Shown one piece after another: positions 1-64,000 of a stretch of DNA of 64,000 nt (its first letter is position 1; every line of letters starts with the position of its first letter). The notes under the pieces are model-generated. The model saw only the letters and a list, made by a program, of their open reading frames with translations, searched no databases and was not told where the DNA came from. The stretch covers positions 62,001 to 126,000 of the forward strand of contig NZ_VOBQ01000002.1 of assembly GCF_007833165.1 (NCBI RefSeq), read 5' to 3'. The stretch is from Caenimonas sedimenti (GTDB lineage: Bacteria > Pseudomonadota > Gammaproteobacteria > Burkholderiales > Burkholderiaceae_C). Made by a program: the position numbers and the translations under genes.

Positions 1-3000
1 TGAAGGCCTGGTACGCATCGACCAGGGCCGACTTGTTGCCGGCATGGACGAAAAGCCCGTGCGCCAGGCTGGCGAAGCGATAGCCCGTGTCGCCGTGCAC
101 GGGCCAGCTTTCGGGCAAGGGCTCGTGCTCGGCCTGGATCTTTTCCACGAGCAGGTAGAGCGCGCGGGGCGGATGGCTCCCGACCGCGGCCTGGCTGGCG
201 TGCCTGGCCTGCAGTTGCTCGAAGTAGGCCTGCGGGTCGCTGAGGCCGTCCGGATGGTCCACGCGCAGGCCGGCAAGGCAGCCGTCGTGCAGCCAGCGCA
301 GCACCTTGCGGTGCGTGGCCTCGAACACCTCGGGGCGCTCCATGCGCAAAGCCGCCAGCGTGTTGACGTCGAAGAAGCGCCGGTAGTTGACGTCGTCGCT
401 CGCCACGCGCCAGTCGGCCAGCCGGTAGGCCTGGGTGGAGATCAATGCGTCGAGCTTGTCGAAGCTCGCCGCATCGCCCGCGTGCCCGTTCAACGCTTCC
501 AGGCAGGCCGTGATCCAGCGGGCCAGCCATTTGTGGCGCGCGGCCAGCCGCGCGAGCTGCCGCTTGTGGATCGCGCTGTCGCGCACGCGCGCGCGGCGCC
601 GCTGCAGGTCGGGGTCATCGCGCTCCGGCAGGCGGCGCAGCGCATCGAGCAGTGCTTCCGCCAGGGCGAGTCCGTCGCGCTCGCCGTCGTCCCGCGGCGC
701 CGGTGCAGGCAGGGCCTCCAGGATCCGCGGGTAGTGCGCGGGGTCGATCGGGAAGCGGTGGTTCCAGTAGCGCAAGCCGAATTCGCCGGTGGTGGAATCG
801 AAATGCAGCTGGATCTCGCCGGCTTCGAGGATCTTGCCGTAGTGGTCGCCCAGCACCGGGAGCAGGACCCGTCCCGCCATCTCCGCGGCGGCCGGCGCCC
901 ACTCGATGTCGAAAGTCTCCGCGTGCGGCGAAGCGCGGCCGTGCTCCAGCACGTCGAGCCACCACTGGTTGTCGGCTTCCAGCACGCCCATGTGGTTGGG
1001 CACGATGTCGAGGATCTGCGCCAGGCCCTGCTTGCGCAGCGCCTCGCACAGCCTGGCGTGGGCCGCCTCGTCCCCCACTTCCGGGTTCACCTGGCTGTGG
1101 TCCACGATGTCGTAGCCGTGCGTGCTGCCGGGCCGCGCGCGCAGGTAGGGGGAGCTGTAGAGATGGCTGATGCCCAAGGCCTTGAGGTACGGCACCGCCT
1201 GCGTCACTTCCTCGAACGTGCAGCCCTGGTGGAACTGCACGCGGTAGGTCGCACCCGGGACGAGCGCGGTGTCCAGTGCCGGCACCTCGGTCACCGCCGG
1301 CGCCACCGGCTGGACACCGCCGCGCTCGGCCCGGAGCGCCGCGGCGACGGAGGACCAGCGTGCGTCGCTGGCCAGCGCCTCCAGGGGCACCGCCAGCTTG
1401 CGGCGCCAGTTCGGGAAGCGGTCTTCCGTCGTTCCGGGCACGTTGACCTGCAGCAGCTGGCCCGTCACGTCTTCCAGCTGCACGCCGACCAGCCAGCAGG
1501 GCGTGCGCGCGAGGTAGGCATAGACCGCGTCGACGAAAGCCGGCGTGGCGTCCGGCAGCGAGGTCGGCTGCACCGAAATGCCCTCGGGCAGCAGGTCTTC
1601 GTGCTGCAGGGCCAGCAGGAGCCGCGCGCGGTCCTGCGCGCGCGCCATCACCTGCGCCTCGTGCGATTGGGCGTCGGGGTAGAGCTCCAGCCGGGCGGAC
1701 AGTTCGATGTCCTCGCCCAGCCAGAAGCCGCGCAGCGTCGGCAGGTCGTGCGTGCTGACCACGGCCAGCGCCTTCGGCTGCCACTGCGCTGGCGGGCGGA
1801 AGCCGCCGTCCTCACCGCGCTCGAACAGCAGCGGCCGGTACGACAGCAGGTCGCCTTCGCGCATGGCTTCGCGCATGCGTGGCGCGACGTTGCCCAGGTC
1901 CTCCCCGATCACCATGCACTCGTGGCGGTGGCTCTCCAGCGCCAACAGGGCGAGCAGATCGTCGAGCGGGTAGTTCACGTAGGTGCCGCCGTCCGGTCCG
2001 GTCCAGAACAGCCGCATCAGCGACATCACGTGATCGAGCCGCAATGCGCCGCAATGGCGCATGTTGGCGCGCAAGGTGTCGATGAAGGGCTGGTAGGCGG
2101 CGGCCTGCAGCCGGTGCGGATTCCAGGGGGGCAACCCCCAGTCCTGGCCCAGGGCATTCAGCGGGTCGGGCGGTGCGCCGGCATGCATGCCGAGGGCGAA
2201 CAGGCCGGGGTCCATCCAGGTTTCCGCGCCACCGCCGTTCACGCCGACGGCGAGGTCGGTGTAGAGCCCGATGCCCATGCCGCGGCTGCGCGCGTAGCGC
2301 TGGCAGGATTCGAGCTGCAGCTCCGCCAGCCATTGCAGCCAGTACCGGTAGCGCACGGCGGAGACGTGGTCGCGCGCGAACATCCGGACGGCCTCTCCCT
2401 CCGGGTCGCGGTAAGCCTCGGGCCAGGCGGGCCAGCCCCACACGTTCCCGTCCTGGGCATGCAGGTGGGCTTGCAGCGCCTCGAACAGCGCGTGCCGGCC
2501 GAGCGTGTGTTCACGCTGCCGCATGAAGGCGAGGAAGTGGGCGCCGCGCGAGCGGCCGGGGTCGAGCTCGTGGCGCTCGAAGTGCTCCCAGAGCAGCCGC
2601 AGCACCTCGTCCTTCGCCGCGGCGACGGCCGGATAGTCCACCAGCTCGGCATCGCGCAGGTTGCGCAGCAGCTCCTGGAATGGCTCGGACTCGACCTTCT
2701 GCAGCGCCGCTTCGCAGCCGCTCAGGTCCACCAGCGTCTGCACATCCAGGTAGATGGGATTGAGGGCATTGCGGCTGGACGGGCTGTACGGGCTCGCCAT
2801 CGCGGGGTTGTGCGGGAACAGGGCATGCAGCGGGCTCAGCCCGAGGAAGGATGCGCCCTGGTGGGCGGCCGCATCCGCCAGGCGCCGCAGGTCGCCGAAG
2901 TCGCCGATGCCCCAGTTGCGCGAGGAGCGCAGCGCGTACAGCTGCACGGTGCAGCCCCACCAGCGCTCGCCGTCGCGCAATGCAGGCGCCACCCAGCACT

Positions 3001-3400
3001 GCCGGGGCGCGACGGCGAGCAGGCAATGGGATTCTTTCCCGCTGGCCTGCTCGAGGCGCAACCGGTAGTAGCCCGGTGCGAGGCCGGCTGGCAATTGGAT
3101 CTGCGACTCGCCGTGATGGTCATGGACTTCGCCGGCGGCCAGCGCGGCGCCGCTGCCATCGCTTTCGGCCAGCAGCTGCCAGCGGTGCGAGCCACCATCG
3201 GCGCGCCAGCGCAAGAGCGGCTCGTCGCCCACCCGGACCACCAGCACGGGCGGGAACGCTTCCGGTGCCGGCGATGCATTCCGCATCGCGTCGAGCGCGC
3301 GCCGCAACACGGCCTCCGGCACTTCCTCCTGCTTGCCCCAGAAGCCGTGATAGCTCGCGGCCACCCCCAGCCGGGATGCTTCCTCGGCGAGCGTGCTCAC
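1..3400 (-). CDS. malQ-treY: Fused 4-alpha-glucanotransferase / maltooligosyltrehalose synthase (MalQ-TreY), 3' end outside window
   Basis: One uninterrupted minus-strand frame of 1133 codons starts at GTG 3400 and is still open at base 2, so the C-terminus is missing. Residues 1 to about 690 are MalQ-like (GH77): GALRLDHVMSL near residue 455 carries the nucleophile Asp, GEDLGN the acid/base Glu, and STHDLPTLRGFW follows; the domain closes with PGTTEDRFPNWRRKL. After a short Pro/Ala/Val-rich linker, TreY (GH13) begins near residue 717 with TYRVQF, followed by GSTHGYDIVD, DIVPNHMG, YRLADWRVASDD-type sequence, GLRVDHPDGLSDP (nucleophile) and VEKIQ (acid/base). MalQ disproportionates maltooligosaccharides; TreY isomerises the reducing-end alpha-1,4 bond to alpha-1,1, making the substrate of TreZ. 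The GTG overlaps the treZ stop (GTGA), and GGAG lies about 9 bases upstream inside treZ. I translated the junction by hand and found no stop or frameshift. Confidence 0.9.
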   Translation of the reverse strand, partial: MSTLAEEASRLGVAASYHGFWGKQEEVPEAVLRRALDAMRNASPAPEAFPPVLVVRVGDEPLLRWRADGGSHRWQLLAESDGSGAALAAGEVHDHHGESQIQLPAGLAPGYYRLRLEQASGKESHCLLAVAPRQCWVAPALRDGERWWGCTVQLYALRSSRNWGIGDFGDLRRLADAAAHQGASFLGLSPLHALFPHNPAMASPYSPSSRNALNPIYLDVQTLVDLSGCEAALQKVESEPFQELLRNLRDAELVDYPAVAAAKDEVLRLLWEHFERHELDPGRSRGAHFLAFMRQREHTLGRHALFEALQAHLHAQDGNVWGWPAWPEAYRDPEGEAVRMFARDHVSAVRYRYWLQWLAELQLESCQRYARSRGMGIGLYTDLAVGVNGGGAETWMDPGLFALGMHAGAPPDPLNALGQDWGLPPWNPHRLQAAAYQPFIDTLRANMRHCGALRLDHVMSLMRLFWTGPDGGTYVNYPLDDLLALLALESHRHECMVIGEDLGNVAPRMREAMREGDLLSYRPLLFERGEDGGFRPPAQWQPKALAVVSTHDLPTLRGFWLGEDIELSARLELYPDAQSHEAQVMARAQDRARLLLALQHEDLLPEGISVQPTSLPDATPAFVDAVYAYLARTPCWLVGVQLEDVTGQLLQVNVPGTTEDRFPNWRRKLAVPLEALASDARWSSVAAALRAERGGVQPVAPAVTEVPALDTALVPGATYRVQFHQGCTFEEVTQAVPYLKALGISHLYSSPYLRARPGSTHGYDIVDHSQVNPEVGDEAAHARLCEALRKQGLAQILDIVPNHMGVLEADNQWWLDVLEHGRASPHAETFDIEWAPAAAEMAGRVLLPVLGDHYGKILEAGEIQLHFDSTTGEFGLRYWNHRFPIDPAHYPRILEALPAPAPRDDGERDGLALAEALLDALRRLPERDDPDLQRRRARVRDSAIHKRQLARLAARHKWLARWITACLEALNGHAGDAASFDKLDALISTQAYRLADWRVASDDVNYRRFFDVNTLAALRMERPEVFEATHRKVLRWLHDGCLAGLRVDHPDGLSDPQAYFEQLQARHASQAAVGSHPPRALYLLVEKIQAEHEPLPESWPVHGDTGYRFASLAHGLFVHAGNKSALVDAYQAF

Positions 3401-5226
3401 AGCGTGATCTCCGTGCCCAGCGTCCAGCGGACCGACCAGGCGGGCCAGACGCCCGCTTCGACCTCGGCGGGCCGGCGGTAGCTGAACACGGTCTCGGCTT
3501 CGACCGGGCCGAGGTGCTGGGCGGGAACGGCCAGCGGCTCGGGCCCGAGGTTGAGCTCGAGCGCGAGCATCTGTCCGTCGGTGTAGCGCCATTGCACGGC
3601 CAGCCCGGTCGCGCCCACGCGCTGGTGCGTGTGCTTGCCGTGGTCCAGCAGGGCCTGGCGTGGCGTGATCCATCGCGCGCGCGCGGCGAGGGCGGAATGC
3701 ACGAGCTCTTGCCATGCGCGCCCGCGGCTTCCGGTGGCGCTGGCGCAGTCCGGTCGGCTGGCCTCGAAGGTCGCCGCGCTGCAGGGATCCGGGAGGTCAT
3801 CGCCCGCGTGGGCGAACTCGCGCTTGCGGCCCGCCCGCACGGCATCGCGCAGCTCGCCGTCCCAATCCGCGAAATAGAGGAAGGGCTGCTCGGCCCCGCA
3901 TTCCTCGCCCTGGAACAGCATCGGGATCGCGGGTGTGAGCAGCGCCAGCAAGGTGGGCAGCAGGGCGGCCGCCGGCGGCACGAGCTGGCTCAGGCGCTCA
4001 CCGCGTGCCCGATTGCCCACCTGGTCGTGGTTGTGCGCGAAATTCACCAGCGCGGTGAGCGGCTGGGGCGGCGTGTGGGCCACGGTTTCGCGCGCGCCGC
4101 CCGGCTTGCGTCGGGAGTCCTCGAACACCATCCCGTGAGACAGGCTGCGCCCCAGCAGTTCCAGCGGTTCGACCCCGCTGCCGTAGTCGTGGTAGTAGCC
4201 GTGCGTCTCGCCCGTGAGCGCGACGTGCAGCGCGTGATGGAAATCGTCGTTCCACTGGCCGTCGTAGCGCTCCGCCATTGGCTCCGGTGCCAGGCGGTGG
4301 TAGTGGTTGTTCTCATTCTCGAGGACCAGGTGGACGTGGCGCCCCGCGGTGGCTCCGCGGACCGCGGCCGACAGCTGCTCCAGCACGTCGGGCCGGCTGG
4401 TGTCGATGATCGCGTGCACGGCGTCCAGCCGCAGGCCGTCGATGCGGAACTCCTCCACCCAGTACAGCGCGTTGTGGATGAAGAACTCGCGCACCCGCTG
4501 GCTGTCGGGGCCGTCGAAGTTGATGGCCGCGCCCCAGGGGCTGCTGGCCGTCTTCGAGAAGAAGGCCGGTGCATAGGCATGGAGGTAGTTGCCGTCCGGC
4601 CCGAAGTGGTTGTAGACCACGTCCATGAACACCATCAGGCCCAGGCGGTGCGCCGCCTGCACCAGGTACTTCAGCTCCGCCGGCGTTCCGTAGGCCGGGT
4701 GCGGGGCGAACGGGAGCACGCCGTCGTAGCCCCAGCCGAAGCGGCCCGGGAAGGCCGACACCGGCATCAGCTCGATGGCCGTGACGCCGAGGTCCGCCAG
4801 CTCCTGCAAGCGACCGGCCGCCGCCAGGAAGGTGCCCTCGGGGGTGAAGGTCCCGAGGTGCAATTCGTACAGGACGGTCTCGTGCCAGGGCCGGCCGGCC
4901 CAGTCCTCGTCCCACGGGAAATCCAGCGGATCCACCAACTGGCTGGGCGCATGCGGTCCCTGTGGGTTCGCGCGCGAAGCCGGGTCGGGGACCGCCAGTT
5001 CGCCGTCGATGCGCCACTGGTAGAGCTCTCCTGCATTCGCGAGCGGCAGGTCGCATTCCCACCAGCCACCGCCGGCGGGCTGGGCCGGAACGAGTTCCGT
5101 GACGGCACCGGCTGCGCGGCCCCACGCGACTTCCGCCGACTTGGCGGCAGGCGCCCAGAGCCGGCACCTGGCGCCACCGCCCGGGAGGAGGCGGGCGCCA
5201 AAGGGCATGTCGTGCGCGTGGAGCAC
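3397..5226 (-). CDS. treZ: Malto-oligosyltrehalose trehalohydrolase
   Basis: This 609-residue GH13 enzyme releases trehalose from maltooligosyltrehalose, the step after TreY. An N-terminal CBM48-like domain (about residues 10-95) precedes the barrel. MDVVYNHFGPDGNYL is near residue 201, DGLRLDAVHAI near 263 (nucleophile Asp268), VLENENNHYH near 301 (acid/base Glu) and FAHNHDQVGN later. The start is GTG at 5226, because GGAGG lies six bases upstream, within the end of glgX; ATG 5208 is the alternative. glgX ends one base before this start and the fused malQ-treY gene overlaps its stop by four bases, so the three are probably translated in a coupled way. Confidence 0.93.
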   Translation of the reverse strand: MLHAHDMPFGARLLPGGGARCRLWAPAAKSAEVAWGRAAGAVTELVPAQPAGGGWWECDLPLANAGELYQWRIDGELAVPDPASRANPQGPHAPSQLVDPLDFPWDEDWAGRPWHETVLYELHLGTFTPEGTFLAAAGRLQELADLGVTAIELMPVSAFPGRFGWGYDGVLPFAPHPAYGTPAELKYLVQAAHRLGLMVFMDVVYNHFGPDGNYLHAYAPAFFSKTASSPWGAAINFDGPDSQRVREFFIHNALYWVEEFRIDGLRLDAVHAIIDTSRPDVLEQLSAAVRGATAGRHVHLVLENENNHYHRLAPEPMAERYDGQWNDDFHHALHVALTGETHGYYHDYGSGVEPLELLGRSLSHGMVFEDSRRKPGGARETVAHTPPQPLTALVNFAHNHDQVGNRARGERLSQLVPPAAALLPTLLALLTPAIPMLFQGEECGAEQPFLYFADWDGELRDAVRAGRKREFAHAGDDLPDPCSAATFEASRPDCASATGSRGRAWQELVHSALAARARWITPRQALLDHGKHTHQRVGATGLAVQWRYTDGQMLALELNLGPEPLAVPAQHLGPVEAETVFSYRRPAEVEAGVWPAWSVRWTLGTEITL

Positions 5227-5227
5227 G

Positions 5228-7372
5228 TCAGGCCTCCGGTTGCTGCGTCAGCAGCGCCATGCAGTGCGAAGGCAGTTCGAGGTGGGCCTGCGGCGCATAG
5301 CCGGCGGCGCCTTTTTCGTCGAAGCAGCCTTCGCTGGTCAGCACGCGCAGCTTCCAGTCCCCGGTGTGGCCGGGAACGTCGGGCAGCGTGAACGTCGCTG
5401 CTTCGCTGGTGGCGTTGAACACCAGCAGGACGGAACTGCTGCCCGGCGCGCCCGCGAAACGCGCATCGAGCACGATGGCCACGCACCGCACCGCGGGGTT
5501 GGTCCATTCCTCCTCGGTCATCGGCAGGCCCCAAACGCTGTACCAGCCGGCGTCGCGCCGCCCGTCGGCGTCGGGCTCGCCGTTCAGCCAGGCGCTTCCG
5601 CGCAACACGGCCAATTCGCGGCGCAGCACGGCGAGGGACTGCGTGAAGGCGATCAGCGGGTCGCCGCGGCGTTCCTCACTCCAGTCGAACCAGCTGATCG
5701 CGTTGTCCTGGCAATAGGCGTTGTTGTTGCCGCCCTGCGTGCGGCTCATCTCGTCGCCGCCGAGCAGCAGCGGCACGCCGCGCGAGGCGAACAGGGTGGT
5801 GAGGAAGTTCCGCTTCTGCCGTTCCCGCAGCGCGAGCACCGCTTCGTCGTCGGTCTCGCCCTCGGCGCCGCAGTTCCAGCTGCGGTTGTGGCTTTCGCCG
5901 TCCCGGTTCTCTTCGGCGTTGGCGTCGTTGTGCTTCTCGTTGTAGCTCACCAGGTCGTGCAGCGTGAAGCCGTCATGCACGGTGATGATGTTGACGCTCG
6001 CCTGCGGCCCGCGGCCGGACTGCTCGTAGATGTCGGCCGAGCCGCACAGGGCCGCCGCGAAATCGGGCAGGCTGCCTTCTGTGCCGCGCCAGTAGTCGCG
6101 CACGCGGTCGCGGTACTGCCCGTTCCATTCGAACCAGCCGGTCGGGAAACCGCCGACCTGGTAGCCGTAGTCGCCGAGGTCCCAGGGCTCCGCGATCAGC
6201 TTGACGCGGCGCAGGACGGGGTCCTGCGCCACCGCGGACAGGAAGGGGCTGCGATGCTCGAATGCACCCTGGCCACTGCGCGCGATGGCCGGCGCCAGGT
6301 CGAAGCGGAAGCCGTCCACGTGCATCTCCTCGACCCAGTAACGCAGGCTGTCCATGACCAGCCGCAGCACCGCCGGATGGCTCGTGTTCACGGTGTTGCC
6401 GGTGCCGGTGAAATCCATGTAGTGCCGCTGGTCCTCGGTCAGGCGGTAGTAGCTGCGGTTGTCGATGCCCTTGAAGGAAAGCGTCGGCCCCAGGTGGTTC
6501 CCTTCGCAGGTGTGGTTGTAGACCACGTCGAGGATCACCTCCAGCCCGGCTGCATGCAACGCACGGACCATTCGCTTGAATTCATTGGGATCCCGGCCGC
6601 TCAGGTAGCGCGGCTCCGGTGCGAAGAAGCCGATCGTGTTGTAGCCCCAGTAGTTGCCGAGCCCGAGCTCGACCAGCCGCCGCTCGTCGTTGAAGGCATG
6701 CACCGGCAGCAGCTCGACGGCTGTCACGCCGAGCTTCTTCAGGTGGGCGATGGCCGGTTCGCTCGCCAGCCCGGCGAAGGTGCCACGCAGCGCCTCCGGC
6801 ACGTCCGGCATCTGCCGGGTGAAGCCGCGCACGTGCACTTCATAGAAGACGCTGTCCGCCATCGGGGTTTGCGGCGCGCGATCATCGCCCCAGTCGAACG
6901 TGGAATCGACGACGACGCACTTCGCCGCACGGGTGCCGTTGTCGGCCGGGTCGATCTGCAGGTCGCGCCTGTCGTGCCCCAGCTTGTAGGCGTATTGCCA
7001 GGCCGCGCCGCGCAGCGGCCGGTCCAGGGCCCGCGCGTAGGGATCGAGCAGCAGCTTGTGCGGGTTGCAGCGCCAGCCCTGCTGCGGGTCGTAAGGTCCA
7101 TGCACGCGCAGCCCATACAGCGCGCCGGGCTGCAGCCCGGGCAGGAAACCGTGCCACACGTCATCGGTGCGTTCGCGCAGTGCGATGCGCCGCAGCTCGC
7201 GTGTGCCGCCCGTGTCGTAGAGGCAGATCTCGACCCGCTGGACACCGCAGGCATAGACGGCGAAATTGACGCCGCCGTCCCGCACGGTCGCGCCCAGTGG
7301 CCAGGGGCGGCCCGGCTGGAGCTGTTGCGTGTCGCGGCGGACAGGGGGCTTGGCGACGGCTTGCGCCGTCAT
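5228..7372 (-). CDS. glgX: Glycogen debranching enzyme GlgX
   Basis: A 714-residue isoamylase-type GH13 protein that hydrolyses alpha-1,6 branches of phosphorylase- or amylase-trimmed glycogen and releases linear maltooligosaccharides, the feedstock for the TreY/TreZ pair downstream. An N-terminal CBM48 (about 20-150) precedes the barrel, with [11 protein letters not shown] near 282, [14 protein letters not shown] near 352 (Asp358), [11 protein letters not shown] near 393 (Glu395) and [18 protein letters not shown] near 470. The reading frame stays open well upstream, but the start is ATG 7372, which overlaps the glgC stop (ATGA). The protein begins just ahead of the conserved [17 protein letters not shown] segment, as expected for the family. 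Confidence 0.94.
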
Positions 7373-8661
7373 GCAAGCACCTCCATCCGCGGTTGCCCGA
7401 CGGTGCCCGGCTCCGGCGGCGCGAGATACGGCGAGTTGCCGCTGGCGCGCCGCGGGAAGTGGCCCGCTGGCACGACCACGATGCCCGAGGGCGTGACCTG
7501 GAAGCGACTGGCGTCCTGCTCCGCGTCGAAACCGATGCGCTCGCCAGGCGGGATGTCGTTGTCCTGGTCGATGATGCAGCGGCGCACCTGGGCGCCGCGG
7601 CCGATGCGCGAGCGTTCCATGATGATGCAGTGCTCCAGCTTCGCGCCGGGCTCCACCAGCACCGAGCGGCGCAGCATGGCGTGGTCCAGCGTGGCGCCGT
7701 CGACGATGCTGCCGGAGCCCACGATGGAGCGGTTGATCACCCCGTTCTCGATCTGCGCCGATTCGGCCTGGTCCGGGCTGGCGTAGATGGGCCAGTGGCG
7801 ATTGGTCATGCGGAATTTCGGCATCGCCCCCAGCGTGTCGAAGTGCGCCTGGAAGTACGAGTCGATGGTGCCAACGTCGCGCCAGTAGTACGGCTCCTCG
7901 TAGGGCTCGGTGCCCGGGATCACGTTGGTCGCGAAGTCGTAGGCCACCAGCTTGTGGCTCGTCACCATCGACGGCAGGATGTGCTTGCCGAAGTCGCTGT
8001 CGCCAGACTCGTGCATCTTGTGCAGCTGCTCCAGCAGGACGTCGGCATTGAAGATGTAGTTGCCCATCGAGGCCAGCGCATGGGTGCTGCTGCCCGGCAT
8101 CGGCTTCGCGTCCTTCGGCTTCTCGCGGAACTGGGTGATGCGATGGTTCTCGTCGATCTCCACGATGCCGAACTGGTCGCATTCGTGCAGCGGCACGGGC
8201 AGGGTCGCCACGCTGGCCTGGGCGCCGGTCTTCACGTGGAACTCGATCATCTGCCGGACGTCCATGCGGTAGATGTGGTCGGCGCCGAACACCGCCACGA
8301 TGTCCGGCTGGATGCTCTCGATCAGGTGGATGTTCTGGAACACGGCGTCGGCGGTGCCCTGGAACCACTCGGGCCCGCGGCGCATCTGCGGCGGCACGAC
8401 GGTGATGAAGTGCTGGGGGATGAAGCGCGCCATGGTCCATGACTGCCGCACGTGCTCGATCAGCGACTGCGACTTGTACTGCACCAGCAGGTAGATCGAA
8501 TAGATCTCCGAGTTGACGAGGTTCGACAGCACGAAGTCGACGATGCGGTGCTTGCCGTTGAAGGGCACGGCGGGCTTGCAGCGTTCAGCGGTGAGCGGAT
8601 GCAGGCGGGAGCCTTCTCCACCGGCCATGACGAAGGCGAGGACGTTTCTATTGGCGGGCAT
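7369..8661 (-). CDS. glgC: Glucose-1-phosphate adenylyltransferase
   Basis: A 430-residue nucleotidyltransferase making ADP-glucose from ATP and glucose-1-phosphate, the committed step of bacterial glycogen synthesis. The N-terminal pyrophosphorylase signature [13 protein letters not shown] (about residue 12), [15 protein letters not shown] and GTADAVFQN are all present. The C-terminal part has the repeating hydrophobic pattern of a left-handed beta-helix (for example [18 protein letters not shown]). The length matches E. coli GlgC (431). The start ATG 8661 has AGGGAGA about seven bases upstream and overlaps the 3' end of glgB by 14 bases; its own stop overlaps the glgX start. No glgA (glycogen synthase) is in the window, so ADP-glucose must be used by an enzyme encoded elsewhere. 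Confidence 0.95.
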
Positions 8662-10597
8662 GAACTTCTCCCTGGATGGATGTTGGTGTGGGTTCTGATG
8701 GGGTGAACATCACCGTGCCCAGGGGCGGCACGGTGACGGTGGCGCTGGCGGGCCAGCCCGCCAGGGCGTGGGGTGTGGCCTGGATTCGGCCGAGGTTGCC
8801 GGTGCCGCTGCCGCCGTAGAAGGTGGCATCGCTGTTGAGGAACTCGTGCCAGTCGCCCGCGTGCGGCAGCGCGACGCGCACGCGGTGCGGCTGCGGCGTC
8901 ATGTTGCAGAAGGCCGCAACCGGTGCGTCCCCTTCTGCGCCGCGGCGCAGGATGCCCAGCACCGTGCCGTCGTTCGGCTCGGCCGGCAGCCAGGCGAAGC
9001 CGTCCGCATGGAAGTCCCGGCGATGCAGGGCCGGCATGGTGCGGTACGCCCCATTCAGGTCGGCGAGCCAGCGCGCCAGCCCGCCATGCCCGGCGCGGGC
9101 CCACAGGTGCCAGTCGAGCGTGCGCTCGTGGTGCCATTCCTCGGCTTGGCCGAACTCGCCGCCCATGAAGAGCAGCTTCTTGCCGGGGTGCGCCCACATG
9201 TAGCCGTACAGGTTGCGCAGGCCGGCGAAGCGCTGCCAGTCGTCGCCGGGCTGGCGCTGCAGCAGGCTGCCCTTGCCATAGACCACCTCGTCGTGCGAGA
9301 GCGGCAGGACGAAGTTCTCGTTGAAGGCGTAGACGGCGGAGAACCGGATGTCGTCGGCGTGCCACTTGCGATAGAAGTGCGGCCGCGCCATGTAGCGCAG
9401 CGTGTCGTTCATCCAGCCCATGTTCCACTTCATGCCGAACCCGAGCCCCCCGTGGTGCACCGGACGCGAGACGGCCGGCCAGGCGGTGGACTCCTCGGCG
9501 ATCACGTGGACGTCCGGGAAGTGCGCGTACACCGTGGTGTTCAGGTCCTGCAGGAAGCGCACCGCGTCGTGGTTCTGGTTGCCGCCATGCGCGTTGGGGA
9601 TCCACTGGCCGGGCTCCCGCGCGAAATCGAGATACAGCATCGAGGCGACCGCGTCCACGCGCAGGCCGTCGAAGTGGTACTTCTCCAGCCAGAAGAGGGC
9701 GTTGCTGATCAGGAAGTCGCGGACTTCGTAGCGGCCGTAGTTGAAGATCAGGCTGTTCCACTGCGGGTGGAAACCCAGGCGTGGATCCTCATGCTCGTAG
9801 AGCGCCGTGCCGTCGAAGCGAGCGAGCGCGTGCGGGTCGGCGGGGAAGTGCGAAGCGACCCAGTCGAGGATGACGCCGATGCCGCGCTGGTGCAGCGTGT
9901 CGACCAGCACCATCAGGTCCTGCGGCGTGCCGTAGCGGGCCGTCGGCGCGAAATAGCCGGTGACCTGGTAACCCCACGATCCGTAGAACGGATGCTCGGC
10001 GACCGGCAGCAACTCGACGTGCGTGAAGCCCATGTTCTCGCAGTGCGCGGCCAGGCGCAGGGCGAGATCCCGGTAGTTCAGGAAGCGGCCATCCTCCTCG
10101 CGCTGCCACGACCCGAGGTGCACCTCGTAGATGCTGATCGGGCGGTCGTGCCCCTGGCGCTGCTGCCGCGTGGCCATCCAGGCCTGGTCGCCCCACTCGT
10201 GGCCGAGGTCCCAGATTTGCGAGGCGGTGCCGGGTGGATGCTCGCAACGGAAGGCATACGGGTCGGCCTTGTCGATCCACTGGCCTTGCGCCGTCTGGAT
10301 GCGGTACTTGTAGCACTGGCCGGGCCGCGCGCCCGCGATGAACGTGCTCCAGCGACCGCTGCCGTCGTCGAGCCGGTGCATGGGTTCGCAGTGCCATTGG
10401 TTGAATGCGCCGATGACGCCGACAAAGCGCGCGTTGGGTGCCCACACGGTGAAGGTGGTGCCCTGCGGCGAGGCGTGCGCGCCCATCACTTCGAACTGGC
10501 GATGGTGGTGGCTGGTTTGGTGCACGGCGGGCGCGGCGGCCCGATGCTCCGCGGCGGGCGACGGTCGTTGCGCTTCCGGCGGAAGTATGTTTTTCAT
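8648..10597 (-). CDS. glgB: 1,4-alpha-glucan branching enzyme
   Basis: First gene of the operon: a 649-residue GH13 branching enzyme that cuts alpha-1,4 glucan and rejoins it by alpha-1,6 bonds. A CBM48 (about 35-125) is followed by the catalytic barrel with [25 protein letters not shown] (nucleophile near residue 315), IAEESTAWP (acid/base Glu near 368) and [11 protein letters not shown]. It lacks the extra N-terminal module of the 728-residue E. coli enzyme, so it is the short GlgB type. The start was set at ATG 10597 ([10 protein letters not shown]). An upstream in-frame ATG at 10654 would add 19 basic residues and has no support. The stop TAG lies inside the start region of glgC. Confidence 0.93.
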
Positions 10598-11086
10598 GGC
10601 CCTCGTCCGTAAGCCCGGAATTTTGAGGAGCCTCAGCGGGAAAGGGTGGCGCATCCGCCGTCACCCGGCGTCCGTGGATTCCTACGTCGGGCTGGCTGGC
10701 CGGCCGTGGAGCAACTCTGTAGCTCCCGTCCTACACCGCGACGGCGAAACGCACCCGATATTTCTGGCATGTCTCCCGTGAACAGCTCTCCAGAATCCAT
10801 CGGCCGAATCGATCACTTCGAGTGGGAGGGCGGCACCGGCAATCGCCGCACGCGCGCGGGTGCGATCAACCACCCGCCGCGGCAGCCCAGCCAATCGCCA
10901 GCGGAAGAGACCTGTTCGTCGGGGCTGGAGCGCAGGTACGTGTCGATCAAGGCGCCGGCGCGCAACAGCGGGTCCGTCTCCCCGAAGCCCGGACCGCAGC
11001 GCGGCAACTGAGCGCTTCTTCCGTCTTTCCCCGGAACGGGGCGCAGGCTGACACGGCCGGTACGTGCATGGGGTGATCCTGCCGGC
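10598..11086. other. Intergenic region between divergent glgB and the methyltransferase cluster
   Basis: About 490 bases without a convincing gene. Open frames exist on both strands, but their Arg/Pro/Ala-rich translations look like read-through of GC-rich DNA and match no family I recognise. The region must hold the glgB operon promoter on the minus strand. The clearest structure is the inverted repeat at 10718-10735, overlapping a GGAGC-N9-GCTCC repeat at 10708-10726. No T-tract hairpin was found. Confidence 0.6.
10718..10735. promoter_or_regulatory. Inverted repeat TGTAG-N8-CTACA upstream of glgB
   Basis: Perfect 5-base arms separated by eight bases, about 120 bases before the glgB start. 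It overlaps a second dyad (GGAGC-N9-GCTCC, 10708-10726). The position fits an operator or promoter element for the glycogen/trehalose operon. No known regulator is assigned. Confidence 0.35.
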
Positions 11087-11236
11087 ATGAGCCTCGGTTG
11101 CTTTCTTTTGTCCGTGCCCCGTTCCTGCGTCAAGCGTCCCGCGGTTCCGCCTTCCACCAAGGCGCAAGCCGTGCGTACTGCCGCACCCAGGGATGGCAAA
11201 CCGGTTGCCCGCGCAGCCCCCCACCCGACGAAATGA
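11087..11236 (+). CDS. Possible small ORF (49 aa) coupled to the methyltransferase gene
   Basis: ATG 11087 opens a 49-codon frame ending at TGA 11234-11236, whose ATGA overlaps the start of the methyltransferase gene. This is the same arrangement used between the next two genes. The product would be basic and rich in Ala, Pro and Lys, with a short hydrophobic N-terminus (SLGCFLLSV) and a tail ending HPTK. No Shine-Dalgarno is obvious and I recognise no family. It could be a leader peptide, a precursor peptide for the modifying enzymes that follow, or a chance ORF. Low confidence. Confidence 0.22.
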   Translation: MSLGCFLLSVPRSCVKRPAVPPSTKAQAVRTAAPRDGKPVARAAPHPTK

Positions 11237-12186
11237 GCAGCGCGCTGGTCGCGAGCCTGGTCGACACGGGCCGGTGGCTGCGGCAGCAGGGCTACCGCTT
11301 CGTCACACCGACGCCCGCGACCCATGCGCGCGTGTTGCGCCGCGACCCCACGGCGGCAGCGAGGAATCTGCGGGATGCCTTCGGCTGGAGCCGTCCCTTC
11401 CGTCCGGGACTGGTGCCGAGCCGCCTGCTCGAGGCCTTGCGCAGCGCGCAGCTGGTGGTGCCGCTGCCCGACGGCTTGCTGGCGAGCCGCGCGCGCTTCT
11501 CGACGCTGGGTGACCTGCTGCTGGCCCATTCGGCGTACCCGACCACGCAGCCGGACGCCGTCTTCTTCGGGCCCGACACGTACCGCTTCGCGGCATTGGT
11601 CGAGTCTGAACTCCAGCGGCTGGCCCTGGTGCAAGGCGCCCGCATCCTCGACGTCGGCTGCGGATCGGGCGCGGGCGGCCTCCTGGTCGCCTGGTCCTCG
11701 CGCGCCACGGGCCCGCAAGTCATGCTCACCGACATCAACGCCTCCGCGCTGGAATTCGCCAAGGCCAACGCGACCCTCGCCGCGGTCGAAGGCGTGTCGT
11801 TCGCGCAGGGCGATCTCTACGCTTGCGTGGCCGGCGAGTTCGACCTGATCCTCGCCAATCCGCCCTACCTCAACGACGGCGCGGCGCGCACCTACCGCCA
11901 TGGTGGCGGCGCCTGGGGCGGCGCCTTGTCCGAGCGGATTGTGCACGAGGGCCTGCCCCGGCTGCGGCCGGGCGGAAGGCTGGTGCTCTACACCGGCGCC
12001 GCCATCGTCGCGGGGGAAGACCCGCTGCGTGACGCCCTGAAGCCGGCACTGGAGGACCGCGGCTGGCCGTGGTCGTGGCGTGAACTCGACCCGGACGTGT
12101 TCGGCGAAGAACTCGAAGAGCCCGCCTACGCCGGCGCGGAACGCATCGCCGCCGTGGCGCTGGTGGTGCAGAGGCCGGCGCGATGA
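11233..12186 (+). CDS. Class I SAM-dependent methyltransferase, PrmC/HemK-like
   Basis: A 317-residue protein with a Rossmann methyltransferase core: motif I ILDVGCGSGAGG at about 138-149, an acidic post-I segment (LTDINASAL near 165), and NPPYL at 209-213. The NPPY motif is typical of enzymes methylating planar nitrogen (glutamine amide, adenine), as in PrmC. The N-terminal ~120 residues are a separate helical domain, as in PrmC, but the sequence is not close enough to call it release-factor methylation. The start ATG 11233 is chosen because the protein then begins directly with the helical domain; the frame is open further upstream with unlikely composition. It overlaps the ATP-grasp gene by four bases (ATGA), so the two probably act in one pathway on an unknown substrate. 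Confidence 0.8.
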   Translation: MSSALVASLVDTGRWLRQQGYRFVTPTPATHARVLRRDPTAAARNLRDAFGWSRPFRPGLVPSRLLEALRSAQLVVPLPDGLLASRARFSTLGDLLLAHSAYPTTQPDAVFFGPDTYRFAALVESELQRLALVQGARILDVGCGSGAGGLLVAWSSRATGPQVMLTDINASALEFAKANATLAAVEGVSFAQGDLYACVAGEFDLILANPPYLNDGAARTYRHGGGAWGGALSERIVHEGLPRLRPGGRLVLYTGAAIVAGEDPLRDALKPALEDRGWPWSWRELDPDVFGEELEEPAYAGAERIAAVALVVQRPAR

Positions 12187-13490
12187 GGTTCCTGGGCATC
12201 GGCGAGACCAACGACCTCGCGTCGATGTACCACGGCCTCGCGAAGCGCGGCCACGAGGTCCGCGTGTTCGTGGAGGACCCCGCCTGCGCGGACGTGCATG
12301 CCGGCCTGCTGGACTTCACCGCGGACTGGGAGGCGGACCTGGGCTGGGTGCGGGCGGCCGGCGCCGACGGCGTCGTCCTGTTCGAGTCCGCGATCAAGGG
12401 CGAGGTGCAGGACGCGCTGCGCCGCGACGGCTTCCAGGTGATCGGCGGCAGTGCCTTCGGCGACCGCCTGGAGGCGGATCGCGACTTCGGCCAGCAGGTG
12501 CTGCGCGAGGGCGGCCTGAAGACCGCGCGCACGCATCGTTTCACCGGGTACGAGGCCGCCCAGGCTTTCCTGCGCGACCGGCCGAGGCGCTACGTGCTGA
12601 AGTTCAACGGTGCAGACCATCCGCGCACGCGAAACTTCATCGGCACGATGGACGATGGCTGCGACATGCTGGCGCTGCTTTCACTGTATCGCTCGCAGGC
12701 TCCCGCTGGCGAGCCGACCGACTTCATCCTGATGGAACATCTGGAGGGAGTGGAAGTCGGCGTGGGGGCGTACTTCAACGGCGAGGCCTTCCTGGATGCG
12801 AAGTGCATCGACTTCGAGCACAAGCGCTTCTTCCCGGGCGAACTCGGGGAGTTGACGGGAGAAATGGGGACCATCGTCGGCTATCGCGGGTCGGAGCGCC
12901 TCTTCCAGGCCGCGCTCGCGCCGGTGGCTCCGCTGCTGCGTGAGAGCGGGCATGTGGGCTACCTCAACGTCAACCTGATCGCCAACGAAGATGGCTTGTG
13001 GCCGCTGGAGTTCACCAGCCGCTTCGGCTACCCCGGCTTCGCCATCTGCGAGGCGCTGCACCTCGAACCCTGGGAAGACATCCTGCGCCGCATGCTGCGC
13101 CGTGACAGCCTGGCGCTGCGCACACGCGCCGGCTGGGCGGCGGGCGTCGTTCTCACGGTGCCGCCTTTTCCGTATCGCCATGGCTACGAGGAACTGTCCA
13201 AGGGCATGCCGATCTGCCTGCGACCCGAACTCGATGCGGGCGATCGCGAGGCCCTGCACTTCGCCGAGATCGCCAGCGTGAACGGCCAGCTGGTGACCAG
13301 CGGCTCCTGCGGCTACGTCGGCGTGGCCACGGGTCTCGGCGCCGAGGTGGCGCAGGCGAATGCGGAGGCCTTGCGCGTCGCGGCGGGCGTGGTCGTGCCG
13401 AACCTGCGCTACCGGCGCGACATCGGCGAACGGGTGAGCAGCAATGACCTGCGCATGCTGGAGGATCTGGGCTGGCTCGACCATGCGTAG
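12183..13490 (+). CDS. PurD-like ATP-grasp ligase
   Basis: A 435-residue protein resembling phosphoribosylamine-glycine ligase in its N-terminal Rossmann-like domain (GIGETNDLASMYHGLAKRGH) and ATP-grasp core (RRYVLKF near 137, ILMEHLEGVEVGVGAYF near 180, NVNLIANEDGLWPLEFTSRFGYPG near 270). ATP-grasp enzymes join a carboxylate to an amine or similar nucleophile through an acyl-phosphate. Its pairing with a methyltransferase and a diiron oxidase, not with purine genes, argues that it is a paralogue with another substrate. It overlaps the upstream gene by four bases; 95 bases separate it from the diiron-enzyme gene. Confidence 0.75.
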   Translation: MRFLGIGETNDLASMYHGLAKRGHEVRVFVEDPACADVHAGLLDFTADWEADLGWVRAAGADGVVLFESAIKGEVQDALRRDGFQVIGGSAFGDRLEADRDFGQQVLREGGLKTARTHRFTGYEAAQAFLRDRPRRYVLKFNGADHPRTRNFIGTMDDGCDMLALLSLYRSQAPAGEPTDFILMEHLEGVEVGVGAYFNGEAFLDAKCIDFEHKRFFPGELGELTGEMGTIVGYRGSERLFQAALAPVAPLLRESGHVGYLNVNLIANEDGLWPLEFTSRFGYPGFAICEALHLEPWEDILRRMLRRDSLALRTRAGWAAGVVLTVPPFPYRHGYEELSKGMPICLRPELDAGDREALHFAEIASVNGQLVTSGSCGYVGVATGLGAEVAQANAEALRVAAGVVVPNLRYRRDIGERVSSNDLRMLEDLGWLDHA

Positions 13491-13585
13491 GAAGCAACCC
13501 ACGGCATCGGACGCGGCTGCCTGATACGGCCCGAAGCCGAGCGGCTTCACACTGTCTTCATCACTCCGAGAAGCAGTAGCAGCCG

Positions 13586-15028
13586 ATGTACATCGCATCC
13601 CACGAATGGCAGCGCCCCGCGAGCCCTCCGCGCGCCGGCCATCTCAATCCCCCGCCCGGTGCGCTGTGCGAACCGCTCTACCGGCGCCTGGCCGCCGGCA
13701 CGCCCGATGCCGCGACGCGTGCCGAGGCCGCGCAATTCCTGCGTCGGGAGATCGCGCTGGCTGGGACCGCGCCGTGCACACTGCCCGAATCGCCGGAGAA
13801 CCTCGTGGGGTGGATGGAAGCGAATGCGCAGACCGTCCACGCCAAGTACGCGCTTTATCTCGAAGGCCGCCGCGCTGGCGGGCCCCGGCACTTCTTCCGC
13901 AATCGCGCGCATGCGCTGCATGTGTTGCGCGCGATCTCGCCGACCAAGGTGGTGGATGGCGCCTGGCTCTACGGCCTGATCCGGCACGCGAACAACCCGA
14001 GGTTCGCACCGCTGGTGCAGACCTACGTCGAGGAGCTCGGCGAAGGCGCGATCGACAAGAACCATGTGGTGCTCTATCGCGGCCTGCTGGCCCGGTACGG
14101 CCTGGACCCGGTCGACGGCCTGCCCGACACGCACTATCGCCAGGGCCTGATCCAGCTGGCACTGGGCTGGAACGCCGAGGAATTCCTGCCCGAGGTCATC
14201 GGCTTCAACCTGGGCTACGAGCAGCTGCCGCTGCACCTGCTCATCACGGCCTACGAGTTGAACGAGCTGGGCATCGACCCTTATTACTTCCAGCTGCACG
14301 TGACCGTGGACAACGGCAGCACCGGCCACGCCCGGCGCGCCTGCGACGCCGTGCTGGAGGCCCTGCCGCGCCTGGACGATGGCGGCGTCTTCTGGCAGCG
14401 TGTGCGAGTGGGTGCGCGGCTGGCCGATGCGGGACTGGGCACTGTCGACATCATCGATTCGTTCGAGCCTGAGCAGGAAGTGCTGCGCATCCTGGCGGCC
14501 AAGTCGTCCGCGGGCGCCGGTGCCCACTCCGACTATTGCCGCGTCGCGGGCCGCAGCGTCAATGACTGGTTGTCGTCACCGGAGAACGTGGCAGGCTTCC
14601 TGCGCGAGCTGGAAGCGCAAGGCTGGATCCGCCGCAACGAGCCGGCGAGTTGCAGCCGGTTCTGGAAGTTGCTGCAGGGCGAGCGGGCCGAGATGTTCGG
14701 CGTTTTCTCCGCCTACGAACTGCAGGTGATCCACGACTGGATTCGGGGCGAGGCCAGTGCTGACGGCGCGCCTTTCACCGAAGAGCCGCCCTCGGCCGGG
14801 CGGCGACGCGCGACCTTTCGCGCGTTGCAGCGCAATGCGCACGCCGTGGCCGCGCCGGACCTCGGTTCGTTGCTGGATCCCGACCTGGATCTGTTCAAGG
14901 CGCAGCTGGCGCGCGCGGAGGCCGGGCCCCGGGAGCAACTCCTCGTCGACGCCATGTCGCCGGCCCAACACTGGACGCCGGTGGGGTTGTATGCCACTGG
15001 GGAGTTCTGGAAGTCCAGAACGCAGTAA
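13586..15028 (+). CDS. Haem-oxygenase-like diiron redox enzyme
   Basis: A 480-residue protein whose residues ~60-260 follow the pattern of the iron-containing redox enzyme family (HDO, haem-oxygenase-like metal oxidases/oxygenases). Candidate metal ligands are EELGEGAIDKNH (Glu149/150, Glu153, His160) and LHVTVDNGSTGH (His238, Asp242, His248). Characterised members (UndA, BesC, SznF) oxidise fatty acids, amino acids or N-substituted arginine using O2. The C-terminal ~200 residues form an extra domain of unknown role with a second basic/aromatic block around 335-385. There is no signal peptide, so it is cytoplasmic. It follows the methyltransferase and ATP-grasp genes on the same strand; substrate unknown. 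Confidence 0.75.
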   Translation: MYIASHEWQRPASPPRAGHLNPPPGALCEPLYRRLAAGTPDAATRAEAAQFLRREIALAGTAPCTLPESPENLVGWMEANAQTVHAKYALYLEGRRAGGPRHFFRNRAHALHVLRAISPTKVVDGAWLYGLIRHANNPRFAPLVQTYVEELGEGAIDKNHVVLYRGLLARYGLDPVDGLPDTHYRQGLIQLALGWNAEEFLPEVIGFNLGYEQLPLHLLITAYELNELGIDPYYFQLHVTVDNGSTGHARRACDAVLEALPRLDDGGVFWQRVRVGARLADAGLGTVDIIDSFEPEQEVLRILAAKSSAGAGAHSDYCRVAGRSVNDWLSSPENVAGFLRELEAQGWIRRNEPASCSRFWKLLQGERAEMFGVFSAYELQVIHDWIRGEASADGAPFTEEPPSAGRRRATFRALQRNAHAVAAPDLGSLLDPDLDLFKAQLARAEAGPREQLLVDAMSPAQHWTPVGLYATGEFWKSRTQ

Positions 15029-15221
15029 CGCCGTTGCCGGGGCGAGGGGTCGACTCGCGCCGCCGGTCGTGAACTGCTCCACGGACATTTCTTGTGACCG
15101 CGTTCGGCGTTACACGCCGTTGCGAGCAGGTCGCCGATTTCGCAAATTCCCTCACGGAGGATTCCGGCCGCGCGCTGCATATTCCGCCTGCGCCGACGTG
15201 GCGCGTGACGGGGAGAAGACA

Positions 15222-15533
15222 ATGGCAAAGAGCAACAACCTCATCCTGGCTCGCCTGGCACTGTCGCTGGCGATCACCGTCGCCGCGCCCGCGTGGGCCC
15301 AGCAGTCCGGCGGGGCGGTCAAGCTCGCGCAGGCGGGTCCCGATCTGTCCTGCCGCAAGGAAGTGAAGGAATACCTCGACACCATGCGCCTGCTGCGCGA
15401 CACGGGCGGCGCCCAGGTCGGTGACATGGTGGCGAACGGGCTCGTCGCCGAGTCCGAGGTCGAGAGGACCGCGCAGGGCCAGGGCCACTGCGCCGCCGCC
15501 CAGTTGATCCGCGACAAGCGCGCTCGCCGCTGA
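15222..15533 (+). CDS. Small secreted protein of unknown function
   Basis: A 103-residue protein with a clear signal peptide (hydrophobic core LILARLALSLAITVAAP, cleavage likely after AWA near residue 26). The mature part is short and charged, with two cysteines (DLSCRKE and GHCAAAQ) that could form a disulfide. GGGAGA lies about five bases before ATG 15222, supporting this start. No family recognised. About 190 bases separate it from the diiron-enzyme gene, so it may have its own promoter. Confidence 0.65.
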   Translation: MAKSNNLILARLALSLAITVAAPAWAQQSGGAVKLAQAGPDLSCRKEVKEYLDTMRLLRDTGGAQVGDMVANGLVAESEVERTAQGQGHCAAAQLIRDKRARR

Positions 15534-15676
15534 CAAGCGCGCCAGCAATCGACACGGCCAATACCGGCCATGGAAAAGAATGATTCGTCTGTCGAGACCC
15601 CGGACGGTACATTGCCGTCGGCCCACGGTCACTCGGCACGAGTGGACAGCGGGGTCGTTCTCCTTGGAAATTTCCT

Positions 15677-15699
15677 GCCACCTTCGGGTGGCTTTTTTT
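15677..15699 (+). terminator. Rho-independent terminator
   Basis: Six-base GC-rich stem GCCACC/GGTGGC with a UUCG-type tetraloop, followed by seven T's. It lies 144 bases after the small secreted protein gene and just before the 3' end of the opposing LysR gene. The long 3' region before it could carry a small RNA. Confidence 0.85.
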
Positions 15700-15706
15700 C
15701 TGCGGG

Positions 15707-16624
15707 CTAACCGGCGCCGTCCATGTCGCGAACGGCCGCCTGGAACACGCCACGCAGCCAGACGATGCCCGGGTCCCGGGTGCGGTACCGGTGCCATTGA
15801 ATGACCTGGCTCATCTCCGCCATCACGATCGGAACCTCGCGGACGGCAATCGGGAGATGCTGTGCGGCGAGCCTGGCGAGCCGGCTATGGACCGTGGCGA
15901 TCCGTTCCGTCCCCACGACCAGGGCGGGCGTCGATGCAAAGCTGTAGCTGGTGACTTCCACGCGCCGTGACAGTCCGTAGCGCTGCACGAACCATGCTTC
16001 CAGCGACGGCTGGGTTCCGGCGGGCGGCTGCATCACGACGTGTCCGGCGGCCGCATAACGCTCGAAAGTGAGTTCTCCCTTTGCCAGCCGGCTGTCTTTC
16101 CACAGCACGCAGCGAAACGTCTCCTTGAACAATTCCTCGGTCGGATGCTCCGGCGCGCAGTAGTCACGCGGCATCACAAGGAAATCTACTTCAGCGCGAT
16201 CCAGGGCACGCGTGGGTTCGTCCACCTGGGGCAGCAGTGCGAAGCGAACATTCGGCGCTTCGGCATGCGCGCGCGTCAGCACGTGCGGCATCAAAGTCGC
16301 CAAGGTGAAATCGGAGACGAACATCCGGAATTCACGGTCGGCCGTCGCAGGGATGAACTCCGGCCGTGCGGCGACCGAGGTGTCGATGCGGAGCAGGACA
16401 TCGTGCACGGCGTCCTTCAGCACTTCGGCGCGCGGCGTCAACTCCATCCGCCGGCCCACCTGCACGAGCAGTTCGTCATCGAAGTATTCGCGCAGTCGTC
16501 CCAATGCGTTGCTCATGGCCGACTGGCTCATGTGCATGCGCTCCGCCGCGCGACTGATGCTCGCTTCGGCGAGCAGCACGTCGAGGGCGACAAGGAGGTT
16601 GAGATCGAGTTTGTTGAAGCGCAT
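15707..16624 (-). CDS. LysR-family regulator (first copy)
   Basis: A 305-residue LysR regulator. The N-terminal helix-turn-helix (LDLNLLVALDVLLAE..ISRAAERMHMSQSAMSNALGRLR) is of the NodD/PcpR/LinR-like subgroup that starts with a DLNLLVALDVLL segment. The effector-binding domain follows from about residue 95. It is divergent from the FAD monooxygenase gene that begins the catabolic block, the usual arrangement for a regulator of that block. It is closely similar in layout to the LysR at 31966-32880, including the RAAERMH..QSAMS and LTPRAE segments, so the two are probably paralogues. Confidence 0.9.
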   Translation of the reverse strand: MRFNKLDLNLLVALDVLLAEASISRAAERMHMSQSAMSNALGRLREYFDDELLVQVGRRMELTPRAEVLKDAVHDVLLRIDTSVAARPEFIPATADREFRMFVSDFTLATLMPHVLTRAHAEAPNVRFALLPQVDEPTRALDRAEVDFLVMPRDYCAPEHPTEELFKETFRCVLWKDSRLAKGELTFERYAAAGHVVMQPPAGTQPSLEAWFVQRYGLSRRVEVTSYSFASTPALVVGTERIATVHSRLARLAAQHLPIAVREVPIVMAEMSQVIQWHRYRTRDPGIVWLRGVFQAAVRDMDGAG

Positions 16625-16663
16625 GGCGACGTGCGCGCATCGTAGTCACACGCCGTTCACCTC

Positions 16664-16673
16664 GGGTTAACCC
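16664..16673. promoter_or_regulatory. Perfect 10-bp palindrome GGGTTAACCC in the LysR/monooxygenase intergenic region
   Basis: Lies 40 bases upstream of the LysR start and about 150 bases before the FAD monooxygenase. Position and symmetry suit a regulator site. LysR sites usually contain T-N11-A, which this does not show by itself, so the assignment is tentative. Confidence 0.3.
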
Positions 16674-16826
16674 TGAAAGTATTCGCGCCGTCGATTCATG
16701 CGATGGACACAAACCATTTTTCAAGAGGCTGACGGATTCCTATCCTCGCGGCACTTCTGAAAGACGGGTGCGAGTGATGAAGGTGTTGCGGGTGACGGAT
16801 GCGGTGTCAGCGTGCCGGTGGGCGCG

Positions 16827-17948
16827 ATGGATCCGTTCGTGAAAGCGAGTCTGCATGTCGGCGTCGTTGGCGGCGGCGTAGCCGGGCTGGCGTGCGCGCT
16901 CGCGGCTGCGCGCGGCGGCGCCCGTGTGCAGGTCTTCGAAGAGCGGCCGGAGCACATGCAGGTCGACACCCATGTGGAGGTCGTGCCGAGCATGCTGCGT
17001 GACCTCGTTCGCATTGGTGTGGGCGATGCGTGCGTGCGCGCAGGCTTTCCCTTTCGCCGGACCAACGTGCTCGACCAGGCCGGGCGCAAGCTGTTCGCCA
17101 TCGAAGCGGAGGCTCTGGCGGGCCCCCGGCTTCCCGCCACGCTGGGAATCACGCGCAGTTCCTTCCACGAGGGCTTGCGCGAGGCCGCCGTCGCCGCGGG
17201 GTGCCAGATGAATCGCGGCTTGCGTGTGACGGACGTCGGCGCCGACGGGAGCATCGAGTTCGCCCGAAGCGCGCCCGTTCGGGCGGATCTGGTTGTGCTG
17301 GCGTGCGGCAGCGAGTCGCCACTCCGTGCGCGCGTCTTCGGTGCGAGTCCCCCGGTCCGGCCGGGCCCCGCGTGGTCGTACTTCCTGGCGTCACGCCCGG
17401 TCGGCCTGGACGAGGCGGTGCTCGCCAGCGCCCGCGATGGCCGCAAGGCGCATGTCGTGCCCGTGAGCTCCAGCCAGGTCGGCGTCCGCATGGCGCCGGC
17501 GCCGCATCAGCTGCCTCACGCCTCGGCACCCGCGGCGTGGCCGGGCGAATTGCTCGCGGGGTTTGCCGGTGTCCTGGGTGCACTCGGCGATGGCGCGCGC
17601 AACGAAACGCGCGCCGTCCTGCGCGACGCCCATGCCGATGTGGCGGCTGCCGACTGGCATCGCGGGGCACTCCTCGCCGTTGGCGACTGCGCGCACCGCT
17701 TGCCCCCGCATTTCGGCCAGTCCGCCGCGCAGGCCATCGAAGACGCGGTCGTGCTGGGCGAATTGCTGGAGCGCGGTGGCAGTGTGGACGAATTGTCAGC
17801 CGCATTCGTGCGCCGCCGGCGCGATCGGGTGGCCGAAGTGGCCGCGCTCACCACGCTGGCCGCGCGCTGGGACACGGAGCCCGAGCCTGCCACCGACTTG
17901 CCTGCCATCACGCGCGCGCTTGCGCGTCTCGTTCACCAACCTGCCTGA
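16827..17948 (+). CDS. FAD-dependent monooxygenase (class A flavin hydroxylase-like)
   Basis: A 373-residue protein with the N-terminal FAD-binding motif VGVVGGGVAGL (about 11-21) and the second FAD motif LLAVGDCAHRLPPHFGQSAAQAIEDAV near 285, as in PHBH-type aromatic hydroxylases. The DG motif region is present but degenerate. It would use NAD(P)H and O2 to hydroxylate an aromatic or related ring. ATG 16827 is preferred; a GTG at 16812 would add five residues. It is the first gene of the block divergent from LysR and ends 32 bases before the DUF1302 gene. Confidence 0.82.
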   Translation: MDPFVKASLHVGVVGGGVAGLACALAAARGGARVQVFEERPEHMQVDTHVEVVPSMLRDLVRIGVGDACVRAGFPFRRTNVLDQAGRKLFAIEAEALAGPRLPATLGITRSSFHEGLREAAVAAGCQMNRGLRVTDVGADGSIEFARSAPVRADLVVLACGSESPLRARVFGASPPVRPGPAWSYFLASRPVGLDEAVLASARDGRKAHVVPVSSSQVGVRMAPAPHQLPHASAPAAWPGELLAGFAGVLGALGDGARNETRAVLRDAHADVAAADWHRGALLAVGDCAHRLPPHFGQSAAQAIEDAVVLGELLERGGSVDELSAAFVRRRRDRVAEVAALTTLAARWDTEPEPATDLPAITRALARLVHQPA

Positions 17949-17980
17949 ACCAAGAACCAACCCGGAGCCGAGAGGAGACC

Positions 17981-19651
17981 ATGTCCAGCAACACCCGACA
18001 ACTTCGCCGCGTAGCGCGGTACCACCTGATCGCCCTGGCTGCCCTCGCGGCTTGCGGGGGCGCCGGCGCATTCGACTTCGAGACCGGCAACCCCGATGTC
18101 CGGATCCGCTGGGACAACACCGTCAAGTACAGCAACGCCTTTCGCCTGAAGGATCGCGCCCCGGGGCTCTCGAGCACGAGATTCGGCCCCACCGGCGTTG
18201 TCGGCCCCAACAACATCAACCAGGACGACGGCAACAACAACTTCAGCAAAGGACTGGTGTCGAACCGGCTCGACGTGCTGAGCGAACTCGATGTCCTCGG
18301 GCCCCGGTGGGGCGCGCGTGTCAGCGCCGCTGCCTGGTACGACACGGTCTACAACCGCTCCACGGACAACACCACGACGACCTCGAACCACACCCCTGCA
18401 AGCGAATTCGCGGGCGAGACACGCGAGCTCATGGGTCGAAATGCCGAGATCCTCGATGCGTTCGTGTTCACCAAGTTCGACCTGGGCGAGAAGCCGGCAA
18501 CGGTCCGGCTCGGCCGCCACACCTTGCTTTGGGGCGAGAGCCTGTTCTTCGGCGCGAATGGCATCGCGGGGGGCCAGGCGCCGCTCGACCTGGTGAAGCT
18601 GCTCTCCGTGCCGAACTCGCAGTTCAAGGAGATCGCGCGGCCGACCGGCAAGGTGTCCGCCCAGGTGCAACTCTCCAGCGACGTCTCCGTCGCGGGGTAT
18701 GTCGGCTATGAATGGGAAAAGACCCGCCTGATGCCGGTGGGTGCCTACCTGTCCGGCAGCGACACGCTCGGACCCGGCTCGGAGCGCCTCAACGCCGGCC
18801 CCACCGGCGTGTTCGCCCGCGGACTCGACCTCGAGCCCCCGGATTCCGGGCAAGGCGGCGTCCAGTTGCGCTGGCGCGTGGATGCCATTGACACCGATCT
18901 CGGCTTCTACGCCATCCGCTACCACGCGACGACGCCCAGCAACATCTACACGACCCTCAACGGCCGGCCTCCGGCATTGAGCGGCAACAACTTCCGCTGG
19001 GCGTATCACGAAGGGGTGCGCGCTTTCGGCGCGAGCTTCTCGAAGTCCGTCAACGAATGGGGCCTGGCCGGCGAAGTCTCGATCCGCAAGAATGCGCCGC
19101 TCGCGAGCAGCGGCCAGTCAGTGATCCCGGCCATTGGTGTCGGCACCACCTTCGACAACGACAAGAACCCAGGCTATGCCGTGGGCGAAACGGCACACGC
19201 GCAGTTTTCCTGGCTGGCCAGCCTGGGGCCGAGCTTCATTTCACGCGAGGCCAGTTTCCTGGGCGAGATCGCCTGGAACCGCCGCCTCAAGGTCACGAAG
19301 AACCCCGGGATGCTCAATCCGAACGCCGACCGCGATGCCACCGCGATGCGGCTGGTCTATGCCCCGACCTATCGCCAGATCGTGCCCGGCCTGGATCTCA
19401 CGCCGAGCATCGGCATGGGCTACACGTGGGGGAAATCGTCCGCGGTCGGCCCGGGGTTCGGCGCCGACAAGGGTGGCGACATCAACATCGGACTGTCCGG
19501 CGTGTACCTCGGCCGATGGACGGCCGCACTGAACTACGTCCACTACCTCGGCACCGAGGGCCCGACGCTGGACAACGCCAACAACGCGCAATACCGCCAG
19601 GCGCTGAAGGACCGCAACTTCATCACCTTCTCCCTGCGCACCACCTTCTAG
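17981..19651 (+). CDS. DUF1302 family outer-membrane protein
   Basis: A 556-residue protein starting at ATG 17981, with GAGAGGAGA just upstream. It has a signal peptide (LIALAALAACGGAGA), then FDFETGNPDVRIRWDNTVKYS, the usual opening of DUF1302 proteins. The body alternates Gly/aromatic-rich strands, and the sequence ends SLRTTF with a terminal Phe, as for beta-barrels inserted by BAM. DUF1302 proteins are found next to DUF1329 and RND permease genes in many catabolic clusters; a role in passage of hydrophobic substrates across the outer membrane is inferred, not shown. Confidence 0.88.
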   Translation: MSSNTRQLRRVARYHLIALAALAACGGAGAFDFETGNPDVRIRWDNTVKYSNAFRLKDRAPGLSSTRFGPTGVVGPNNINQDDGNNNFSKGLVSNRLDVLSELDVLGPRWGARVSAAAWYDTVYNRSTDNTTTTSNHTPASEFAGETRELMGRNAEILDAFVFTKFDLGEKPATVRLGRHTLLWGESLFFGANGIAGGQAPLDLVKLLSVPNSQFKEIARPTGKVSAQVQLSSDVSVAGYVGYEWEKTRLMPVGAYLSGSDTLGPGSERLNAGPTGVFARGLDLEPPDSGQGGVQLRWRVDAIDTDLGFYAIRYHATTPSNIYTTLNGRPPALSGNNFRWAYHEGVRAFGASFSKSVNEWGLAGEVSIRKNAPLASSGQSVIPAIGVGTTFDNDKNPGYAVGETAHAQFSWLASLGPSFISREASFLGEIAWNRRLKVTKNPGMLNPNADRDATAMRLVYAPTYRQIVPGLDLTPSIGMGYTWGKSSAVGPGFGADKGGDINIGLSGVYLGRWTAALNYVHYLGTEGPTLDNANNAQYRQALKDRNFITFSLRTTF

Positions 19652-19672
19652 AAGCTTCCCACGGAGACCATC

Positions 19673-21028
19673 ATGGCAATTCCATCCTGCACCCGCATTG
19701 CGCTGGCCGCGGCGCTCGCCGCCGGCCTCGCCGCGACACACGCGGCCGTCACGCCCGAAGAGGCGGCCAAGCTGAAGACCGAACTCACGCCCCTGGGCGG
19801 CGAACGCGCCGGCAACAAGGACGGCACCATCCCGGCCTGGAACGGCGGCTACACGACGCCCCTGCCCGGCTTCAAGAGCGGCGGGCGGCGCGGCGACCCG
19901 TTCGCCGACGAGAAGCCGCTGTACTCGGTGACGCCGGCCAACATGGCGCAGCATGCGGACAAGCTCACGGAAGGGACGCAGGCGCTGCTGAAGAAGTATC
20001 CGCAGAGCTTCCGCGTGGATGTCTACAAGACGCATCGCACGGCGGCCGCGCCGCAATGGGTGTACGACAACACGTTCAAGAACGCCACCACGGCGCGGCT
20101 CGAAGGTGAAAAGCTGGTGGGAGCCTTCGGCGGTATCCCGTTCCCCATCCCGAAGACCGCCAAGGAGATCATCTCCAACCACGAACTGCACTGGCGTGGC
20201 GAGGCCTGGCAGACCGACTTCCGCGGGTACCTCGGCACCGCGAGCGGCCAGCGCGTGCTGTCAGTCGAGGCGATCGGGGACTTCCAGATGCCGTACTACG
20301 CCCAGGGCCAGGAGGGCAAGTTCGGCGGCGACTACTGGATGATCCGGATGGTCAACTCCGGGCCGCCGGTGCGGGCCGGGGAAGCGATCGTCGGCCGGCA
20401 GAACCTGGACCAGGACAAGACCAGCACCTGGGTGTACCTCACCGGGCAGCGCCGCGTGCGCAAGCTGCCCAATTCCTGCTGCGACACGCCCACCCCCGCG
20501 AGCAGCGGCGTCGCGAGCTTCGACGAGGTCGACGTCCTGACGGGCCGCACGGACCGCCACGACTGGAAGATCGTCGGCAAGCGCGAAATGCTGATTCCCT
20601 ACAACAGCAACCGCATGCACACGCCTGCCAAGGACAGCGACCTGCTGCTGGCCAACCACCTGAATCCGGATCACGTGCGCTGGGAACTGCATCGCGTGTG
20701 GGTGCTGGAGGCCGCGCTCAAGGCCGGGCAGCGCCACCAGGCCGCGCGCTCGCGCTACTACATCGATGAGGACACCTGGGTCGCCGTGCTGGCGGACCGC
20801 TGGGACGCGAACGGCCAGCTCTGGAAGACCGTGTGGTCGCATCCGGTGGTGATGCCCGACCTGCCGGCGACGACGCCGCAGCAGCAATGGGGCTTCAACG
20901 ACCTGATCAGCGGCGCCTGGTACGCCAGTGGCGTCGTCAACGAGCGCCAGCAGCACTACAAGGTCGTGCCGCGCCGGGTGGACTCCCACTTCACGCCTGA
21001 CGCCATGGCGGGCGAGGGCGTGCGCTGA
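19673..21028 (+). CDS. DUF1329 family periplasmic/outer-membrane protein
   Basis: A 451-residue protein with a signal peptide (ending near THA, residue 24), followed by VTPEEAAKL and LTPLGGERAGN..GTIPAW, the DUF1329 hallmark. The family is thought to have a fold related to the LolA/LolB lipid carriers, which would suit carriage of a hydrophobic ligand between membranes; that link comes from general knowledge and is not demonstrated here. GGAGACC lies about six bases before ATG 19673. It is 21 bases after the DUF1302 gene and four bases before the propeller gene, so all belong to one transcript. Confidence 0.88.
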   Translation: MAIPSCTRIALAAALAAGLAATHAAVTPEEAAKLKTELTPLGGERAGNKDGTIPAWNGGYTTPLPGFKSGGRRGDPFADEKPLYSVTPANMAQHADKLTEGTQALLKKYPQSFRVDVYKTHRTAAAPQWVYDNTFKNATTARLEGEKLVGAFGGIPFPIPKTAKEIISNHELHWRGEAWQTDFRGYLGTASGQRVLSVEAIGDFQMPYYAQGQEGKFGGDYWMIRMVNSGPPVRAGEAIVGRQNLDQDKTSTWVYLTGQRRVRKLPNSCCDTPTPASSGVASFDEVDVLTGRTDRHDWKIVGKREMLIPYNSNRMHTPAKDSDLLLANHLNPDHVRWELHRVWVLEAALKAGQRHQAARSRYYIDEDTWVAVLADRWDANGQLWKTVWSHPVVMPDLPATTPQQQWGFNDLISGAWYASGVVNERQQHYKVVPRRVDSHFTPDAMAGEGVR

Positions 21029-21032
21029 TCCC

Positions 21033-22088
21033 ATGAAGCCTGGTGTTTCCCCGCGGGCGATCGCCCGGGCCTTCTGTCTCGCTCTTTCGTGGCTGGCCAC
21101 CGGCGCTCTCGCGGCGCCTGTGGGGGACGCGCTCGACCGTCCCGCCGTCATGGTGCAGCAACCCGGCCGGGCCGTGCTGCTTGCCGCCGCCTCCACCGGG
21201 ACGCGGCTGGTCGCGGTCGGAGAGCGCGGCGTGGTGGCCCTCTCCGACGACGGCGGCAAGCAGTGGCGGCAGGTACCCGTCCCGACGAGCGTCTCGCTGA
21301 CCGCAGTTCGTTTCGGCGACGGTGGGCGCGGGGTCGCCGTCGGCCACGGCGGGATCGTGCTGACTTCGCAGGACAGCGGGGCGTCGTGGCAGCGACGGCT
21401 CGATGGCCGCCAAGCGGCGACGCTCGCGGTGGACGCTGCCCGGCGATCGGGAAGCGCCATGCGCATCAAGGAGGCCGAGCGCCTCGTTTCGGAAGGGGCG
21501 GACAAGCCTTTCCTCGACGTGCTGCTGCTCGGCGAACAGAAGATCCTGGCAGTGGGTGCCTACGGGATCGCCTTCGCCAGCGAAGATGGCGGCCGCACCT
21601 GGACGCCTTGGATGGACCGGCTGCCCAACGAGAAGGGACAGCATCTCTACCTGGCGCGCAAGGCAGGAGACACGTTGCTGGTTGCAGGGGAGCAGGGGCT
21701 CATCCTGCGCTCGACCGACAACGGCGCAACGTTCCAACCGCTGGCCAGCCCCTACAAGGGGAGCTGGTTCGCCGGTGAATTGCCGCGGTCCGGCGAATTC
21801 GTGCTCGCCGGGCTGCGCGGCAACGCCTGGCGCAGCAGCGATGGCGGCTCGCGCTGGGTGCAGCTGGCCAACCCCCACCCCGCCTCGATCACCAGCACGC
21901 TCGCTGCGGGCGGCGCGTTGCTGTTCGCCAACCAGGCCGGCGTCGTGTTGCGGTTGCAAGGGGACGCACTTGTTCCCGTCAAAACGGCGGCTCCGCTACC
22001 GCCCCTGGCCGGTCTCGTCGCGGCGGGTGACGGTTTGCTAGGCGTCGGTCTGGCTGGCGTCGTACCGGTGGAAGGGCGCGCCAGGTGA
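21033..22088 (+). CDS. YCF48/BNR-like beta-propeller periplasmic protein
   Basis: A 351-residue protein with a signal peptide (AFCLALSWLATGALA) and repeated S.DGG..W blades (ALSDDGGKQWRQV, SQDSGASWQRR, SEDGGRTWTPW, STDNGATFQPL, SSDGGSRWVQL), typical of YCF48/sialidase-like propellers. Such a protein commonly sits between DUF1329 and RND genes and may scaffold the transporter. The start is ATG 21033, four bases after DUF1329; the same frame is open further upstream inside DUF1329, but that part is not coding. Its stop overlaps the RND start by GTGA. Confidence 0.85.
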   Translation: MKPGVSPRAIARAFCLALSWLATGALAAPVGDALDRPAVMVQQPGRAVLLAAASTGTRLVAVGERGVVALSDDGGKQWRQVPVPTSVSLTAVRFGDGGRGVAVGHGGIVLTSQDSGASWQRRLDGRQAATLAVDAARRSGSAMRIKEAERLVSEGADKPFLDVLLLGEQKILAVGAYGIAFASEDGGRTWTPWMDRLPNEKGQHLYLARKAGDTLLVAGEQGLILRSTDNGATFQPLASPYKGSWFAGELPRSGEFVLAGLRGNAWRSSDGGSRWVQLANPHPASITSTLAAGGALLFANQAGVVLRLQGDALVPVKTAAPLPPLAGLVAAGDGLLGVGLAGVVPVEGRAR

Positions 22089-24484
22089 ATCCCTCCGCGA
22101 CCCCGATCCCCACGCACTTCGATCCGCGATCCGGTTCATGGCTGGAGCGGCTCCTGTTCAACCATCGCCTGTTGGTGGTGGCGTTGTGCGCATTCGTCAC
22201 GCTCGTCCTGGGCTGGCAGGCTTCGCGGCTGGAGCTGCGGGCCAGCTTCGAGAAGACGATCCCGGCGGCACACCCGTACATCGCCAACTTCCTGCAGCAC
22301 CAGAACGAATTGAGCGGCCTGGGCAATGCGGTACGCATCGCCGTCGCCCGGCCCGACGGTTCGATCTACGACCCGAAGTATCTGGACACGCTGCGGCGCC
22401 TGAGCGACGAGCTGTTCCTGCTGCCCGGTGTCGATCGCGTGCGGATGAAGTCCCTGTGGACGCCGTCCACCCGCTGGATCGGCGTGACGGAAGAAGGCCT
22501 CGAGGGCGGCCCGGTCATCCCCGACGGCTTCGATGGCTCCGCGGCGAGCCTGCAGCAGTTGGCGGCCAACGTGGCGCGGTCTGGCGAGATCGGCCAGCTG
22601 GTCGCCCGCGACGCCCGTTCCTCCGTCATCTTCGTGCCGTTGCTGGCCAAGGACGCCCAGGGCCGGCCGATCGACTACGGGGACCTTTCGGGGAAGCTCG
22701 AGTCCCTGCGTGCCAAGTACGAAGCAGAGGGCGTGCGGCTGCACATCACGGGCTTCGCCAAGATCGTCGGCGACCTGATCGACGGCGTCCGCGCGGTCCT
22801 GGGCTTCTTCCTGCTGGCGGTCGCCATCGCCACCGCGATGGTCTATGGCTATACGCGGTGCGTCCGCTCCACGGCGCTGGTGGTGCTCGCGTCGCTGGTG
22901 GCCGTGGTGTGGCAACTGGGCTTGCTGCCGGCACTGGGCTTCACGCTGGACCCGTACTCGATCCTCGTGCCCTTCCTCGTCTTCGCGATCGGCATGAGCC
23001 ACGGTGCGCAGAAGATGAACGGGATCATGCAGGACATCGGCCGCGGCGCCGACAAGCTGGTGGCTGCGCGCTTCACCTTCCGCCGGCTGTTCCTGGCGGG
23101 CCTCACCGCCTTGCTGGCCGACGCCGTTGGTTTCGCCGTCCTGCTCCTGATCGACATCCAGTCCATCCGCGAACTCGCGGTCGCGGCGTCGCTGGGCGTC
23201 GGCGTGCTGATCTTCACCAACCTCATCCTGCTGCCCATCCTGCTGTCGTACACGGGCGTGAACCAACGGGCGGCGGAACGCAGCCTGCGGGAGGAGGCGC
23301 CCGGGTCCAGGCCGAACGTCCTCTGGACTTTGCTGGATCGCTTCACGACGCGGCGCTGGGCGACAACGGCGGTGATTGTTGGAAGCGCGCTGGGCGTCGC
23401 GGGTTTCGCCGTCAGCACGCAGCTCAAGATCGGCGACCTCGACCCCGGCGCGCCCGAGCTGCGTGCGGACAGCCGCTACAACCGCGACGTGGCGTTCCTC
23501 AACGCGGCCTATGGCGCGTCGAGCGACGTGCTCGCCGTGATGGTTCGCACCCCTGCCGGACAGTGCTCGCGCTACGAGACGCTGAACAAGGTCGATGCGC
23601 TGGAATGGCAGTTGCGCCAGTTGCCGGGCGTGGAGTCCACCAACTCGCTGGCCTTGCTGAACCGGCGCGTGCTCTCCGGCCTGAACGAAGGCAACCCCAA
23701 GTGGTACGAGTTCGTGCCGAACCAGGACATGTTGAACACCGCCACGGCCAGCGCGCCGCGGGGTCTCTACAACGAGGCCTGTTCGCTGCTGACGGTCTAC
23801 GTCTACCTGCGCGACCACAAGGCCGACACGCTGGCGCGCGTGGTCGCGCATGTGGAGGCGTTCGCCCGGGAAAACGACGGGCGCCATGGCCAGTTCCTGC
23901 TGGCGGCGGGCTCCGCGGGCATCGAGGCCGCCACCAACATCGTGGTCAAGGATGCCTGGCGGCAGATGCTCTTCCTGGTCTACGGCGCCGTCGTCCTCTT
24001 GTGCTTCATCACCTTCCGGTCGTGGCGCGCGGTGGTCGTCGCGGTATTGCCGCTCGTCCTGACCTCGTTCCTGGCGGAGGCGCTCATGGTCGCGCTGGGC
24101 ATGGGCGTGAAAGTCGCGACCTTGCCGGTGATCGCGCTCGGGGTGGGCATCGGGGTTGACTACGCGCTCTACATCCTGTCGGTGACGCTGGCCCGGATGC
24201 GCGAAGGCATGACACTGTCCGAATCGTACGGGCGGGCTTTGCTCTTCACGGGGAAGGTGGTGATGCTGACCGGCCTGACCCTGGCCATCGGCGTCGTGAC
24301 CTGGGTCGCCAGCCCGATCAAGTTCCAGGCCGACATGGGCCTGCTGCTGGCGTTCATGTTCCTCTGGAACATGCTGGGCGCACTCGTGTTGTTGCCGGCG
24401 CTGGCGCATTTCCTGCTGAAGCCGGCGCAGGTGGTGCGGCCTGCGGCTCCGACGTCCTCTCCCGTGCTCGTGGAGGTTGCGTGA
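22085..24484 (+). CDS. RND-superfamily (MMPL/HpnN-like) transporter permease
   Basis: A 799-residue membrane protein with one helix near 30-45, a periplasmic loop (about 50-235), a helix bundle (about 236-385), a second helix near 415-435, a second periplasmic loop and a final bundle (about 640-780). This is the two-fold RND layout at the length of the HpnN/MMPL group, shorter than the drug-efflux AcrB type (about 1050). No membrane-fusion protein or TolC-type gene accompanies it; the partners are DUF1302, DUF1329 and the propeller. GTG start 22085 overlaps the previous stop, and its own stop overlaps the next GTG. Direction of transport and ligand are unknown; a hydrophobic aromatic or lipid-like compound is likely. 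Confidence 0.88.
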   Translation: MNPSATPIPTHFDPRSGSWLERLLFNHRLLVVALCAFVTLVLGWQASRLELRASFEKTIPAAHPYIANFLQHQNELSGLGNAVRIAVARPDGSIYDPKYLDTLRRLSDELFLLPGVDRVRMKSLWTPSTRWIGVTEEGLEGGPVIPDGFDGSAASLQQLAANVARSGEIGQLVARDARSSVIFVPLLAKDAQGRPIDYGDLSGKLESLRAKYEAEGVRLHITGFAKIVGDLIDGVRAVLGFFLLAVAIATAMVYGYTRCVRSTALVVLASLVAVVWQLGLLPALGFTLDPYSILVPFLVFAIGMSHGAQKMNGIMQDIGRGADKLVAARFTFRRLFLAGLTALLADAVGFAVLLLIDIQSIRELAVAASLGVGVLIFTNLILLPILLSYTGVNQRAAERSLREEAPGSRPNVLWTLLDRFTTRRWATTAVIVGSALGVAGFAVSTQLKIGDLDPGAPELRADSRYNRDVAFLNAAYGASSDVLAVMVRTPAGQCSRYETLNKVDALEWQLRQLPGVESTNSLALLNRRVLSGLNEGNPKWYEFVPNQDMLNTATASAPRGLYNEACSLLTVYVYLRDHKADTLARVVAHVEAFARENDGRHGQFLLAAGSAGIEAATNIVVKDAWRQMLFLVYGAVVLLCFITFRSWRAVVVAVLPLVLTSFLAEALMVALGMGVKVATLPVIALGVGIGVDYALYILSVTLARMREGMTLSESYGRALLFTGKVVMLTGLTLAIGVVTWVASPIKFQADMGLLLAFMFLWNMLGALVLLPALAHFLLKPAQVVRPAAPTSSPVLVEVA

Positions 24485-25608
24485 GGCCAGCGTTTGCCTG
24501 CGTGGCTGCCTTGCTCGCGGCCACCGTCCTGCCGGGTCTTGCTGCCGAACCGGGCGTCACACCGCAGAAAGTCACGGTCGGCATGTCGACCCCGCTCACA
24601 GGGCCGCTCGCGCACTACGGGCGGGAGCTGGAGCGTGGCCTTCGCGTCGGCTTGGGCCAAGCGAATGCGGCGGGTGGTGCGAACGGTCGTGAGGTGGAAT
24701 TGCTGGTGCGGGATGACGCCGGCCAGCCAGACCGTGCGGTCACCAACACGCGAGCCTTGCTGGAGGGCGGTGTCATTGCCCTGACCGGCTATCACGGTGC
24801 CGCCTCGATCGAAGCCGTGCTCCTGCTGGTGGAGCAGTCGGGCGTGCCCTTGATCGGTGCCGCCAGCAGCGCGGAAGTCCTGCGCGAGCCGCCGCGCCGC
24901 GGCGTCTTCAACCTGCGGGCCGGCGCGCGCGAGGAGGCGGCCGCCATGGTGCTGCAACTCGATACGGTGGGCCTCAGCGAGATCGCCGCCATCGTCCAGG
25001 ACGACGCGCTGGGCCGCGCGGGACTCGAGGGCATCCAGGTGGAGCTGACGCGTCTCGCCCTCAAGCCACAGGCCGTGGAGAAGCTTCCTCAGGGCGCCAC
25101 GGCGCCTGACATCTCGCGTGCGACGCAAGCTGTCTGCAAGCAAAGACCGCAGGCCCTGGTGCTCGCGCTCGACGCGCAGAACGCGCTCGCGGTGATCCGC
25201 GCCGCTCGCAAGGCCGCCTGCCTGCCGCAGTTCTACGTGATGAGCGAAGCCGGCGCCCAACTGGTGGCGGGAGGCGCTTCACCGGGCGAGCTCGCAGGTG
25301 TCGTCGTGTCCCAGGTGGTGCCGCATCCGGGCACCGCGGCTGCGCCTGCAGCCCTGGACTACCGGCGCCTGCTTGGCGCAGCCGCCCCCAGTTATCCGGG
25401 CCTCGAGGGCTTTCTGTATGCGCGGGTCCTGGTCGAAGGCTTGCGTCGCTGCGGTCGTGAACCCAGCCGCCGCTGCCTGGTGGCCGCCCTCGAAGCGCGG
25501 CCCGTCGACGCCGGCGGCTACCGCGTGCAATTCGGCGCCAACGACCGGCGCGGCTCGAAATTCGTCGAGATGACGATCGTCACGCCCGACGGGCGTTTCC
25601 GCCGATGA
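24481..25608 (+). CDS. Liv-type ABC transporter substrate-binding protein (no partner genes)
   Basis: A 375-residue periplasmic binding protein of the branched-chain-amino-acid/aromatic group (Peripla_BP_6): signal peptide to about residue 21, then VTVGMSTPLTGPLAHYGRELERG, and ligand-cleft segments such as ALTGYHGAASIEA and LIGAASSAEVL. GTG 24481 overlaps the RND stop, and its TGA overlaps an upstream ATG of the DoxX gene. No permease or ATPase is adjacent; it may share one elsewhere or act as a sensor. Confidence 0.86.
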   Translation: MRPAFACVAALLAATVLPGLAAEPGVTPQKVTVGMSTPLTGPLAHYGRELERGLRVGLGQANAAGGANGREVELLVRDDAGQPDRAVTNTRALLEGGVIALTGYHGAASIEAVLLLVEQSGVPLIGAASSAEVLREPPRRGVFNLRAGAREEAAAMVLQLDTVGLSEIAAIVQDDALGRAGLEGIQVELTRLALKPQAVEKLPQGATAPDISRATQAVCKQRPQALVLALDAQNALAVIRAARKAACLPQFYVMSEAGAQLVAGGASPGELAGVVVSQVVPHPGTAAAPAALDYRRLLGAAAPSYPGLEGFLYARVLVEGLRRCGREPSRRCLVAALEARPVDAGGYRVQFGANDRRGSKFVEMTIVTPDGRFRR

Positions 25609-25619
25609 AGGAACACAAG

Positions 25620-26036
25620 ATGGAACCTCGTGGCTTCGACGCTCCACTCGCGCTGGCCGGCCGGGTCGGCCTGGTGGCGCTCTTCTTGCCGGCCGGCATC
25701 GGCAAGCTGGCCAACCTGGCGGGCGTGACGGCGCTGATCGCCAGCAAGGGCCTGCCATTCGCCGATGCGGTTGCCGTGGCCACCGCCGGGTTCGAAATTC
25801 TTGCTTCCCTCGCCGTGCTGGCCGGCTGGAAGACGCGCTGGGCTGCGCTGGCACTGGCGGCTTTCACCGTGCTGGCCGGCTTGCTGTTCCACGACTTCTG
25901 GGCTGCCGCGGCGGCGCAGCGCATGGCGCAGCAGCAAGCCTTCTTCAAGAACCTCGGCATCGCGGGCGGCCTGCTGCTGCTGGCGGCGCTGGGTCCCGGC
26001 ATGCTGAGCATCGACGCCCGGCGCCGCACCCCCTGA
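25620..26036 (+). CDS. DoxX family membrane protein
   Basis: 138 residues from ATG 25620, which has AAGGAA six bases upstream; ATG 25605, overlapping the previous stop, would add MKEHK. Four hydrophobic segments (LAGRVGLVALFLPAGIGKL, a Val/Ala-rich second helix, LALAAFTVLAGLLFHDFW, IAGGLLLLAALGPG) and the HDFW motif mark a DoxX-family protein. DoxX proteins are quinone-linked or structural membrane subunits of varied role. Here it lies within a catabolic operon between a binding protein and a ring-cleavage-like enzyme. Confidence 0.82.
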   Translation: MEPRGFDAPLALAGRVGLVALFLPAGIGKLANLAGVTALIASKGLPFADAVAVATAGFEILASLAVLAGWKTRWAALALAAFTVLAGLLFHDFWAAAAAQRMAQQQAFFKNLGIAGGLLLLAALGPGMLSIDARRRTP

Positions 26037-26084
26037 CCGGCCACGCCCGGGCCATCACCCATTTCCACGAAGAGAAAGCACCTC

Positions 26085-27044
26085 ATGAACATCCTCGGTC
26101 CCGACGCCCTGGTTTTCGGCGTCACCGATCTCGATGCCTGCACGCAGTACCTCACGGACTATGGCCTCGCGCCGGTGGAGGTGACGACCAAGGGCGGCCG
26201 CTTCGAAGCGCTCGACGGCACTTGCGTCGAACTGCGGCACGCCGACGACCCGTCGCTGCCGCCGGGCCTGGGCACCGCCAGCCTGCTGCGCAAGACGGTC
26301 TATGGTGTCGCCGACCAGGCGACGCTGGACGCGATCGCGCGCGAGCTGCGGACCGACCGCGAAGTGAAGCGGCTGGCGGACGGGTCGCTCGAGGCAGTGG
26401 ACGACCTGGGCTTCGCACTCGGTTTCCAGCTGACGGCGCGCCGGCCGCTGTCCCTGCCCGTGGAGACCGTCAATGCGCCGGGCGCGCCGCCGCAGCGCCC
26501 GGCCAACGTCGTTGCCGTCGACGAAACCGCGCCGGCCCGGCCACGCTCCCTGTCGCACGTTGTCTACTTCGTGCCCGATGCCGCGAAGGCCGAGGCCTTC
26601 TACGTGAAGCGGCTGGGCTTCATCTGCACCGACCGCTTCATCGGCGTCGGCCCATTCCTGCGGCCGGCCGGCACCGCCGATCACCACACGCTGTTCATGA
26701 TCCAGACGCCGCCGCCCATGAAAGGCTGCGAGCACTTCACGTTCCACATGGGCGGGCCGACCGAGGTGATGCTGGCGGGCAGCCGCTTCGTCGCCAAGGG
26801 CTACGAATCGTTCTGGGGCCCGGGCCGCCACAAGTTCGGTTCCAACTGGTTCTGGTACTTCAACAGCCCCCTCGGCTGCCACGTGGAGTACGACGCCGAC
26901 ATGGACCTGCACGACGGCCAATGGACCGCGCGCGAAGCCGCCATGGGCGCCGACGCCTCGCAGCTGTTCCTGTTCCAGCATCGCGACAAGTGGGCACCGG
27001 GCGGACCGCCTCCCGGGCCCGGGCGCGTCGCGGTGGACCACTGA
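26085..27044 (+). CDS. VOC-family protein, two-domain extradiol-dioxygenase-like
   Basis: 319 residues with two betaalphabetabetabeta modules (about 1-115 and 155-290), the layout of type I extradiol ring-cleavage dioxygenases. Possible metal ligands in the second module are His of LSHVVYFV, His of DHHTLFMIQ and Glu of CHVEYDADMD. The segment FGSNWFWYFNSPLGCHVEY resembles the dioxygenase C-terminal signature. With the FAD hydroxylase genes on either side it may cleave the hydroxylated ring, but other VOC activities (isomerase, lyase) are possible. Confidence 0.75.
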   Translation: MNILGPDALVFGVTDLDACTQYLTDYGLAPVEVTTKGGRFEALDGTCVELRHADDPSLPPGLGTASLLRKTVYGVADQATLDAIARELRTDREVKRLADGSLEAVDDLGFALGFQLTARRPLSLPVETVNAPGAPPQRPANVVAVDETAPARPRSLSHVVYFVPDAAKAEAFYVKRLGFICTDRFIGVGPFLRPAGTADHHTLFMIQTPPPMKGCEHFTFHMGGPTEVMLAGSRFVAKGYESFWGPGRHKFGSNWFWYFNSPLGCHVEYDADMDLHDGQWTAREAAMGADASQLFLFQHRDKWAPGGPPPGPGRVAVDH

Positions 27045-27051
27045 GCGCCTC

Positions 27052-27411
27052 ATGCGAGTTCGCTTGTGCCATGCGCAACACATTCCGGCGGGAGGCGCGC
27101 GGGGGTTTGATCCCGCGGGGTCCGGCCGCGACACGATGTTCGTCGTGCGCAGCACCGGGGCCTGGCGCGCGTGGCGCAATTCCTGCCCGCACTGGCAGGG
27201 CACGCCGATGGCCTGGCGCAAGGACGCCTACCTCACGGGCGACGGCCGGCAGATCCGCTGCTCTGCCCATGGCGCCCTGTTCGACCTCGAGAGCGGCCTC
27301 TGCACGCTCGGGCCCTGCGTGGGCGAATCGCTCACGCCAGTGCCATTGATCCAAACCGCCGACGGGCACCTCGAAGTGGACCTCGGCGACATCCAGGAGA
27401 CTCCTCAATGA
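27052..27411 (+). CDS. Rieske [2Fe-2S] ferredoxin
   Basis: A 119-residue single-domain Rieske protein. The cluster ligands are CPH in NSCPHWQGTP and C-x2-H in RCSAHGALFD, with the conserved Gly/Leu-Phe after the second His. It carries electrons at roughly -100 mV or above in related ferredoxins. It lies seven bases after the VOC gene and its stop overlaps the start of an FAD monooxygenase (ATGA). Translational coupling to a flavin hydroxylase, not to a Rieske oxygenase, is unusual. Confidence 0.88.
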   Translation: MRVRLCHAQHIPAGGARGFDPAGSGRDTMFVVRSTGAWRAWRNSCPHWQGTPMAWRKDAYLTGDGRQIRCSAHGALFDLESGLCTLGPCVGESLTPVPLIQTADGHLEVDLGDIQETPQ

Positions 27412-28529
27412 CACGCAGCATCCTCATTCTCGGCGGCGGCTTTTCCGGCATGGCCGCGGCGATCGCATTGGCCAAGGGCCGCCATCAAGTGGAACTGGCG
27501 GAAATCGATCCCGGCTGGAAGTCGTACGGCGCCGGCATCAGCCTTGGCGGCGCGACTTTCCGCGCCTTCCGTGAACTGGGCGTGCTGGACCGCTTCCTCG
27601 CGGCCGGCTTCGCCGGTGACGGGGTGGACATCTTCACGCCGCAGGGGCACCCGATCACCACCCTGCCGACGCCGCGCATCGCGGGACCTGACGTGCCCGG
27701 CGGAGGCGCCATCATGCGGCCGGTTTTGGCCGCCATCATGGCCGAAGCAACGCGGGCAGCGGGGGTGAAGGTCTCCCTGGGTACCACCTTCGAAGCCATG
27801 CAACAGGATGCCGAGGGTGTGGAGGTGACGTTCACCGACGGCCGGCGGCAGCGCTACGACCTCGTCGTCGGCGCGGACGGCATCCATTCCAAGACCCGGC
27901 AGAGCTTCTTTGCCGACGCGCCCAAGCCGCGCTACATGGGCCAGGCGGTCTGGCGCGCGGTGTTGCCGCGACCGCCGGAGGTGCGCAACGCGCAGATGTG
28001 GGTCGGACCCAGGATCAAGACGGGTGTCAATCCGGTGTCGCAGGAGCAGATGTACCTGTTCGTCACCGAAGACCGTGCCGCCAACGAACGGATTCCTTCC
28101 GAGCGCTTCGCTGCCTTGCTGCGGGATCTGCTGGCGCCCTTCAGCGCGCCATTGATGCAGCAAGTGCGTGAGCAACTCGGGGAGGGATCGCAGATCGTCT
28201 ACCGCCCGCTCGAAGGCCTGCTGATGCCGCAGCCATGGCACCGGGGACGGATCCTGCTGATCGGCGATGCGGTCCATGCCACCACGCCCCATCTCGCATC
28301 GGGCGCCTGCATCGGCATCGAAGACGGGCTCGTGCTGGCGCAGGAGGTCGGGCGCGCCACGACCGTTGACGAGGCGCTCGTCGCGTTCGGCGCGCGGCGC
28401 TGGGAGCGTTGCCGGATGGTCGTGGAGAACTCCGCGCGCCTGTGCGAGATCGAGATGACCGGCGGCGACAAGGCCGAGCACGCCAACATCATGCGCGAGA
28501 GCCTCATGGCCCTGGCGCAGCCGGTTTGA
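27408..28529 (+). CDS. FAD-dependent monooxygenase (second copy)
   Basis: 373 residues, PHBH-like: ILILGGGFSGMAAAIALAKG (4-23) binds ADP of FAD, YDLVVGADGIHSKTR is the DG motif, and LLIGDAVHATTPHLASGACIGIEDG near 285 binds the FAD ribityl chain. It would hydroxylate an aromatic ring with NAD(P)H and O2. AGGAG nine bases before ATG 27408 sets the start; the same frame stays open upstream within the Rieske gene but is not coding there. It is intact in all motifs, better preserved than the copy at 16827. Confidence 0.9.
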   Translation: MTRSILILGGGFSGMAAAIALAKGRHQVELAEIDPGWKSYGAGISLGGATFRAFRELGVLDRFLAAGFAGDGVDIFTPQGHPITTLPTPRIAGPDVPGGGAIMRPVLAAIMAEATRAAGVKVSLGTTFEAMQQDAEGVEVTFTDGRRQRYDLVVGADGIHSKTRQSFFADAPKPRYMGQAVWRAVLPRPPEVRNAQMWVGPRIKTGVNPVSQEQMYLFVTEDRAANERIPSERFAALLRDLLAPFSAPLMQQVREQLGEGSQIVYRPLEGLLMPQPWHRGRILLIGDAVHATTPHLASGACIGIEDGLVLAQEVGRATTVDEALVAFGARRWERCRMVVENSARLCEIEMTGGDKAEHANIMRESLMALAQPV

Positions 28530-28540
28530 GGAGCCCCGCC

Positions 28541-29725
28541 ATGATCCGCACGGACAGCAAGCGGGGCCGGATTGCGCTGATGGTGGCGCATTGCGCCGGC
28601 ATGGTGGACCTGGTGGCGCTGCCGGTCTGGGTCGGCGTGCTGATGGCGCACTACCGGTTCGATCCGCAGCAGGCTGGTGGGCTGGTGACCTTGTTTCTCG
28701 CGGGCGCGGTGCTCGCGAGCCTGTGGCTGGCGCCGCGCTTCCACCGCCTGCGTGGGCGGTTGGTGGCACCGCTGGCGTTTGCCGCGTCGGGGGCCTGCTT
28801 CATCGCCGCCGCGTCCACGGCGGACTTCGCGCTGCTCGCGCTGGTGCACCTGGCCGGCGGCGTCGCTGCGGGGACCGCGCTGAGCGTGACACATGGCACG
28901 ATCGGCCGAGACGCCAATCCGCACAAGCTGTTCGCGCTCGTCGGGATCGCACTCGGTGTGTTCGCCGTGGTGTTCATGGCCTTCGTGCCGCGCGTGGTCC
29001 AGTCCGCGGGTGGCCCGGTGCTGTTCCAGGTCTTCGGCGGGCTGATGGTTCTGGCGGCAGTCATCACCGCCTTCCTGTTTCCGGACATGGCAAGGCCGAG
29101 TGCCGGTGAAGCTGCGGTGGCGGTGCGGGCCGATCCGCTGCCGCGCGCGGTCTGGCTGGGCATCGTGGGCGTGGGCTGCATGGCGCTCGTGCAGGCCATG
29201 GTGTTCAGCTTCCTGGAGCGCATGGGCAACGCCCGCGGGTTCGGGGTGCAACCCTTGAACGCCTTGCTGATTGCCATCGGGCTGGTCAACCTGTTCCCCG
29301 CCGCCATCGCGGGCCTGCTGCAAAAGCGCCTGGACGCGGCCAAGGTCGTGCTGGGCGGCGCGCTGGTGCAGGCCCTGCTGGCGATCGTCATGACCTGGTC
29401 TTCCGGCTTCGAGCCCTACGCGGGGTCGGCCTCGGTGTTCGTGGCAGTCATGATCTTCAGCCACACCTTCGCATTCGGCCTGCTGGCCCGGCTGGATCCG
29501 ACCGGGCGCGCGGTGGCAGCCACACCCGCGATGCTGATGGTCGGCGCGGCGATCGGCCCGGTGCTGGGTGGCACGCTGGTGAAGGCGTATGGCTATCCGG
29601 CGTTGGGCACCGCCGCCCTGATCGTCGATCTGGTGGCGGCCGTGCTGTTCGCCTGCGTCCTGGCGTTGCGCTCCCGCACCGGCCCAAGCGGAGCCGCGGT
29701 TCCCCGGACCTCGTCACCGTCCTAG
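28541..29725 (+). CDS. MFS transporter
   Basis: A 394-residue protein with about twelve hydrophobic helices, only short hydrophilic ends and a central break near residue 188 (ARPSAGEAAVAV). This is the major facilitator layout. GAGGAG seven bases before ATG 28541 supports the start, 11 bases after the monooxygenase. Likely an importer or exporter of the pathway's aromatic compound. A strong hairpin follows 15 bases after its stop. Confidence 0.88.
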   Translation: MIRTDSKRGRIALMVAHCAGMVDLVALPVWVGVLMAHYRFDPQQAGGLVTLFLAGAVLASLWLAPRFHRLRGRLVAPLAFAASGACFIAAASTADFALLALVHLAGGVAAGTALSVTHGTIGRDANPHKLFALVGIALGVFAVVFMAFVPRVVQSAGGPVLFQVFGGLMVLAAVITAFLFPDMARPSAGEAAVAVRADPLPRAVWLGIVGVGCMALVQAMVFSFLERMGNARGFGVQPLNALLIAIGLVNLFPAAIAGLLQKRLDAAKVVLGGALVQALLAIVMTWSSGFEPYAGSASVFVAVMIFSHTFAFGLLARLDPTGRAVAATPAMLMVGAAIGPVLGGTLVKAYGYPALGTAALIVDLVAAVLFACVLALRSRTGPSGAAVPRTSSPS

Positions 29726-29740
29726 CCGGCCGGACTTCCC

Positions 29741-29763
29741 GGCGGCACCCATCGGGTGCCGCC
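29741..29763 (+). terminator. Strong hairpin after the MFS gene, no T-tract
   Basis: Perfect ten-base stem GGCGGCACCC/GGGTGCCGCC with a three-base loop ATC. The absence of a T run argues against full intrinsic termination; it may attenuate, stabilise the upstream message, or mark a boundary before the hydrolase gene. Confidence 0.4.
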
Positions 29764-29829
29764 ATACCTGCCATCCCCCGAAACGATTGGCGCGCCACGG
29801 CGCGCCTGCCTACGATCGAACCATTCCCC

Positions 29830-30996
29830 ATGTTCAAGTACTTCCCCACCAACTACGTCTGGAACCTTTCCGTCGATCTCGCCATCGAGATGGGCGCGAA
29901 GATCGGCGAGATCGAGGCGATGTGCGCCCCGCTGCAGGAGGCTGCGAAGCAGCCCGACGCCGCGGGCACCCAGGCCTTCCGCGAGACCTGGAGCCGGATG
30001 GCGGACCAGCTGTGCGAGCTGGCCGCGGAAGACGAAGGCCGGGGCCGATCGATCTCGGCCGGCGAGAAGCTGAACCGGGCCGCCACCTATCTGCTCACGG
30101 CCGAGCGGCTGCAGGCGCATGGCGCACCGGGCCGGCGCGAACTGTACGAGCGTTTCCTGGCCCTCTTCGCCAAGGGCATCCAGCTCACCGGCGAGAACTG
30201 CCGCCGCGTGGAGATTCCCTATGCGGGTGGCCATCTCTCCGCCCTGTATACGCGCGCGGAAGGCGTGCCCGGCCGCGCGCCCATCCTCGTGCAGTTGAAC
30301 GGCCTGGACTCCACCAAGGAGATGAAGTACCGGGTCGGCCTGCCGGCGATGTTGGCGCGGCGCGGCATCTCCTCGCTGGTCGTCGATCAGCCGGGCACCG
30401 GAGAAGCCCTGCGGCTGCACGGCATGCATGCCGTCCATGACTCGGAGCGCTGGGCCTCGCCCGTGGTCGACTGGCTGGAACAGCAGGACGACGTCGATGC
30501 GAAGCGCATCGGCTGCGAAGGCGTTTCCCTGGGCGGCTACTACTGCCCGCGCGCGGTGGCCTTCGAGCCGCGCTTCGCCTGCGGCGTCGTCTGGGGCGCC
30601 AACCATGACTGGCGCGACGTGCAGAAGAAGCGGCTGGCCAGGGAGGGCAACCTGCCCGTGCCCCACTACTGGGAGCACGTGCGCTGGGTCTGGGGCGCGA
30701 AGGACATGGACGACTTCCTGCGCATCGCCGAGAACGTGCACCTCGATGGCGTCGTCGAGCGCATCCGCGTGCCCTTCCTCGTCACCCACGGGCAGAAAGA
30801 CTCCCAGATTCCGCTCGCCTGGGCGCAGCGCACCTACGACCAGCTCGTAAACAGCCCGCGCCGCGAACTCAAGATCTTTACCGACCGCGAAGGCGGGGCC
30901 CAGCACTCCAGCTTCGACAATCCGGCGAACGCCGGCGCCTACATCGCCGACTGGGTGGCCGAAACCCTGAGCGGTCGAACTTCGATCCAGCTGTAA
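29830..30996 (+). CDS. Alpha/beta hydrolase, dihydroxypseudooxynicotine-hydrolase/FrsA-like
   Basis: 388 residues: an N-terminal helical cap (about 1-120), then an alpha/beta-hydrolase core with GVSLGG (nucleophile Ser233), VTHGQKDSQIP (acid Asp near 317) and GGAQHSSF (His near 358). The order and the helical N-terminal domain match the C-C-bond hydrolases of the 2,6-dihydroxypseudooxynicotine type. It would hydrolyse a diketone or ring-cleavage product, which fits a pathway with FAD hydroxylases and a VOC dioxygenase. The actual substrate is unknown. The gene lies 104 bases after the MFS gene. Confidence 0.82.
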   Translation: MFKYFPTNYVWNLSVDLAIEMGAKIGEIEAMCAPLQEAAKQPDAAGTQAFRETWSRMADQLCELAAEDEGRGRSISAGEKLNRAATYLLTAERLQAHGAPGRRELYERFLALFAKGIQLTGENCRRVEIPYAGGHLSALYTRAEGVPGRAPILVQLNGLDSTKEMKYRVGLPAMLARRGISSLVVDQPGTGEALRLHGMHAVHDSERWASPVVDWLEQQDDVDAKRIGCEGVSLGGYYCPRAVAFEPRFACGVVWGANHDWRDVQKKRLAREGNLPVPHYWEHVRWVWGAKDMDDFLRIAENVHLDGVVERIRVPFLVTHGQKDSQIPLAWAQRTYDQLVNSPRRELKIFTDREGGAQHSSFDNPANAGAYIADWVAETLSGRTSIQL

Positions 30997-31003
30997 GAGA
31001 CAC

Positions 31004-31969
31004 ATGACCACACGCCGCCAGTTCGTCGCCGCCGCCGCCGGCTCCGCCGTGCTTTCCGCGCATGCGCAAGCCGCGTATCCGGATCGGCCGGTGCGCTTCA
31101 TCGTGCCGAACCCACCGGGCGGCCCGTCGGACATCGTGGGGCGGCTGCTCTCCGAAAACATGCGCGCAACGCTGGGCCAGGCCATCGTCGTCGACAACCG
31201 TCCTGGCGCCTCCGGGCTGATCGGCACGGTCGCAGCCGCGAACGCGGCGGCCGACGGCTACACGGTCCTGGTGACGTCCCGCTCGAATCATGTGATGGCG
31301 CCACTGGTCCAGAAGAGCACGCAGGTCGACCCTCAGAGGGACTTGCTGCCGGTGGGACTGGCGTTGCGAGCCGTCGGCATGTTCGCCACCAGCAGCCAAT
31401 CGGGCCTCAAGAGCCTGAAGGACTTCATCGCGTACGCCAAGGCGAATCCCGGCAGGTTGAACTACGGGAGCGCAGGGATCGGCGCCACCAACCACATCGC
31501 CGTGGAGCAGTTCAAGGCGCTGGCCGGGATCGATCTCGTGCACGCGCCCTACAAGGGCAGCGGTCCGCTGATCACGGGGTTGATGGGCAACGAGGTCCAG
31601 CTGGCCTTGCTTGACTTCTCTTCGGCCCAGGCCGGCACCAAGGCAGGCAACATCGTTCCCCTGGTGCAAACCGCGGCACGCCGTCTCCCGGCCGTCCCGG
31701 ATGTCCCCACGCTGGCGGAAGCCGGCTTCCGCAACTACGACCCTTCGTTCTGGATCGGCCTGGCCGTGCCCAAGGGAACCCCCGCGGACGCGATCGCCAG
31801 GTTGAACAAGGCTTTGAACGACGCACTCGGGCAGACCCGGGTGAAGGCGTATGCGCAAGCCAATGGCTGGGAACTCGTGGGCGGAGCGCCCAAGGTCCTG
31901 GCGGACACGGTGGCGGCGGACCTGGCCGAAATGCCGGCGCTCATCAAGCGCCTGGACATCAAAGCCTAG
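31004..31969 (+). CDS. Bug family (tripartite tricarboxylate) periplasmic binding protein
   Basis: A 321-residue protein with a twin-Arg-like start (TTRRQFVAAAAG), a signal peptide to about 24, then the Bug signature YPDRPVRFIVPNPPGGPSDI and IVVDNRPGASG. Bug proteins bind small carboxylates and are greatly expanded in Burkholderiales; most lack TctAB partners, as here. It starts seven bases after the hydrolase gene. Its TAG stop shares the tetranucleotide CTAG with the stop of the convergent LysR gene. Confidence 0.92.
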   Translation: MTTRRQFVAAAAGSAVLSAHAQAAYPDRPVRFIVPNPPGGPSDIVGRLLSENMRATLGQAIVVDNRPGASGLIGTVAAANAAADGYTVLVTSRSNHVMAPLVQKSTQVDPQRDLLPVGLALRAVGMFATSSQSGLKSLKDFIAYAKANPGRLNYGSAGIGATNHIAVEQFKALAGIDLVHAPYKGSGPLITGLMGNEVQLALLDFSSAQAGTKAGNIVPLVQTAARRLPAVPDVPTLAEAGFRNYDPSFWIGLAVPKGTPADAIARLNKALNDALGQTRVKAYAQANGWELVGGAPKVLADTVAADLAEMPALIKRLDIKA

Positions 31970-32880
31970 ATCGGTGGCATGGCGTGCGAGCCCGCGACGA
32001 TCTGCTCGCGCACCCACTGCACGGCCGCGTCGGTCTCACGCAGCCGGTGCCACTGCAGCACTTCCGTCAGGCGCGGCGTCTCCATCGGCGGATCGAAGAT
32101 CTGCACCGCGAGCGACTGCGCGAACTGGTTCGCCAGCCGCGTCTGGATGGTCGTGATGCGGCGCGTTCCGACGATGAAGCGCGGAATCAGGGTGAAGCTG
32201 TGGGTGATGACCTCGACCCGCCGCGTGCTCCCGTACTGGTTGGCATACCACTGCTCGAACCAGGGGTTGATGCCGCGCTCGTTCTGGTAGACGACATGGC
32301 CGAGCGACCGGTACTGCTCCACGGTGACACCGCCCGCGAGATCGGGATGCTGCAGGCAGGCCAGCACCTTGTAGGTGTCGTCGAACAGCACCTCCTGCGG
32401 ATGGTCCGCGGCGGTCAGGTGCGCGGGCGTGATGAGGAAATCCGCCCGGCCCTGTTCGAGTTCGCCGAGCATGATTTCGGATGTCGGCCGGATGTCGAAG
32501 GTCAGGCCGGGCGCCATGGCCGCGACACGCCGCACCACTTCCGCCAGCATCACGCGCGACACATAGTCCGACGCGATGACGACGAAGTGCCGCTGCGCCG
32601 TGGCGGGGTCGAAATCCGGCTGGGTGCCCAGCGCGGAGTCGACCCTGAGGACGATGTCGCGCACCGGCTCGACAAGAGATTCGGCGCGCGGCGTCAGCTG
32701 CATGGTGCGGCCGACGGGCACCAGCAACTGGTCGCCGAAATGGTCGCGCAGGCGGGCCAGGACGCCGCTCATGGCCGATTGCGTGATGTGCATCCTCTCG
32801 GCGGCCCGCGTGACGTTGCGCTCGGCCAGCAGCACGTCCAGGGCCACGAGCAGGTTGAGGTCGATCCGCTGGTATCGCAT
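31966..32880 (-). CDS. LysR-family regulator (second copy)
   Basis: 304 residues from ATG 32880 (MRYQRIDLNLL); the frame is open further upstream but reads into the neighbouring intergenic region and gene. HTH at about 20-40 (VTRAAERMHITQSAMSGVL), effector domain from about 95. Same NodD/PcpR-like subgroup as the LysR at 15707-16624. It is divergent from the SMP-30-led operon, 76 bases away, and probably controls it. It is convergent with and overlaps the Bug gene by four bases. Confidence 0.9.
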   Translation of the reverse strand: MRYQRIDLNLLVALDVLLAERNVTRAAERMHITQSAMSGVLARLRDHFGDQLLVPVGRTMQLTPRAESLVEPVRDIVLRVDSALGTQPDFDPATAQRHFVVIASDYVSRVMLAEVVRRVAAMAPGLTFDIRPTSEIMLGELEQGRADFLITPAHLTAADHPQEVLFDDTYKVLACLQHPDLAGGVTVEQYRSLGHVVYQNERGINPWFEQWYANQYGSTRRVEVITHSFTLIPRFIVGTRRITTIQTRLANQFAQSLAVQIFDPPMETPRLTEVLQWHRLRETDAAVQWVREQIVAGSHAMPPI

Positions 32881-32956
32881 GCGCCAATGATAGGCATCCG
32901 CCGAAACCGTTGGTGCGCGTCCGGCTAGTAGCCCAGACTGCGGCCTCTTCGCCGAC

Positions 32957-33991
32957 ATGAAAAAACAAAATCCTCTGCGCGGCTGGCAGGTCGACCGCGC
33001 CACCATCCGGCACGCAGGCCATGACCTGCAGCGGCCCGAGTGCGTGCTCGCCGAACCCGACGGCACGCTGTGGGCGGCCGATGGTCGGGGTGGCGTTGTC
33101 CGCATTGCCGCCGATGGGAACCAGCGGCTTGTCGCGCCGGCGGCCCATGCCGCAGTCGCCACAGACTTCCAGGCGCGCTACGTGCAAAGCCATGGGTCTT
33201 TGCCGAATGGCATGGCATTCCTTCCCGACGGTGACTTCATCATTGCCAATTGGGGCACGGACAGTGTGGAAGTGATGACGCGCGAAGGCCAGGTGCGCCG
33301 CCTGTTCGACAGCATCGGCGGCCGGCCACTCGGCAAGGCCAACTTCGTGCTGCGCGACCGGCGTGGCCGAATCTGGCTCACCGTCACCACGCGGATGCAA
33401 CCTTGGACGGACTCCATCAACGCCCGGGCCAGCGACGGCTATGTCGCGCTCATCGACGGCGGTACCGTGCGCATCGTGGCAGACGGATTTGAGGGCACAA
33501 ATGAAGTTCGCATGGATGCGAACGAAGAGTGGCTGTATGTGGTGGAGAGCAACGCCCGCCGCATCTCGCGGCTGCGCGTCCAGGAGGATGGTTCGCTCAC
33601 CGGGCGCGAGGTCTACGGCCCATCCGTGCTGGAAGGCTTTCCCGACGGGATCGCGTTCGATGCCTACGGCAACCTCTGGGTGACGCTGGTGATGACCGAC
33701 AAGCTCATCGCCATCACGCCCGAGGGCGACGTGCTGACGCTGCTGGATGACAGCAACCCCGAGGCGGTGAAACGCCTGGATGCGCACTATGCGGCCCGCA
33801 CCCTGACACCCGAAATCATGGCAGCGTGCGCGGGCACTCTGGCGCCCTGGATGGCCAGCCTGACTTTTGGCGGCGCGGACCTGCGTACCGTCTACATCGG
33901 GAGCTTGCGCGGAACGACGCTGCCGAGCTTTCGCGCACCGGTGGCCGGCCTGCCGCCGGCGCATTGGAACGACACAAGGAGACAAGCATGA
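32957..33991 (+). CDS. SMP-30/gluconolactonase family protein
   Basis: A 344-residue six-bladed propeller without signal peptide. The typical metal-ligand Glu lies in RPECVLAEPDGTLWAAD (about 28-44); SLPNGMAFLPDGDFIIANW and FPDGIAFDAYGNLWVTLV supply other blades with conserved Asn/Asp. Family members hydrolyse lactones with a divalent metal. First gene of a 13-gene operon; its TGA overlaps the next ATG. A lactone intermediate in the pathway is implied. Confidence 0.85.
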   Translation: MKKQNPLRGWQVDRATIRHAGHDLQRPECVLAEPDGTLWAADGRGGVVRIAADGNQRLVAPAAHAAVATDFQARYVQSHGSLPNGMAFLPDGDFIIANWGTDSVEVMTREGQVRRLFDSIGGRPLGKANFVLRDRRGRIWLTVTTRMQPWTDSINARASDGYVALIDGGTVRIVADGFEGTNEVRMDANEEWLYVVESNARRISRLRVQEDGSLTGREVYGPSVLEGFPDGIAFDAYGNLWVTLVMTDKLIAITPEGDVLTLLDDSNPEAVKRLDAHYAARTLTPEIMAACAGTLAPWMASLTFGGADLRTVYIGSLRGTTLPSFRAPVAGLPPAHWNDTRRQA

Positions 33992-34974
33992 AACTCGCAT
34001 CGCTCAAAGGTGGCAAGGACGGCCGCCTCGCCGTGGTATCCCGTGATTTGAAGCGCGCGGTCAGCGCCGCGTCGATCGCACCGACGCTGCTCGACGCCCT
34101 GGAACGGTGGACCGAGTGCGAGTCGCAGCTTGCGCGGCTCTACGACCAGATCAACCAGGGGGCTGCCACGGACGCATTCGACTTCGATCCCCGGCAGGCC
34201 GCGGCGCCATTGCCCCGCGCGCCCCAGTGGTGCGACGGTTCTGCCTTCCTGAACCACGGCAAGTTGATGGAAACCGCCTTCAACATGCCGCCGTTGCCGG
34301 ACGTGGAAACCATCCCGCTGATGTACCAGGGCGGCTCCGACGACCTGCTCGGTCCGTGCGACGACGTACCCCTGCCCGACGAAGCGCATGGCATCGACTT
34401 CGAAGGCGAGTACGGCGTGATCGTCGATGCCGTGCCGCTGGGATGCCCGGCGGCCATGGCGCGCAGCCGCATCCGCCTCTTGGTGCAGATCAACGACGTG
34501 AGCCTGCGCGGCTTCGGGCCGCGCGAGATGAAAACTGGGTTCGGCTTCTTCCAGGCCAAGCCTTCTTCGAGCTTCGCGCCCGTGGCCGTCACGCCAGACG
34601 AGATCGGCATCGCCTGGAAGGACGCGCGCATCCACCTCGACCTGCACATCGACTGGAACGGCCAGTGGTTCGGCAACCCGAATGGAGGCGAGATGAATTT
34701 CGGCTTCGACCAGCTGATCGCGCATGCGGCCAAGACGCGACGCCTGTCGCCCGGCACCATCATCGGCAGCGGCACGGTGTCGAATGCCGGAGGGAAGAAG
34801 GGCTCCGCGTGCATCGCTGAACGCCGTGCGATCGAAACCATCGGGCAGGGCGCTCCCAAGACAGGGTTCATGAAGTTCGGCGACCGGGTCCGCATGGAAG
34901 CGCGTATGGAAGATGCCCCGGTCTTCGGTGCCATCGAACAGCGCATCGTCCAGGCCCCGGTGCCGCAGGAGTGA
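33988..34974 (+). CDS. Fumarylacetoacetate hydrolase family protein
   Basis: 328 residues from ATG 33988 with AAGGAGA upstream. The N-terminal part is FAH_N-like; the C-terminal FAH domain has the metal site DFEGEYGVIVD (about 136-146), FQAKPSSSFAPVAV, and GSGTVSNAGGKKGSACIAERRAIE. The family hydrolyses C-C bonds of beta-diketones (fumarylacetoacetate) or performs hydration/decarboxylation in aromatic meta-cleavage routes. It overlaps the SMP-30 gene (ATGA) and precedes the cyclase gene by five bases. Confidence 0.88.
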   Translation: MKLASLKGGKDGRLAVVSRDLKRAVSAASIAPTLLDALERWTECESQLARLYDQINQGAATDAFDFDPRQAAAPLPRAPQWCDGSAFLNHGKLMETAFNMPPLPDVETIPLMYQGGSDDLLGPCDDVPLPDEAHGIDFEGEYGVIVDAVPLGCPAAMARSRIRLLVQINDVSLRGFGPREMKTGFGFFQAKPSSSFAPVAVTPDEIGIAWKDARIHLDLHIDWNGQWFGNPNGGEMNFGFDQLIAHAAKTRRLSPGTIIGSGTVSNAGGKKGSACIAERRAIETIGQGAPKTGFMKFGDRVRMEARMEDAPVFGAIEQRIVQAPVPQE

Positions 34975-34979
34975 ACAGC

Positions 34980-35765
34980 ATGCCGCGATTCGTCGACCTG
35001 TCCATCTATCTCGAAAACGACGTCCTGTCGGACCCGCCGCCGCTGGCACCGAAGATCACCTACCAGAAGCACGCCGACACGCTGCCCGAGTTCATGCAGA
35101 TGATCCCCGGCACCACGGCGGAAGACTATCCCGACGGTGAGGCCGCTGCTGCCGAATGGGTGACGCTCACCACGCACAACGGCACGCACCTCGATGCGCC
35201 GTACCACTTCCATTCCACGCAGGATGCGAAGTTGGGGGAGAGCAAGCCCTCGATCACCATCGACCAGGTGCCGTTGGATTGGTGCTTCCGGCCCGGGGTA
35301 AAGCTGGACTTCCGGCACTTCCCGGATGGCTACGTCGCGACGGCGGCGGATGTCGAAGCCGAACTGCGGCGCATCGGGTACGAGCTGCAGCCGTTCGACA
35401 TCGTTGTCGTCAACACGCGGGCGGGCTCGCGCTACGGCTCGAGCGACTTCGTCTCGGCCGGCTGCGGCATGGGCTACGAAGCCACCATGTACCTGCTGGA
35501 GCGCGGTGTGCGGCTGACCGGCACCGACGCCTGGAGCTGGGATGCGCCCTTCTCGTACACGGCGAAGAAGATCGCCGAGACCGGGGACAAGTCGCTCATC
35601 TGGGAAGGCCACAAGGCCGGCCGCGACATCGGCTACTGCCACCTGGAGAAGCTGCACAACCTCGAAGCGCTGCCGGCGCACGGCTACACCATCTGCTGTT
35701 TCCCGCACAAGATCCGCGGCGCCTCCGCCGGCTGGACGCGGGCCGTCGCCATCTTCGGGGACTGA
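34980..35765 (+). CDS. Cyclase family protein (KynB-like metal hydrolase)
   Basis: A 261-residue protein with the family motif HNGTHLDAPYHFH (metal ligands His, Asp, His) at about 62-74. Families with this fold include kynurenine formamidase and isatin hydrolase. ATG 34980 is preferred because CAGGAG stands about eight bases upstream; a GTG at 34971 would add three residues and overlaps the FAH stop. A hydrolytic or cyclising step on an amide or lactone-like intermediate is inferred. Confidence 0.87.
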   Translation: MPRFVDLSIYLENDVLSDPPPLAPKITYQKHADTLPEFMQMIPGTTAEDYPDGEAAAAEWVTLTTHNGTHLDAPYHFHSTQDAKLGESKPSITIDQVPLDWCFRPGVKLDFRHFPDGYVATAADVEAELRRIGYELQPFDIVVVNTRAGSRYGSSDFVSAGCGMGYEATMYLLERGVRLTGTDAWSWDAPFSYTAKKIAETGDKSLIWEGHKAGRDIGYCHLEKLHNLEALPAHGYTICCFPHKIRGASAGWTRAVAIFGD

Positions 35766-35768
35766 GCC

Positions 35769-36707
35769 ATGCGCGTGCTCGTGACGGGTGCCGCCGGTTT
35801 CATCGGCGCCACCCTGGTGGACCTGCTGCGCCGGCGCGGAACGATCGGCGGCCGCGCGGTGACGGCGCTGGCCCTGGTGGATCAAAGCGTTGCGGACGCG
35901 GGGGATGCCCTGGCGATCAGCGGCGACCTGGCCGAGGCCGCGACGCTGCGGGCGATCGCGGATTTCCAGGCGGATGTCGTGTTTCATCTGGCGGCTGTGC
36001 CGGGTGGCGCCGCGGAGGCCGATCCGGCGCTGGGGCGGCGCGTCAATCTCGATGCCTCGTTGTCGCTGTTCGAACTGCTCGCCGCGAGCGGGCGCCGGCC
36101 GGTGCTGGTCTACGCCAGCAGCATCGCCGTCTACGGCGCCAACTTGCCCGACCTCGTCACGCCACAGACGCCCTTGCGCCCGCCGCTGACGTACGGCGCC
36201 CACAAGCAGGTCTGCGAGATCCTGCTGGCCGACTTCACCCGCCGAGGTGCCATCGACGGCCGTTCCGTGCGCTTGCCCGGCATCGTGGCGCGGCCGGGGA
36301 ACGGCACCGGCCTGGTGTCCGCGTTCATGAGCGACATCCTGTATGCGTTGCGCGATGGCAAGCCGTTCGTGTGCCCGGTGGGACCCGCTTCGACCGCCTG
36401 GTGGATGTCCACGAGCCGTTGCACCGAGAACCTGTTGCACGCTGCAGTGATGGATGTGCCAGCTGGCGAAGCCGCCCGGGCCTGGCCGTTGCCCGTGTTG
36501 CGCCTCTCCATGGCGGAAGTGATCACTACTTGTGCCAAGCTCTATGGTGCGGATCGCCAGCAGGTCACGTTTCAACCCATTCCCGGCGTCGAAGCGGTGT
36601 TCGGCCGCTATCCTCGCCTGGACGACGCGCCGTCGCGCGCGCTGGGCCTGCGCGACGACGGATCGGCCGATGCGCTGGTCCGCCGCGCGCTGGGTGAAAT
36701 CGAGTAA
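35769..36707 (+). CDS. NAD-dependent epimerase/dehydratase, D-erythronate dehydrogenase (DenD)-like
   Basis: 312 residues, extended SDR: GAAGFIGATL (7-16) binds NAD, VFHLAAVPGGAAE, YASSIAVYG and YGAHK (Tyr/Lys catalytic pair near 139/143). The SSIAVYG..LP and LRPPLTYGAHK segments are typical of DenD-type D-erythronate dehydrogenases. Substrate may differ, since the context is a hydrolase-rich aromatic-type operon. Three bases after the cyclase gene. Confidence 0.8.
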   Translation: MRVLVTGAAGFIGATLVDLLRRRGTIGGRAVTALALVDQSVADAGDALAISGDLAEAATLRAIADFQADVVFHLAAVPGGAAEADPALGRRVNLDASLSLFELLAASGRRPVLVYASSIAVYGANLPDLVTPQTPLRPPLTYGAHKQVCEILLADFTRRGAIDGRSVRLPGIVARPGNGTGLVSAFMSDILYALRDGKPFVCPVGPASTAWWMSTSRCTENLLHAAVMDVPAGEAARAWPLPVLRLSMAEVITTCAKLYGADRQQVTFQPIPGVEAVFGRYPRLDDAPSRALGLRDDGSADALVRRALGEIE

Positions 36708-36732
36708 GTACAAAGCAACGGAGACCTCCACC

Positions 36733-37692
36733 ATGATGAAGACGAACCCATTCAATCGCCGCGACGCCTTGATCGCATTGGCCGCTGCTGCTGGCGCCGT
36801 TGCGCTGCCGGCCTTTGCGCAACCGGTGACGAAGGCCATCTTCGGCTACACCGCCGTGACCGATTTCGCCAGTGTGTTCATCGCCAGGGAAGAGGGCTAC
36901 TTCACGAAGCGCAGCCTGGACATCGAGCCCAAGCTGATCCCGCTGAACCCGTCCATCCCGCCGGCCATCCAGTCCGACTCGCTGCAACTGGGCGGCCCCA
37001 CGCCGTCGGTGTTCCTGCAGGCGGTGGAGGGCGGGCTGGATCACGTGGTGCTGACCGGTGGTGGTGCCACTTCGAAATCGATGACCGGCATTGGGCTGGT
37101 CGCCAAGGCCGGTGCGAACATCAAGACGGCGCAGGACTGCATCGGCAAGAAGATCGGCGTGCCTGGCCTGGGCGCTTTCCTGCACGTGGGCTTCCGGGCC
37201 TGGCTGAAGACGCAAGGCGTGGACTCCACCAAAGTCACGTTCATCGAAGCGTCGTTCCCGCAGCACGGAGACTTGCTGCGTGGCGGCTCGCTCGATGCCG
37301 TCGTCACGGCCGATCCGTTCATGTCCCGCATCGTGAGCAGCGGCACAGGCTATGTCGCGTCGTACTACTCGACCTTCCTGCCGGACGGTTTGCCCACGCT
37401 GGTGTTCACCGCCCGGCGCGACTGGGTGCAGAAGAATCCGGCGGCCGCCAAGGCCTTCCAGGCGGCCATCGCCGAATCGGCGGTGTTCATCAACAACCCG
37501 AAGAACGCCGCCAAGGTGCGCGAGCACATCGGCAAGTACATCAAGCTGCCGCCGGAAGTGCTGGCCACCGTCCAGCTGAGCCCGCCGCTGCCGGTGGTCC
37601 AAGAGAAGCAACTGGCGTGGTGGAGCGACCAGATGCTCGAGCAGAAGCTGCTCAAGGCCAGGCCGAACCTCGCGGCGCTGATCGTCAAGTGA
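36733..37692 (+). CDS. NMT1/SsuA-type ABC substrate-binding protein
   Basis: 319 residues; signal peptide RRDALIALAAAAGAVALPAFA, mature start near residue 30. It has the NMT1/taurine-nitrate binding fold: FIAREEGYFTKRSLDIE, LQLGGPTPSVFLQA, IGKKIGVPGLGAFLHVGFRAWL. GGAGACC lies about eight bases before ATG 36733. It overlaps the ATPase gene by GTGA, so this is the dedicated binding protein of the following ATPase and two permeases. C-terminal GKYIKLPPEVLA is shared with the second binding protein at 43284. Confidence 0.9.
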   Translation: MMKTNPFNRRDALIALAAAAGAVALPAFAQPVTKAIFGYTAVTDFASVFIAREEGYFTKRSLDIEPKLIPLNPSIPPAIQSDSLQLGGPTPSVFLQAVEGGLDHVVLTGGGATSKSMTGIGLVAKAGANIKTAQDCIGKKIGVPGLGAFLHVGFRAWLKTQGVDSTKVTFIEASFPQHGDLLRGGSLDAVVTADPFMSRIVSSGTGYVASYYSTFLPDGLPTLVFTARRDWVQKNPAAAKAFQAAIAESAVFINNPKNAAKVREHIGKYIKLPPEVLATVQLSPPLPVVQEKQLAWWSDQMLEQKLLKARPNLAALIVK

Positions 37693-38477
37693 CGGTGAGC
37701 TCGCAGGCGTCCGCGCCGATTCTCGATTTCGACCAGGTCGGCATCCATCTTGGCGGGCGGGAAATCCTGTCGCCTACTTCGGTGAAGGTCGGCCGGGGCG
37801 AGTTCGTCTGCATCATCGGCCCCTCGGGCTGCGGCAAGACCACGCTGCTGCGCGCCGCCGCGGGATTCGTGCAACCCAGCGGCGGGCAGGTGGTTCGCAA
37901 TGGCCAGGTCGTCCGCGGCCCCTCGCGCGAGGCCGCCTTCGTGTTCCAGGACTACGGCCGCGCGCTGCTGCCGTGGCGTACAGTCGCCGGCAACGTGAGC
38001 CTGGCGCTCGAAGCCGCGGCGGTGCCGCCGGCCGAGCGGCCGGCCCGCATTGCGAAGGTGCTGGCGACGGTGGGCCTGGCCCAGCACGGCGAAAAATTTC
38101 CGCTCCAGCTGTCCGGTGGCATGCAGCAGCGGGCGCAGATCGCGCGCTGCCTCGCACAGGAGCCCGCGCTGATGATGATGGATGAGCCCTTCGGGGCGCT
38201 CGATGCGATGACGCGCGAGGCCTTGCAGGACGAGGTGGCGCGGCTGGTGCGCGACAGCGGCCTCACGGTGCTGTTCGTCACCCACGATCTCGACGAGGCG
38301 ATCTATCTCGGTGACCGGGTGATCGCGCTGCGTTCCAACCCGACGCCCGACAAACCCAGCGTCGCGGCCATCGTCGACGTGGCGATCCCGCATCCGCGCA
38401 GCCAACTGGAGACCAAGGAGCACCCGGACTACCTGCGGCTGCGCCGCGACCTGTACCACTTCCTGGGGCACCACTGA
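37689..38477 (+). CDS. ABC transporter ATP-binding protein (SsuB/TauB-like)
   Basis: 262 residues from GTG 37689, which overlaps the binding-protein stop. Walker A GPSGCGKTT, Q-loop VFQDYGRALLPWRT (SsuB/TauB-like LPWRTV), signature LSGGMQQR, Walker B LMMMDEPFGALD and switch His in VTHDLDEA are all intact. It energises the importer formed with the two permeases downstream. Confidence 0.93.
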   Translation: MTVSSQASAPILDFDQVGIHLGGREILSPTSVKVGRGEFVCIIGPSGCGKTTLLRAAAGFVQPSGGQVVRNGQVVRGPSREAAFVFQDYGRALLPWRTVAGNVSLALEAAAVPPAERPARIAKVLATVGLAQHGEKFPLQLSGGMQQRAQIARCLAQEPALMMMDEPFGALDAMTREALQDEVARLVRDSGLTVLFVTHDLDEAIYLGDRVIALRSNPTPDKPSVAAIVDVAIPHPRSQLETKEHPDYLRLRRDLYHFLGHH

Positions 38478-38478
38478 C

Positions 38479-39243
38479 ATGCGTGCGCGCCTGGCTGCGA
38501 TCGCGCGGGGAGCCGCGGCTCCGCTCGTGTTGCTGCTCGCCCTGGAGCTCTACACACGCGGGCCCGGCAAGAACAGTGATGCGCTGGCGCCGCCCACGGC
38601 TGCGCTGCGCGCATTCTTCCGCGCGCTGGGCGATGGCAGCCTGCTGCAGGCGACCGGGTTCACCCTCGCCAGCGCCGCCGTCGGCCTGCTGATCGGCTTC
38701 GCCGGCGGCGGGCTGCTCGGGATCTGGCTGGGCCTCTCGCGCCGGGCCGGACGCTTCGGTTTTCTCACCGTCGAGGTGCTGCGCCCCGTGCCTTCGGTGG
38801 CACTGATTCCGCTGGCGATGCTCGTGTTCGGCTTCGGCCTGCGCATGGAAAGCAGCGTGGTGGCGTTCGCTACCTTCTGGCCGATGCTGGTGCTCGCCCA
38901 GGCGGCGGCGCGGCAGGTGGATCCGCGCCTGCTCGAAGTGGCGTTCGCCCTGGGGCTCTCGCCCTGGGCGCGCCTTACGAAGATCGTGCTGCCTTCGATG
39001 GTGCCGCGCCTCTTCGTTGCGCTGCGGCTCGGGGTCTCGGTGGCGCTGGTCGTTGCGGTGACCGTGGAGATTGCCGCCAATCCGCATGGCATGGGCTACG
39101 CGATCATGATCGCGCAGCAAAGCCTGGACCCCGCGCTGATGCTCGCCTGGCTGTTCTGGATCGCCCTGGTCGGCTACCTGGTGAACGAAGGTGCGCTGTG
39201 GCTGCAGGCAAAGGTGGCCCGCGCAATGGGAGCGGGCGCATGA
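38479..39243 (+). CDS. ABC transporter permease (SsuC/TauC-like), first
   Basis: A 254-residue protein with about six transmembrane helices and the EAA loop (LLEVAFALGLSPWARLTKIVLPSMVPRL-type; G near 165). One base separates it from the ATPase gene. It overlaps the second permease gene by ATGA. Heterodimer of two permeases inferred, whereas many SsuC systems are homodimers. Confidence 0.92.
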   Translation: MRARLAAIARGAAAPLVLLLALELYTRGPGKNSDALAPPTAALRAFFRALGDGSLLQATGFTLASAAVGLLIGFAGGGLLGIWLGLSRRAGRFGFLTVEVLRPVPSVALIPLAMLVFGFGLRMESSVVAFATFWPMLVLAQAAARQVDPRLLEVAFALGLSPWARLTKIVLPSMVPRLFVALRLGVSVALVVAVTVEIAANPHGMGYAIMIAQQSLDPALMLAWLFWIALVGYLVNEGALWLQAKVARAMGAGA

Positions 39244-40001
39244 AAGCGCGCATCGCCGAATGGTCCGGTTCCGTCGCCGTGCTGGCGGGGTTCGTCGCCC
39301 TGTGGTGGCTGGCGAGCCACCAGCAGTGGGTGAGCAAGGTGTTCCTGCCGACGCCGGAAGCTACTCTGGGCGCGCTGTCGGAGGGGTTGCAGACTGGTGG
39401 CCAGTTGCTCGAACAGAGCATGGCAACCCTGAGACGCATGGTCGAAGGCTGGCTTCTCGCGTGCCTCGCCGGCATCGTGCTCGGTGCGTTGATCGGTACT
39501 TCCGCCGCGGCCCGCGCCTGGCTGCAGCCGATGCTGGAGTTCGTCCGGCCGCTGCCTGCTTCCGCCATCATGCCGCTGGCGATCTCGATCTTCGGTCTTG
39601 GGCCGCGCATGGTGCTGTTCGTCGTGGCGTTCGGCGCGATGTGGCCGGTGCTGCTGGCCACGCTGCACGGCTTTGCCCATGTCGAGCCGCGACTGCGCGA
39701 AGTGGCGGCTGCCCTGCAAATGCCACGCCGCGACTTCATCTGGAAGATCGGCTTGCCCGGCGCCATGCCCGACATCCTGGCCGGCATGCGCCTGTCGATG
39801 ACAGTGTCATTGATCGTCGCCGTCGTCGGAGAGATGATCGCGTCCCAGGCGGGACTCGGCCAGGCCATCCTGCTGGCGGCGCGGTCCTTCCGTGCGAACG
39901 AACTTTTCGCCGGGATCGTGCTGCTGGGCGTGATCGGATTCGCCGCGAACGCGCTCCTGGCCGCGGCCGAAGGCTGGCTGCTGCGCTGGCAGCGGCCTTG
40001 A
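39240..40001 (+). CDS. ABC transporter permease (SsuC/TauC-like), second
   Basis: 253 residues from ATG 39240, overlapping the previous stop. It has about six helices and an EAA loop with REVAAALQMPRRDFIW. Related to the first permease but clearly diverged. Together with the ATPase and binding protein it completes an NMT1-type importer. Confidence 0.92.
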   Translation: MKARIAEWSGSVAVLAGFVALWWLASHQQWVSKVFLPTPEATLGALSEGLQTGGQLLEQSMATLRRMVEGWLLACLAGIVLGALIGTSAAARAWLQPMLEFVRPLPASAIMPLAISIFGLGPRMVLFVVAFGAMWPVLLATLHGFAHVEPRLREVAAALQMPRRDFIWKIGLPGAMPDILAGMRLSMTVSLIVAVVGEMIASQAGLGQAILLAARSFRANELFAGIVLLGVIGFAANALLAAAEGWLLRWQRP

Positions 40002-40021
40002 ACAACCAAGGAGACATCGAG

Positions 40022-40603
40022 ATGACCCTTCCTTCCATCCATCGTGTGGTGACCGGCCACGACGCGCAGGGCAACGCCATCATTTCCAGCGACGGACCGC
40101 TCGCCGTCGTCGCCGAACTCAAGGCGATCCCCGGCGTCGTCTTTCATGAGGTGTGGTCCACCAGGGGCACCCCGGCCCGCATCGACAACGGCGCGGACCC
40201 GACGCCCGGCCCCTTGACGCTGCCCCCGCCCAAGGAGGGCACGCGCATCCGCTTCGTCGACATTCCGCCGGACAGTCCGGAGCTGCTGGCACGCAGTGCC
40301 GACCAGGCACGCGCGGGCTTCTCGGAGATCGGCGACGCCGGCGCATCGACGGCGCACAAGGGTGCTCGCCACCCCTTGATGCATCGAACGCAGTCGGTGG
40401 ACTACGGCATCGTCATCGAAGGCGAGCTCACGCTGCTGGTCGACGAGGGTGAGGTGGTCGTGCGCCCCGGCAGCGTAGTCGTCCAGCGTGGCACCAACCA
40501 TGCCTGGGCCAACCGGTCGCAGCGGCCATGCCGCATCCTGTTCATCCTGGTGGATGGCGAGTTCGATCCGGAGATCGCGAAAGCACTGGCGCAACGGGCC
40601 TGA
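40022..40603 (+). CDS. Cupin domain protein
   Basis: A 193-residue protein whose C-terminal half is a single cupin: MHRTQSVDYGIVIEGELTLLVDEGEVVVRPGSVVVQRGTNHAWANRS-type sequence, with the motif pattern G-x5-H...E...G and a terminal His. The N-terminal half (about 1-95) is a separate segment, probably a degenerate cupin half. AAGGAGA nine bases before ATG 40022. It may be a small dioxygenase, isomerase or a ligand-binding protein; the exact role is unknown. Confidence 0.8.
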   Translation: MTLPSIHRVVTGHDAQGNAIISSDGPLAVVAELKAIPGVVFHEVWSTRGTPARIDNGADPTPGPLTLPPPKEGTRIRFVDIPPDSPELLARSADQARAGFSEIGDAGASTAHKGARHPLMHRTQSVDYGIVIEGELTLLVDEGEVVVRPGSVVVQRGTNHAWANRSQRPCRILFILVDGEFDPEIAKALAQRA

Positions 40604-40606
40604 GGC

Positions 40607-41377
40607 ATGCCGGACTCCCTCTTCGACTTGCATGGGCGGGTTGCGCTGGTCACTGGTGCGGCGGGTGGGCTCGGACGCAGCATCGCCACCGTGTTCGCCC
40701 GGCAGGGCGCTGACCTGGTGCTGGCGGACCGGGAGAGGGTGCGATGCGACGAGGTGGCGGCCGAGTGTCGCTCCCACGGCGTGCAGGTGAAAGCGCTGGC
40801 GGCTGACCTGGGGAAACCGCCCGAGGTGGAGGCGCTCGCCGCAGCGGCGGCCGCCGCCTTTGGCCGCGTCGACGTACTCGTTTGCAACGCGGGCATGCAG
40901 GGCCCCGCCCGTCCCTTGCACGAAGTAGGCGGCACGGACTGGGAAGCGGTGTTCCAGGTCAACCTGCGCAGCAGCCACATGCTCTGTGCTCGCCTCCTCC
41001 CGGCGATGGCGTCAGGTAGCAGTGTGATCCTGATGGCCAGCATCGCCGGATTGCGTGGCAACAAGTCCATCGGCCTGTACGGGCTGACCAAGGCCGCGCT
41101 GGCCCAGATGGCCCGGAACCTCGCGGTGGAGTGGGGCCCGCGAGGCGTGCGAGTCAATGCCATCGCACCGGGACTCATCCGCACACCGCTGGCCGCCGGC
41201 TTGATCGCGAACGAGGCATTCATGGCGCGGCGTCTCGCGCTCACGCCGCTCGGCCGCGTCGGCGAGCCGCATGAAGTGGCGGGCGTCGCGGCCATGCTCG
41301 CCAGCGCGGCGGGGGGCTTCGTCACGGGACAGACGCTGGTCGTCGACGGCGGCACTCTCATCACCGACGGCAACTGA
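40607..41377 (+). CDS. Short-chain dehydrogenase/reductase
   Basis: 256 residues, classical SDR: TGAAGGLGRSIA (about 14-25), NAG, Ser of ILMASIAG, and YGLTKAAL (Tyr/Lys near 157/161). PGLIRTPLAA and the FVTGQTLVVDGG C-terminus are typical. NAD(P)-dependent oxidation or reduction of an alcohol/ketone intermediate. Three bases after the cupin gene. Confidence 0.92.
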   Translation: MPDSLFDLHGRVALVTGAAGGLGRSIATVFARQGADLVLADRERVRCDEVAAECRSHGVQVKALAADLGKPPEVEALAAAAAAAFGRVDVLVCNAGMQGPARPLHEVGGTDWEAVFQVNLRSSHMLCARLLPAMASGSSVILMASIAGLRGNKSIGLYGLTKAALAQMARNLAVEWGPRGVRVNAIAPGLIRTPLAAGLIANEAFMARRLALTPLGRVGEPHEVAGVAAMLASAAGGFVTGQTLVVDGGTLITDGN

Positions 41378-41495
41378 CGGAGCGACGCGCGGAGAGCCAT
41401 CGGCAACGCCGATGCCTGGAATCGGGAAGATCGATTGGCGCCGGGCGCGGGGCCTGCCTAGCATGCCTGTCTCCAACCAGTATCAGGAGACACGC

Positions 41496-43262
41496 TTGCA
41501 CGACCAGCAGCACCGGATCGAAGAGCGCGATGGCATGGTGATCGAATGGGACGCCCCGATCACCATGGACGACGGGCTCGTCCTGCGAGCCGACATCTAC
41601 CGACCGGTGGGCGGCGGCGAGCATCCCGTGCTGATGACGCACGGCCCCTACGCCAAGGGCCTGTCGTTCCAGGAAGGCTTCGCCTTCGCCTGGATGCAGC
41701 TGGCACGCGAGCATCCCGAGGCGCTGGAGGGTTCCAGCAACAAGTACCAGTCCTGGGAGACGCCTGACCCCGAAATCTGGACGCGCGACTGGGGTTATGT
41801 CTGCGTCCGCGTCGATTCGCGCGGTGCGGGCCGGTCGCCCGGATACCTCGATTGCTTCAGCCCGCGTGAGACGCTGGACTTCAAGAACTGCATCGAGTGG
41901 GCCGGCGTGCGGCCGTGGAGCAATGGCAAGGTGGGCCTGACCGGCATTTCCTACTACGCCATGAATCAGTGGCAGGTTGCGGCTCTGCGGCCCAAGCACC
42001 TCGCGGCCATCTGCCCCTTCGAAGGTGCTTCCGACCTGTACCGCGATGGCGTGCGCCATGGCGGGATCCTCACGAGTTTCTGGATCCGCTGGTACCCGGC
42101 GCAGGTGTCATCGGTCCAGCATGGGCTAGGCGCACGCGGTCGCATCAACCACAACACGGGCGAGCCGATCGCCGGGCCGGAAACCCTCAGCCCGGAGGAG
42201 ATGGCCAGGAACATCGCGGACCTGCCCGGGCAGCACCTGGGCAACCGCTTCGCCACCGACGCCTATTTCGCCGAGCGCACGCCGCGGCTGGAGGACATCG
42301 AGGTTCCGGTCTTCTCGCGTGGCAACTGGGGTGGCATCGGCTTGCACCTGCACGGCAACACCGAAGCCTTCCTGCGCGTGGGTTCCCGCCAGAAATGGCT
42401 GGAGATGCATGGGGACACGCACTGGACGGAGTACTACACGCCGGGCGGCCGCGCGCTGATGCGGCGCTTCTTCGATCACTTCCTCAAGGGAGAAGACAAC
42501 GGCTGGGACCGCGAGCCGGCGGTGCAGCTCAGCGTCCGGCTGCCCAACGAGAAGTTTCTGACGCGCAAGGAAGGCGAGTGGCCGCTGGCGCGAACGCAGT
42601 GGACGCGGCACTACCTCGATGCCGCGTCATCCGCGCTCGTCGCGGAGCCGGGGTCCGATGCCTCTGTCGAGTTCCGCGGTTTCTCGCAAGGCCACACCTT
42701 CTACACACCACCGATGCTGAAAGCATCGGAAATCACCGGCCCGGTAGCAGCCAAGGTGTTCATCGCGTCGAGCACTCGCGATGCCGACATCTTCCTGTCG
42801 CTGCGTGCCTATGCACCCAACGGACGCGAGCTGTTGTTCCAGGGCGCATCGGAGCCCAACGTGCCCCTGGCGTTTGGCTGGCTGCGCGCCTCGCACCGCA
42901 AGCTCGATGCCGCGCGCAGCCTGCCGTACCGTCCCTGGCACCCGCACGACGAGGAGCAGCCGCTGGTCCCCGGAGAGGTCCATGAACTCGACATCGAGAT
43001 CTGGCCGACCTCCATCGTCCTGCCGCCAGGCTTCCGCTTGGCGCTGACGGTGGGCGGCGAGGACTACGACCACCAGTTGCCCGGCCCGCTGGTCCCCAAG
43101 GCACCACCGCAATACGGCGGAATCCGCCAGACCGGTTGTTCGATCCATGTGCACGACGTGTCCGGTGACCGCCCGCCCGAAGTCTTCGATGGAACCGCCA
43201 CGCTTTACACGGGAGGCAAGCATGCCTCCTTCCTGCTGCTGCCGGTCATTCCGGCGGCTTGA
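41496..43262 (+). CDS. CocE/NonD family alpha/beta hydrolase
   Basis: 588 residues. An alpha/beta-hydrolase core with nucleophile Ser152 in GISYYAMNQW, oxyanion region THGPYAKG, and a C-terminal jelly-roll (X-Pro_dipep_C-like, from about 400). This is the layout of cocaine esterase and glutaryl-acylases. The start is uncertain: TTG 41496 follows AGGAGA by five bases, matching the AAGGAGAC pattern before other genes of this operon; ATG 41463 is in frame but without a Shine-Dalgarno. It would hydrolyse an ester or acyl group. Confidence 0.87.
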   Translation: MHDQQHRIEERDGMVIEWDAPITMDDGLVLRADIYRPVGGGEHPVLMTHGPYAKGLSFQEGFAFAWMQLAREHPEALEGSSNKYQSWETPDPEIWTRDWGYVCVRVDSRGAGRSPGYLDCFSPRETLDFKNCIEWAGVRPWSNGKVGLTGISYYAMNQWQVAALRPKHLAAICPFEGASDLYRDGVRHGGILTSFWIRWYPAQVSSVQHGLGARGRINHNTGEPIAGPETLSPEEMARNIADLPGQHLGNRFATDAYFAERTPRLEDIEVPVFSRGNWGGIGLHLHGNTEAFLRVGSRQKWLEMHGDTHWTEYYTPGGRALMRRFFDHFLKGEDNGWDREPAVQLSVRLPNEKFLTRKEGEWPLARTQWTRHYLDAASSALVAEPGSDASVEFRGFSQGHTFYTPPMLKASEITGPVAAKVFIASSTRDADIFLSLRAYAPNGRELLFQGASEPNVPLAFGWLRASHRKLDAARSLPYRPWHPHDEEQPLVPGEVHELDIEIWPTSIVLPPGFRLALTVGGEDYDHQLPGPLVPKAPPQYGGIRQTGCSIHVHDVSGDRPPEVFDGTATLYTGGKHASFLLLPVIPAA

Positions 43263-43283
43263 CGAGTCACACAAGGAGACGAC

Positions 43284-44207
43284 ATGAAGTACATCCGCAG
43301 CGTCGCGGTCGCCCTGGCCACGTGCGTAGTCGCCGTTGCCGCGCAGGCCCAGACCAAGATCACCCTGGGCCACACGGGCGTGGCCGAATACCTCGGCGCA
43401 TTCGTCGCGCAGGAAGAGGGCCTGTTCAAGAAGCATGGCCTGGAGGTCACGTTACAGCAAGTGGCGGGCGGCGCGCTGGTGCCGGGCCTGCAGGGCGGCT
43501 CCCTGCAGATGGGCACACTGCCCCCGACCAACCTGCTGTTGGCCAATGAGGGCGGGCTCGACCTGGTGTTCGTCGCGGGCACGGGCGTCTTCGAGAAGAC
43601 GGACCAGAACGTTGGCCTGCTGGCCGGTGCCGGCAGCGGCATCACCTCGGCGAAGGATCTCGTCGGCAAGAAGGTCGGCGTCCCGTCGATCGGCGGCTTT
43701 CTCCACGTGATGGCGCGCAAGTGGGTCGCTGACCGTGGCGTCGATCCCAAGCAGGTCAATTTCGTCGAAGTGAATTTTCCGCAGACGGCTGACCTGCTAA
43801 AGGCCGGCACCATCCAGGCCGGGGTGAGCGCCACGCCGTTCATCGGCCGGGCCATCCAGAGCGGCAGCGGGACGGCGCTCGCCTACTTCCCCGCCGACCT
43901 GCCGCCCCAGACCAGCGGTGTGTTCTACGGCACCACGCGCCAGTGGGCCGCGGCGAATCCGCAAGCGGTGAAGGCTTTCCGCGCCGCCATCGCGGACGCG
44001 GTGGCGATGGCGGACAAGAATCCGCAGGCCGCGCGCGCTCACATGGGCAAGTACATCAAGCTGCCGCCCGAAGTGCTGGCCAGCATTCCCATGCCGCGCC
44101 TCATGGCCGACGTGACCGAGCCCCAGGTCAAGTACTGGGTCGACACGATGAACGAGATGGGCCTGATCAAGAGCCGGCCCCAGGCCGCGCAAATCATCGT
44201 CCGCTGA
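43284..44207 (+). CDS. NMT1/SsuA-type ABC substrate-binding protein (second)
   Basis: 307 residues; signal peptide to about residue 22 (VAAQA). NMT1-type fold: FVAQEEGLFKKHGLEV, GTLPPTNLLLANEG, GKKVGVPSIGGFLHVMARKW. The C-terminal GKYIKLPPEVLA matches the binding protein at 36733, so the two are paralogues. No ATPase or permease follows; it probably feeds the importer at 37689-40001. AAGGAGA before ATG 43284. Confidence 0.9.
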   Translation: MKYIRSVAVALATCVVAVAAQAQTKITLGHTGVAEYLGAFVAQEEGLFKKHGLEVTLQQVAGGALVPGLQGGSLQMGTLPPTNLLLANEGGLDLVFVAGTGVFEKTDQNVGLLAGAGSGITSAKDLVGKKVGVPSIGGFLHVMARKWVADRGVDPKQVNFVEVNFPQTADLLKAGTIQAGVSATPFIGRAIQSGSGTALAYFPADLPPQTSGVFYGTTRQWAAANPQAVKAFRAAIADAVAMADKNPQAARAHMGKYIKLPPEVLASIPMPRLMADVTEPQVKYWVDTMNEMGLIKSRPQAAQIIVR

Positions 44208-45298
44208 TGCTGTTTCATCGCTGCGCCGTGCATGGCGCGCGTTGCGCCGCGGTGCCGGAGGACGGCGCCGCGTCGGGCAGCCGTGGACAGCGCTTCTTCA
44301 CCATTGACCTGCACTGCCACGCCCTGTCCCCCGAGGTGGAGAAGCTGGTGGCGACGCATCCGCGCCGCCAAGCCGAGCCGGAGATGATGGTGCGCACCCT
44401 GGGCGCGGAATCTGCCGCCCACAACGCGCGCGTCATGCTGCCCGCAGCGGGACCCAAGCTGACCGGGCTGGATGCGCGGCTCGCTGACATGGATGCGATG
44501 GGTGTGGACGTGCAGGTCGTCAGCCCGTCGCCCAACCAGTACTACTACTGGGCGGATGATGCGCTCGCGCGCGATGTCGTGCGCGTGCAGAACGAACACA
44601 TCGCCGCGCTGTGCGCGAAGCACCCGGACCGCTTGCAGGGGCTGGGGACCGTCGCGCTGCAGCAGCCGCAGCTCGCCGTCGAGCAGTTGCGGCATGCGGT
44701 GGAGGTGCTGGGCCTGCGGGGCGTCGAGATCTCGACCACCGTCGAAGGGCGCGAGCTGGCCGACGAGGCTTTCGAGCCGTTCTGGGCCGAAGCGGCACGC
44801 CTGCGTTGCGTGGTGTTCCTGCACCCGCTTGGCACCTGGGCCTTCGAGCGGCTCAATCGCTGGTACCTCACCAACGTCATCGGCCAGCCGCTGGAGACGA
44901 CCGTCGCGCTCTCACACATCATCTTCAGCGGGCTGCTCGACCGGCATCCGGGCCTGCGGTTGCTGGCGGCACACGGAGGCGGCTACCTGCCGGCCTACCT
45001 GGGGCGCTTCGAACATGCGTGGAAGGTGCGCCCCGAAGCGAAGTCCATGCTGCGTCCGCCGCGCGACTACCTGCGGCGCATCTGGTTCGACACCGTCGTC
45101 TATGAGCCGATGGCGATCCGCCGCCTGATCGACGAGGTGGGCATCACGCAATTGGTCACCGGCACCGACTACCCGTTCGACATGGGTTCGTACGACATCG
45201 CGGGCCTGCTGGCGCAGGTACCGGGACTCGACGACGCGGGACGGACCGCCATCCTCGGCGGCAACGCCCGCCGGCTGCTCGACGCTTCGCAAGCCTGA
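44207..45298 (+). CDS. Amidohydrolase family 2 protein (ACMSD/gamma-resorcylate decarboxylase-like)
   Basis: 363 residues from ATG 44207, overlapping the previous stop by one base (TGATG). Metal site: HxH of DLHCHAL near 34, His of VFLHPLG, His of LLAAHGGGYLP and Asp of GTDYPFDM. The family contains decarboxylases of aromatic and 2-aminomuconate semialdehyde acids and related hydrolases. The first ~28 residues (Cys/Arg-rich) are unlike the family and may not be translated; a start nearer FFTIDLHCH would be typical. Last gene of the operon. Confidence 0.85.
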   Translation: MLFHRCAVHGARCAAVPEDGAASGSRGQRFFTIDLHCHALSPEVEKLVATHPRRQAEPEMMVRTLGAESAAHNARVMLPAAGPKLTGLDARLADMDAMGVDVQVVSPSPNQYYYWADDALARDVVRVQNEHIAALCAKHPDRLQGLGTVALQQPQLAVEQLRHAVEVLGLRGVEISTTVEGRELADEAFEPFWAEAARLRCVVFLHPLGTWAFERLNRWYLTNVIGQPLETTVALSHIIFSGLLDRHPGLRLLAAHGGGYLPAYLGRFEHAWKVRPEAKSMLRPPRDYLRRIWFDTVVYEPMAIRRLIDEVGITQLVTGTDYPFDMGSYDIAGLLAQVPGLDDAGRTAILGGNARRLLDASQA

Positions 45299-45349
45299 AC
45301 GCAACTCTGCAAGCGTTGCGGGTAATCCCTGAGATGTGGGCATATGGTT

Positions 45350-45373
45350 GATATTGCAACTAGTTGAGATAGC
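45350..45373. promoter_or_regulatory. Palindromic operator candidate upstream of the Liv operon
   Basis: A 24-base imperfect dyad centred on the perfect ten-base palindrome CAACTAGTTG (45357-45366), with outer G-TAT/ATA-C arms. It overlaps the spacer of the promoter at 45354-45382. The MarR gene inside this operon (49923) is the obvious candidate to bind it, since MarR proteins bind such dyads at their own operon. Confidence 0.55.
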
Positions 45374-45382
45374 AATCACAAT
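45354..45382 (+). promoter_or_regulatory. Putative sigma70 promoter of the Liv/Rieske operon
   Basis: -35 TTGCAA (45354-45359), 17-base spacer, -10 CACAAT (45377-45382). A transcript starting near 45389 would have a leader of about 20 bases with CAGGAGA before ATG 45409. Confidence 0.45.
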
Positions 45383-45408
45383 GGCGGCATTCGTCCAGGA
45401 GACATGCC

Positions 45409-46590
45409 ATGACCGCCACCCGCCGCGCCATCGTGCGCTCCCTTGCACTCGCCGCAACGTTCGCGGCCGGATTCGCCCACGCGCAGGCGCCGGGCCCCAT
45501 CAAGGTCGGCATCCTCGGCCCGTTCTCCGGTCCGTTCGCGCACTACGGCGCACTGTTCAAGGCGGGCGCGGAAGCCTATGTCGCCAGCCAGGGCGGCAAG
45601 CTCGGCGGCCGAAACGTGGAATTCATCTACCGCGACACCGGCGGGCCGAATCCCGGGCAGACCAGAACGCTGGTGCAGGAACTGATCGTGAAGGACAAGG
45701 TCGACTACCTCGGCGGGTTCGTCTTCACCCCCAATGCGATGGCAGTGGCGCCACTGATTCAGCAGTCGCAGACGCCCACGGTGATCTTCAATGCGGCCAC
45801 ATCGGCCATCACCGACAAGTCGGAATTCTTCATCCGGACCAGCTACACGTTGTGGCAGGTGACGGTGCCGATGGCCCAATGGGCGGCCAGGCAGAACCTG
45901 AAGAAGGTTGTGACCGCAGTCACCGACTACGGCCCTGGCATCGATGCGGAGACTGCATTCAAGAGCGAATTCACCAAGCAGGGCGGGACCGTGGTCGAGA
46001 CCATCCGGATGCCGATCGCAACGACCGACTTCGGCCCCTTCGTGCAGCGGATCAAGGCGAGCGGCGCCCAGGCCGTCTACACCTTCCTGCCCGGCGGCCC
46101 TCCGAACCTCGGCTTCGTCAAGGCCTACAACGAAAACGGGCTGGCAAAGGCAGGCGTGCAATTCCTCGGCACCGCCGAAACAGACGAATTCGATCTGCAG
46201 AAGTTCGGCGATGCGGCCCTTGGGTTGACGACCGCATTCCACTACTCGGGCGCCCATGACTCACCCGAAAACAAGAAGTTCGTCGACGCTTTGAAGAAGC
46301 GCGACCCGAATGTTGTCGCCAACTACGCGTCGGTTGGTGCGTGGGACGGCATGTACGTCATCCACAAGATGATCGAGGCGACCGGCGGCCAGCGCGACGG
46401 CTTGAAGGCCATCCATGCGGCGCGTTCGCTGGCGTGGGAGAGCCCGCGCGGCCCGGTGCGCATCGACAGCAAGACGCGCCACATCGTGCAGAACGTGTAC
46501 CTGCGCAAGGTGGAGAAGCAAGGTGGTGCGCTCGTGAATAAGGAACTCCAGAACTTCGGCCCCCAGGCCGACTACGGGCTGGACAAGTAA
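45409..46590 (+). CDS. Liv-type ABC transporter substrate-binding protein
   Basis: 393 residues; signal peptide to AHA (about 25), then IKVGILGPFSGPFAHYGALFKAG, ELIVKDKVDYLGGFVFTPN and NAATSAITDKSEFFIRTSYT. It is the binding protein of the following LivHMGF set. Homologues in aromatic operons bind benzoate- or phenylpropanoid-type ligands, which fits the Rieske oxygenase in the same operon. First gene of an 11-gene operon; AGGAGA before ATG 45409. Confidence 0.92.
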   Translation: MTATRRAIVRSLALAATFAAGFAHAQAPGPIKVGILGPFSGPFAHYGALFKAGAEAYVASQGGKLGGRNVEFIYRDTGGPNPGQTRTLVQELIVKDKVDYLGGFVFTPNAMAVAPLIQQSQTPTVIFNAATSAITDKSEFFIRTSYTLWQVTVPMAQWAARQNLKKVVTAVTDYGPGIDAETAFKSEFTKQGGTVVETIRMPIATTDFGPFVQRIKASGAQAVYTFLPGGPPNLGFVKAYNENGLAKAGVQFLGTAETDEFDLQKFGDAALGLTTAFHYSGAHDSPENKKFVDALKKRDPNVVANYASVGAWDGMYVIHKMIEATGGQRDGLKAIHAARSLAWESPRGPVRIDSKTRHIVQNVYLRKVEKQGGALVNKELQNFGPQADYGLDK

Positions 46591-46611
46591 GGCCAACGCC
46601 GGCACTTTGCA

Positions 46612-47469
46612 GTGAACCTCCTGTTCAACATCCTCGTGGACGGCCTGGCCTACGGGATGGTCCTGTTCGTCATTGCCGTGGGGCTCTCCGTCACGCTGGG
46701 GCTGATGCGCTTCGTCAACCTGAGCCACGGCGCCTTCGCCATGCTGGGCGGCTACTGCGCGGCCCTGCTGGTGCGCGAAGCGCAGTGGAATTTCTGGGTC
46801 GCGGTGCCGGTCGCGGTCCTGGCGACCGGGTTGCTCGGCGCGGCCCTGGAAGCGCTGGTCCTGCGCCATCTCTACCAGCGCAAGGAGCTGGACCAGGTGC
46901 TCTTCACCATCGGCCTCAGCTTCGTGCTGATCGCCGGCACCAACGCGATCGCGGGCCCGCAGGTGCAACTGATCCCGCTGCCACCGCTGCTGGCGGGTTC
47001 CGTGGACCTGGGCTTCCGTACTCTGCCGGCGCAGCGCCTGCTGGTGATCTTCGCGGGGCTTGCCGTGGCCGCGGCGGCGGTGTGGGTCGTCGCCAGCACG
47101 CGCTTCGGCGTCTGGCTGCGCGCCGCCGTCGACCACAGCGGCACGGCATCGACGCTCGCCATCCCGATCCGCGCGGTGCAGTGCGTGACCTTCGCCTCGG
47201 GCGCCGCGCTGGCGGGCCTCGGCGGCATCCTCGGCGCGGAGCTGATGCCGCTGGAGCCGTACTACGCCCTCAAGTACCTGGTGCTGGTGCTGGTCGTTGT
47301 GGCCGTTGGCGGCATGGGCAGCATCGGCGGTTCGCTCGCTGCGGCCGTCCTGCTGGGCGTCATCGAGACGGCCAGCAAGTACCTCGCCTCCGACTGGGGC
47401 AGCCTGTTCTTCTTCGTGGCCATGGCGCTGCTGCTCGCCTGGCGCCCGCAGGGATTGCTGAAGCGATGA
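46612..47469 (+). CDS. Branched-chain-type ABC permease (LivH family)
   Basis: 285 residues, GTG start, eight or so helices, with LMRFVNLSHGAFAMLGGY near 37, the LivH signature, and a late VGGMGSIGGSLAAAVLLG segment. Forms the channel with the LivM-type protein, whose gene overlaps its stop by ATGA. Confidence 0.93.
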   Translation: MNLLFNILVDGLAYGMVLFVIAVGLSVTLGLMRFVNLSHGAFAMLGGYCAALLVREAQWNFWVAVPVAVLATGLLGAALEALVLRHLYQRKELDQVLFTIGLSFVLIAGTNAIAGPQVQLIPLPPLLAGSVDLGFRTLPAQRLLVIFAGLAVAAAAVWVVASTRFGVWLRAAVDHSGTASTLAIPIRAVQCVTFASGAALAGLGGILGAELMPLEPYYALKYLVLVLVVVAVGGMGSIGGSLAAAVLLGVIETASKYLASDWGSLFFFVAMALLLAWRPQGLLKR

Positions 47470-48470
47470 ACGCGATCACGCTCGCATGGCGTCGCGCCCA
47501 GCAGGCCACAGGCCTGGATGCCGCACAGCCGCATTGCGCGCCTCCGTGGCGCGCGCCCCTCGTCCTCCTCGTGCTGGGCCTGGCGGCATGCGCCCTGATG
47601 CCGGAGCAGCTCGGCCTGCTGACGCGCATCTTCATCTCCGCACTGTTCGTGCTGTCGCTCGACCTGGTGGTCGGCATCGCCGGGCTGGCGACCCTGGGCC
47701 ACGCGGCGGTGTTCGGGGTGGGTGCCTATGCCGCCGGAATCTTCGCGCTGAAAGTGATGCCCGACCCGCTGGCCGGCTTGGCGATCGGCATTCTTGCCGG
47801 CGCCGTGCTGGCGCTGCTCTCGGGGGCGTTCCTGCTGCGCTACCAGGGTTTCACGCTGCTGATGCTCACGGTGGCGGTTGCCCAGATCGTGCTCAGCATC
47901 GCGCAGAAGGCCCGCGGCTGGACCGGTGCGGACGACGGACTGTCCGGCTACGTCATCGCACCGCTGTTCGGACGCTTCGCATTCGACATGGAGGGCAGGG
48001 TGGCCGCGTTCTACACGCTCGCCGTACTGGTGGTGGTGTTCTACGTGCTGCGGCGGCTGGTCGATTCACCCTTCGGCTTGGCGGTGCGGGGCATCCATGA
48101 GAACCGCGCGCGCATGGCCGCCCTGGGTACGCCCGTGTTCGCCAGGTTGCTGGCGCTCTATACGGTGGCGGGTGCGGTCGCGGGTGCCGCCGGTGCACTC
48201 TCGGCCCAGACGACCGCCGTGGTCGGGCTCGACAGCCTCTCTTTCGCGCTTTCGGCGGAAGCGCTTGTGATGCTCATCCTCGGCGGCGCGGGCCGCTTGA
48301 CGGGCGCTCTCGTGGGGGCTGCCGTCTTCACGCTGCTGCACCACACCGCGGCCTCGATCAATCCTTATCACTGGCTCTTCGTCGTCGGTGCGCTGCTGAT
48401 GCTGGTGGTGCTCGTTTCGCCGGCGCGGGTCTGGGCGTGGCTGCGCGGCCGCATGGGGACACCCGCATGA
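47466..48470 (+). CDS. Branched-chain-type ABC permease (LivM family)
   Basis: 334 residues; LVVGIAGLATLGHAAVFGVGAYAAG near 57 and ENRARMAALG are LivM signatures. Begins at ATG 47466 overlapping LivH and ends overlapping the ATPase gene (ATGA). Confidence 0.93.
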   Translation: MNAITLAWRRAQQATGLDAAQPHCAPPWRAPLVLLVLGLAACALMPEQLGLLTRIFISALFVLSLDLVVGIAGLATLGHAAVFGVGAYAAGIFALKVMPDPLAGLAIGILAGAVLALLSGAFLLRYQGFTLLMLTVAVAQIVLSIAQKARGWTGADDGLSGYVIAPLFGRFAFDMEGRVAAFYTLAVLVVVFYVLRRLVDSPFGLAVRGIHENRARMAALGTPVFARLLALYTVAGAVAGAAGALSAQTTAVVGLDSLSFALSAEALVMLILGGAGRLTGALVGAAVFTLLHHTAASINPYHWLFVVGALLMLVVLVSPARVWAWLRGRMGTPA

Positions 48471-49210
48471 CAACGGCTTTGCTGGAGTTGCGAGGCGTGG
48501 ACAAGCGTTTCGGCGGCCTGCACGTCACGCGCAGCGTTTCTTTTGCGCTGGCGGCAGGCGACCGTATGGCCCTGATCGGCCCGAACGGTGCCGGCAAGAC
48601 GACGCTGGTCAACCAGATCAGCGGGGTCCTGCAGCCGGATGCGGGAGCCATCCACTTGCTGGGCGAAGATGTAACGCGCCTGCCGCAGGCCAAGCGCGTC
48701 CGTCGTGGCTTGGCCAGGACGTTCCAGATCACCACGCTGGCTCCGCACTTCCCGGTGCAGCGGCAGGTGGAACTGGCGTTGCTCGAGCGGGAGGGGCTGA
48801 CCGGGCGGGCGTGGCGCTGCGTGGACGCCTACGCAGGCGTTCGGGCGGAAGCGCTCGAATTGCTGTCCCGCTTCGGCCTGCGCGAGCATGCGGCGACACC
48901 GACCCAGGACCTCGCCTATGGAGAGCAGCGGCTCGTCGAGATGGCCCTGGCCCTGGCGCTGCGCCCGCGCGTATTGCTGCTGGACGAGCCCATGGCGGGC
49001 GTTCCAAAGGGTGACGGCGGGCGGCTGCTGACGGCCCTCGAATCGCTGCCGCGCGATCTGGCCGTGCTGATCATCGAGCATGACATGGACCTCGTCTTCC
49101 GCTTCGCGACGCGCATCGTGGTGCTCGCGGAAGGTGCCGTCCTGGCGGACGGCGATCCCGAGACCATCCGGCGCGATCCGCAAGTTCGTGCCGCGTACCT
49201 GGGGCATTGA
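48467..49210 (+). CDS. Branched-chain-type ABC ATPase (LivG family)
   Basis: 247 residues: Walker A GPNGAGKTT, Q-loop ARTFQIT, signature region LAYGEQR in place of LSGGQ (as usual for LivG), Walker B VLLLDEPMAG and switch His in IIEHDMD. ATG 48467 overlaps the LivM stop. The loop after Walker B reads VPKGDGG and is unusual for LivG. Confidence 0.92.
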   Translation: MTTALLELRGVDKRFGGLHVTRSVSFALAAGDRMALIGPNGAGKTTLVNQISGVLQPDAGAIHLLGEDVTRLPQAKRVRRGLARTFQITTLAPHFPVQRQVELALLEREGLTGRAWRCVDAYAGVRAEALELLSRFGLREHAATPTQDLAYGEQRLVEMALALALRPRVLLLDEPMAGVPKGDGGRLLTALESLPRDLAVLIIEHDMDLVFRFATRIVVLAEGAVLADGDPETIRRDPQVRAAYLGH

Positions 49211-49212
49211 CG

Positions 49213-49926
49213 ATGGAACGCGCAATGCTGCAACTGGAAGGCGTGGTGGCCGGCTACGGGCCGACGACGGTCCTGGACGGGCTGCAACTGCAAGTCCGCG
49301 CAGGCGAACGGCTGGCGATGCTGGGGCGCAATGGCGTCGGCAAGACCACCGTCCTGCGTGCGGTCATGGGGCTGGTCCCCCTGCGTGCGGGCCGGATCCT
49401 GTTCGAAGGGCAGGACCTGGCCGGCATGGCGCCGCACCGGCGCGCTGCACTGGGCCTCGGCTATGTGCCGCAAACGCGCGACATCTTTCCGTCTTTGACC
49501 GTCGAGGAGAACCTCGTCGCCGGCCTCAAGCGGCGGCCGCTCCAGGCGCTGGACGAGGCCTACGCGCTTTTTCCGCGGCTGGCAGAACGCCGCCGCAACG
49601 GTGGTGGCCAGCTCTCCGGTGGCGAGCAACAGATGCTGTCCGTGGCGCGGGCGCTGTTAGGACAACCCAACTTGCTGTTGCTCGATGAGCCCCTGGAGGG
49701 CCTGGCCCCGCTGATCCGGCAGGAGCTGCTGGCGGTGTTCCGCCGCATGAGCGAGCAGACGGGCATCCCCGTGGTCATCGTGGAGCAGCAAATCGACGAG
49801 GTGCTCGGCTACGCACAGCAGGCCGTCGTGCTGGACCACGGCACCGTGGTGCATCAGGACACGGCGGCGGGGTTGCGGGCCGACAACGAAGCACTGGACC
49901 GCTGGCTCGGGATGGCGGTGCAATGA
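49213..49926 (+). CDS. Branched-chain-type ABC ATPase (LivF family)
   Basis: 237 residues: Walker A GRNGVGKTT, YVPQTRDIFPSLTVEENL (LivF-type), signature LSGGEQQ, Walker B LLLLDEPLEGLAP. Starts two bases after LivG. Its stop overlaps the MarR start (ATGA). Completes the importer. Confidence 0.93.
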   Translation: MERAMLQLEGVVAGYGPTTVLDGLQLQVRAGERLAMLGRNGVGKTTVLRAVMGLVPLRAGRILFEGQDLAGMAPHRRAALGLGYVPQTRDIFPSLTVEENLVAGLKRRPLQALDEAYALFPRLAERRRNGGGQLSGGEQQMLSVARALLGQPNLLLLDEPLEGLAPLIRQELLAVFRRMSEQTGIPVVIVEQQIDEVLGYAQQAVVLDHGTVVHQDTAAGLRADNEALDRWLGMAVQ

Positions 49927-50585
49927 CCGGTTCCCTGCGTAAAGTGGTGCCCATGAGCACCTTCCGCCCCAAGAAATCCGCCCAGGCGCCGGTCAAGACC
50001 GTCGTCGCCGTCAAGTCCCGCGCGCGCAAATCCGCCGTTGCCGATGCCGAGCCTGTAACGCCGGAAGTCATCGACCTCGAACACTACGCACCGGCCTATC
50101 TGACCTGGATCGCCAACAAGCTGTCACGTGGCGCGTCTCAGCACTACCTGGCGCTTTTTGACGTGGGGATCGAGACCTGGCGTTGCCTCGTGCTGCTGGC
50201 GATCCACGGTTCAGTCACGGCCCAACAAGTGTCCCGCGTGATCGGCATGGACAAGGGCGCGGTCAGCCGCTGTTTCAAGGGCATGCAGGAGCGCGGCCTG
50301 ATCCGGACGGAACTGGACCCGGCGGATGGCCGCGCACGCGTGGCGGTTCTCACCCCGGCGGGACGGGCGCTGCATGACCGGATCCGTGAAGTGGCGCTCG
50401 AGCGCGAGCGCGTCTTCCTCTCCGTGCTGTCGGCCAAGGAAGTGGAAACCCTGCTGTCCCTGCTGCGCCGGCTGCACGAGAACCTGCCGGCCGTGGAAGG
50501 GGCCACGCAGGAGTACGTCAAACGCAAGTTCCCCGAAGCGGCGGCCCGAGGCCGCCGCCGGCGGGAGGATGAAGAGGACGCATGA
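49923..50585 (+). CDS. MarR-family transcriptional regulator
   Basis: 220 residues. A winged helix of MarR type lies at about 75-150: VTAQQVSRVIGMDKGAVSRCFKGMQERGLI (recognition helix) and DPADGRARVAVLTPAG (wing). The N-terminal 45 residues are Lys/Ala-rich and the C-terminus is very basic/acidic (RGRRRREDEEDA). The start could also be ATG 49953. Its position inside the operon it likely controls suggests autoregulation through the dyad at 45350-45373, released by an aromatic ligand. Confidence 0.88.
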   Translation: MTGSLRKVVPMSTFRPKKSAQAPVKTVVAVKSRARKSAVADAEPVTPEVIDLEHYAPAYLTWIANKLSRGASQHYLALFDVGIETWRCLVLLAIHGSVTAQQVSRVIGMDKGAVSRCFKGMQERGLIRTELDPADGRARVAVLTPAGRALHDRIREVALERERVFLSVLSAKEVETLLSLLRRLHENLPAVEGATQEYVKRKFPEAAARGRRRREDEEDA

Positions 50586-51538
50586 ACGAACTTCGGGTCC
50601 AGGTGCTGAACCGCGTGCAGGAGGCCGAGGGCATCTGCAGCTTCGAATTGGTGGACCCGCGGGGAGAGCCGTTGCCGGCGTTCAGCGCGGGCGCGCACAT
50701 CGACGTGCAGGTCGCACCATCCGTCGTGCGCCAATACTCGCTGTGTAACGATCCCGCCGAGCGGCACCGCTGGCGCATCGCGGTGCTGCGCGAACCCGCG
50801 TCGCGCGGCGGCTCTGCCGGCATGCACGAGCGCATGTTGCCGGGCGCGGCCGTTCAGGTCAGCGTGCCGCGCAATCACTTCGAGCTCGTCGCCGCAAGGC
50901 GAAGCCTCCTTGTCGCGGGGGGCATCGGCATCACGCCCATTCTGGCCATGGCGCAGGCGCTGCATGCGACAGGCCGGGATTTCGCCATGCATTACTGCGC
51001 GCGCAGCACGAACCGCATGGCCTTTCGGCGTGAAATCGAGCAATCCGGCTATGCACACAACGTGGCTTTTCACCTGAGTGACGGTCCGCCTGGACAAAAA
51101 TTCCATGCCGCGGTGGCACTCGGTGCCCCCGAACCAGGCGCGCACCTCTACGTGTGTGGTCCGGCGGGATTCATGGATCACGTCCTGACGACCGCGCGGG
51201 ATCTTGGTTGGCCGGACGCACAACTTCATCGCGAGCACTTCGCGGGCACCGTCTCACACGCCGCGGACGACGTCGCATACGACCTGCAGCTTGTGCGGTC
51301 CAGACGCACGGTTCGGGTCACCGCCGATCAGACCGCGTTGCAGGCGCTGCTCGGCGAAGGCATCGACGTCCCGTTCTCCTGCGAGTCCGGGGTCTGCGGA
51401 ACCTGCTTGACGCGCGTGCTGGCCGGCGAGCCGGACCACCGCGACAGTTTTCTCACCGAGGCCGAACGCGCGGCGGGCGACCAATTCACGCCCTGCTGTT
51501 CCCGATCCAGAACCCCGCTGCTCGTGCTCGATCTCTGA
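50582..51538 (+). CDS. Oxygenase reductase, VanB/phthalate-dioxygenase-reductase type
   Basis: 318 residues in the order flavin domain, NAD domain, plant-type ferredoxin. RQYSLC (50-55) binds FMN, GGIGITPILAM (113-123) and YVCGP bind NAD, and C267, C272, C275 and C305 or C306 bind [2Fe-2S] in CESGVCGTC...CC. It delivers electrons from NAD(P)H to the Rieske oxygenase encoded 32 bases downstream. Overlaps the MarR gene by four bases. Confidence 0.93.
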   Translation: MNELRVQVLNRVQEAEGICSFELVDPRGEPLPAFSAGAHIDVQVAPSVVRQYSLCNDPAERHRWRIAVLREPASRGGSAGMHERMLPGAAVQVSVPRNHFELVAARRSLLVAGGIGITPILAMAQALHATGRDFAMHYCARSTNRMAFRREIEQSGYAHNVAFHLSDGPPGQKFHAAVALGAPEPGAHLYVCGPAGFMDHVLTTARDLGWPDAQLHREHFAGTVSHAADDVAYDLQLVRSRRTVRVTADQTALQALLGEGIDVPFSCESGVCGTCLTRVLAGEPDHRDSFLTEAERAAGDQFTPCCSRSRTPLLVLDL

Positions 51539-51570
51539 GCCCCGCACTGCCAATTGCAAGGAGCCATCTC

Positions 51571-52665
51571 ATGCAGACCGCCACCATCGCCCCACCGACT
51601 TCCCCCAAACGCTCAGCCACGCTGTTTCCGCGCGACCAATGGTACGTCGCGGCCTTCGCCGCGGACGTGACCCAGCAGCCCATCGCCCGCACATTCCTGA
51701 ACGAGAAGGTCGTGCTGTTCCGCACCGCCGAAGGCCAGGTGGCCGCGCTCGAGGATCGCTGTTGCCATCGCTCGCTGCCCCTGTCCTGCGGGACCGTCGA
51801 AGGAGGCGGACTGCGCTGCGGCTACCATGGCATGCTGTACGCACCCAGCGGCCAGTGCATCGAGATCCCGGGGCAGGACCGCGTTCCGGCGAAGGCCAAA
51901 GTCAAGGCGTATCACGTGGCCGAGCAGAACCAGATCATCTGGATCTGGATGCCTGTGCTCGATGGCGCCGAGCCCGATTCGCCGCCGCCCGTCTATCCGT
52001 GGCACGAGCACCCCAACTACAAGTGGGGCCATGGGATGTACCACTACCAGGCGCCCTGGCAGCTGATCCACGACAACCTCATCGACCTGAGCCACCTGGG
52101 CTATGTCCACCTCAAGACCATCGGGGGCAACGCCCGGCTGCACATGACGGCGCCGACAAAGGTCACGCAGGACGGCGACGTGGTCAAAGTGAAACGGCTG
52201 ATGCCTGGCTCCGTGCCACCGCCCACCTACAAGGCGGCCTGGCCCTTCGGTGACACCTGCGACCGCTGGCAGGAGATCGATTTCCATCTGTCGCATCTGC
52301 GCATCTGGACGGGGGCCTGCGAGCCTGGCACGGATTCGCTGGACGATCCCGAGCGCGGCGGCTTCCACATGCGCGGCTTCCACGGCATCACGCCCGAAAC
52401 CGGGGAGACCTGCCACTACTTCTGGAGCATGTGCGCCAACAAGCATCCGGACATGCCGGAGAACATCAAGGAAGTTGTCGACCAGACGCGATTCACCTTC
52501 GACGAAGACCGCGAGGTCATCGAGAACCAGTATCGCAACATGCTCGATTTCGGCGAACGCGCAAGCTGGCTCGACATCCATGTGGATGTCGGTGCCAATC
52601 GCGCTCGCCGGATCGTGCAGAGGCTGACCGAGTCCCAAGAAGACCGGCAGCTGACGCCGGCCTGA
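51571..52665 (+). CDS. Rieske non-haem iron oxygenase, VanA-like O-demethylase type
   Basis: 364 residues from ATG 51571 (AAGGAG upstream). Rieske ligands are C64-x-H66 in CCHRSLPLS and C83-x2-H86 in RCGYHGMLY; mononuclear iron motif HDNLIDLSHLGYVH holds His175 and His180. Single-component-alpha length and the reductase gene next door match vanillate O-demethylase and related aryl-ether or carboxylate oxygenases. The expected reaction removes a methyl group as formaldehyde, or hydroxylates a ring; the substrate is not known. FdhA 4 kb downstream would consume formaldehyde. Confidence 0.9.
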   Translation: MQTATIAPPTSPKRSATLFPRDQWYVAAFAADVTQQPIARTFLNEKVVLFRTAEGQVAALEDRCCHRSLPLSCGTVEGGGLRCGYHGMLYAPSGQCIEIPGQDRVPAKAKVKAYHVAEQNQIIWIWMPVLDGAEPDSPPPVYPWHEHPNYKWGHGMYHYQAPWQLIHDNLIDLSHLGYVHLKTIGGNARLHMTAPTKVTQDGDVVKVKRLMPGSVPPPTYKAAWPFGDTCDRWQEIDFHLSHLRIWTGACEPGTDSLDDPERGGFHMRGFHGITPETGETCHYFWSMCANKHPDMPENIKEVVDQTRFTFDEDREVIENQYRNMLDFGERASWLDIHVDVGANRARRIVQRLTESQEDRQLTPA

Positions 52666-52697
52666 ACAGGCCGGACCACCAAGAAAGAGGAGACATC

Positions 52698-53840
52698 ATG
52701 AATAGACATCCGCTCGCGCGGAGGACCTTGCTCGCCTTCGCGGCGGCATCCTGCGCTTTTCCCGCCGTCGCGACGGCCCAGTCTGCGGGTCGCGGCAAAG
52801 CGCTGCGCATCGGGACGACCTTCGACAACACCGGGATCGGACGCGTCAATGGAGCAGACCTGTTCGCAGGCTCGCGCGCGCTGATCGCGCGGGTCAATCG
52901 GGAAGGGGGCATTCAGGGAGTCCCCCTCGAACTCGCCATGGAAGATGACGGATTCGACCCGGCCGTCACGAAGCAGAAGACGGAAGCTTTCGTGGCGGAT
53001 CCGTCGATCCTCGCGTTGCTGCACCCACTTGGCACGCAGCAGACCGCAGCCATGATGCAGGTCACCACCGAGCTCGCGGTGGTGGGCCCCAGCACCGGCA
53101 CCATTGGCCTGCGGCGCAGCAAGGCCCCTAACGTTTTCTGGACTCGCGCCAGCTACGGCGACGAGATGGATCGCCTGTTGGGAATGGCGAGCACGCTGGA
53201 GCTGCGCTCCGCCGCGCTGGTGTACCCGAACGATGCCCTCGGGCAGTCGCTGCTCGCGGCATTCCAGGCCTCTTGCGACAAGCACAAGCTGAAGGCGGTG
53301 GCCACCTCCGCGACCCCGAACACGGCCAGCGTCGAGGTAGAGCCTGCAGCTCGGGTGATCGCGCAGGCCAATCCACAGTTGGTCGTGATGGGCCTGGCGG
53401 CTTCGTCCCCGGCATTCGTGCTGGCCTTTCGCAGGCTCAATGCCTCGACGCGGATCTTCGGAATCTCCATTGGCGCGAGCTCGGGTTCGATACGCGCGAT
53501 GGGCGACATGGCGCGCGGCGTCGGCTTCTCGATCGTCGTTCCGTCGCCGACGGCGCAGAAGTTCGAGCTGGTGCGTCGCTATCAAGCCGACCTCAAGGCA
53601 ATCGGATCGACCGACTACTCGTTGTTCGGCGTCGAAGGCTACTTGGCGGCCAGCGTGCTGGTCCAGGCGCTCCGCCGCGCCGGTCCGGGCGCCACGCGCG
53701 CATCCGTCGTGCAGGCGCTGGAAGAAATTTCCGGCCTGGATCTCGGCGGCGTGCGGGTGAGCTTCGGGCGCGGCTTGCGCGAGGGCAGCGATTTCGTTTC
53801 CGTCGCCGTGGTCGGCCCCGAAGGCCGCTTGACGATGTAA
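52698..53840 (+). CDS. Liv-type ABC transporter substrate-binding protein (second of the operon)
   Basis: 380 residues; signal peptide LLAFAAASCAFPAVATA, then ALRIGTTFDNTGIGRVNGADL. Peripla_BP_6 fold similar in length to the protein at 45409 but clearly different. Both may serve the same LivHMGF channel with different ligands. GAGGAGA before ATG 52698. Confidence 0.9.
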   Translation: MNRHPLARRTLLAFAAASCAFPAVATAQSAGRGKALRIGTTFDNTGIGRVNGADLFAGSRALIARVNREGGIQGVPLELAMEDDGFDPAVTKQKTEAFVADPSILALLHPLGTQQTAAMMQVTTELAVVGPSTGTIGLRRSKAPNVFWTRASYGDEMDRLLGMASTLELRSAALVYPNDALGQSLLAAFQASCDKHKLKAVATSATPNTASVEVEPAARVIAQANPQLVVMGLAASSPAFVLAFRRLNASTRIFGISIGASSGSIRAMGDMARGVGFSIVVPSPTAQKFELVRRYQADLKAIGSTDYSLFGVEGYLAASVLVQALRRAGPGATRASVVQALEEISGLDLGGVRVSFGRGLREGSDFVSVAVVGPEGRLTM

Positions 53841-53867
53841 CCCACAGACCAACAAGAGAAATTCCAG

Positions 53868-54845
53868 ATGAACTTGCTACGCCGTCGCCTGCTGGGCGCA
53901 TCCCTGATTGCTGCAACGGGTCCGATCGTGGCCCAGACCAACCCATACCCGTCCCGTCCGGTGACCTGGGTCGTTCCGTACCCGGCGGGAGGTTTCGGTG
54001 ATGCGCTCTCGCGCCTGCTGGCACCGCGAATTGCGACAGGCCTGGGGCAACCGGTGGTCGTCGACAACAAGCCTGGGGCAGGGGGTCAGATCGGCGCCGT
54101 GTACGCCAAGCAGCAGCCGGCCGACGGCTACACCGTTCTCTATGGGGACATCGGGCCGCTGGCCATGAACGCGGCCTTGTACCAGAAGCCGGGTTACGAC
54201 CCGCTGAAGGACTTCGTGCCCGTGACCCGACTGATGACCACGCCCACGCTCCTGGTGGTGCCGGCGAGCAGCCGCATTGCCACCTGGGCCGATCTGCAGA
54301 AGGCGGCCGCGGCGACGGGCAATGGCCTGAGCTACGGCTCCTATGGTCCCGGCAGTTTCCCGCACGTCTGGGTCGAGATGATGAAGCGGCAGACGGGCGG
54401 CAAGTTCACGCACATCCCCTACAAGGGCGCTGCGCCTGCTGTGCAGGACCTGATCGGCGGACAGATCGACATGCTGGTCGACGTGGTTGCCAACAGCATG
54501 CCATTGGTGAAGGACGGCAAGCTGCGGGCCATCGCGGTCATCGGAAGCGACAAGCGGCTCGTGGGCCTGCCCCAGGTGCCGACGCTTGCTGAACTCGGCG
54601 CTCCCGGCCTGAACACACCCGGCTGGACGGGCGTCATGGTCCGTCAAGGTACGCCCCGAGCTGTCATCGAGCGATTGCACCAGGAGATCGTGAAGGCAGT
54701 GAAAGCGCCTGAGGTGGAGCGGCAGTACGCCGAGCTGGGCATCGCCATCGCACCGATGGCTCCCGAGGAATTTGGGGCATTCGTCCAGGCTGAGACCGTG
54801 CGATGGGGGACCGTGATCAAGGCAGCTGCCATCACGCTGGACTAA
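53868..54845 (+). CDS. Bug family periplasmic binding protein (second)
   Basis: 325 residues; signal peptide (RRRLLGASLIAATGPIVAQ), then YPSRPVTWVVPYPAGGFGD and PVVVDNKPGAGGQIG, the Bug signature. No TctAB partner is adjacent. It probably binds a carboxylate related to the operon's substrate. Confidence 0.92.
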   Translation: MNLLRRRLLGASLIAATGPIVAQTNPYPSRPVTWVVPYPAGGFGDALSRLLAPRIATGLGQPVVVDNKPGAGGQIGAVYAKQQPADGYTVLYGDIGPLAMNAALYQKPGYDPLKDFVPVTRLMTTPTLLVVPASSRIATWADLQKAAAATGNGLSYGSYGPGSFPHVWVEMMKRQTGGKFTHIPYKGAAPAVQDLIGGQIDMLVDVVANSMPLVKDGKLRAIAVIGSDKRLVGLPQVPTLAELGAPGLNTPGWTGVMVRQGTPRAVIERLHQEIVKAVKAPEVERQYAELGIAIAPMAPEEFGAFVQAETVRWGTVIKAAAITLD

Positions 54846-54847
54846 TC

Positions 54848-56554
54848 ATGGCCCACATTCGTCAATCCATGGTCCGGGCGCTCGTGCTTGCTTCATTGAC
54901 GGTGATCGCGGGTTGCGGTCACCTGCCAGCCAGTCCAGTGGCCATCCAGCATTGTGAATCGTTGCAGGGCGCGCGCATTGACGCGACGCGCATCGGCCTT
55001 CCGACACGGGGAGCCGTCGTCGATTCGAGCCAAGTTGCGCCAGCTGTCGCGCCGTACCAGGACGCGGAAGGTGAACACCTTCTCGAGACCCCCGCGCGCT
55101 GCCTGGTGCTCGGTCGCATCGAGGCCGTGGATCCGGCGGCACCGCCCATCCGGTTTGCAATCAACTTGCCGCTCTCCAATTGGAACGGGCGCGCGCTGCA
55201 GTCCGGTGGTGGCGGTCTTGGGGGGCAGCTGATCACCGCTCCACGCAACAAGGCGTCGGGCAGGTTCGATCCCAATCCCGTCACCGAGCCCTATCCGATC
55301 ACGCGCGGGTACGTGACTTTCGGCAGCGACAACGGGCACCCGCCCATGAGCTTCGAGTGGAGCCGCAGCGACGAAGCCATGCGAAATTTCGCGCACGAGG
55401 AACTGAAGAAGACCAAGGACGTCGCGATGGCGGTGATCGTGGCGGCCTACGGCCGAAAGCCTTCTTACGTGTTCTTCAATGGTGAGTCGGCCGGCGCGCG
55501 CGAGGCGCTTCGCGCGGCCCAGGTGTATCCACAAGACTACGACGGGGTGATTGCCACTTCGCCGGTCTTGAACTGGAACGCGAACCACCTGTCCGACAAC
55601 GTCCTGCGGACGCGTCTGGTCGATGGCTTCCTGGACGTCGCGGCGGTCAAGCTGGTTGCCGACGATGCCCGTGCCCGCTGCGATGCGGCCGACGGCCTGG
55701 CGGATGGCGTCATTGGCCGCTACCTCGAATGTCCGAACGACCTGGCCCGGCTGACCTGTCGCCCAGGGGTCGCGCAGGCAGCTTGCCTGACGCCGGCGCA
55801 GATCGACGCGGTCAGGGCGCATCGGGAACCGTATGCCGTCCCCGTTCCCTTGGCGCATGGCGTAACCCATTTTCCCGGCTATCGCGTGACTGGGGACGAG
55901 GATGGCGCGCGGTGGCAATGGCGCTTCTACGTGACCGGCGAGGAGCCGCCCTCGCGCGACCTCACGCCGGGGCTGGGCTGGGAGCAGCGCCGAGGCGGCA
56001 TCCTGAATTTCGCGAGCTGGTGGGTGCGCCATGGCATCGCGCGCGACCCAGCCGTGAACCCGGTGGGGTTCGATCCCAAGAAGTACGAAGGGCGCATCCG
56101 GGAACTCTCGACCTGGTTCGATGCGACCGACCCTGATCTCTCCCGCTTTGCCGCGCGCGGCGGGAAGCTGATCATCATCCATCCTTCCGCCGACAACGCG
56201 ACGCCGCTTTCCGCATCGGCGGAATACGTGGACCGTGTCGTGCAGACCATGGGCCAACAGGCGACGGATCGATTCCTCCGCTTCTACGTGCCGGTGGGCG
56301 GCAGCCACAACGTGGGCGGCACCAGCCAATTGAGCGCGCTGACCATGCTGGAGGACTGGGTGCTGCGCAACCAGGTTCCATCGGATGCTCCGGTCGCCTA
56401 TGACCTGTCCCTGACGGATGGCGCCTTCCGGGCCTCACGTCCGGCCTGCCGCTATCCGACCTATCCGCACTACAAGGGCGCGGGGGACGTGAAGCGCGCG
56501 GAGAGTTTTGAATGCCGTCCCAGGGCCGGCTGGTCGATGCGGGATGCGCGCTAG
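54848..56554 (+). CDS. Tannase/feruloyl esterase family lipoprotein
   Basis: 568 residues of the tannase family. A lipobox IAGC places the lipid anchor on Cys23. Catalytic residues fit Ser214 in GESAG, Asp449 in SADNATP and His487 in GGSHN. The calcium-loop pattern DAADGLADGVIG...C...C is kept. Characterised members hold Ser and His together by a disulfide between the residues next to them (a Cys-Ser ... His-Cys arrangement); here those are Glu213 and Asn488, so the bond is absent. Expected role: hydrolysis of a phenolic ester at the cell surface, releasing the acid for the importer. Two bases after the Bug gene, last clear gene of the operon. Confidence 0.87.
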   Translation: MAHIRQSMVRALVLASLTVIAGCGHLPASPVAIQHCESLQGARIDATRIGLPTRGAVVDSSQVAPAVAPYQDAEGEHLLETPARCLVLGRIEAVDPAAPPIRFAINLPLSNWNGRALQSGGGGLGGQLITAPRNKASGRFDPNPVTEPYPITRGYVTFGSDNGHPPMSFEWSRSDEAMRNFAHEELKKTKDVAMAVIVAAYGRKPSYVFFNGESAGAREALRAAQVYPQDYDGVIATSPVLNWNANHLSDNVLRTRLVDGFLDVAAVKLVADDARARCDAADGLADGVIGRYLECPNDLARLTCRPGVAQAACLTPAQIDAVRAHREPYAVPVPLAHGVTHFPGYRVTGDEDGARWQWRFYVTGEEPPSRDLTPGLGWEQRRGGILNFASWWVRHGIARDPAVNPVGFDPKKYEGRIRELSTWFDATDPDLSRFAARGGKLIIIHPSADNATPLSASAEYVDRVVQTMGQQATDRFLRFYVPVGGSHNVGGTSQLSALTMLEDWVLRNQVPSDAPVAYDLSLTDGAFRASRPACRYPTYPHYKGAGDVKRAESFECRPRAGWSMRDAR

Positions 56555-56915
56555 AGCCGTGAGCCGCATCAAGGGCTTGCTCGATCTGAATTTGCTGCGG
56601 CTACTGGTTACGCTCCAAGCCACCGGGTCCGTTGATGCCGCTGCGCGCCGCCTGGAAATTTCCTCCCATTCGGCACGCGGGGGCCTCGCGGAGCTTCGGG
56701 CGTACTTTGGTGATCGCCTTTTTGTCGGGCCGACCTTTGAGACCACCCAGGTCGGGCGGCAAGTCTGTGCCGTCGCGCATCAATCCTTGGAGGTCTTGGA
56801 CGCCGGCATGAAGGCAGTTGTCGCATTGCCTGCAACGCCAGCGAGTTTCGCCTTGCGTACCCGAAGGCAAGCCTTGCTGGCAACAGGCTCGATATCGGGC
56901 GGCCAAGCAAATTGA
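56544..56915 (+). pseudogene. Truncated LysR-family regulator gene
   Basis: About 123 codons encode only the LysR DNA-binding part: LDLNLLRLLVTLQATGSVDAAARRLEISSHSARGGLAELRAYFGDRLFVG and a short linker (HQSLEVLDAGMKAVVAL). The frame then runs into FALRTRRQALLATG and stops; the ~190-residue effector domain is absent in this and the other frames before fdhA. A start at GTG 56559 is equally possible. The remnant probably arose by deletion; a short repressor-like product cannot be excluded. Confidence 0.7.
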
Positions 56916-56957
56916 ACGGACAACTTCAGCTTTTCTACCAACGTCAAGGAGACGCCG

Positions 56958-58160
56958 ATGACCAGTAGCAATCGTGGTGTGGCCTATGTGAGCCAAGGCA
57001 AGGTGGAGGTGCAGCCCATCGCATTTCCGAAACTTGAAGATCCGAGAGGGCGCCGGATCGACCATGGCGTCATCCTCAAAGTGGTGTCAACCAACATCTG
57101 CGGTTCGGACCAGCATATGGTGCGTGGCCGCACAACCGCTCCTGAGGGCTTGATTCTTGGCCACGAGATCACCGGCGAAGTGATCGAGTTGGGCCGTGAC
57201 GTCGAAACGCTCCAGCGCGGAGACATTGTCTCGGTACCATTCAATGTCGCCTGCGGCCGTTGCCGGACGTGCAAGGAGCAGCACACGGGTGTCTGCCTCA
57301 CAGTCAATCCTTCGCGCGCCGGCGGTGCCTATGGTTATGTCGACATGGGCGGATGGGTCGGTGGCCAGGCTGAATACGTCATGGTGCCGTACGCTGACTT
57401 CAATCTGCTGAAATTCCCGGACCGCGAGCAGGCGATGGCGAAAATCAGGGATCTCACATGCCTCTCCGACATTCTGCCAACTGGGTACCACGGTGCAGTG
57501 AGCGCCGGCGTCGGTCCCGGCAGTACCGTCTACATCGCGGGGGCAGGCCCGGTCGGGATGGCCGCAGCTGCATCGGCACAATTGCTCGGTGCCGCAGTCG
57601 TCATCGTCGGCGACGTCAACCCGCAACGACTGATCCATCCGAAGCGGCTGGGCTACCAGACCGTCGATCTTTCGCTGGATGCGTCGCTGGGCGAGCAGAT
57701 CGCCCAGATCCTCGGAACGCCGGAGGTCGATTGCGCAGTCGATGCCGTCGGGTTCGAGGCGCGCGGCCACGGGCACGAAGGTGCTCGGCGTGAAGCCCCC
57801 GCGACTGTGCTCAATGCGCTGATGGAAGTGACGCGGGCTGCGGGGAAAATCGGCGTTCCTGGACTCTATGTCACAGGAGACCCCGGCGGAGTTGACGCCG
57901 CAGCGAAGGAGGGCTCACTGAGCATCCGACTCGGGCTTGGGTGGGCCAAGTCGCACAGCTTCTTCACGGGGCAGACCCCGGTCATGAAGTACAACCGAGC
58001 GTTGATGCAGGCCATCCTTTGGGACCGCATCAAGATCGCTGATGCAGTAGGCGTCGAGGTGATCACGCTTGACGATGCTGCGCGAGGGTATGCTGAGTTT
58101 GACGCGGGAGCACCGAAAAAGTTTGTCCTAGACCCGCACGGCATGGTCGGCGCGACCTAG
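56958..58160 (+). CDS. fdhA: Glutathione-independent formaldehyde dehydrogenase
   Basis: 400 residues, zinc alcohol-dehydrogenase fold. Catalytic zinc: Cys48 (NICGSDQH), His69 (GHE) and Asp171; structural zinc: C99, C102, C105, C113. NAD site AGAGPVG near 194. The spacing matches Pseudomonas putida formaldehyde dehydrogenase (Cys46, His67, Asp169), which oxidises formaldehyde to formate with NAD and no glutathione. AAGGAGA nine bases before ATG 56958. Two counted 60-base lines of this gene are 60% and 58% GC, lower than the 70% counted in the Liv operon, so acquisition from another source is possible. Confidence 0.9.
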   Translation: MTSSNRGVAYVSQGKVEVQPIAFPKLEDPRGRRIDHGVILKVVSTNICGSDQHMVRGRTTAPEGLILGHEITGEVIELGRDVETLQRGDIVSVPFNVACGRCRTCKEQHTGVCLTVNPSRAGGAYGYVDMGGWVGGQAEYVMVPYADFNLLKFPDREQAMAKIRDLTCLSDILPTGYHGAVSAGVGPGSTVYIAGAGPVGMAAAASAQLLGAAVVIVGDVNPQRLIHPKRLGYQTVDLSLDASLGEQIAQILGTPEVDCAVDAVGFEARGHGHEGARREAPATVLNALMEVTRAAGKIGVPGLYVTGDPGGVDAAAKEGSLSIRLGLGWAKSHSFFTGQTPVMKYNRALMQAILWDRIKIADAVGVEVITLDDAARGYAEFDAGAPKKFVLDPHGMVGAT

Positions 58161-58461
58161 CCCAGCCGTTGGAAACTCTGCGGCAGGACGCTCGCCCTCG
58201 CGCGGCGGCGCGTGTTTGATGCAACGACGCCGGCGATTCGCGAGCGCGCGCCGCACCTCGCTATTCGCCCGGATGGCTGTTCTCGGCCAAGAGCTGACGG
58301 TTGCAGGCTTGACCCTTACCGGAGACCAGCTGCTGCCGGCTGGTCGAACCCGGGCAAGAAGGATTGCAGTGGACAGGCACCCCAGGGTCCGCAATTGATC
58401 GCCTGGGGGCGGCGCCGAGCCACTGCCGCCTCGTGTGAGGCACGCGATCCGGGCCGCAATC

Positions 58462-58484
58462 TTGTCCACAACGGAAGTGGACAA
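58462..58484. repeat. Inverted repeat TTGTCCAC-N7-GTGGACAA
   Basis: Perfect eight-base arms, seven-base loop. Each arm resembles a DnaA box (TTATNCACA) with mismatches. No T-tract follows, so it is not a standard terminator. Function unknown. Confidence 0.55.
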
Positions 58485-58608
58485 CTCCGGGGAAAAGCCA
58501 GGGGAAGGCGCGCCGGACCCGCGTTGGCCCTACGCCAGCAAATGATGCTCAACGATTGAGCAGCGATTGGCCTGCTAAGCCCAGCGGACGTGCCCGGCAA
58601 CCGAAATC

Positions 58609-58629
58609 TGGCTACATGGTGGCTACATG
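58609..58629. repeat. Direct repeat TGGCTACATG (two copies, 1 bp apart)
   Basis: Two identical ten-base units separated by one G, immediately before the tRNA terminator. Possibly a remnant of an integration site, but no second copy was found elsewhere in the window. Confidence 0.45.
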
Positions 58630-58635
58630 ACCCAG

Positions 58636-58673
58636 AAAACAAAAAGCCCGCTATCGTTTAGATAGCGGGCTTT
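58636..58673 (-). terminator. Rho-independent terminator of the tRNA-Thr gene
   Basis: On the minus strand: stem AAAGCCCGCTATC/GATAGCGGGCTTT (13 bases each side), five-base loop, followed by a T-rich tract (TTTTTGTTTT). Starts 12 bases after the tRNA 3' end. Confidence 0.92.
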
Positions 58674-58684
58674 CCTTTGCTGAC

Positions 58685-58760
58685 TGGTGCCGGAGAGATG
58701 AATCGAACACCCGACCTTCTCATTACGAATGAGCTGCTCTACCGACTGAGCTACACCGGC
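58685..58760 (-). tRNA. tRNA-Thr (anticodon CGT)
   Basis: 76 bases read on the minus strand, starting GCCGGTGTAGCTCAG and ending CTCCGGCACCA with encoded CCA. The anticodon loop TTCGTAA sits on a mostly paired stem; the T-loop GGTGTTCGATTC and acceptor pairs GCCGG/CCGGC are intact. The CGT anticodon reads ACG. Similar throughout to E. coli tRNA-Thr(CGU). Confidence 0.96.
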
Positions 58761-58903
58761 TAAGCCTCGGATTATAGCGCAGGCGCAGGAGGGGGAGGCA
58801 ACCCGCCTCCGTGCGCGCAGGCGTGCAAGCAAGGCGGTGTCCGACCGCAAACCACGCGTGCCCGCCGACAGCGTCTCGTTGCCACGGGACCCAGCATGGC
58901 TGC

Positions 58904-59005
58904 ATGCTCATCTTCTTTTCCAACAAGCTCGGCTGGGCCGGATCCATTGCCGTCTCCGTGATCCTCTCCGTGCTGCTGTACCTTCTTTTCCGCTTCTTGT
59001 TCTGA
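58904..59005 (+). CDS. Small membrane protein (33 aa)
   Basis: ATG 58904 to TGA 59005. The product begins MLIFFSNKLGWAGSIAVS and continues as a single hydrophobic helix ending LLFRFLF. The FFSN+LG start followed by one helix matches short conserved membrane peptides I have seen annotated in Burkholderiales and actinobacteria. Converges on fbp, whose stop lies 36 bases away. Function unknown; may sit in the inner membrane. Confidence 0.6.
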   Translation: MLIFFSNKLGWAGSIAVSVILSVLLYLLFRFLF

Positions 59006-59040
59006 GGTCGAGCCGGAGTCAAGGTTGAAGGAGGCGACGC

Positions 59041-60048
59041 TCAGGTGGCGTGATACCCCGTCACCCGCTCCACCTCGTTCTTCGACCCCAGGATCACGCT
59101 CACCCGCTCGTGCAGCCGCGCCGGCTGGATGTCGAGGATGCGTTCCCGGCCGTTGGTGGCCACGCCGCCGGCCTGTTCGATGAGCCAGCCCATGGGGTTG
59201 GCCTCGTACATCAGGCGCAGCTTGCCCGGCTTGTCGGGCTCCCGCTGGTCCCAGGGGTACAGGAAGATGCCGCCGCGCGTGAGGATGCGATGCACGTCGG
59301 CCACCATGCTGGCCACCCAGCGCATGTTGAAGTCCTTGCCGCGCGGGCCTTCCTTGCCGGCCAGGCATTCGTCGATGTAGCGCTTCACGGGCGGCGCCCA
59401 GTGCCGCATGTTGCTCATGTTGATGGCGAATTCCTTCGTGTCGTCGGGGATGCGCACATCCTCCTCCGTCAGGATGAAGGAGCCTTGCTCGCGGTCGAGC
59501 GTGAACATGGCCACGCCGTCGCCCACGGTCAGCACCAGCGTGGTCTGGGCGCCGTAGATGCAGTAGCCGGCCGCCACCTGCTTGCTGCCGCACTGCAGGA
59601 AGTCCTGCTCGCTCACGCCGGGGCTGCCGGCCTCAGGCTTCTTCAGCACGCTGAAGATGGTGCCGATGCTCACGTTGACCTCGATGTTCGACGAGCCGTC
59701 CAGCGGATCGAACAGCAGCAGGTACTCGCCTTGCGGGTAGCGGTTGGGCACCACGTAGATGCCCTCCATCTCCTCGCTGGCCATGGCCGCCAGGTGGCCG
59801 CCCCATTCGTTGGCCTCGATCAGCACCTCGTTGGCGATGATGTCCAGCTTCTTCTGCACCTCGCCCTGCACGTTCTCGCTGTGCGCCGTGCCCAGCACGC
59901 CGCCGAGCGCGCCCTTGTTCACGGCGTGGCTGATGCTCTTGCAGGCGCGTGCCACCACTTCGAGCAGCAGGCGCAGGTCGGAAGGGATGAGGTTGTCGAC
60001 GCGCTGCTTTTCGACGAGGTAGCGGGTGAGGGAGATCTTGGCGGTCAT
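59041..60048 (-). CDS. fbp: Class I fructose-1,6-bisphosphatase
   Basis: 335 residues. The metal/substrate motif [12 protein letters not shown] is at 114-125, with the upstream acidic pair SEE at 91-93. [11 protein letters not shown] and [17 protein letters not shown] complete the family pattern. It hydrolyses fructose-1,6-bisphosphate in gluconeogenesis or the Calvin cycle. ATG 60048 gives the usual length; the frame is open upstream but overlaps pfp. It lies 17 bases after the phosphofructokinase gene, so the two opposing enzymes are co-transcribed. Confidence 0.95.
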
Positions 60049-60065
60049 GGGTGGTTGGTGTGCGC

Positions 60066-61337
60066 TCAGCGCAGTTCGAAGGCCGGCAGCTTCTTGTCCA
60101 CCGCGACGTTCTTCAACGTCGCGTAGACCGGCATGCCGTTCCTGAATTTCGGCGCGTCCTCGCCCTGGATCAGCGGACGCAGGTAACGCTTGCAAGCCGG
60201 GGTGATGCCGAAGCCGTCGGGCGTGATGAAGTTGCGCGGCATGAACTTCTCGACGTTCGCCACGCTCGCCAGCGGCGCCATGCCGATGCGGTACTTGTAG
60301 GGGGTGTCGCTGGTGCGCTCGATGGTCGGCATCACCGCGTTGTGGCCCTGCAGCGCGAGCTTCACCGCGGCGGCGCCCACCTTGTAGGCCTGCTCGACGT
60401 CGGTCTTCGATGCGATGTGCCGCGCCGCGCGCTGCAGGTAGTCCGCGACGGCCCAGTGGAACTTGTGGCCGAGCGCCCGCTTGACGATGCCGGCGACAAC
60501 GGGTGCGGCCCCGCCCAACTGGGCGTGGCCGAAGGCGTCCTTGGTGCCTTGCTCCGCAAGGAAGGTGCCGTCCGGGTGATGGCAGCCTTCGGAGACGATG
60601 ACGGTGCAATAACCGTGCTTCTTCACCAGCGTGTCGACCCGAGCAACAAACTTCTTCTCGTCGAACGGGATCTCGGGGAACAGCACCACGACCGGGATGC
60701 CCTCGTCCTCGATCAGCCCACCGGCCGCGGCGATCCACCCGGCATGCCGGCCCATCACTTCGAGCACGAACACCTTGGTCGAGGTCTTGGCCATCGAACG
60801 CACGTCGAACGACGCTTCGAGCGCCGACACCGCGACGTACTTGGCCACCGAGCCGAAGCCGGGGCAGCAGTCGGTGATGGGCAGGTCGTTGTCGACCGTC
60901 TTCGGCACGTGAATGGCCTGGATCGGATCACCCATGCTCTCCGACAGCTGGCTGACCTTGTAGCAGGTGTCGGCCGAGTCGCCGCCGCCGTTGTAGAAGA
61001 AGAAACCGATGTTGTGCGCCTGGAACACCGCGATCAGCCGCTCGTACTCGCGCCGGTTGGCCTCCACCGACTTGAGCTTGTAGCGGCAGGAGCCGAAGGC
61101 ACCCGACGGCGTGGAGCGCAGCAGCGCGATGGCCGCGGCGCTTTCCTTGCCCGTGTCGATGAGGTCTTCGGTCAGCGCGCCGATGATGCCGTTGCGCCCG
61201 GCGTAGACCTTGCCGATGCGGTCCTTGTTGGCGCGGGCCGTTTCGATGACACCGCAGGCGCTGGCATTGATGACGGCGGTGACGCCGCCCGACTGCGCGT
61301 AGAAGGCGTTCCTTTTCGTCCTGGACGCGGCGGCCAT
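60066..61337 (-). CDS. pfp: Pyrophosphate-dependent 6-phosphofructokinase
   Basis: 423 residues of the PFK family. [10 protein letters not shown] (116-124) has Asp120 where ATP enzymes have Gly, and PKTVDND (145-151) has Lys146; both are marks of PPi use. [20 protein letters not shown] is near the C-terminus. The enzyme would reversibly phosphorylate fructose-6-phosphate with pyrophosphate. Seven bases after pepN and 17 bases before fbp. Confidence 0.9.
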
Positions 61338-61344
61338 GGCGTGC

Positions 61345-63999
61345 TCAGTCGGCCAGCGCGCGGCTCACGACCTCGCGCACGTCGTTGCTCAGGTCCGGCT
61401 TGGCGGCCACGCGGGCGATGGCTTCGCGCGCAGCGCCACGCAGTGGCTCGGCCAGCTTCTTCCAGCGGTCCAGGGCCCGGGCGAGCCGCGCCGCCACTTG
61501 CGGGTTCACCGTGTCGAGTTCGATCACGCGGTCGCTCCAGTACACGTAGCCCGCGGCGTCGGCGCGGTGGAACGCGCCCGGGTTGCCGCTGCAGTAGCTG
61601 AAGATGACGCTGCGCGCGCGGTTCGGGTTGCGCAGCGTGAAGTCCGCGTGGTTCATCAGCTGCTTGACCACCGGCAGGATGTTGCCGCCACGGTCCGGCG
61701 CGCCGGCCTGCAGCGCGAACCATTTGTCGAGCACCAGCGCCTCGTCCTTGAACATGGCGTGGAAGCGCTGCAGGGCCTGCGCCGCCAGCGCGTGGCCGCT
61801 GGTGACCAGCGCGGCCAGGGCGTTGAAGCGGTCCGTCATGTTCGACGCGTCCTTGAAGCGTTGCAGCGCCTTGCCCGGCCACACGCTGTCGCCGGAGCTG
61901 CGAGCCGCCAGGCACAGGTGCGTGAGCGCCAGGCCAGCCAGCGCGCGCCGGCCGCTGGACACCGCGTCCGGGCTGTACGCGCCGTTCTCGCTGTGCGCCT
62001 CGAAGGCCCATGCCCAGTCGCTGAACAGGGCCTGCGCCAGCTGTTCGCGCATCGCTTCGCGCACGGCGTGGATGCGCTGCGGGTCGACCACGTCGAGCTG
62101 CTCGGCGATGTAGGTTTCGGCGGGCAGCGTGAGCACCAGCTCCTTGAAGGCGGCATCCAGCTTGTCGCTGCGCAGGATGACGCGCATGGCTTCGATGAAG
62201 GCGTGGTCCAGCCGGATGTCGGCAGGGGCCACCGATTCGTTGCGGATGTGGCCCAGCGCGCGCTGCGTCGCCAGGCGCTGCCCGGCCTCCCAGCGGTTGA
62301 ACGGGTCGGCGTCGTGCGCCAGCAGCGTCAGCAGCTCGGTGTCGGTGTACAGGTAGTCCAGCACCACGGGCGCGCTGAAGCCGCGCAGCAGCGAGGGCAC
62401 GGGCGCGGCCGTGAGGCCCGGGAACGTCAGCGTTTCGGTGGCGTCCGTCAGCACGTGCATGCCGGTGGTCAGTTCGTTGCCATTCGCGTCGAGCAGGCCC
62501 AGCGCGATGGGGATGACGAAGGGCAGCTTCTCCGCCTGGCCGGGCGTGGGCGCGCAGCTTTGCGACAGCGCCAGGCTGTAGATGCCGCTCACCGGGTCGA
62601 AGTGCCCGGCCGCCTTCAGCCGCGGCGTGCCGGCCTGGCTGTACCAGCGCTTGAACTGGTCGAGCTTCTGGGCGAGCGGCGACTCGGGGTTGGCATCCGC
62701 GATGGCCTGGACGAAGTCGTCGCAGGTGACGGCGTGGCCGTCGTGCCGCTCGAAATACAGCGACATGCCCTTGGCGAAACCCTCGCGTCCGACGAGGGTC
62801 TGCATCATGCGGACGACTTCGGCGCCCTTCTCGTACACCGTGACGGTGTAGAAGTTGTTGATCTCCAGGTACTGGTCGGGCCGCACCGGGTGGGCCATCG
62901 GGCCCGCGTCCTCGGGGAACTGCGCGGTGCGCAGCACGCGCACGTCCTCGATGCGCTTGACGGCGCGCGCCGAGTCGGCGCCGGCCAGGTCCTGGCTGAA
63001 CTCCTGGTCGCGGAAGACCGTGAGGCCTTCCTTCAGCGAGAGCTGGAACCAGTCGCGGCAGGTGACGCGGTTGCCCGTCCAGTTGTGGAAGTATTCGTGG
63101 CCGACGACGCTCTCGATGTTGGAGTAGTCGGTGTCGGTCGCGGTCGCCTGATTCGCCAGGACGTACTTCGTGTTGAAGATGTTCAGGCCCTTGTTCTCCA
63201 TGGCGCCCATGTTGAAGTCGCTGGTGGCGACGATCATGAAGCGTTCCAGGTCCAGCGGCAGCTTGAAGCGCGCCTCGTCCCAGGCCACGGACGCCATCAG
63301 CGAGTTCATCGCGTGCTCGGTCTTGTCGAGGTCGCCGGGGCGCACGTAGACCTGCAGCAGGTGCTCCTTGCCGTTGCGCGCGGCGATGCGCTGCTCGCGG
63401 CAGACCAGTTGCCCGGCGACCAGCGCGAACAGGTAGCTGGGCTTGCGGAAGGGATCCACCCATTTCGCGAAATGGCGGCCGTCTTCCAGCGCGCCCTGTT
63501 CGACCAGGTTGCCGTTGGACAGCAGCACCGGATAGCGTGCCTTGTCGGCGCGCAGGGTCACGGTGTAGCTGGCCATCACGTCGGGCCGGTCCAGGAAGTA
63601 GGTGATGCGCCGGAAACCTTCGGCTTCGCACTGCGTGAAGAACGAATCGTTGCTCACGTACAGGCCCATCAGCTTGGTGTTCTTGGCCGGGGCGCAGGTG
63701 GTGAAGATTTCCAGGTCGAAGGGCTCGTGGCCCTCCGGCAGGTTCTCCAGCACCAGCTGGCTGTCCTCCAGCTTGAACGACGTGCCCTGGCCGTTGACCA
63801 GCACGCGGGCCAGGTTCAGCTCTTCGCCGTCCAGCCGCAGCGGCTGCGCCGTCACGTCAGGATTGCGCCGCACCTTCATGCGGTTGAGCACGCGCGTCTT
63901 GCCCGGGTCGAGGTCGAACGCGAGTTCGACCGTGTCGATCCAGTACGCGGGCGGCTGGTAATCGGCGCGCAGAATCACTTTGGACTGTCCTTCACGCAT
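61345..63999 (-). CDS. pepN: Aminopeptidase N (M1 family)
   Basis: 884 residues. GAMENKG at 265-271 binds the peptide N-terminus; the zinc site is HEYFH (301-305) with Glu324 in SLKEGLTVFRDQEF. An N-terminal saddle domain, a thermolysin-like domain and a long helical C-terminal domain are present, close to the 870-residue E. coli PepN. It removes N-terminal residues from cytoplasmic peptides. The start ATG lies one base from the window edge, so the upstream Shine-Dalgarno and any longer start are not visible. Confidence 0.93.
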   Translation of the reverse strand: MREGQSKVILRADYQPPAYWIDTVELAFDLDPGKTRVLNRMKVRRNPDVTAQPLRLDGEELNLARVLVNGQGTSFKLEDSQLVLENLPEGHEPFDLEIFTTCAPAKNTKLMGLYVSNDSFFTQCEAEGFRRITYFLDRPDVMASYTVTLRADKARYPVLLSNGNLVEQGALEDGRHFAKWVDPFRKPSYLFALVAGQLVCREQRIAARNGKEHLLQVYVRPGDLDKTEHAMNSLMASVAWDEARFKLPLDLERFMIVATSDFNMGAMENKGLNIFNTKYVLANQATATDTDYSNIESVVGHEYFHNWTGNRVTCRDWFQLSLKEGLTVFRDQEFSQDLAGADSARAVKRIEDVRVLRTAQFPEDAGPMAHPVRPDQYLEINNFYTVTVYEKGAEVVRMMQTLVGREGFAKGMSLYFERHDGHAVTCDDFVQAIADANPESPLAQKLDQFKRWYSQAGTPRLKAAGHFDPVSGIYSLALSQSCAPTPGQAEKLPFVIPIALGLLDANGNELTTGMHVLTDATETLTFPGLTAAPVPSLLRGFSAPVVLDYLYTDTELLTLLAHDADPFNRWEAGQRLATQRALGHIRNESVAPADIRLDHAFIEAMRVILRSDKLDAAFKELVLTLPAETYIAEQLDVVDPQRIHAVREAMREQLAQALFSDWAWAFEAHSENGAYSPDAVSSGRRALAGLALTHLCLAARSSGDSVWPGKALQRFKDASNMTDRFNALAALVTSGHALAAQALQRFHAMFKDEALVLDKWFALQAGAPDRGGNILPVVKQLMNHADFTLRNPNRARSVIFSYCSGNPGAFHRADAAGYVYWSDRVIELDTVNPQVAARLARALDRWKKLAEPLRGAAREAIARVAAKPDLSNDVREVVSRALAD

Positions 64000-64000
64000 C

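What the first reader, a model, noticed from the sequence alone, without database searches (positions are those of the whole stretch)
11087..15533. Methyltransferase, PurD-like ATP-grasp ligase and haem-oxygenase-like diiron enzyme as one cluster
Seen: two of the three genes overlap (ATGA) and the third follows on the same strand; metal-ligand patterns for a diiron enzyme and NPPY for planar-N methylation are present. Known: HDO enzymes and ATP-grasp ligases occur in unusual natural-product pathways (UndA, BesC, SznF). Inference: this trio builds or modifies a small molecule or peptide not yet described. It is the strongest candidate for a new system here.
Basis: partly seen in the sequence, partly recalled or inferred. 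Interest (0 to 1): 0.72.

Follow-up and report, generated by a model that had tools for sequence, protein, structure and literature searches.

The report
Stress-linked diiron enzyme and methyltransferase genes
Three neighbouring bacterial genes look like a small pathway that may build a protective molecule for drying or oxidative stress; one of the enzymes belongs to a family recently shown to help bacteria survive drying, and its usual partner genes hint at how that family may work.

Summary
The three genes are real: methyltransferase (MT) 11233-12186, PurD-like ATP-grasp ligase (AG) 12183-13490, haem-oxygenase-like diiron protein (HDO) 13586-15028. The full trio recurs in 10 of 34 HDO loci, but 15 of 34 hold HDO alone. 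The conserved core is MT+HDO: in a 299-genome phylum sample 12 genomes have this HDO, 13 the MT, 10 both, clustered in 9 of those 10. MT also pairs with a shorter HDO type. AG is an add-on; the genome has its own purD.

The HDO is a homologue of Acinetobacter baumannii DtpC (35% identity; DtpC's tested residues E143/H153/H232 align with E150/H160/H238), reported in 2026 to protect dried cells from oxidative stress, mechanism unknown. Neighbours such as Ku/LigD, KatE and hemerythrin agree. A recurrent MT partner and varying carboxylate-amine ligases (AG, YbdK, cyanophycin synthetase) favour small-molecule synthesis over simple iron or peroxide binding, though Acinetobacter lacks the MT. Predicted fold (nearest RohS, HrmI, SznF) and a few arginine-linked neighbours suggest N-oxygenation of an arginine-type substrate. 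Substrate, product and chemistry are inferred, not shown.

The parts
11233..12186 (+). MT: class I SAM-dependent methyltransferase with about 130-residue N-terminal domain and NPPY motif (HemK/PrmC-like catalytic domain)
   Evidence: start set by conservation (15 rows)
11857..11868 (+). NPPY motif of MT (N209-P-P-Y212, counted from the 11233 start)
   Evidence: invariant in the alignment of 15 rows
12183..13490 (+). AG: PurD-like ATP-grasp carboxylate-amine ligase, 435 aa; RFGYPG in place of PurD's RFGDPE
13586..15028 (+). HDO: DtpC-type haem-oxygenase-like diiron protein, 480 aa; HDO bundle about residues 20-300, C-terminal 300-480 of unassigned fold
14033..14065 (+). diiron ligand helix with E150 and H160 (spacing 10, as SznF E215/H225)
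   Evidence: 47 of 47; SznF residues from passages of PMC11705231
14297..14329 (+). H238-x3-D242-x5-H248 ligand stretch; helix broken between D242 and H248 in the model
   Evidence: shorter spacing H-x3-D-x2-H in the 6 short HDOs aligned

Best explanation
The trio is a stress-associated small-molecule pathway. Its core is a two-enzyme module: a DtpC-family HDO that uses a diiron centre and O2 to oxidise (most likely N-oxygenate) an amino-acid-type substrate, and a HemK-like methyltransferase that N-methylates substrate or product. In the Ramlibacter/Acidovorax group a PurD-like ATP-grasp ligase is added, which would join that unit to a second carboxylate or amine through an acyl phosphate; in many Pseudomonadaceae a YbdK (GCS2) ligase stands next to HDO instead. 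The product is proposed to protect cells during desiccation or oxidative stress. Shown here: the genes, their families, the recurrent MT-HDO pairing and its partner changes, homology to DtpC with the tested residues conserved, stress-gene neighbourhoods in Pseudomonadaceae. Shown by others: DtpC protects dried A. baumannii and needs the metal-binding residues. Inferred: that the module makes a small molecule, that the chemistry is N-oxygenation plus N-methylation, that arginine or an arginine derivative is the substrate (I give this last step about 0.35), and the order of steps.
Against: HDO stands without MT and AG in 15 of 34 loci, and three A. baumannii chromosome-sized records that hold dtpC-like HDO gave no MT at E<=1e-20, so protection by DtpC itself does not need this MT. 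10 of 20 Pseudomonadaceae regions have none of the stress markers; KatE alone (3 vs 0) and hemerythrin alone (3 vs 0) are not significant (p 0.23), and glycogen/trehalose genes are not enriched (1 vs 2). The markers were chosen after seeing related loci. The arginine-linked neighbours are five loci of different make-up, no arginine gene lies beside the trio in the window, and no cphA was found in the 20 Pseudomonadaceae regions. Foldseek itself gave no match with E<=0.001 (best RohS 0.011) and a profile search of PDB sequences gave only RohS at E 0.49. No substrate, product or expression data.
Confidence: 0.55

Rival explanations
1. The HDO works alone as a protein-level protectant (iron sequestration or slow scavenging of reactive oxygen), as PMC13232832 lists among its options; MT and AG are separate genes that share a stress island.
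For: HDO alone in 15 of 34 loci; no MT near dtpC in L210 or in the three A. baumannii records; stress genes of many kinds share these regions.
Against: MT-HDO adjacency in two gene orders and with two HDO classes is more than island sharing; conserved residues far beyond the ligands (about 100 invariant positions) suggest a specific substrate pocket; [quoted passage not shown]
Confidence: 0.22
2. The trio makes an antibiotic, metallophore or signal not tied to stress.
For: HDOs with ligases occur in natural-product clusters; two distant genomes have an HDO beside a carbamoyltransferase, an amino-acid-ligase-type ATP-grasp protein and a TauD-type oxygenase (L096).
Against: No transporter, carrier protein or regulator travels with the trio in the loci examined; stress-gene neighbours and DtpC homology point elsewhere.
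Confidence: 0.12
3. MT is a protein methyltransferase (HemK/PrmC-like) that modifies the HDO or a translation factor, and AG modifies a protein terminus.
For: Best NCBIfam relatives of MT are PrmC/HemK; NPPY is shared with amide-N methylases (recalled).
Against: Scores are far below the family cut-offs (70.5 vs 199.1); MT is rare (13 of 299 genomes) and tracks HDO genes of two unlike classes, which a housekeeping methylase would not.
Confidence: 0.09
4. AG is a second PurD isozyme.
Against: Own genome has a full purD; the RFGDPE stretch of PurD reads RFGYPG in AG, invariant in 15 rows; sequence profile matches PurD only from residue 75 on.
Confidence: 0.02

Closest known systems
DtpC of Acinetobacter baumannii (PMC13232832; abstract, passages, sections 3, 6 and 10 read)
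   Same: Same HDO family end to end: 35.5% identity over 427 residues, same ligand residues, same C-terminal part, stress-gene neighbourhood (katE there).
   Different: DtpC is co-transcribed with katE and has no MT or ligase beside it in L210; the window HDO follows MT and AG and has no katE in the window region read. The word methyltransferase does not occur in that paper's main text.
SznE/SznF of streptozotocin biosynthesis (passages of PMC11705231)
   Different: No cupin domain was matched in the window HDO; third histidine three residues further on; homology of MT to SznE not tested (sequence not at hand).
RohS, HrmI (HDO N-oxygenases)
   Different: 11-13% identity; C-terminal 180 residues of the window HDO have no counterpart there.
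PurD (GAR synthetase)
   Same: Fold and domain order of AG.
   Different: RFGYPG for RFGDPE, separate purD in the genome, clustered with MT/HDO.
YbdK/GCS2 carboxylate-amine ligases beside HDO in Pseudomonadaceae
   Same: Ligase of the same overall reaction type next to HDO (8 of 20 regions).
   Different: Unrelated fold to AG; possible functional replacement is inference.

Membership tests
DtpC family (long HDO) | Full-length homology to DtpC, HDO plus C-terminal part | tested here: met
   blastp 35.5% over 427 residues, E 7e-92; identity of the L210 ORF as dtpC rests on the 54-base gap to katE and residues 143/153/232 with the 469-codon start
DtpC family (long HDO) | Residues E143, H153, H232 needed for protection | tested here: met
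   E150, H160, H238, identical in 47 of 47 long HDOs
DtpC family (long HDO) | Protects cells during drying | not testable with these tools
   Shown only for A. baumannii DtpC in PMC13232832
HDO superfamily (PF14518) | Haem-oxygenase-like bundle with 3H/3C ligand set | tested here: met
   PF14518 100.6 bits; model nearest to HDOs; E150, H160, E212, H238, D242, H248 conserved (E212 by spacing, not by superposition)
HDO superfamily (PF14518) | Binds a dinuclear metal centre | not testable with these tools
   Needs protein
HDO N-oxygenases (SznF/RohS/HrmI type) | N-oxygenation of an amine, guanidine or aminoimidazole | not testable with these tools
   Fold ranking only; fold does not show function
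SznE/SznF pair | C-terminal cupin domain in the HDO | tested here: inconclusive
   No Pfam family or PDB sequence match in residues 290-480; the C-terminal part was not folded or searched by itself
SznE/SznF pair | Methyltransferase homologous to SznE | not tested
PurD (phosphoribosylamine-glycine ligase) | Score above the purD equivalog cut-off (288 bits) | tested here: not met
   88.6 bits, 88.1
PurD (phosphoribosylamine-glycine ligase) | RFGDPE signature (named from recall, seen in 2xcl and 2yrw) | tested here: not met
   RFGYPG, invariant in 15 rows
PurD (phosphoribosylamine-glycine ligase) | ATP-grasp PurD fold | tested here: met
PrmC/HemK protein glutamine methyltransferase | Score above equivalog or subfamily cut-off | tested here: not met
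   70.5 vs 199.1; 59.8 vs 115.5
Anti-phage defence (PADLOC) | Match to a defence protein model for AG or HDO | tested here: not met
   No match for AG and HDO; MT matches mad2 at 67.7 bits, which I read as general methyltransferase similarity

The most novel reading that the evidence does not exclude
A widespread, undescribed bacterial pathway makes an N-methylated, N-oxygenated arginine derivative (in some lineages ligated to another amino acid by AG or YbdK, or drawn from cyanophycin) that protects cells in the dry or non-growing state; the DtpC protein is its oxygenase. This would be SznE/SznF-type guanidine chemistry used for stress survival, not for an antibiotic, and would answer the open question of how DtpC protects.
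Probability: 0.27. Interest if true: 0.85.

Novelty: new variant of a known kind. Interest (0 to 1): 0.6.

Why it matters
PMC13232832 leaves three options open for DtpC: iron sequestration, scavenging, or synthesis of a protective small molecule. The recurrent methyltransferase partner and the swapping of carboxylate-amine ligases next to the same HDO family favour the third and name the enzymes to test with it. If right, it links the HDO superfamily (more than 10,000 members, about a dozen characterised, per PMC13108848) to general stress survival in soil and plant bacteria and makes the substrate question testable with three small soluble enzymes.

Tried and rejected
Rejected: (a) siderophore reading: I first guessed that two recurring neighbours in Acidovorax loci (327 and 875 aa) were iron-uptake genes; reading them showed Ku and LigD (Ku confirmed by Pfam). 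(b) Obligate three-gene cluster: refuted. (c) purD isozyme. (d) Defence system. (e) The secreted ORF 15222-15533 as precursor peptide: no Pfam or NCBIfam family and no relative in the 34 loci. (f) Glycogen/trehalose genes as a general partner: present beside the trio in the window and in L006, but 1 of 20 vs 2 of 20 in Pseudomonadaceae regions.

My own gene caller missed or misread HDO in several GC-rich loci in its second version; counts therefore rest on tblastn and not on it. An alignment column at E212 is shifted by one between long and short HDOs, so that equivalence is by eye. MT tree: bootstrap had not settled and L140 is a very long branch.

Paper searches for the trio or the MT-HDO pair (open-licence PMC papers only) listed no paper that describes the pair; listings are capped, so absence from print is not shown. 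A lead not tested: the Mycobacterium smegmatis SigF regulon lists a methylase MSMEG_1771 beside a hypothetical MSMEG_1772, and a carboxylate-amine ligase MSMEG_5590 (passages of PMC4694148).

Rows dropped: alignment A1 has 29 of the 34 loci plus the window (left out L011, L014, L021, L024, L034); the 47-row set leaves out L001 (copy of the window) and L034 (frame broken); AG alignment A2 has 14 loci plus the window; MT alignment A3 has 14 loci plus the window, two of them partial. Controls are 20 windows from 10 genomes; the 20 cases are from 20 genomes out of 49 with a match.
Full report
What is there. The window comes from contig C12 of a 5.9 Mb genome. The closest named relatives of the HDO are from Ramlibacter MAGs, so a Ramlibacter-like member of the Comamonadaceae is likely. 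MT (11233-12186), AG (12183-13490) and HDO (13586-15028) are read in one direction. Upstream, on the other strand, lies a glycogen/trehalose-type operon: alpha-amylase family and 4-alpha-glucanotransferase proteins, GlgX-like, GlgC-like and GlgB-like genes (gene names beyond the Pfam families are my reading), with a starch-synthase-type gene further on (L098). Downstream on the + strand is a small secreted ORF without relatives in the loci, then a LysR-type regulator on the - strand.

Distribution. One scan of genome contigs with HDO gave 34 loci. By tblastn: MT+AG+HDO in 10 (L003, L005, L007, L008, L010, L018, L023, L029, L032, L035), AG+HDO in 4 (L006, L011, L019, L025), MT+HDO in 5 (L002, L009, L022, L030, L034; the last two-part and fragmentary), HDO alone in 15. 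The scan finds close relatives only and some loci end at contig ends. Of genomes behind HDO-alone loci, 14 were searched whole: AG in 0, MT in 1 (G151). In 150 genomes of the family: HDO 9, AG 2 (both with HDO), MT 6, of which 4 with HDO; the two MT genomes without it (G006, G054) have MT beside a short HDO. In 299 genomes of the phylum: HDO 15, of which 12 at E<=1e-137; MT 13; AG 1 (the own genome); MT and HDO together 10, in one cluster in 9 (against 41; G460 has them apart). The remaining three MT genomes: G459 has a short HDO overlapping MT, G321 a YqcI/YcgG gene next to it, G425 no partner that I recognise. In 240 genomes of the class of G459 MT was found in 2: it is rare there. In the family of G452 MT was found in 49 of 119 genomes; I fetched 20 of these regions: long HDO directly upstream on the same strand in 19, absent in 1 (L172).

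Partner change. MT is beside the short HDO in nine loci (L089, L090, L129, L131, L136, L137, L138, L140, L209). On a 53-row MT tree the label 'short' needs 4 changes, the same number that supported branches force; 'long' 9 against a shuffled mean of 15.2 (bootstrap not settled, L140 a long branch). AG relatives outside the Comamonadaceae: a Sphingomonas daechungensis plasmid with MT, short HDO and AG next to each other, frames interrupted; a Roseomonas plasmid (45.7%) and a Halarchaeum plasmid (33.1%), with no MT or HDO marker near.

Link to DtpC. PMC13232832 (abstract, passages, sections 3, 6, 10 read) reports DtpC of A. baumannii as an HDO-type protein, co-transcribed with katE 54 bases downstream, sufficient with or without KatE for survival of drying, limiting hydrogen peroxide in dried cells, and inactive when E143, H153 or H232 is changed; three mechanisms are left open, among them synthesis of a protective small molecule. 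In L210 (A. baumannii) the ORF matched by our HDO ends 54 bases before a catalase gene, and with the 469-codon start has E143, H153 and H232. It aligns to the window HDO at 35.5% over 427 residues, with E150, H160, H238. All twelve acidic and histidine positions checked apart from 157 and 245 are identical in 47 of 47 long HDOs. A peculiarity of the long family is the spacing H-x3-D-x5-H, where the six short HDOs have H-x3-D-x2-H; in the model the helix breaks there.

Stress context. In 20 Pseudomonadaceae regions against 20 control windows: at least one of Ku, LigD, KatE, hemerythrin, DUF4142 or a PSK-type gene in 10 vs 0 (p 0.00044); YbdK 8 vs 0 (p 0.0033); Ku/LigD 6 vs 0 and PSK-type 6 vs 0 (p 0.02 each); KatE 3 vs 0 and hemerythrin 3 vs 0 (p 0.23); DUF4142 2 vs 0 (p 0.49); glycogen/trehalose 1 vs 2; CphA 0 vs 0. 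Markers came from related loci seen earlier (L079, L080 and others), so this is a test on new genomes with a chosen set, uncorrected for multiple tests. In the 34 scan loci Ku or LigD is present in 8 (L008, L010, L013, L015, L016, L018, L031, L032) and KatE in 1 (L022), without a matched control. In L081 SpoVR, YeaH and PrkA genes precede HDO-MT (names by reading). An Acinetobacter johnsonii plasmid has HDO, a catalase and trehalose genes within 15 kb.

Arginine hints. A Sphingobium yanoikuyae plasmid has cphA, isoaspartyl peptidase, cyanophycinase, MT, short HDO in close order. cphA and cyanophycinase lie beside short HDO-MT in G459 and beside long HDO in G460. In a Legionella sainthelensi plasmid MT is the C-terminal part of a 609-residue protein whose N-terminal part is nearest to dimethylargininases (107.9 bits, cut-off 300) and passes the Pfam cut-offs of ADI and DDAH, followed by a short HDO and LigD. 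In G321 MT lies between a histidine-specific methyltransferase (PF10017) and a YqcI/YcgG gene, a family described as guanidine N-hydroxylases in the abstract of PMC12866846. SznE/SznF is the known MT+HDO pair on arginine (passages of PMC11705231). These are five loci of unlike make-up; they raise the arginine idea but do not prove it.

Mechanism proposed. HDO and O2 oxidise a nitrogen of an amino-acid-like substrate; MT adds a methyl group to a nitrogen before or after; AG (or YbdK elsewhere) makes an amide with a second amino acid. The product would protect cells in the dry or non-growing state. Pairing, families, homology and neighbourhoods are shown; reaction, substrate, order and role in this organism are inferred. 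The main fact against is that Acinetobacter DtpC protects without this MT nearby and that 15 of 34 loci have HDO alone; in those lineages MT may be dispensable, replaced, or the small-molecule idea may be wrong.

Noticed in passing
L096 (whole; HDO 7054-9099, -) and L095: A distant, larger HDO (681-713 aa) lies with a carbamoyltransferase, an amino-acid-ligase-type ATP-grasp protein and (L096) a TauD-type oxygenase in two distant genomes; looks like another natural-product cluster (Pfam run on L096 only).
   Followed up: partly
window 15222-15533 (+): Small secreted ORF of 103 aa, no Pfam or NCBIfam match and no relative in the 34 HDO loci.
   Followed up: partly
window 16812-24484 (+): FAD-binding protein, DUF1302, DUF1329 and MMPL-family genes in a row; looks like part of a degradation or export cluster that runs on downstream.
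   Followed up: no
window 2-3400 (-): One long ORF joins a 4-alpha-glucanotransferase (PF02446) to an alpha-amylase family domain.
   Followed up: no
L131 6217-9301 (Sphingomonas daechungensis plasmid): MT, short HDO and AG side by side in an alphaproteobacterium, all with interrupted or split frames.
   Followed up: partly
L135 and other Acinetobacter records: DtpC-like HDO genes occur on Acinetobacter plasmids, some typed mobilizable or conjugative; in L135 near a catalase and trehalose genes.
   Followed up: partly
window HDO residues 238-248: Long HDOs have H-x3-D-x5-H where the short ones have H-x3-D-x2-H, with the helix broken between the ligands in the model.
   Followed up: partly
G157 (L011/L047): AG match flagged with one in-frame TGA; may be a decaying copy or an assembly error.
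   Followed up: no
L133 (Halarchaeum plasmid): A haloarchaeal relative of AG (33%) annotated only as GARS C domain protein, without MT or HDO near.
   Followed up: no
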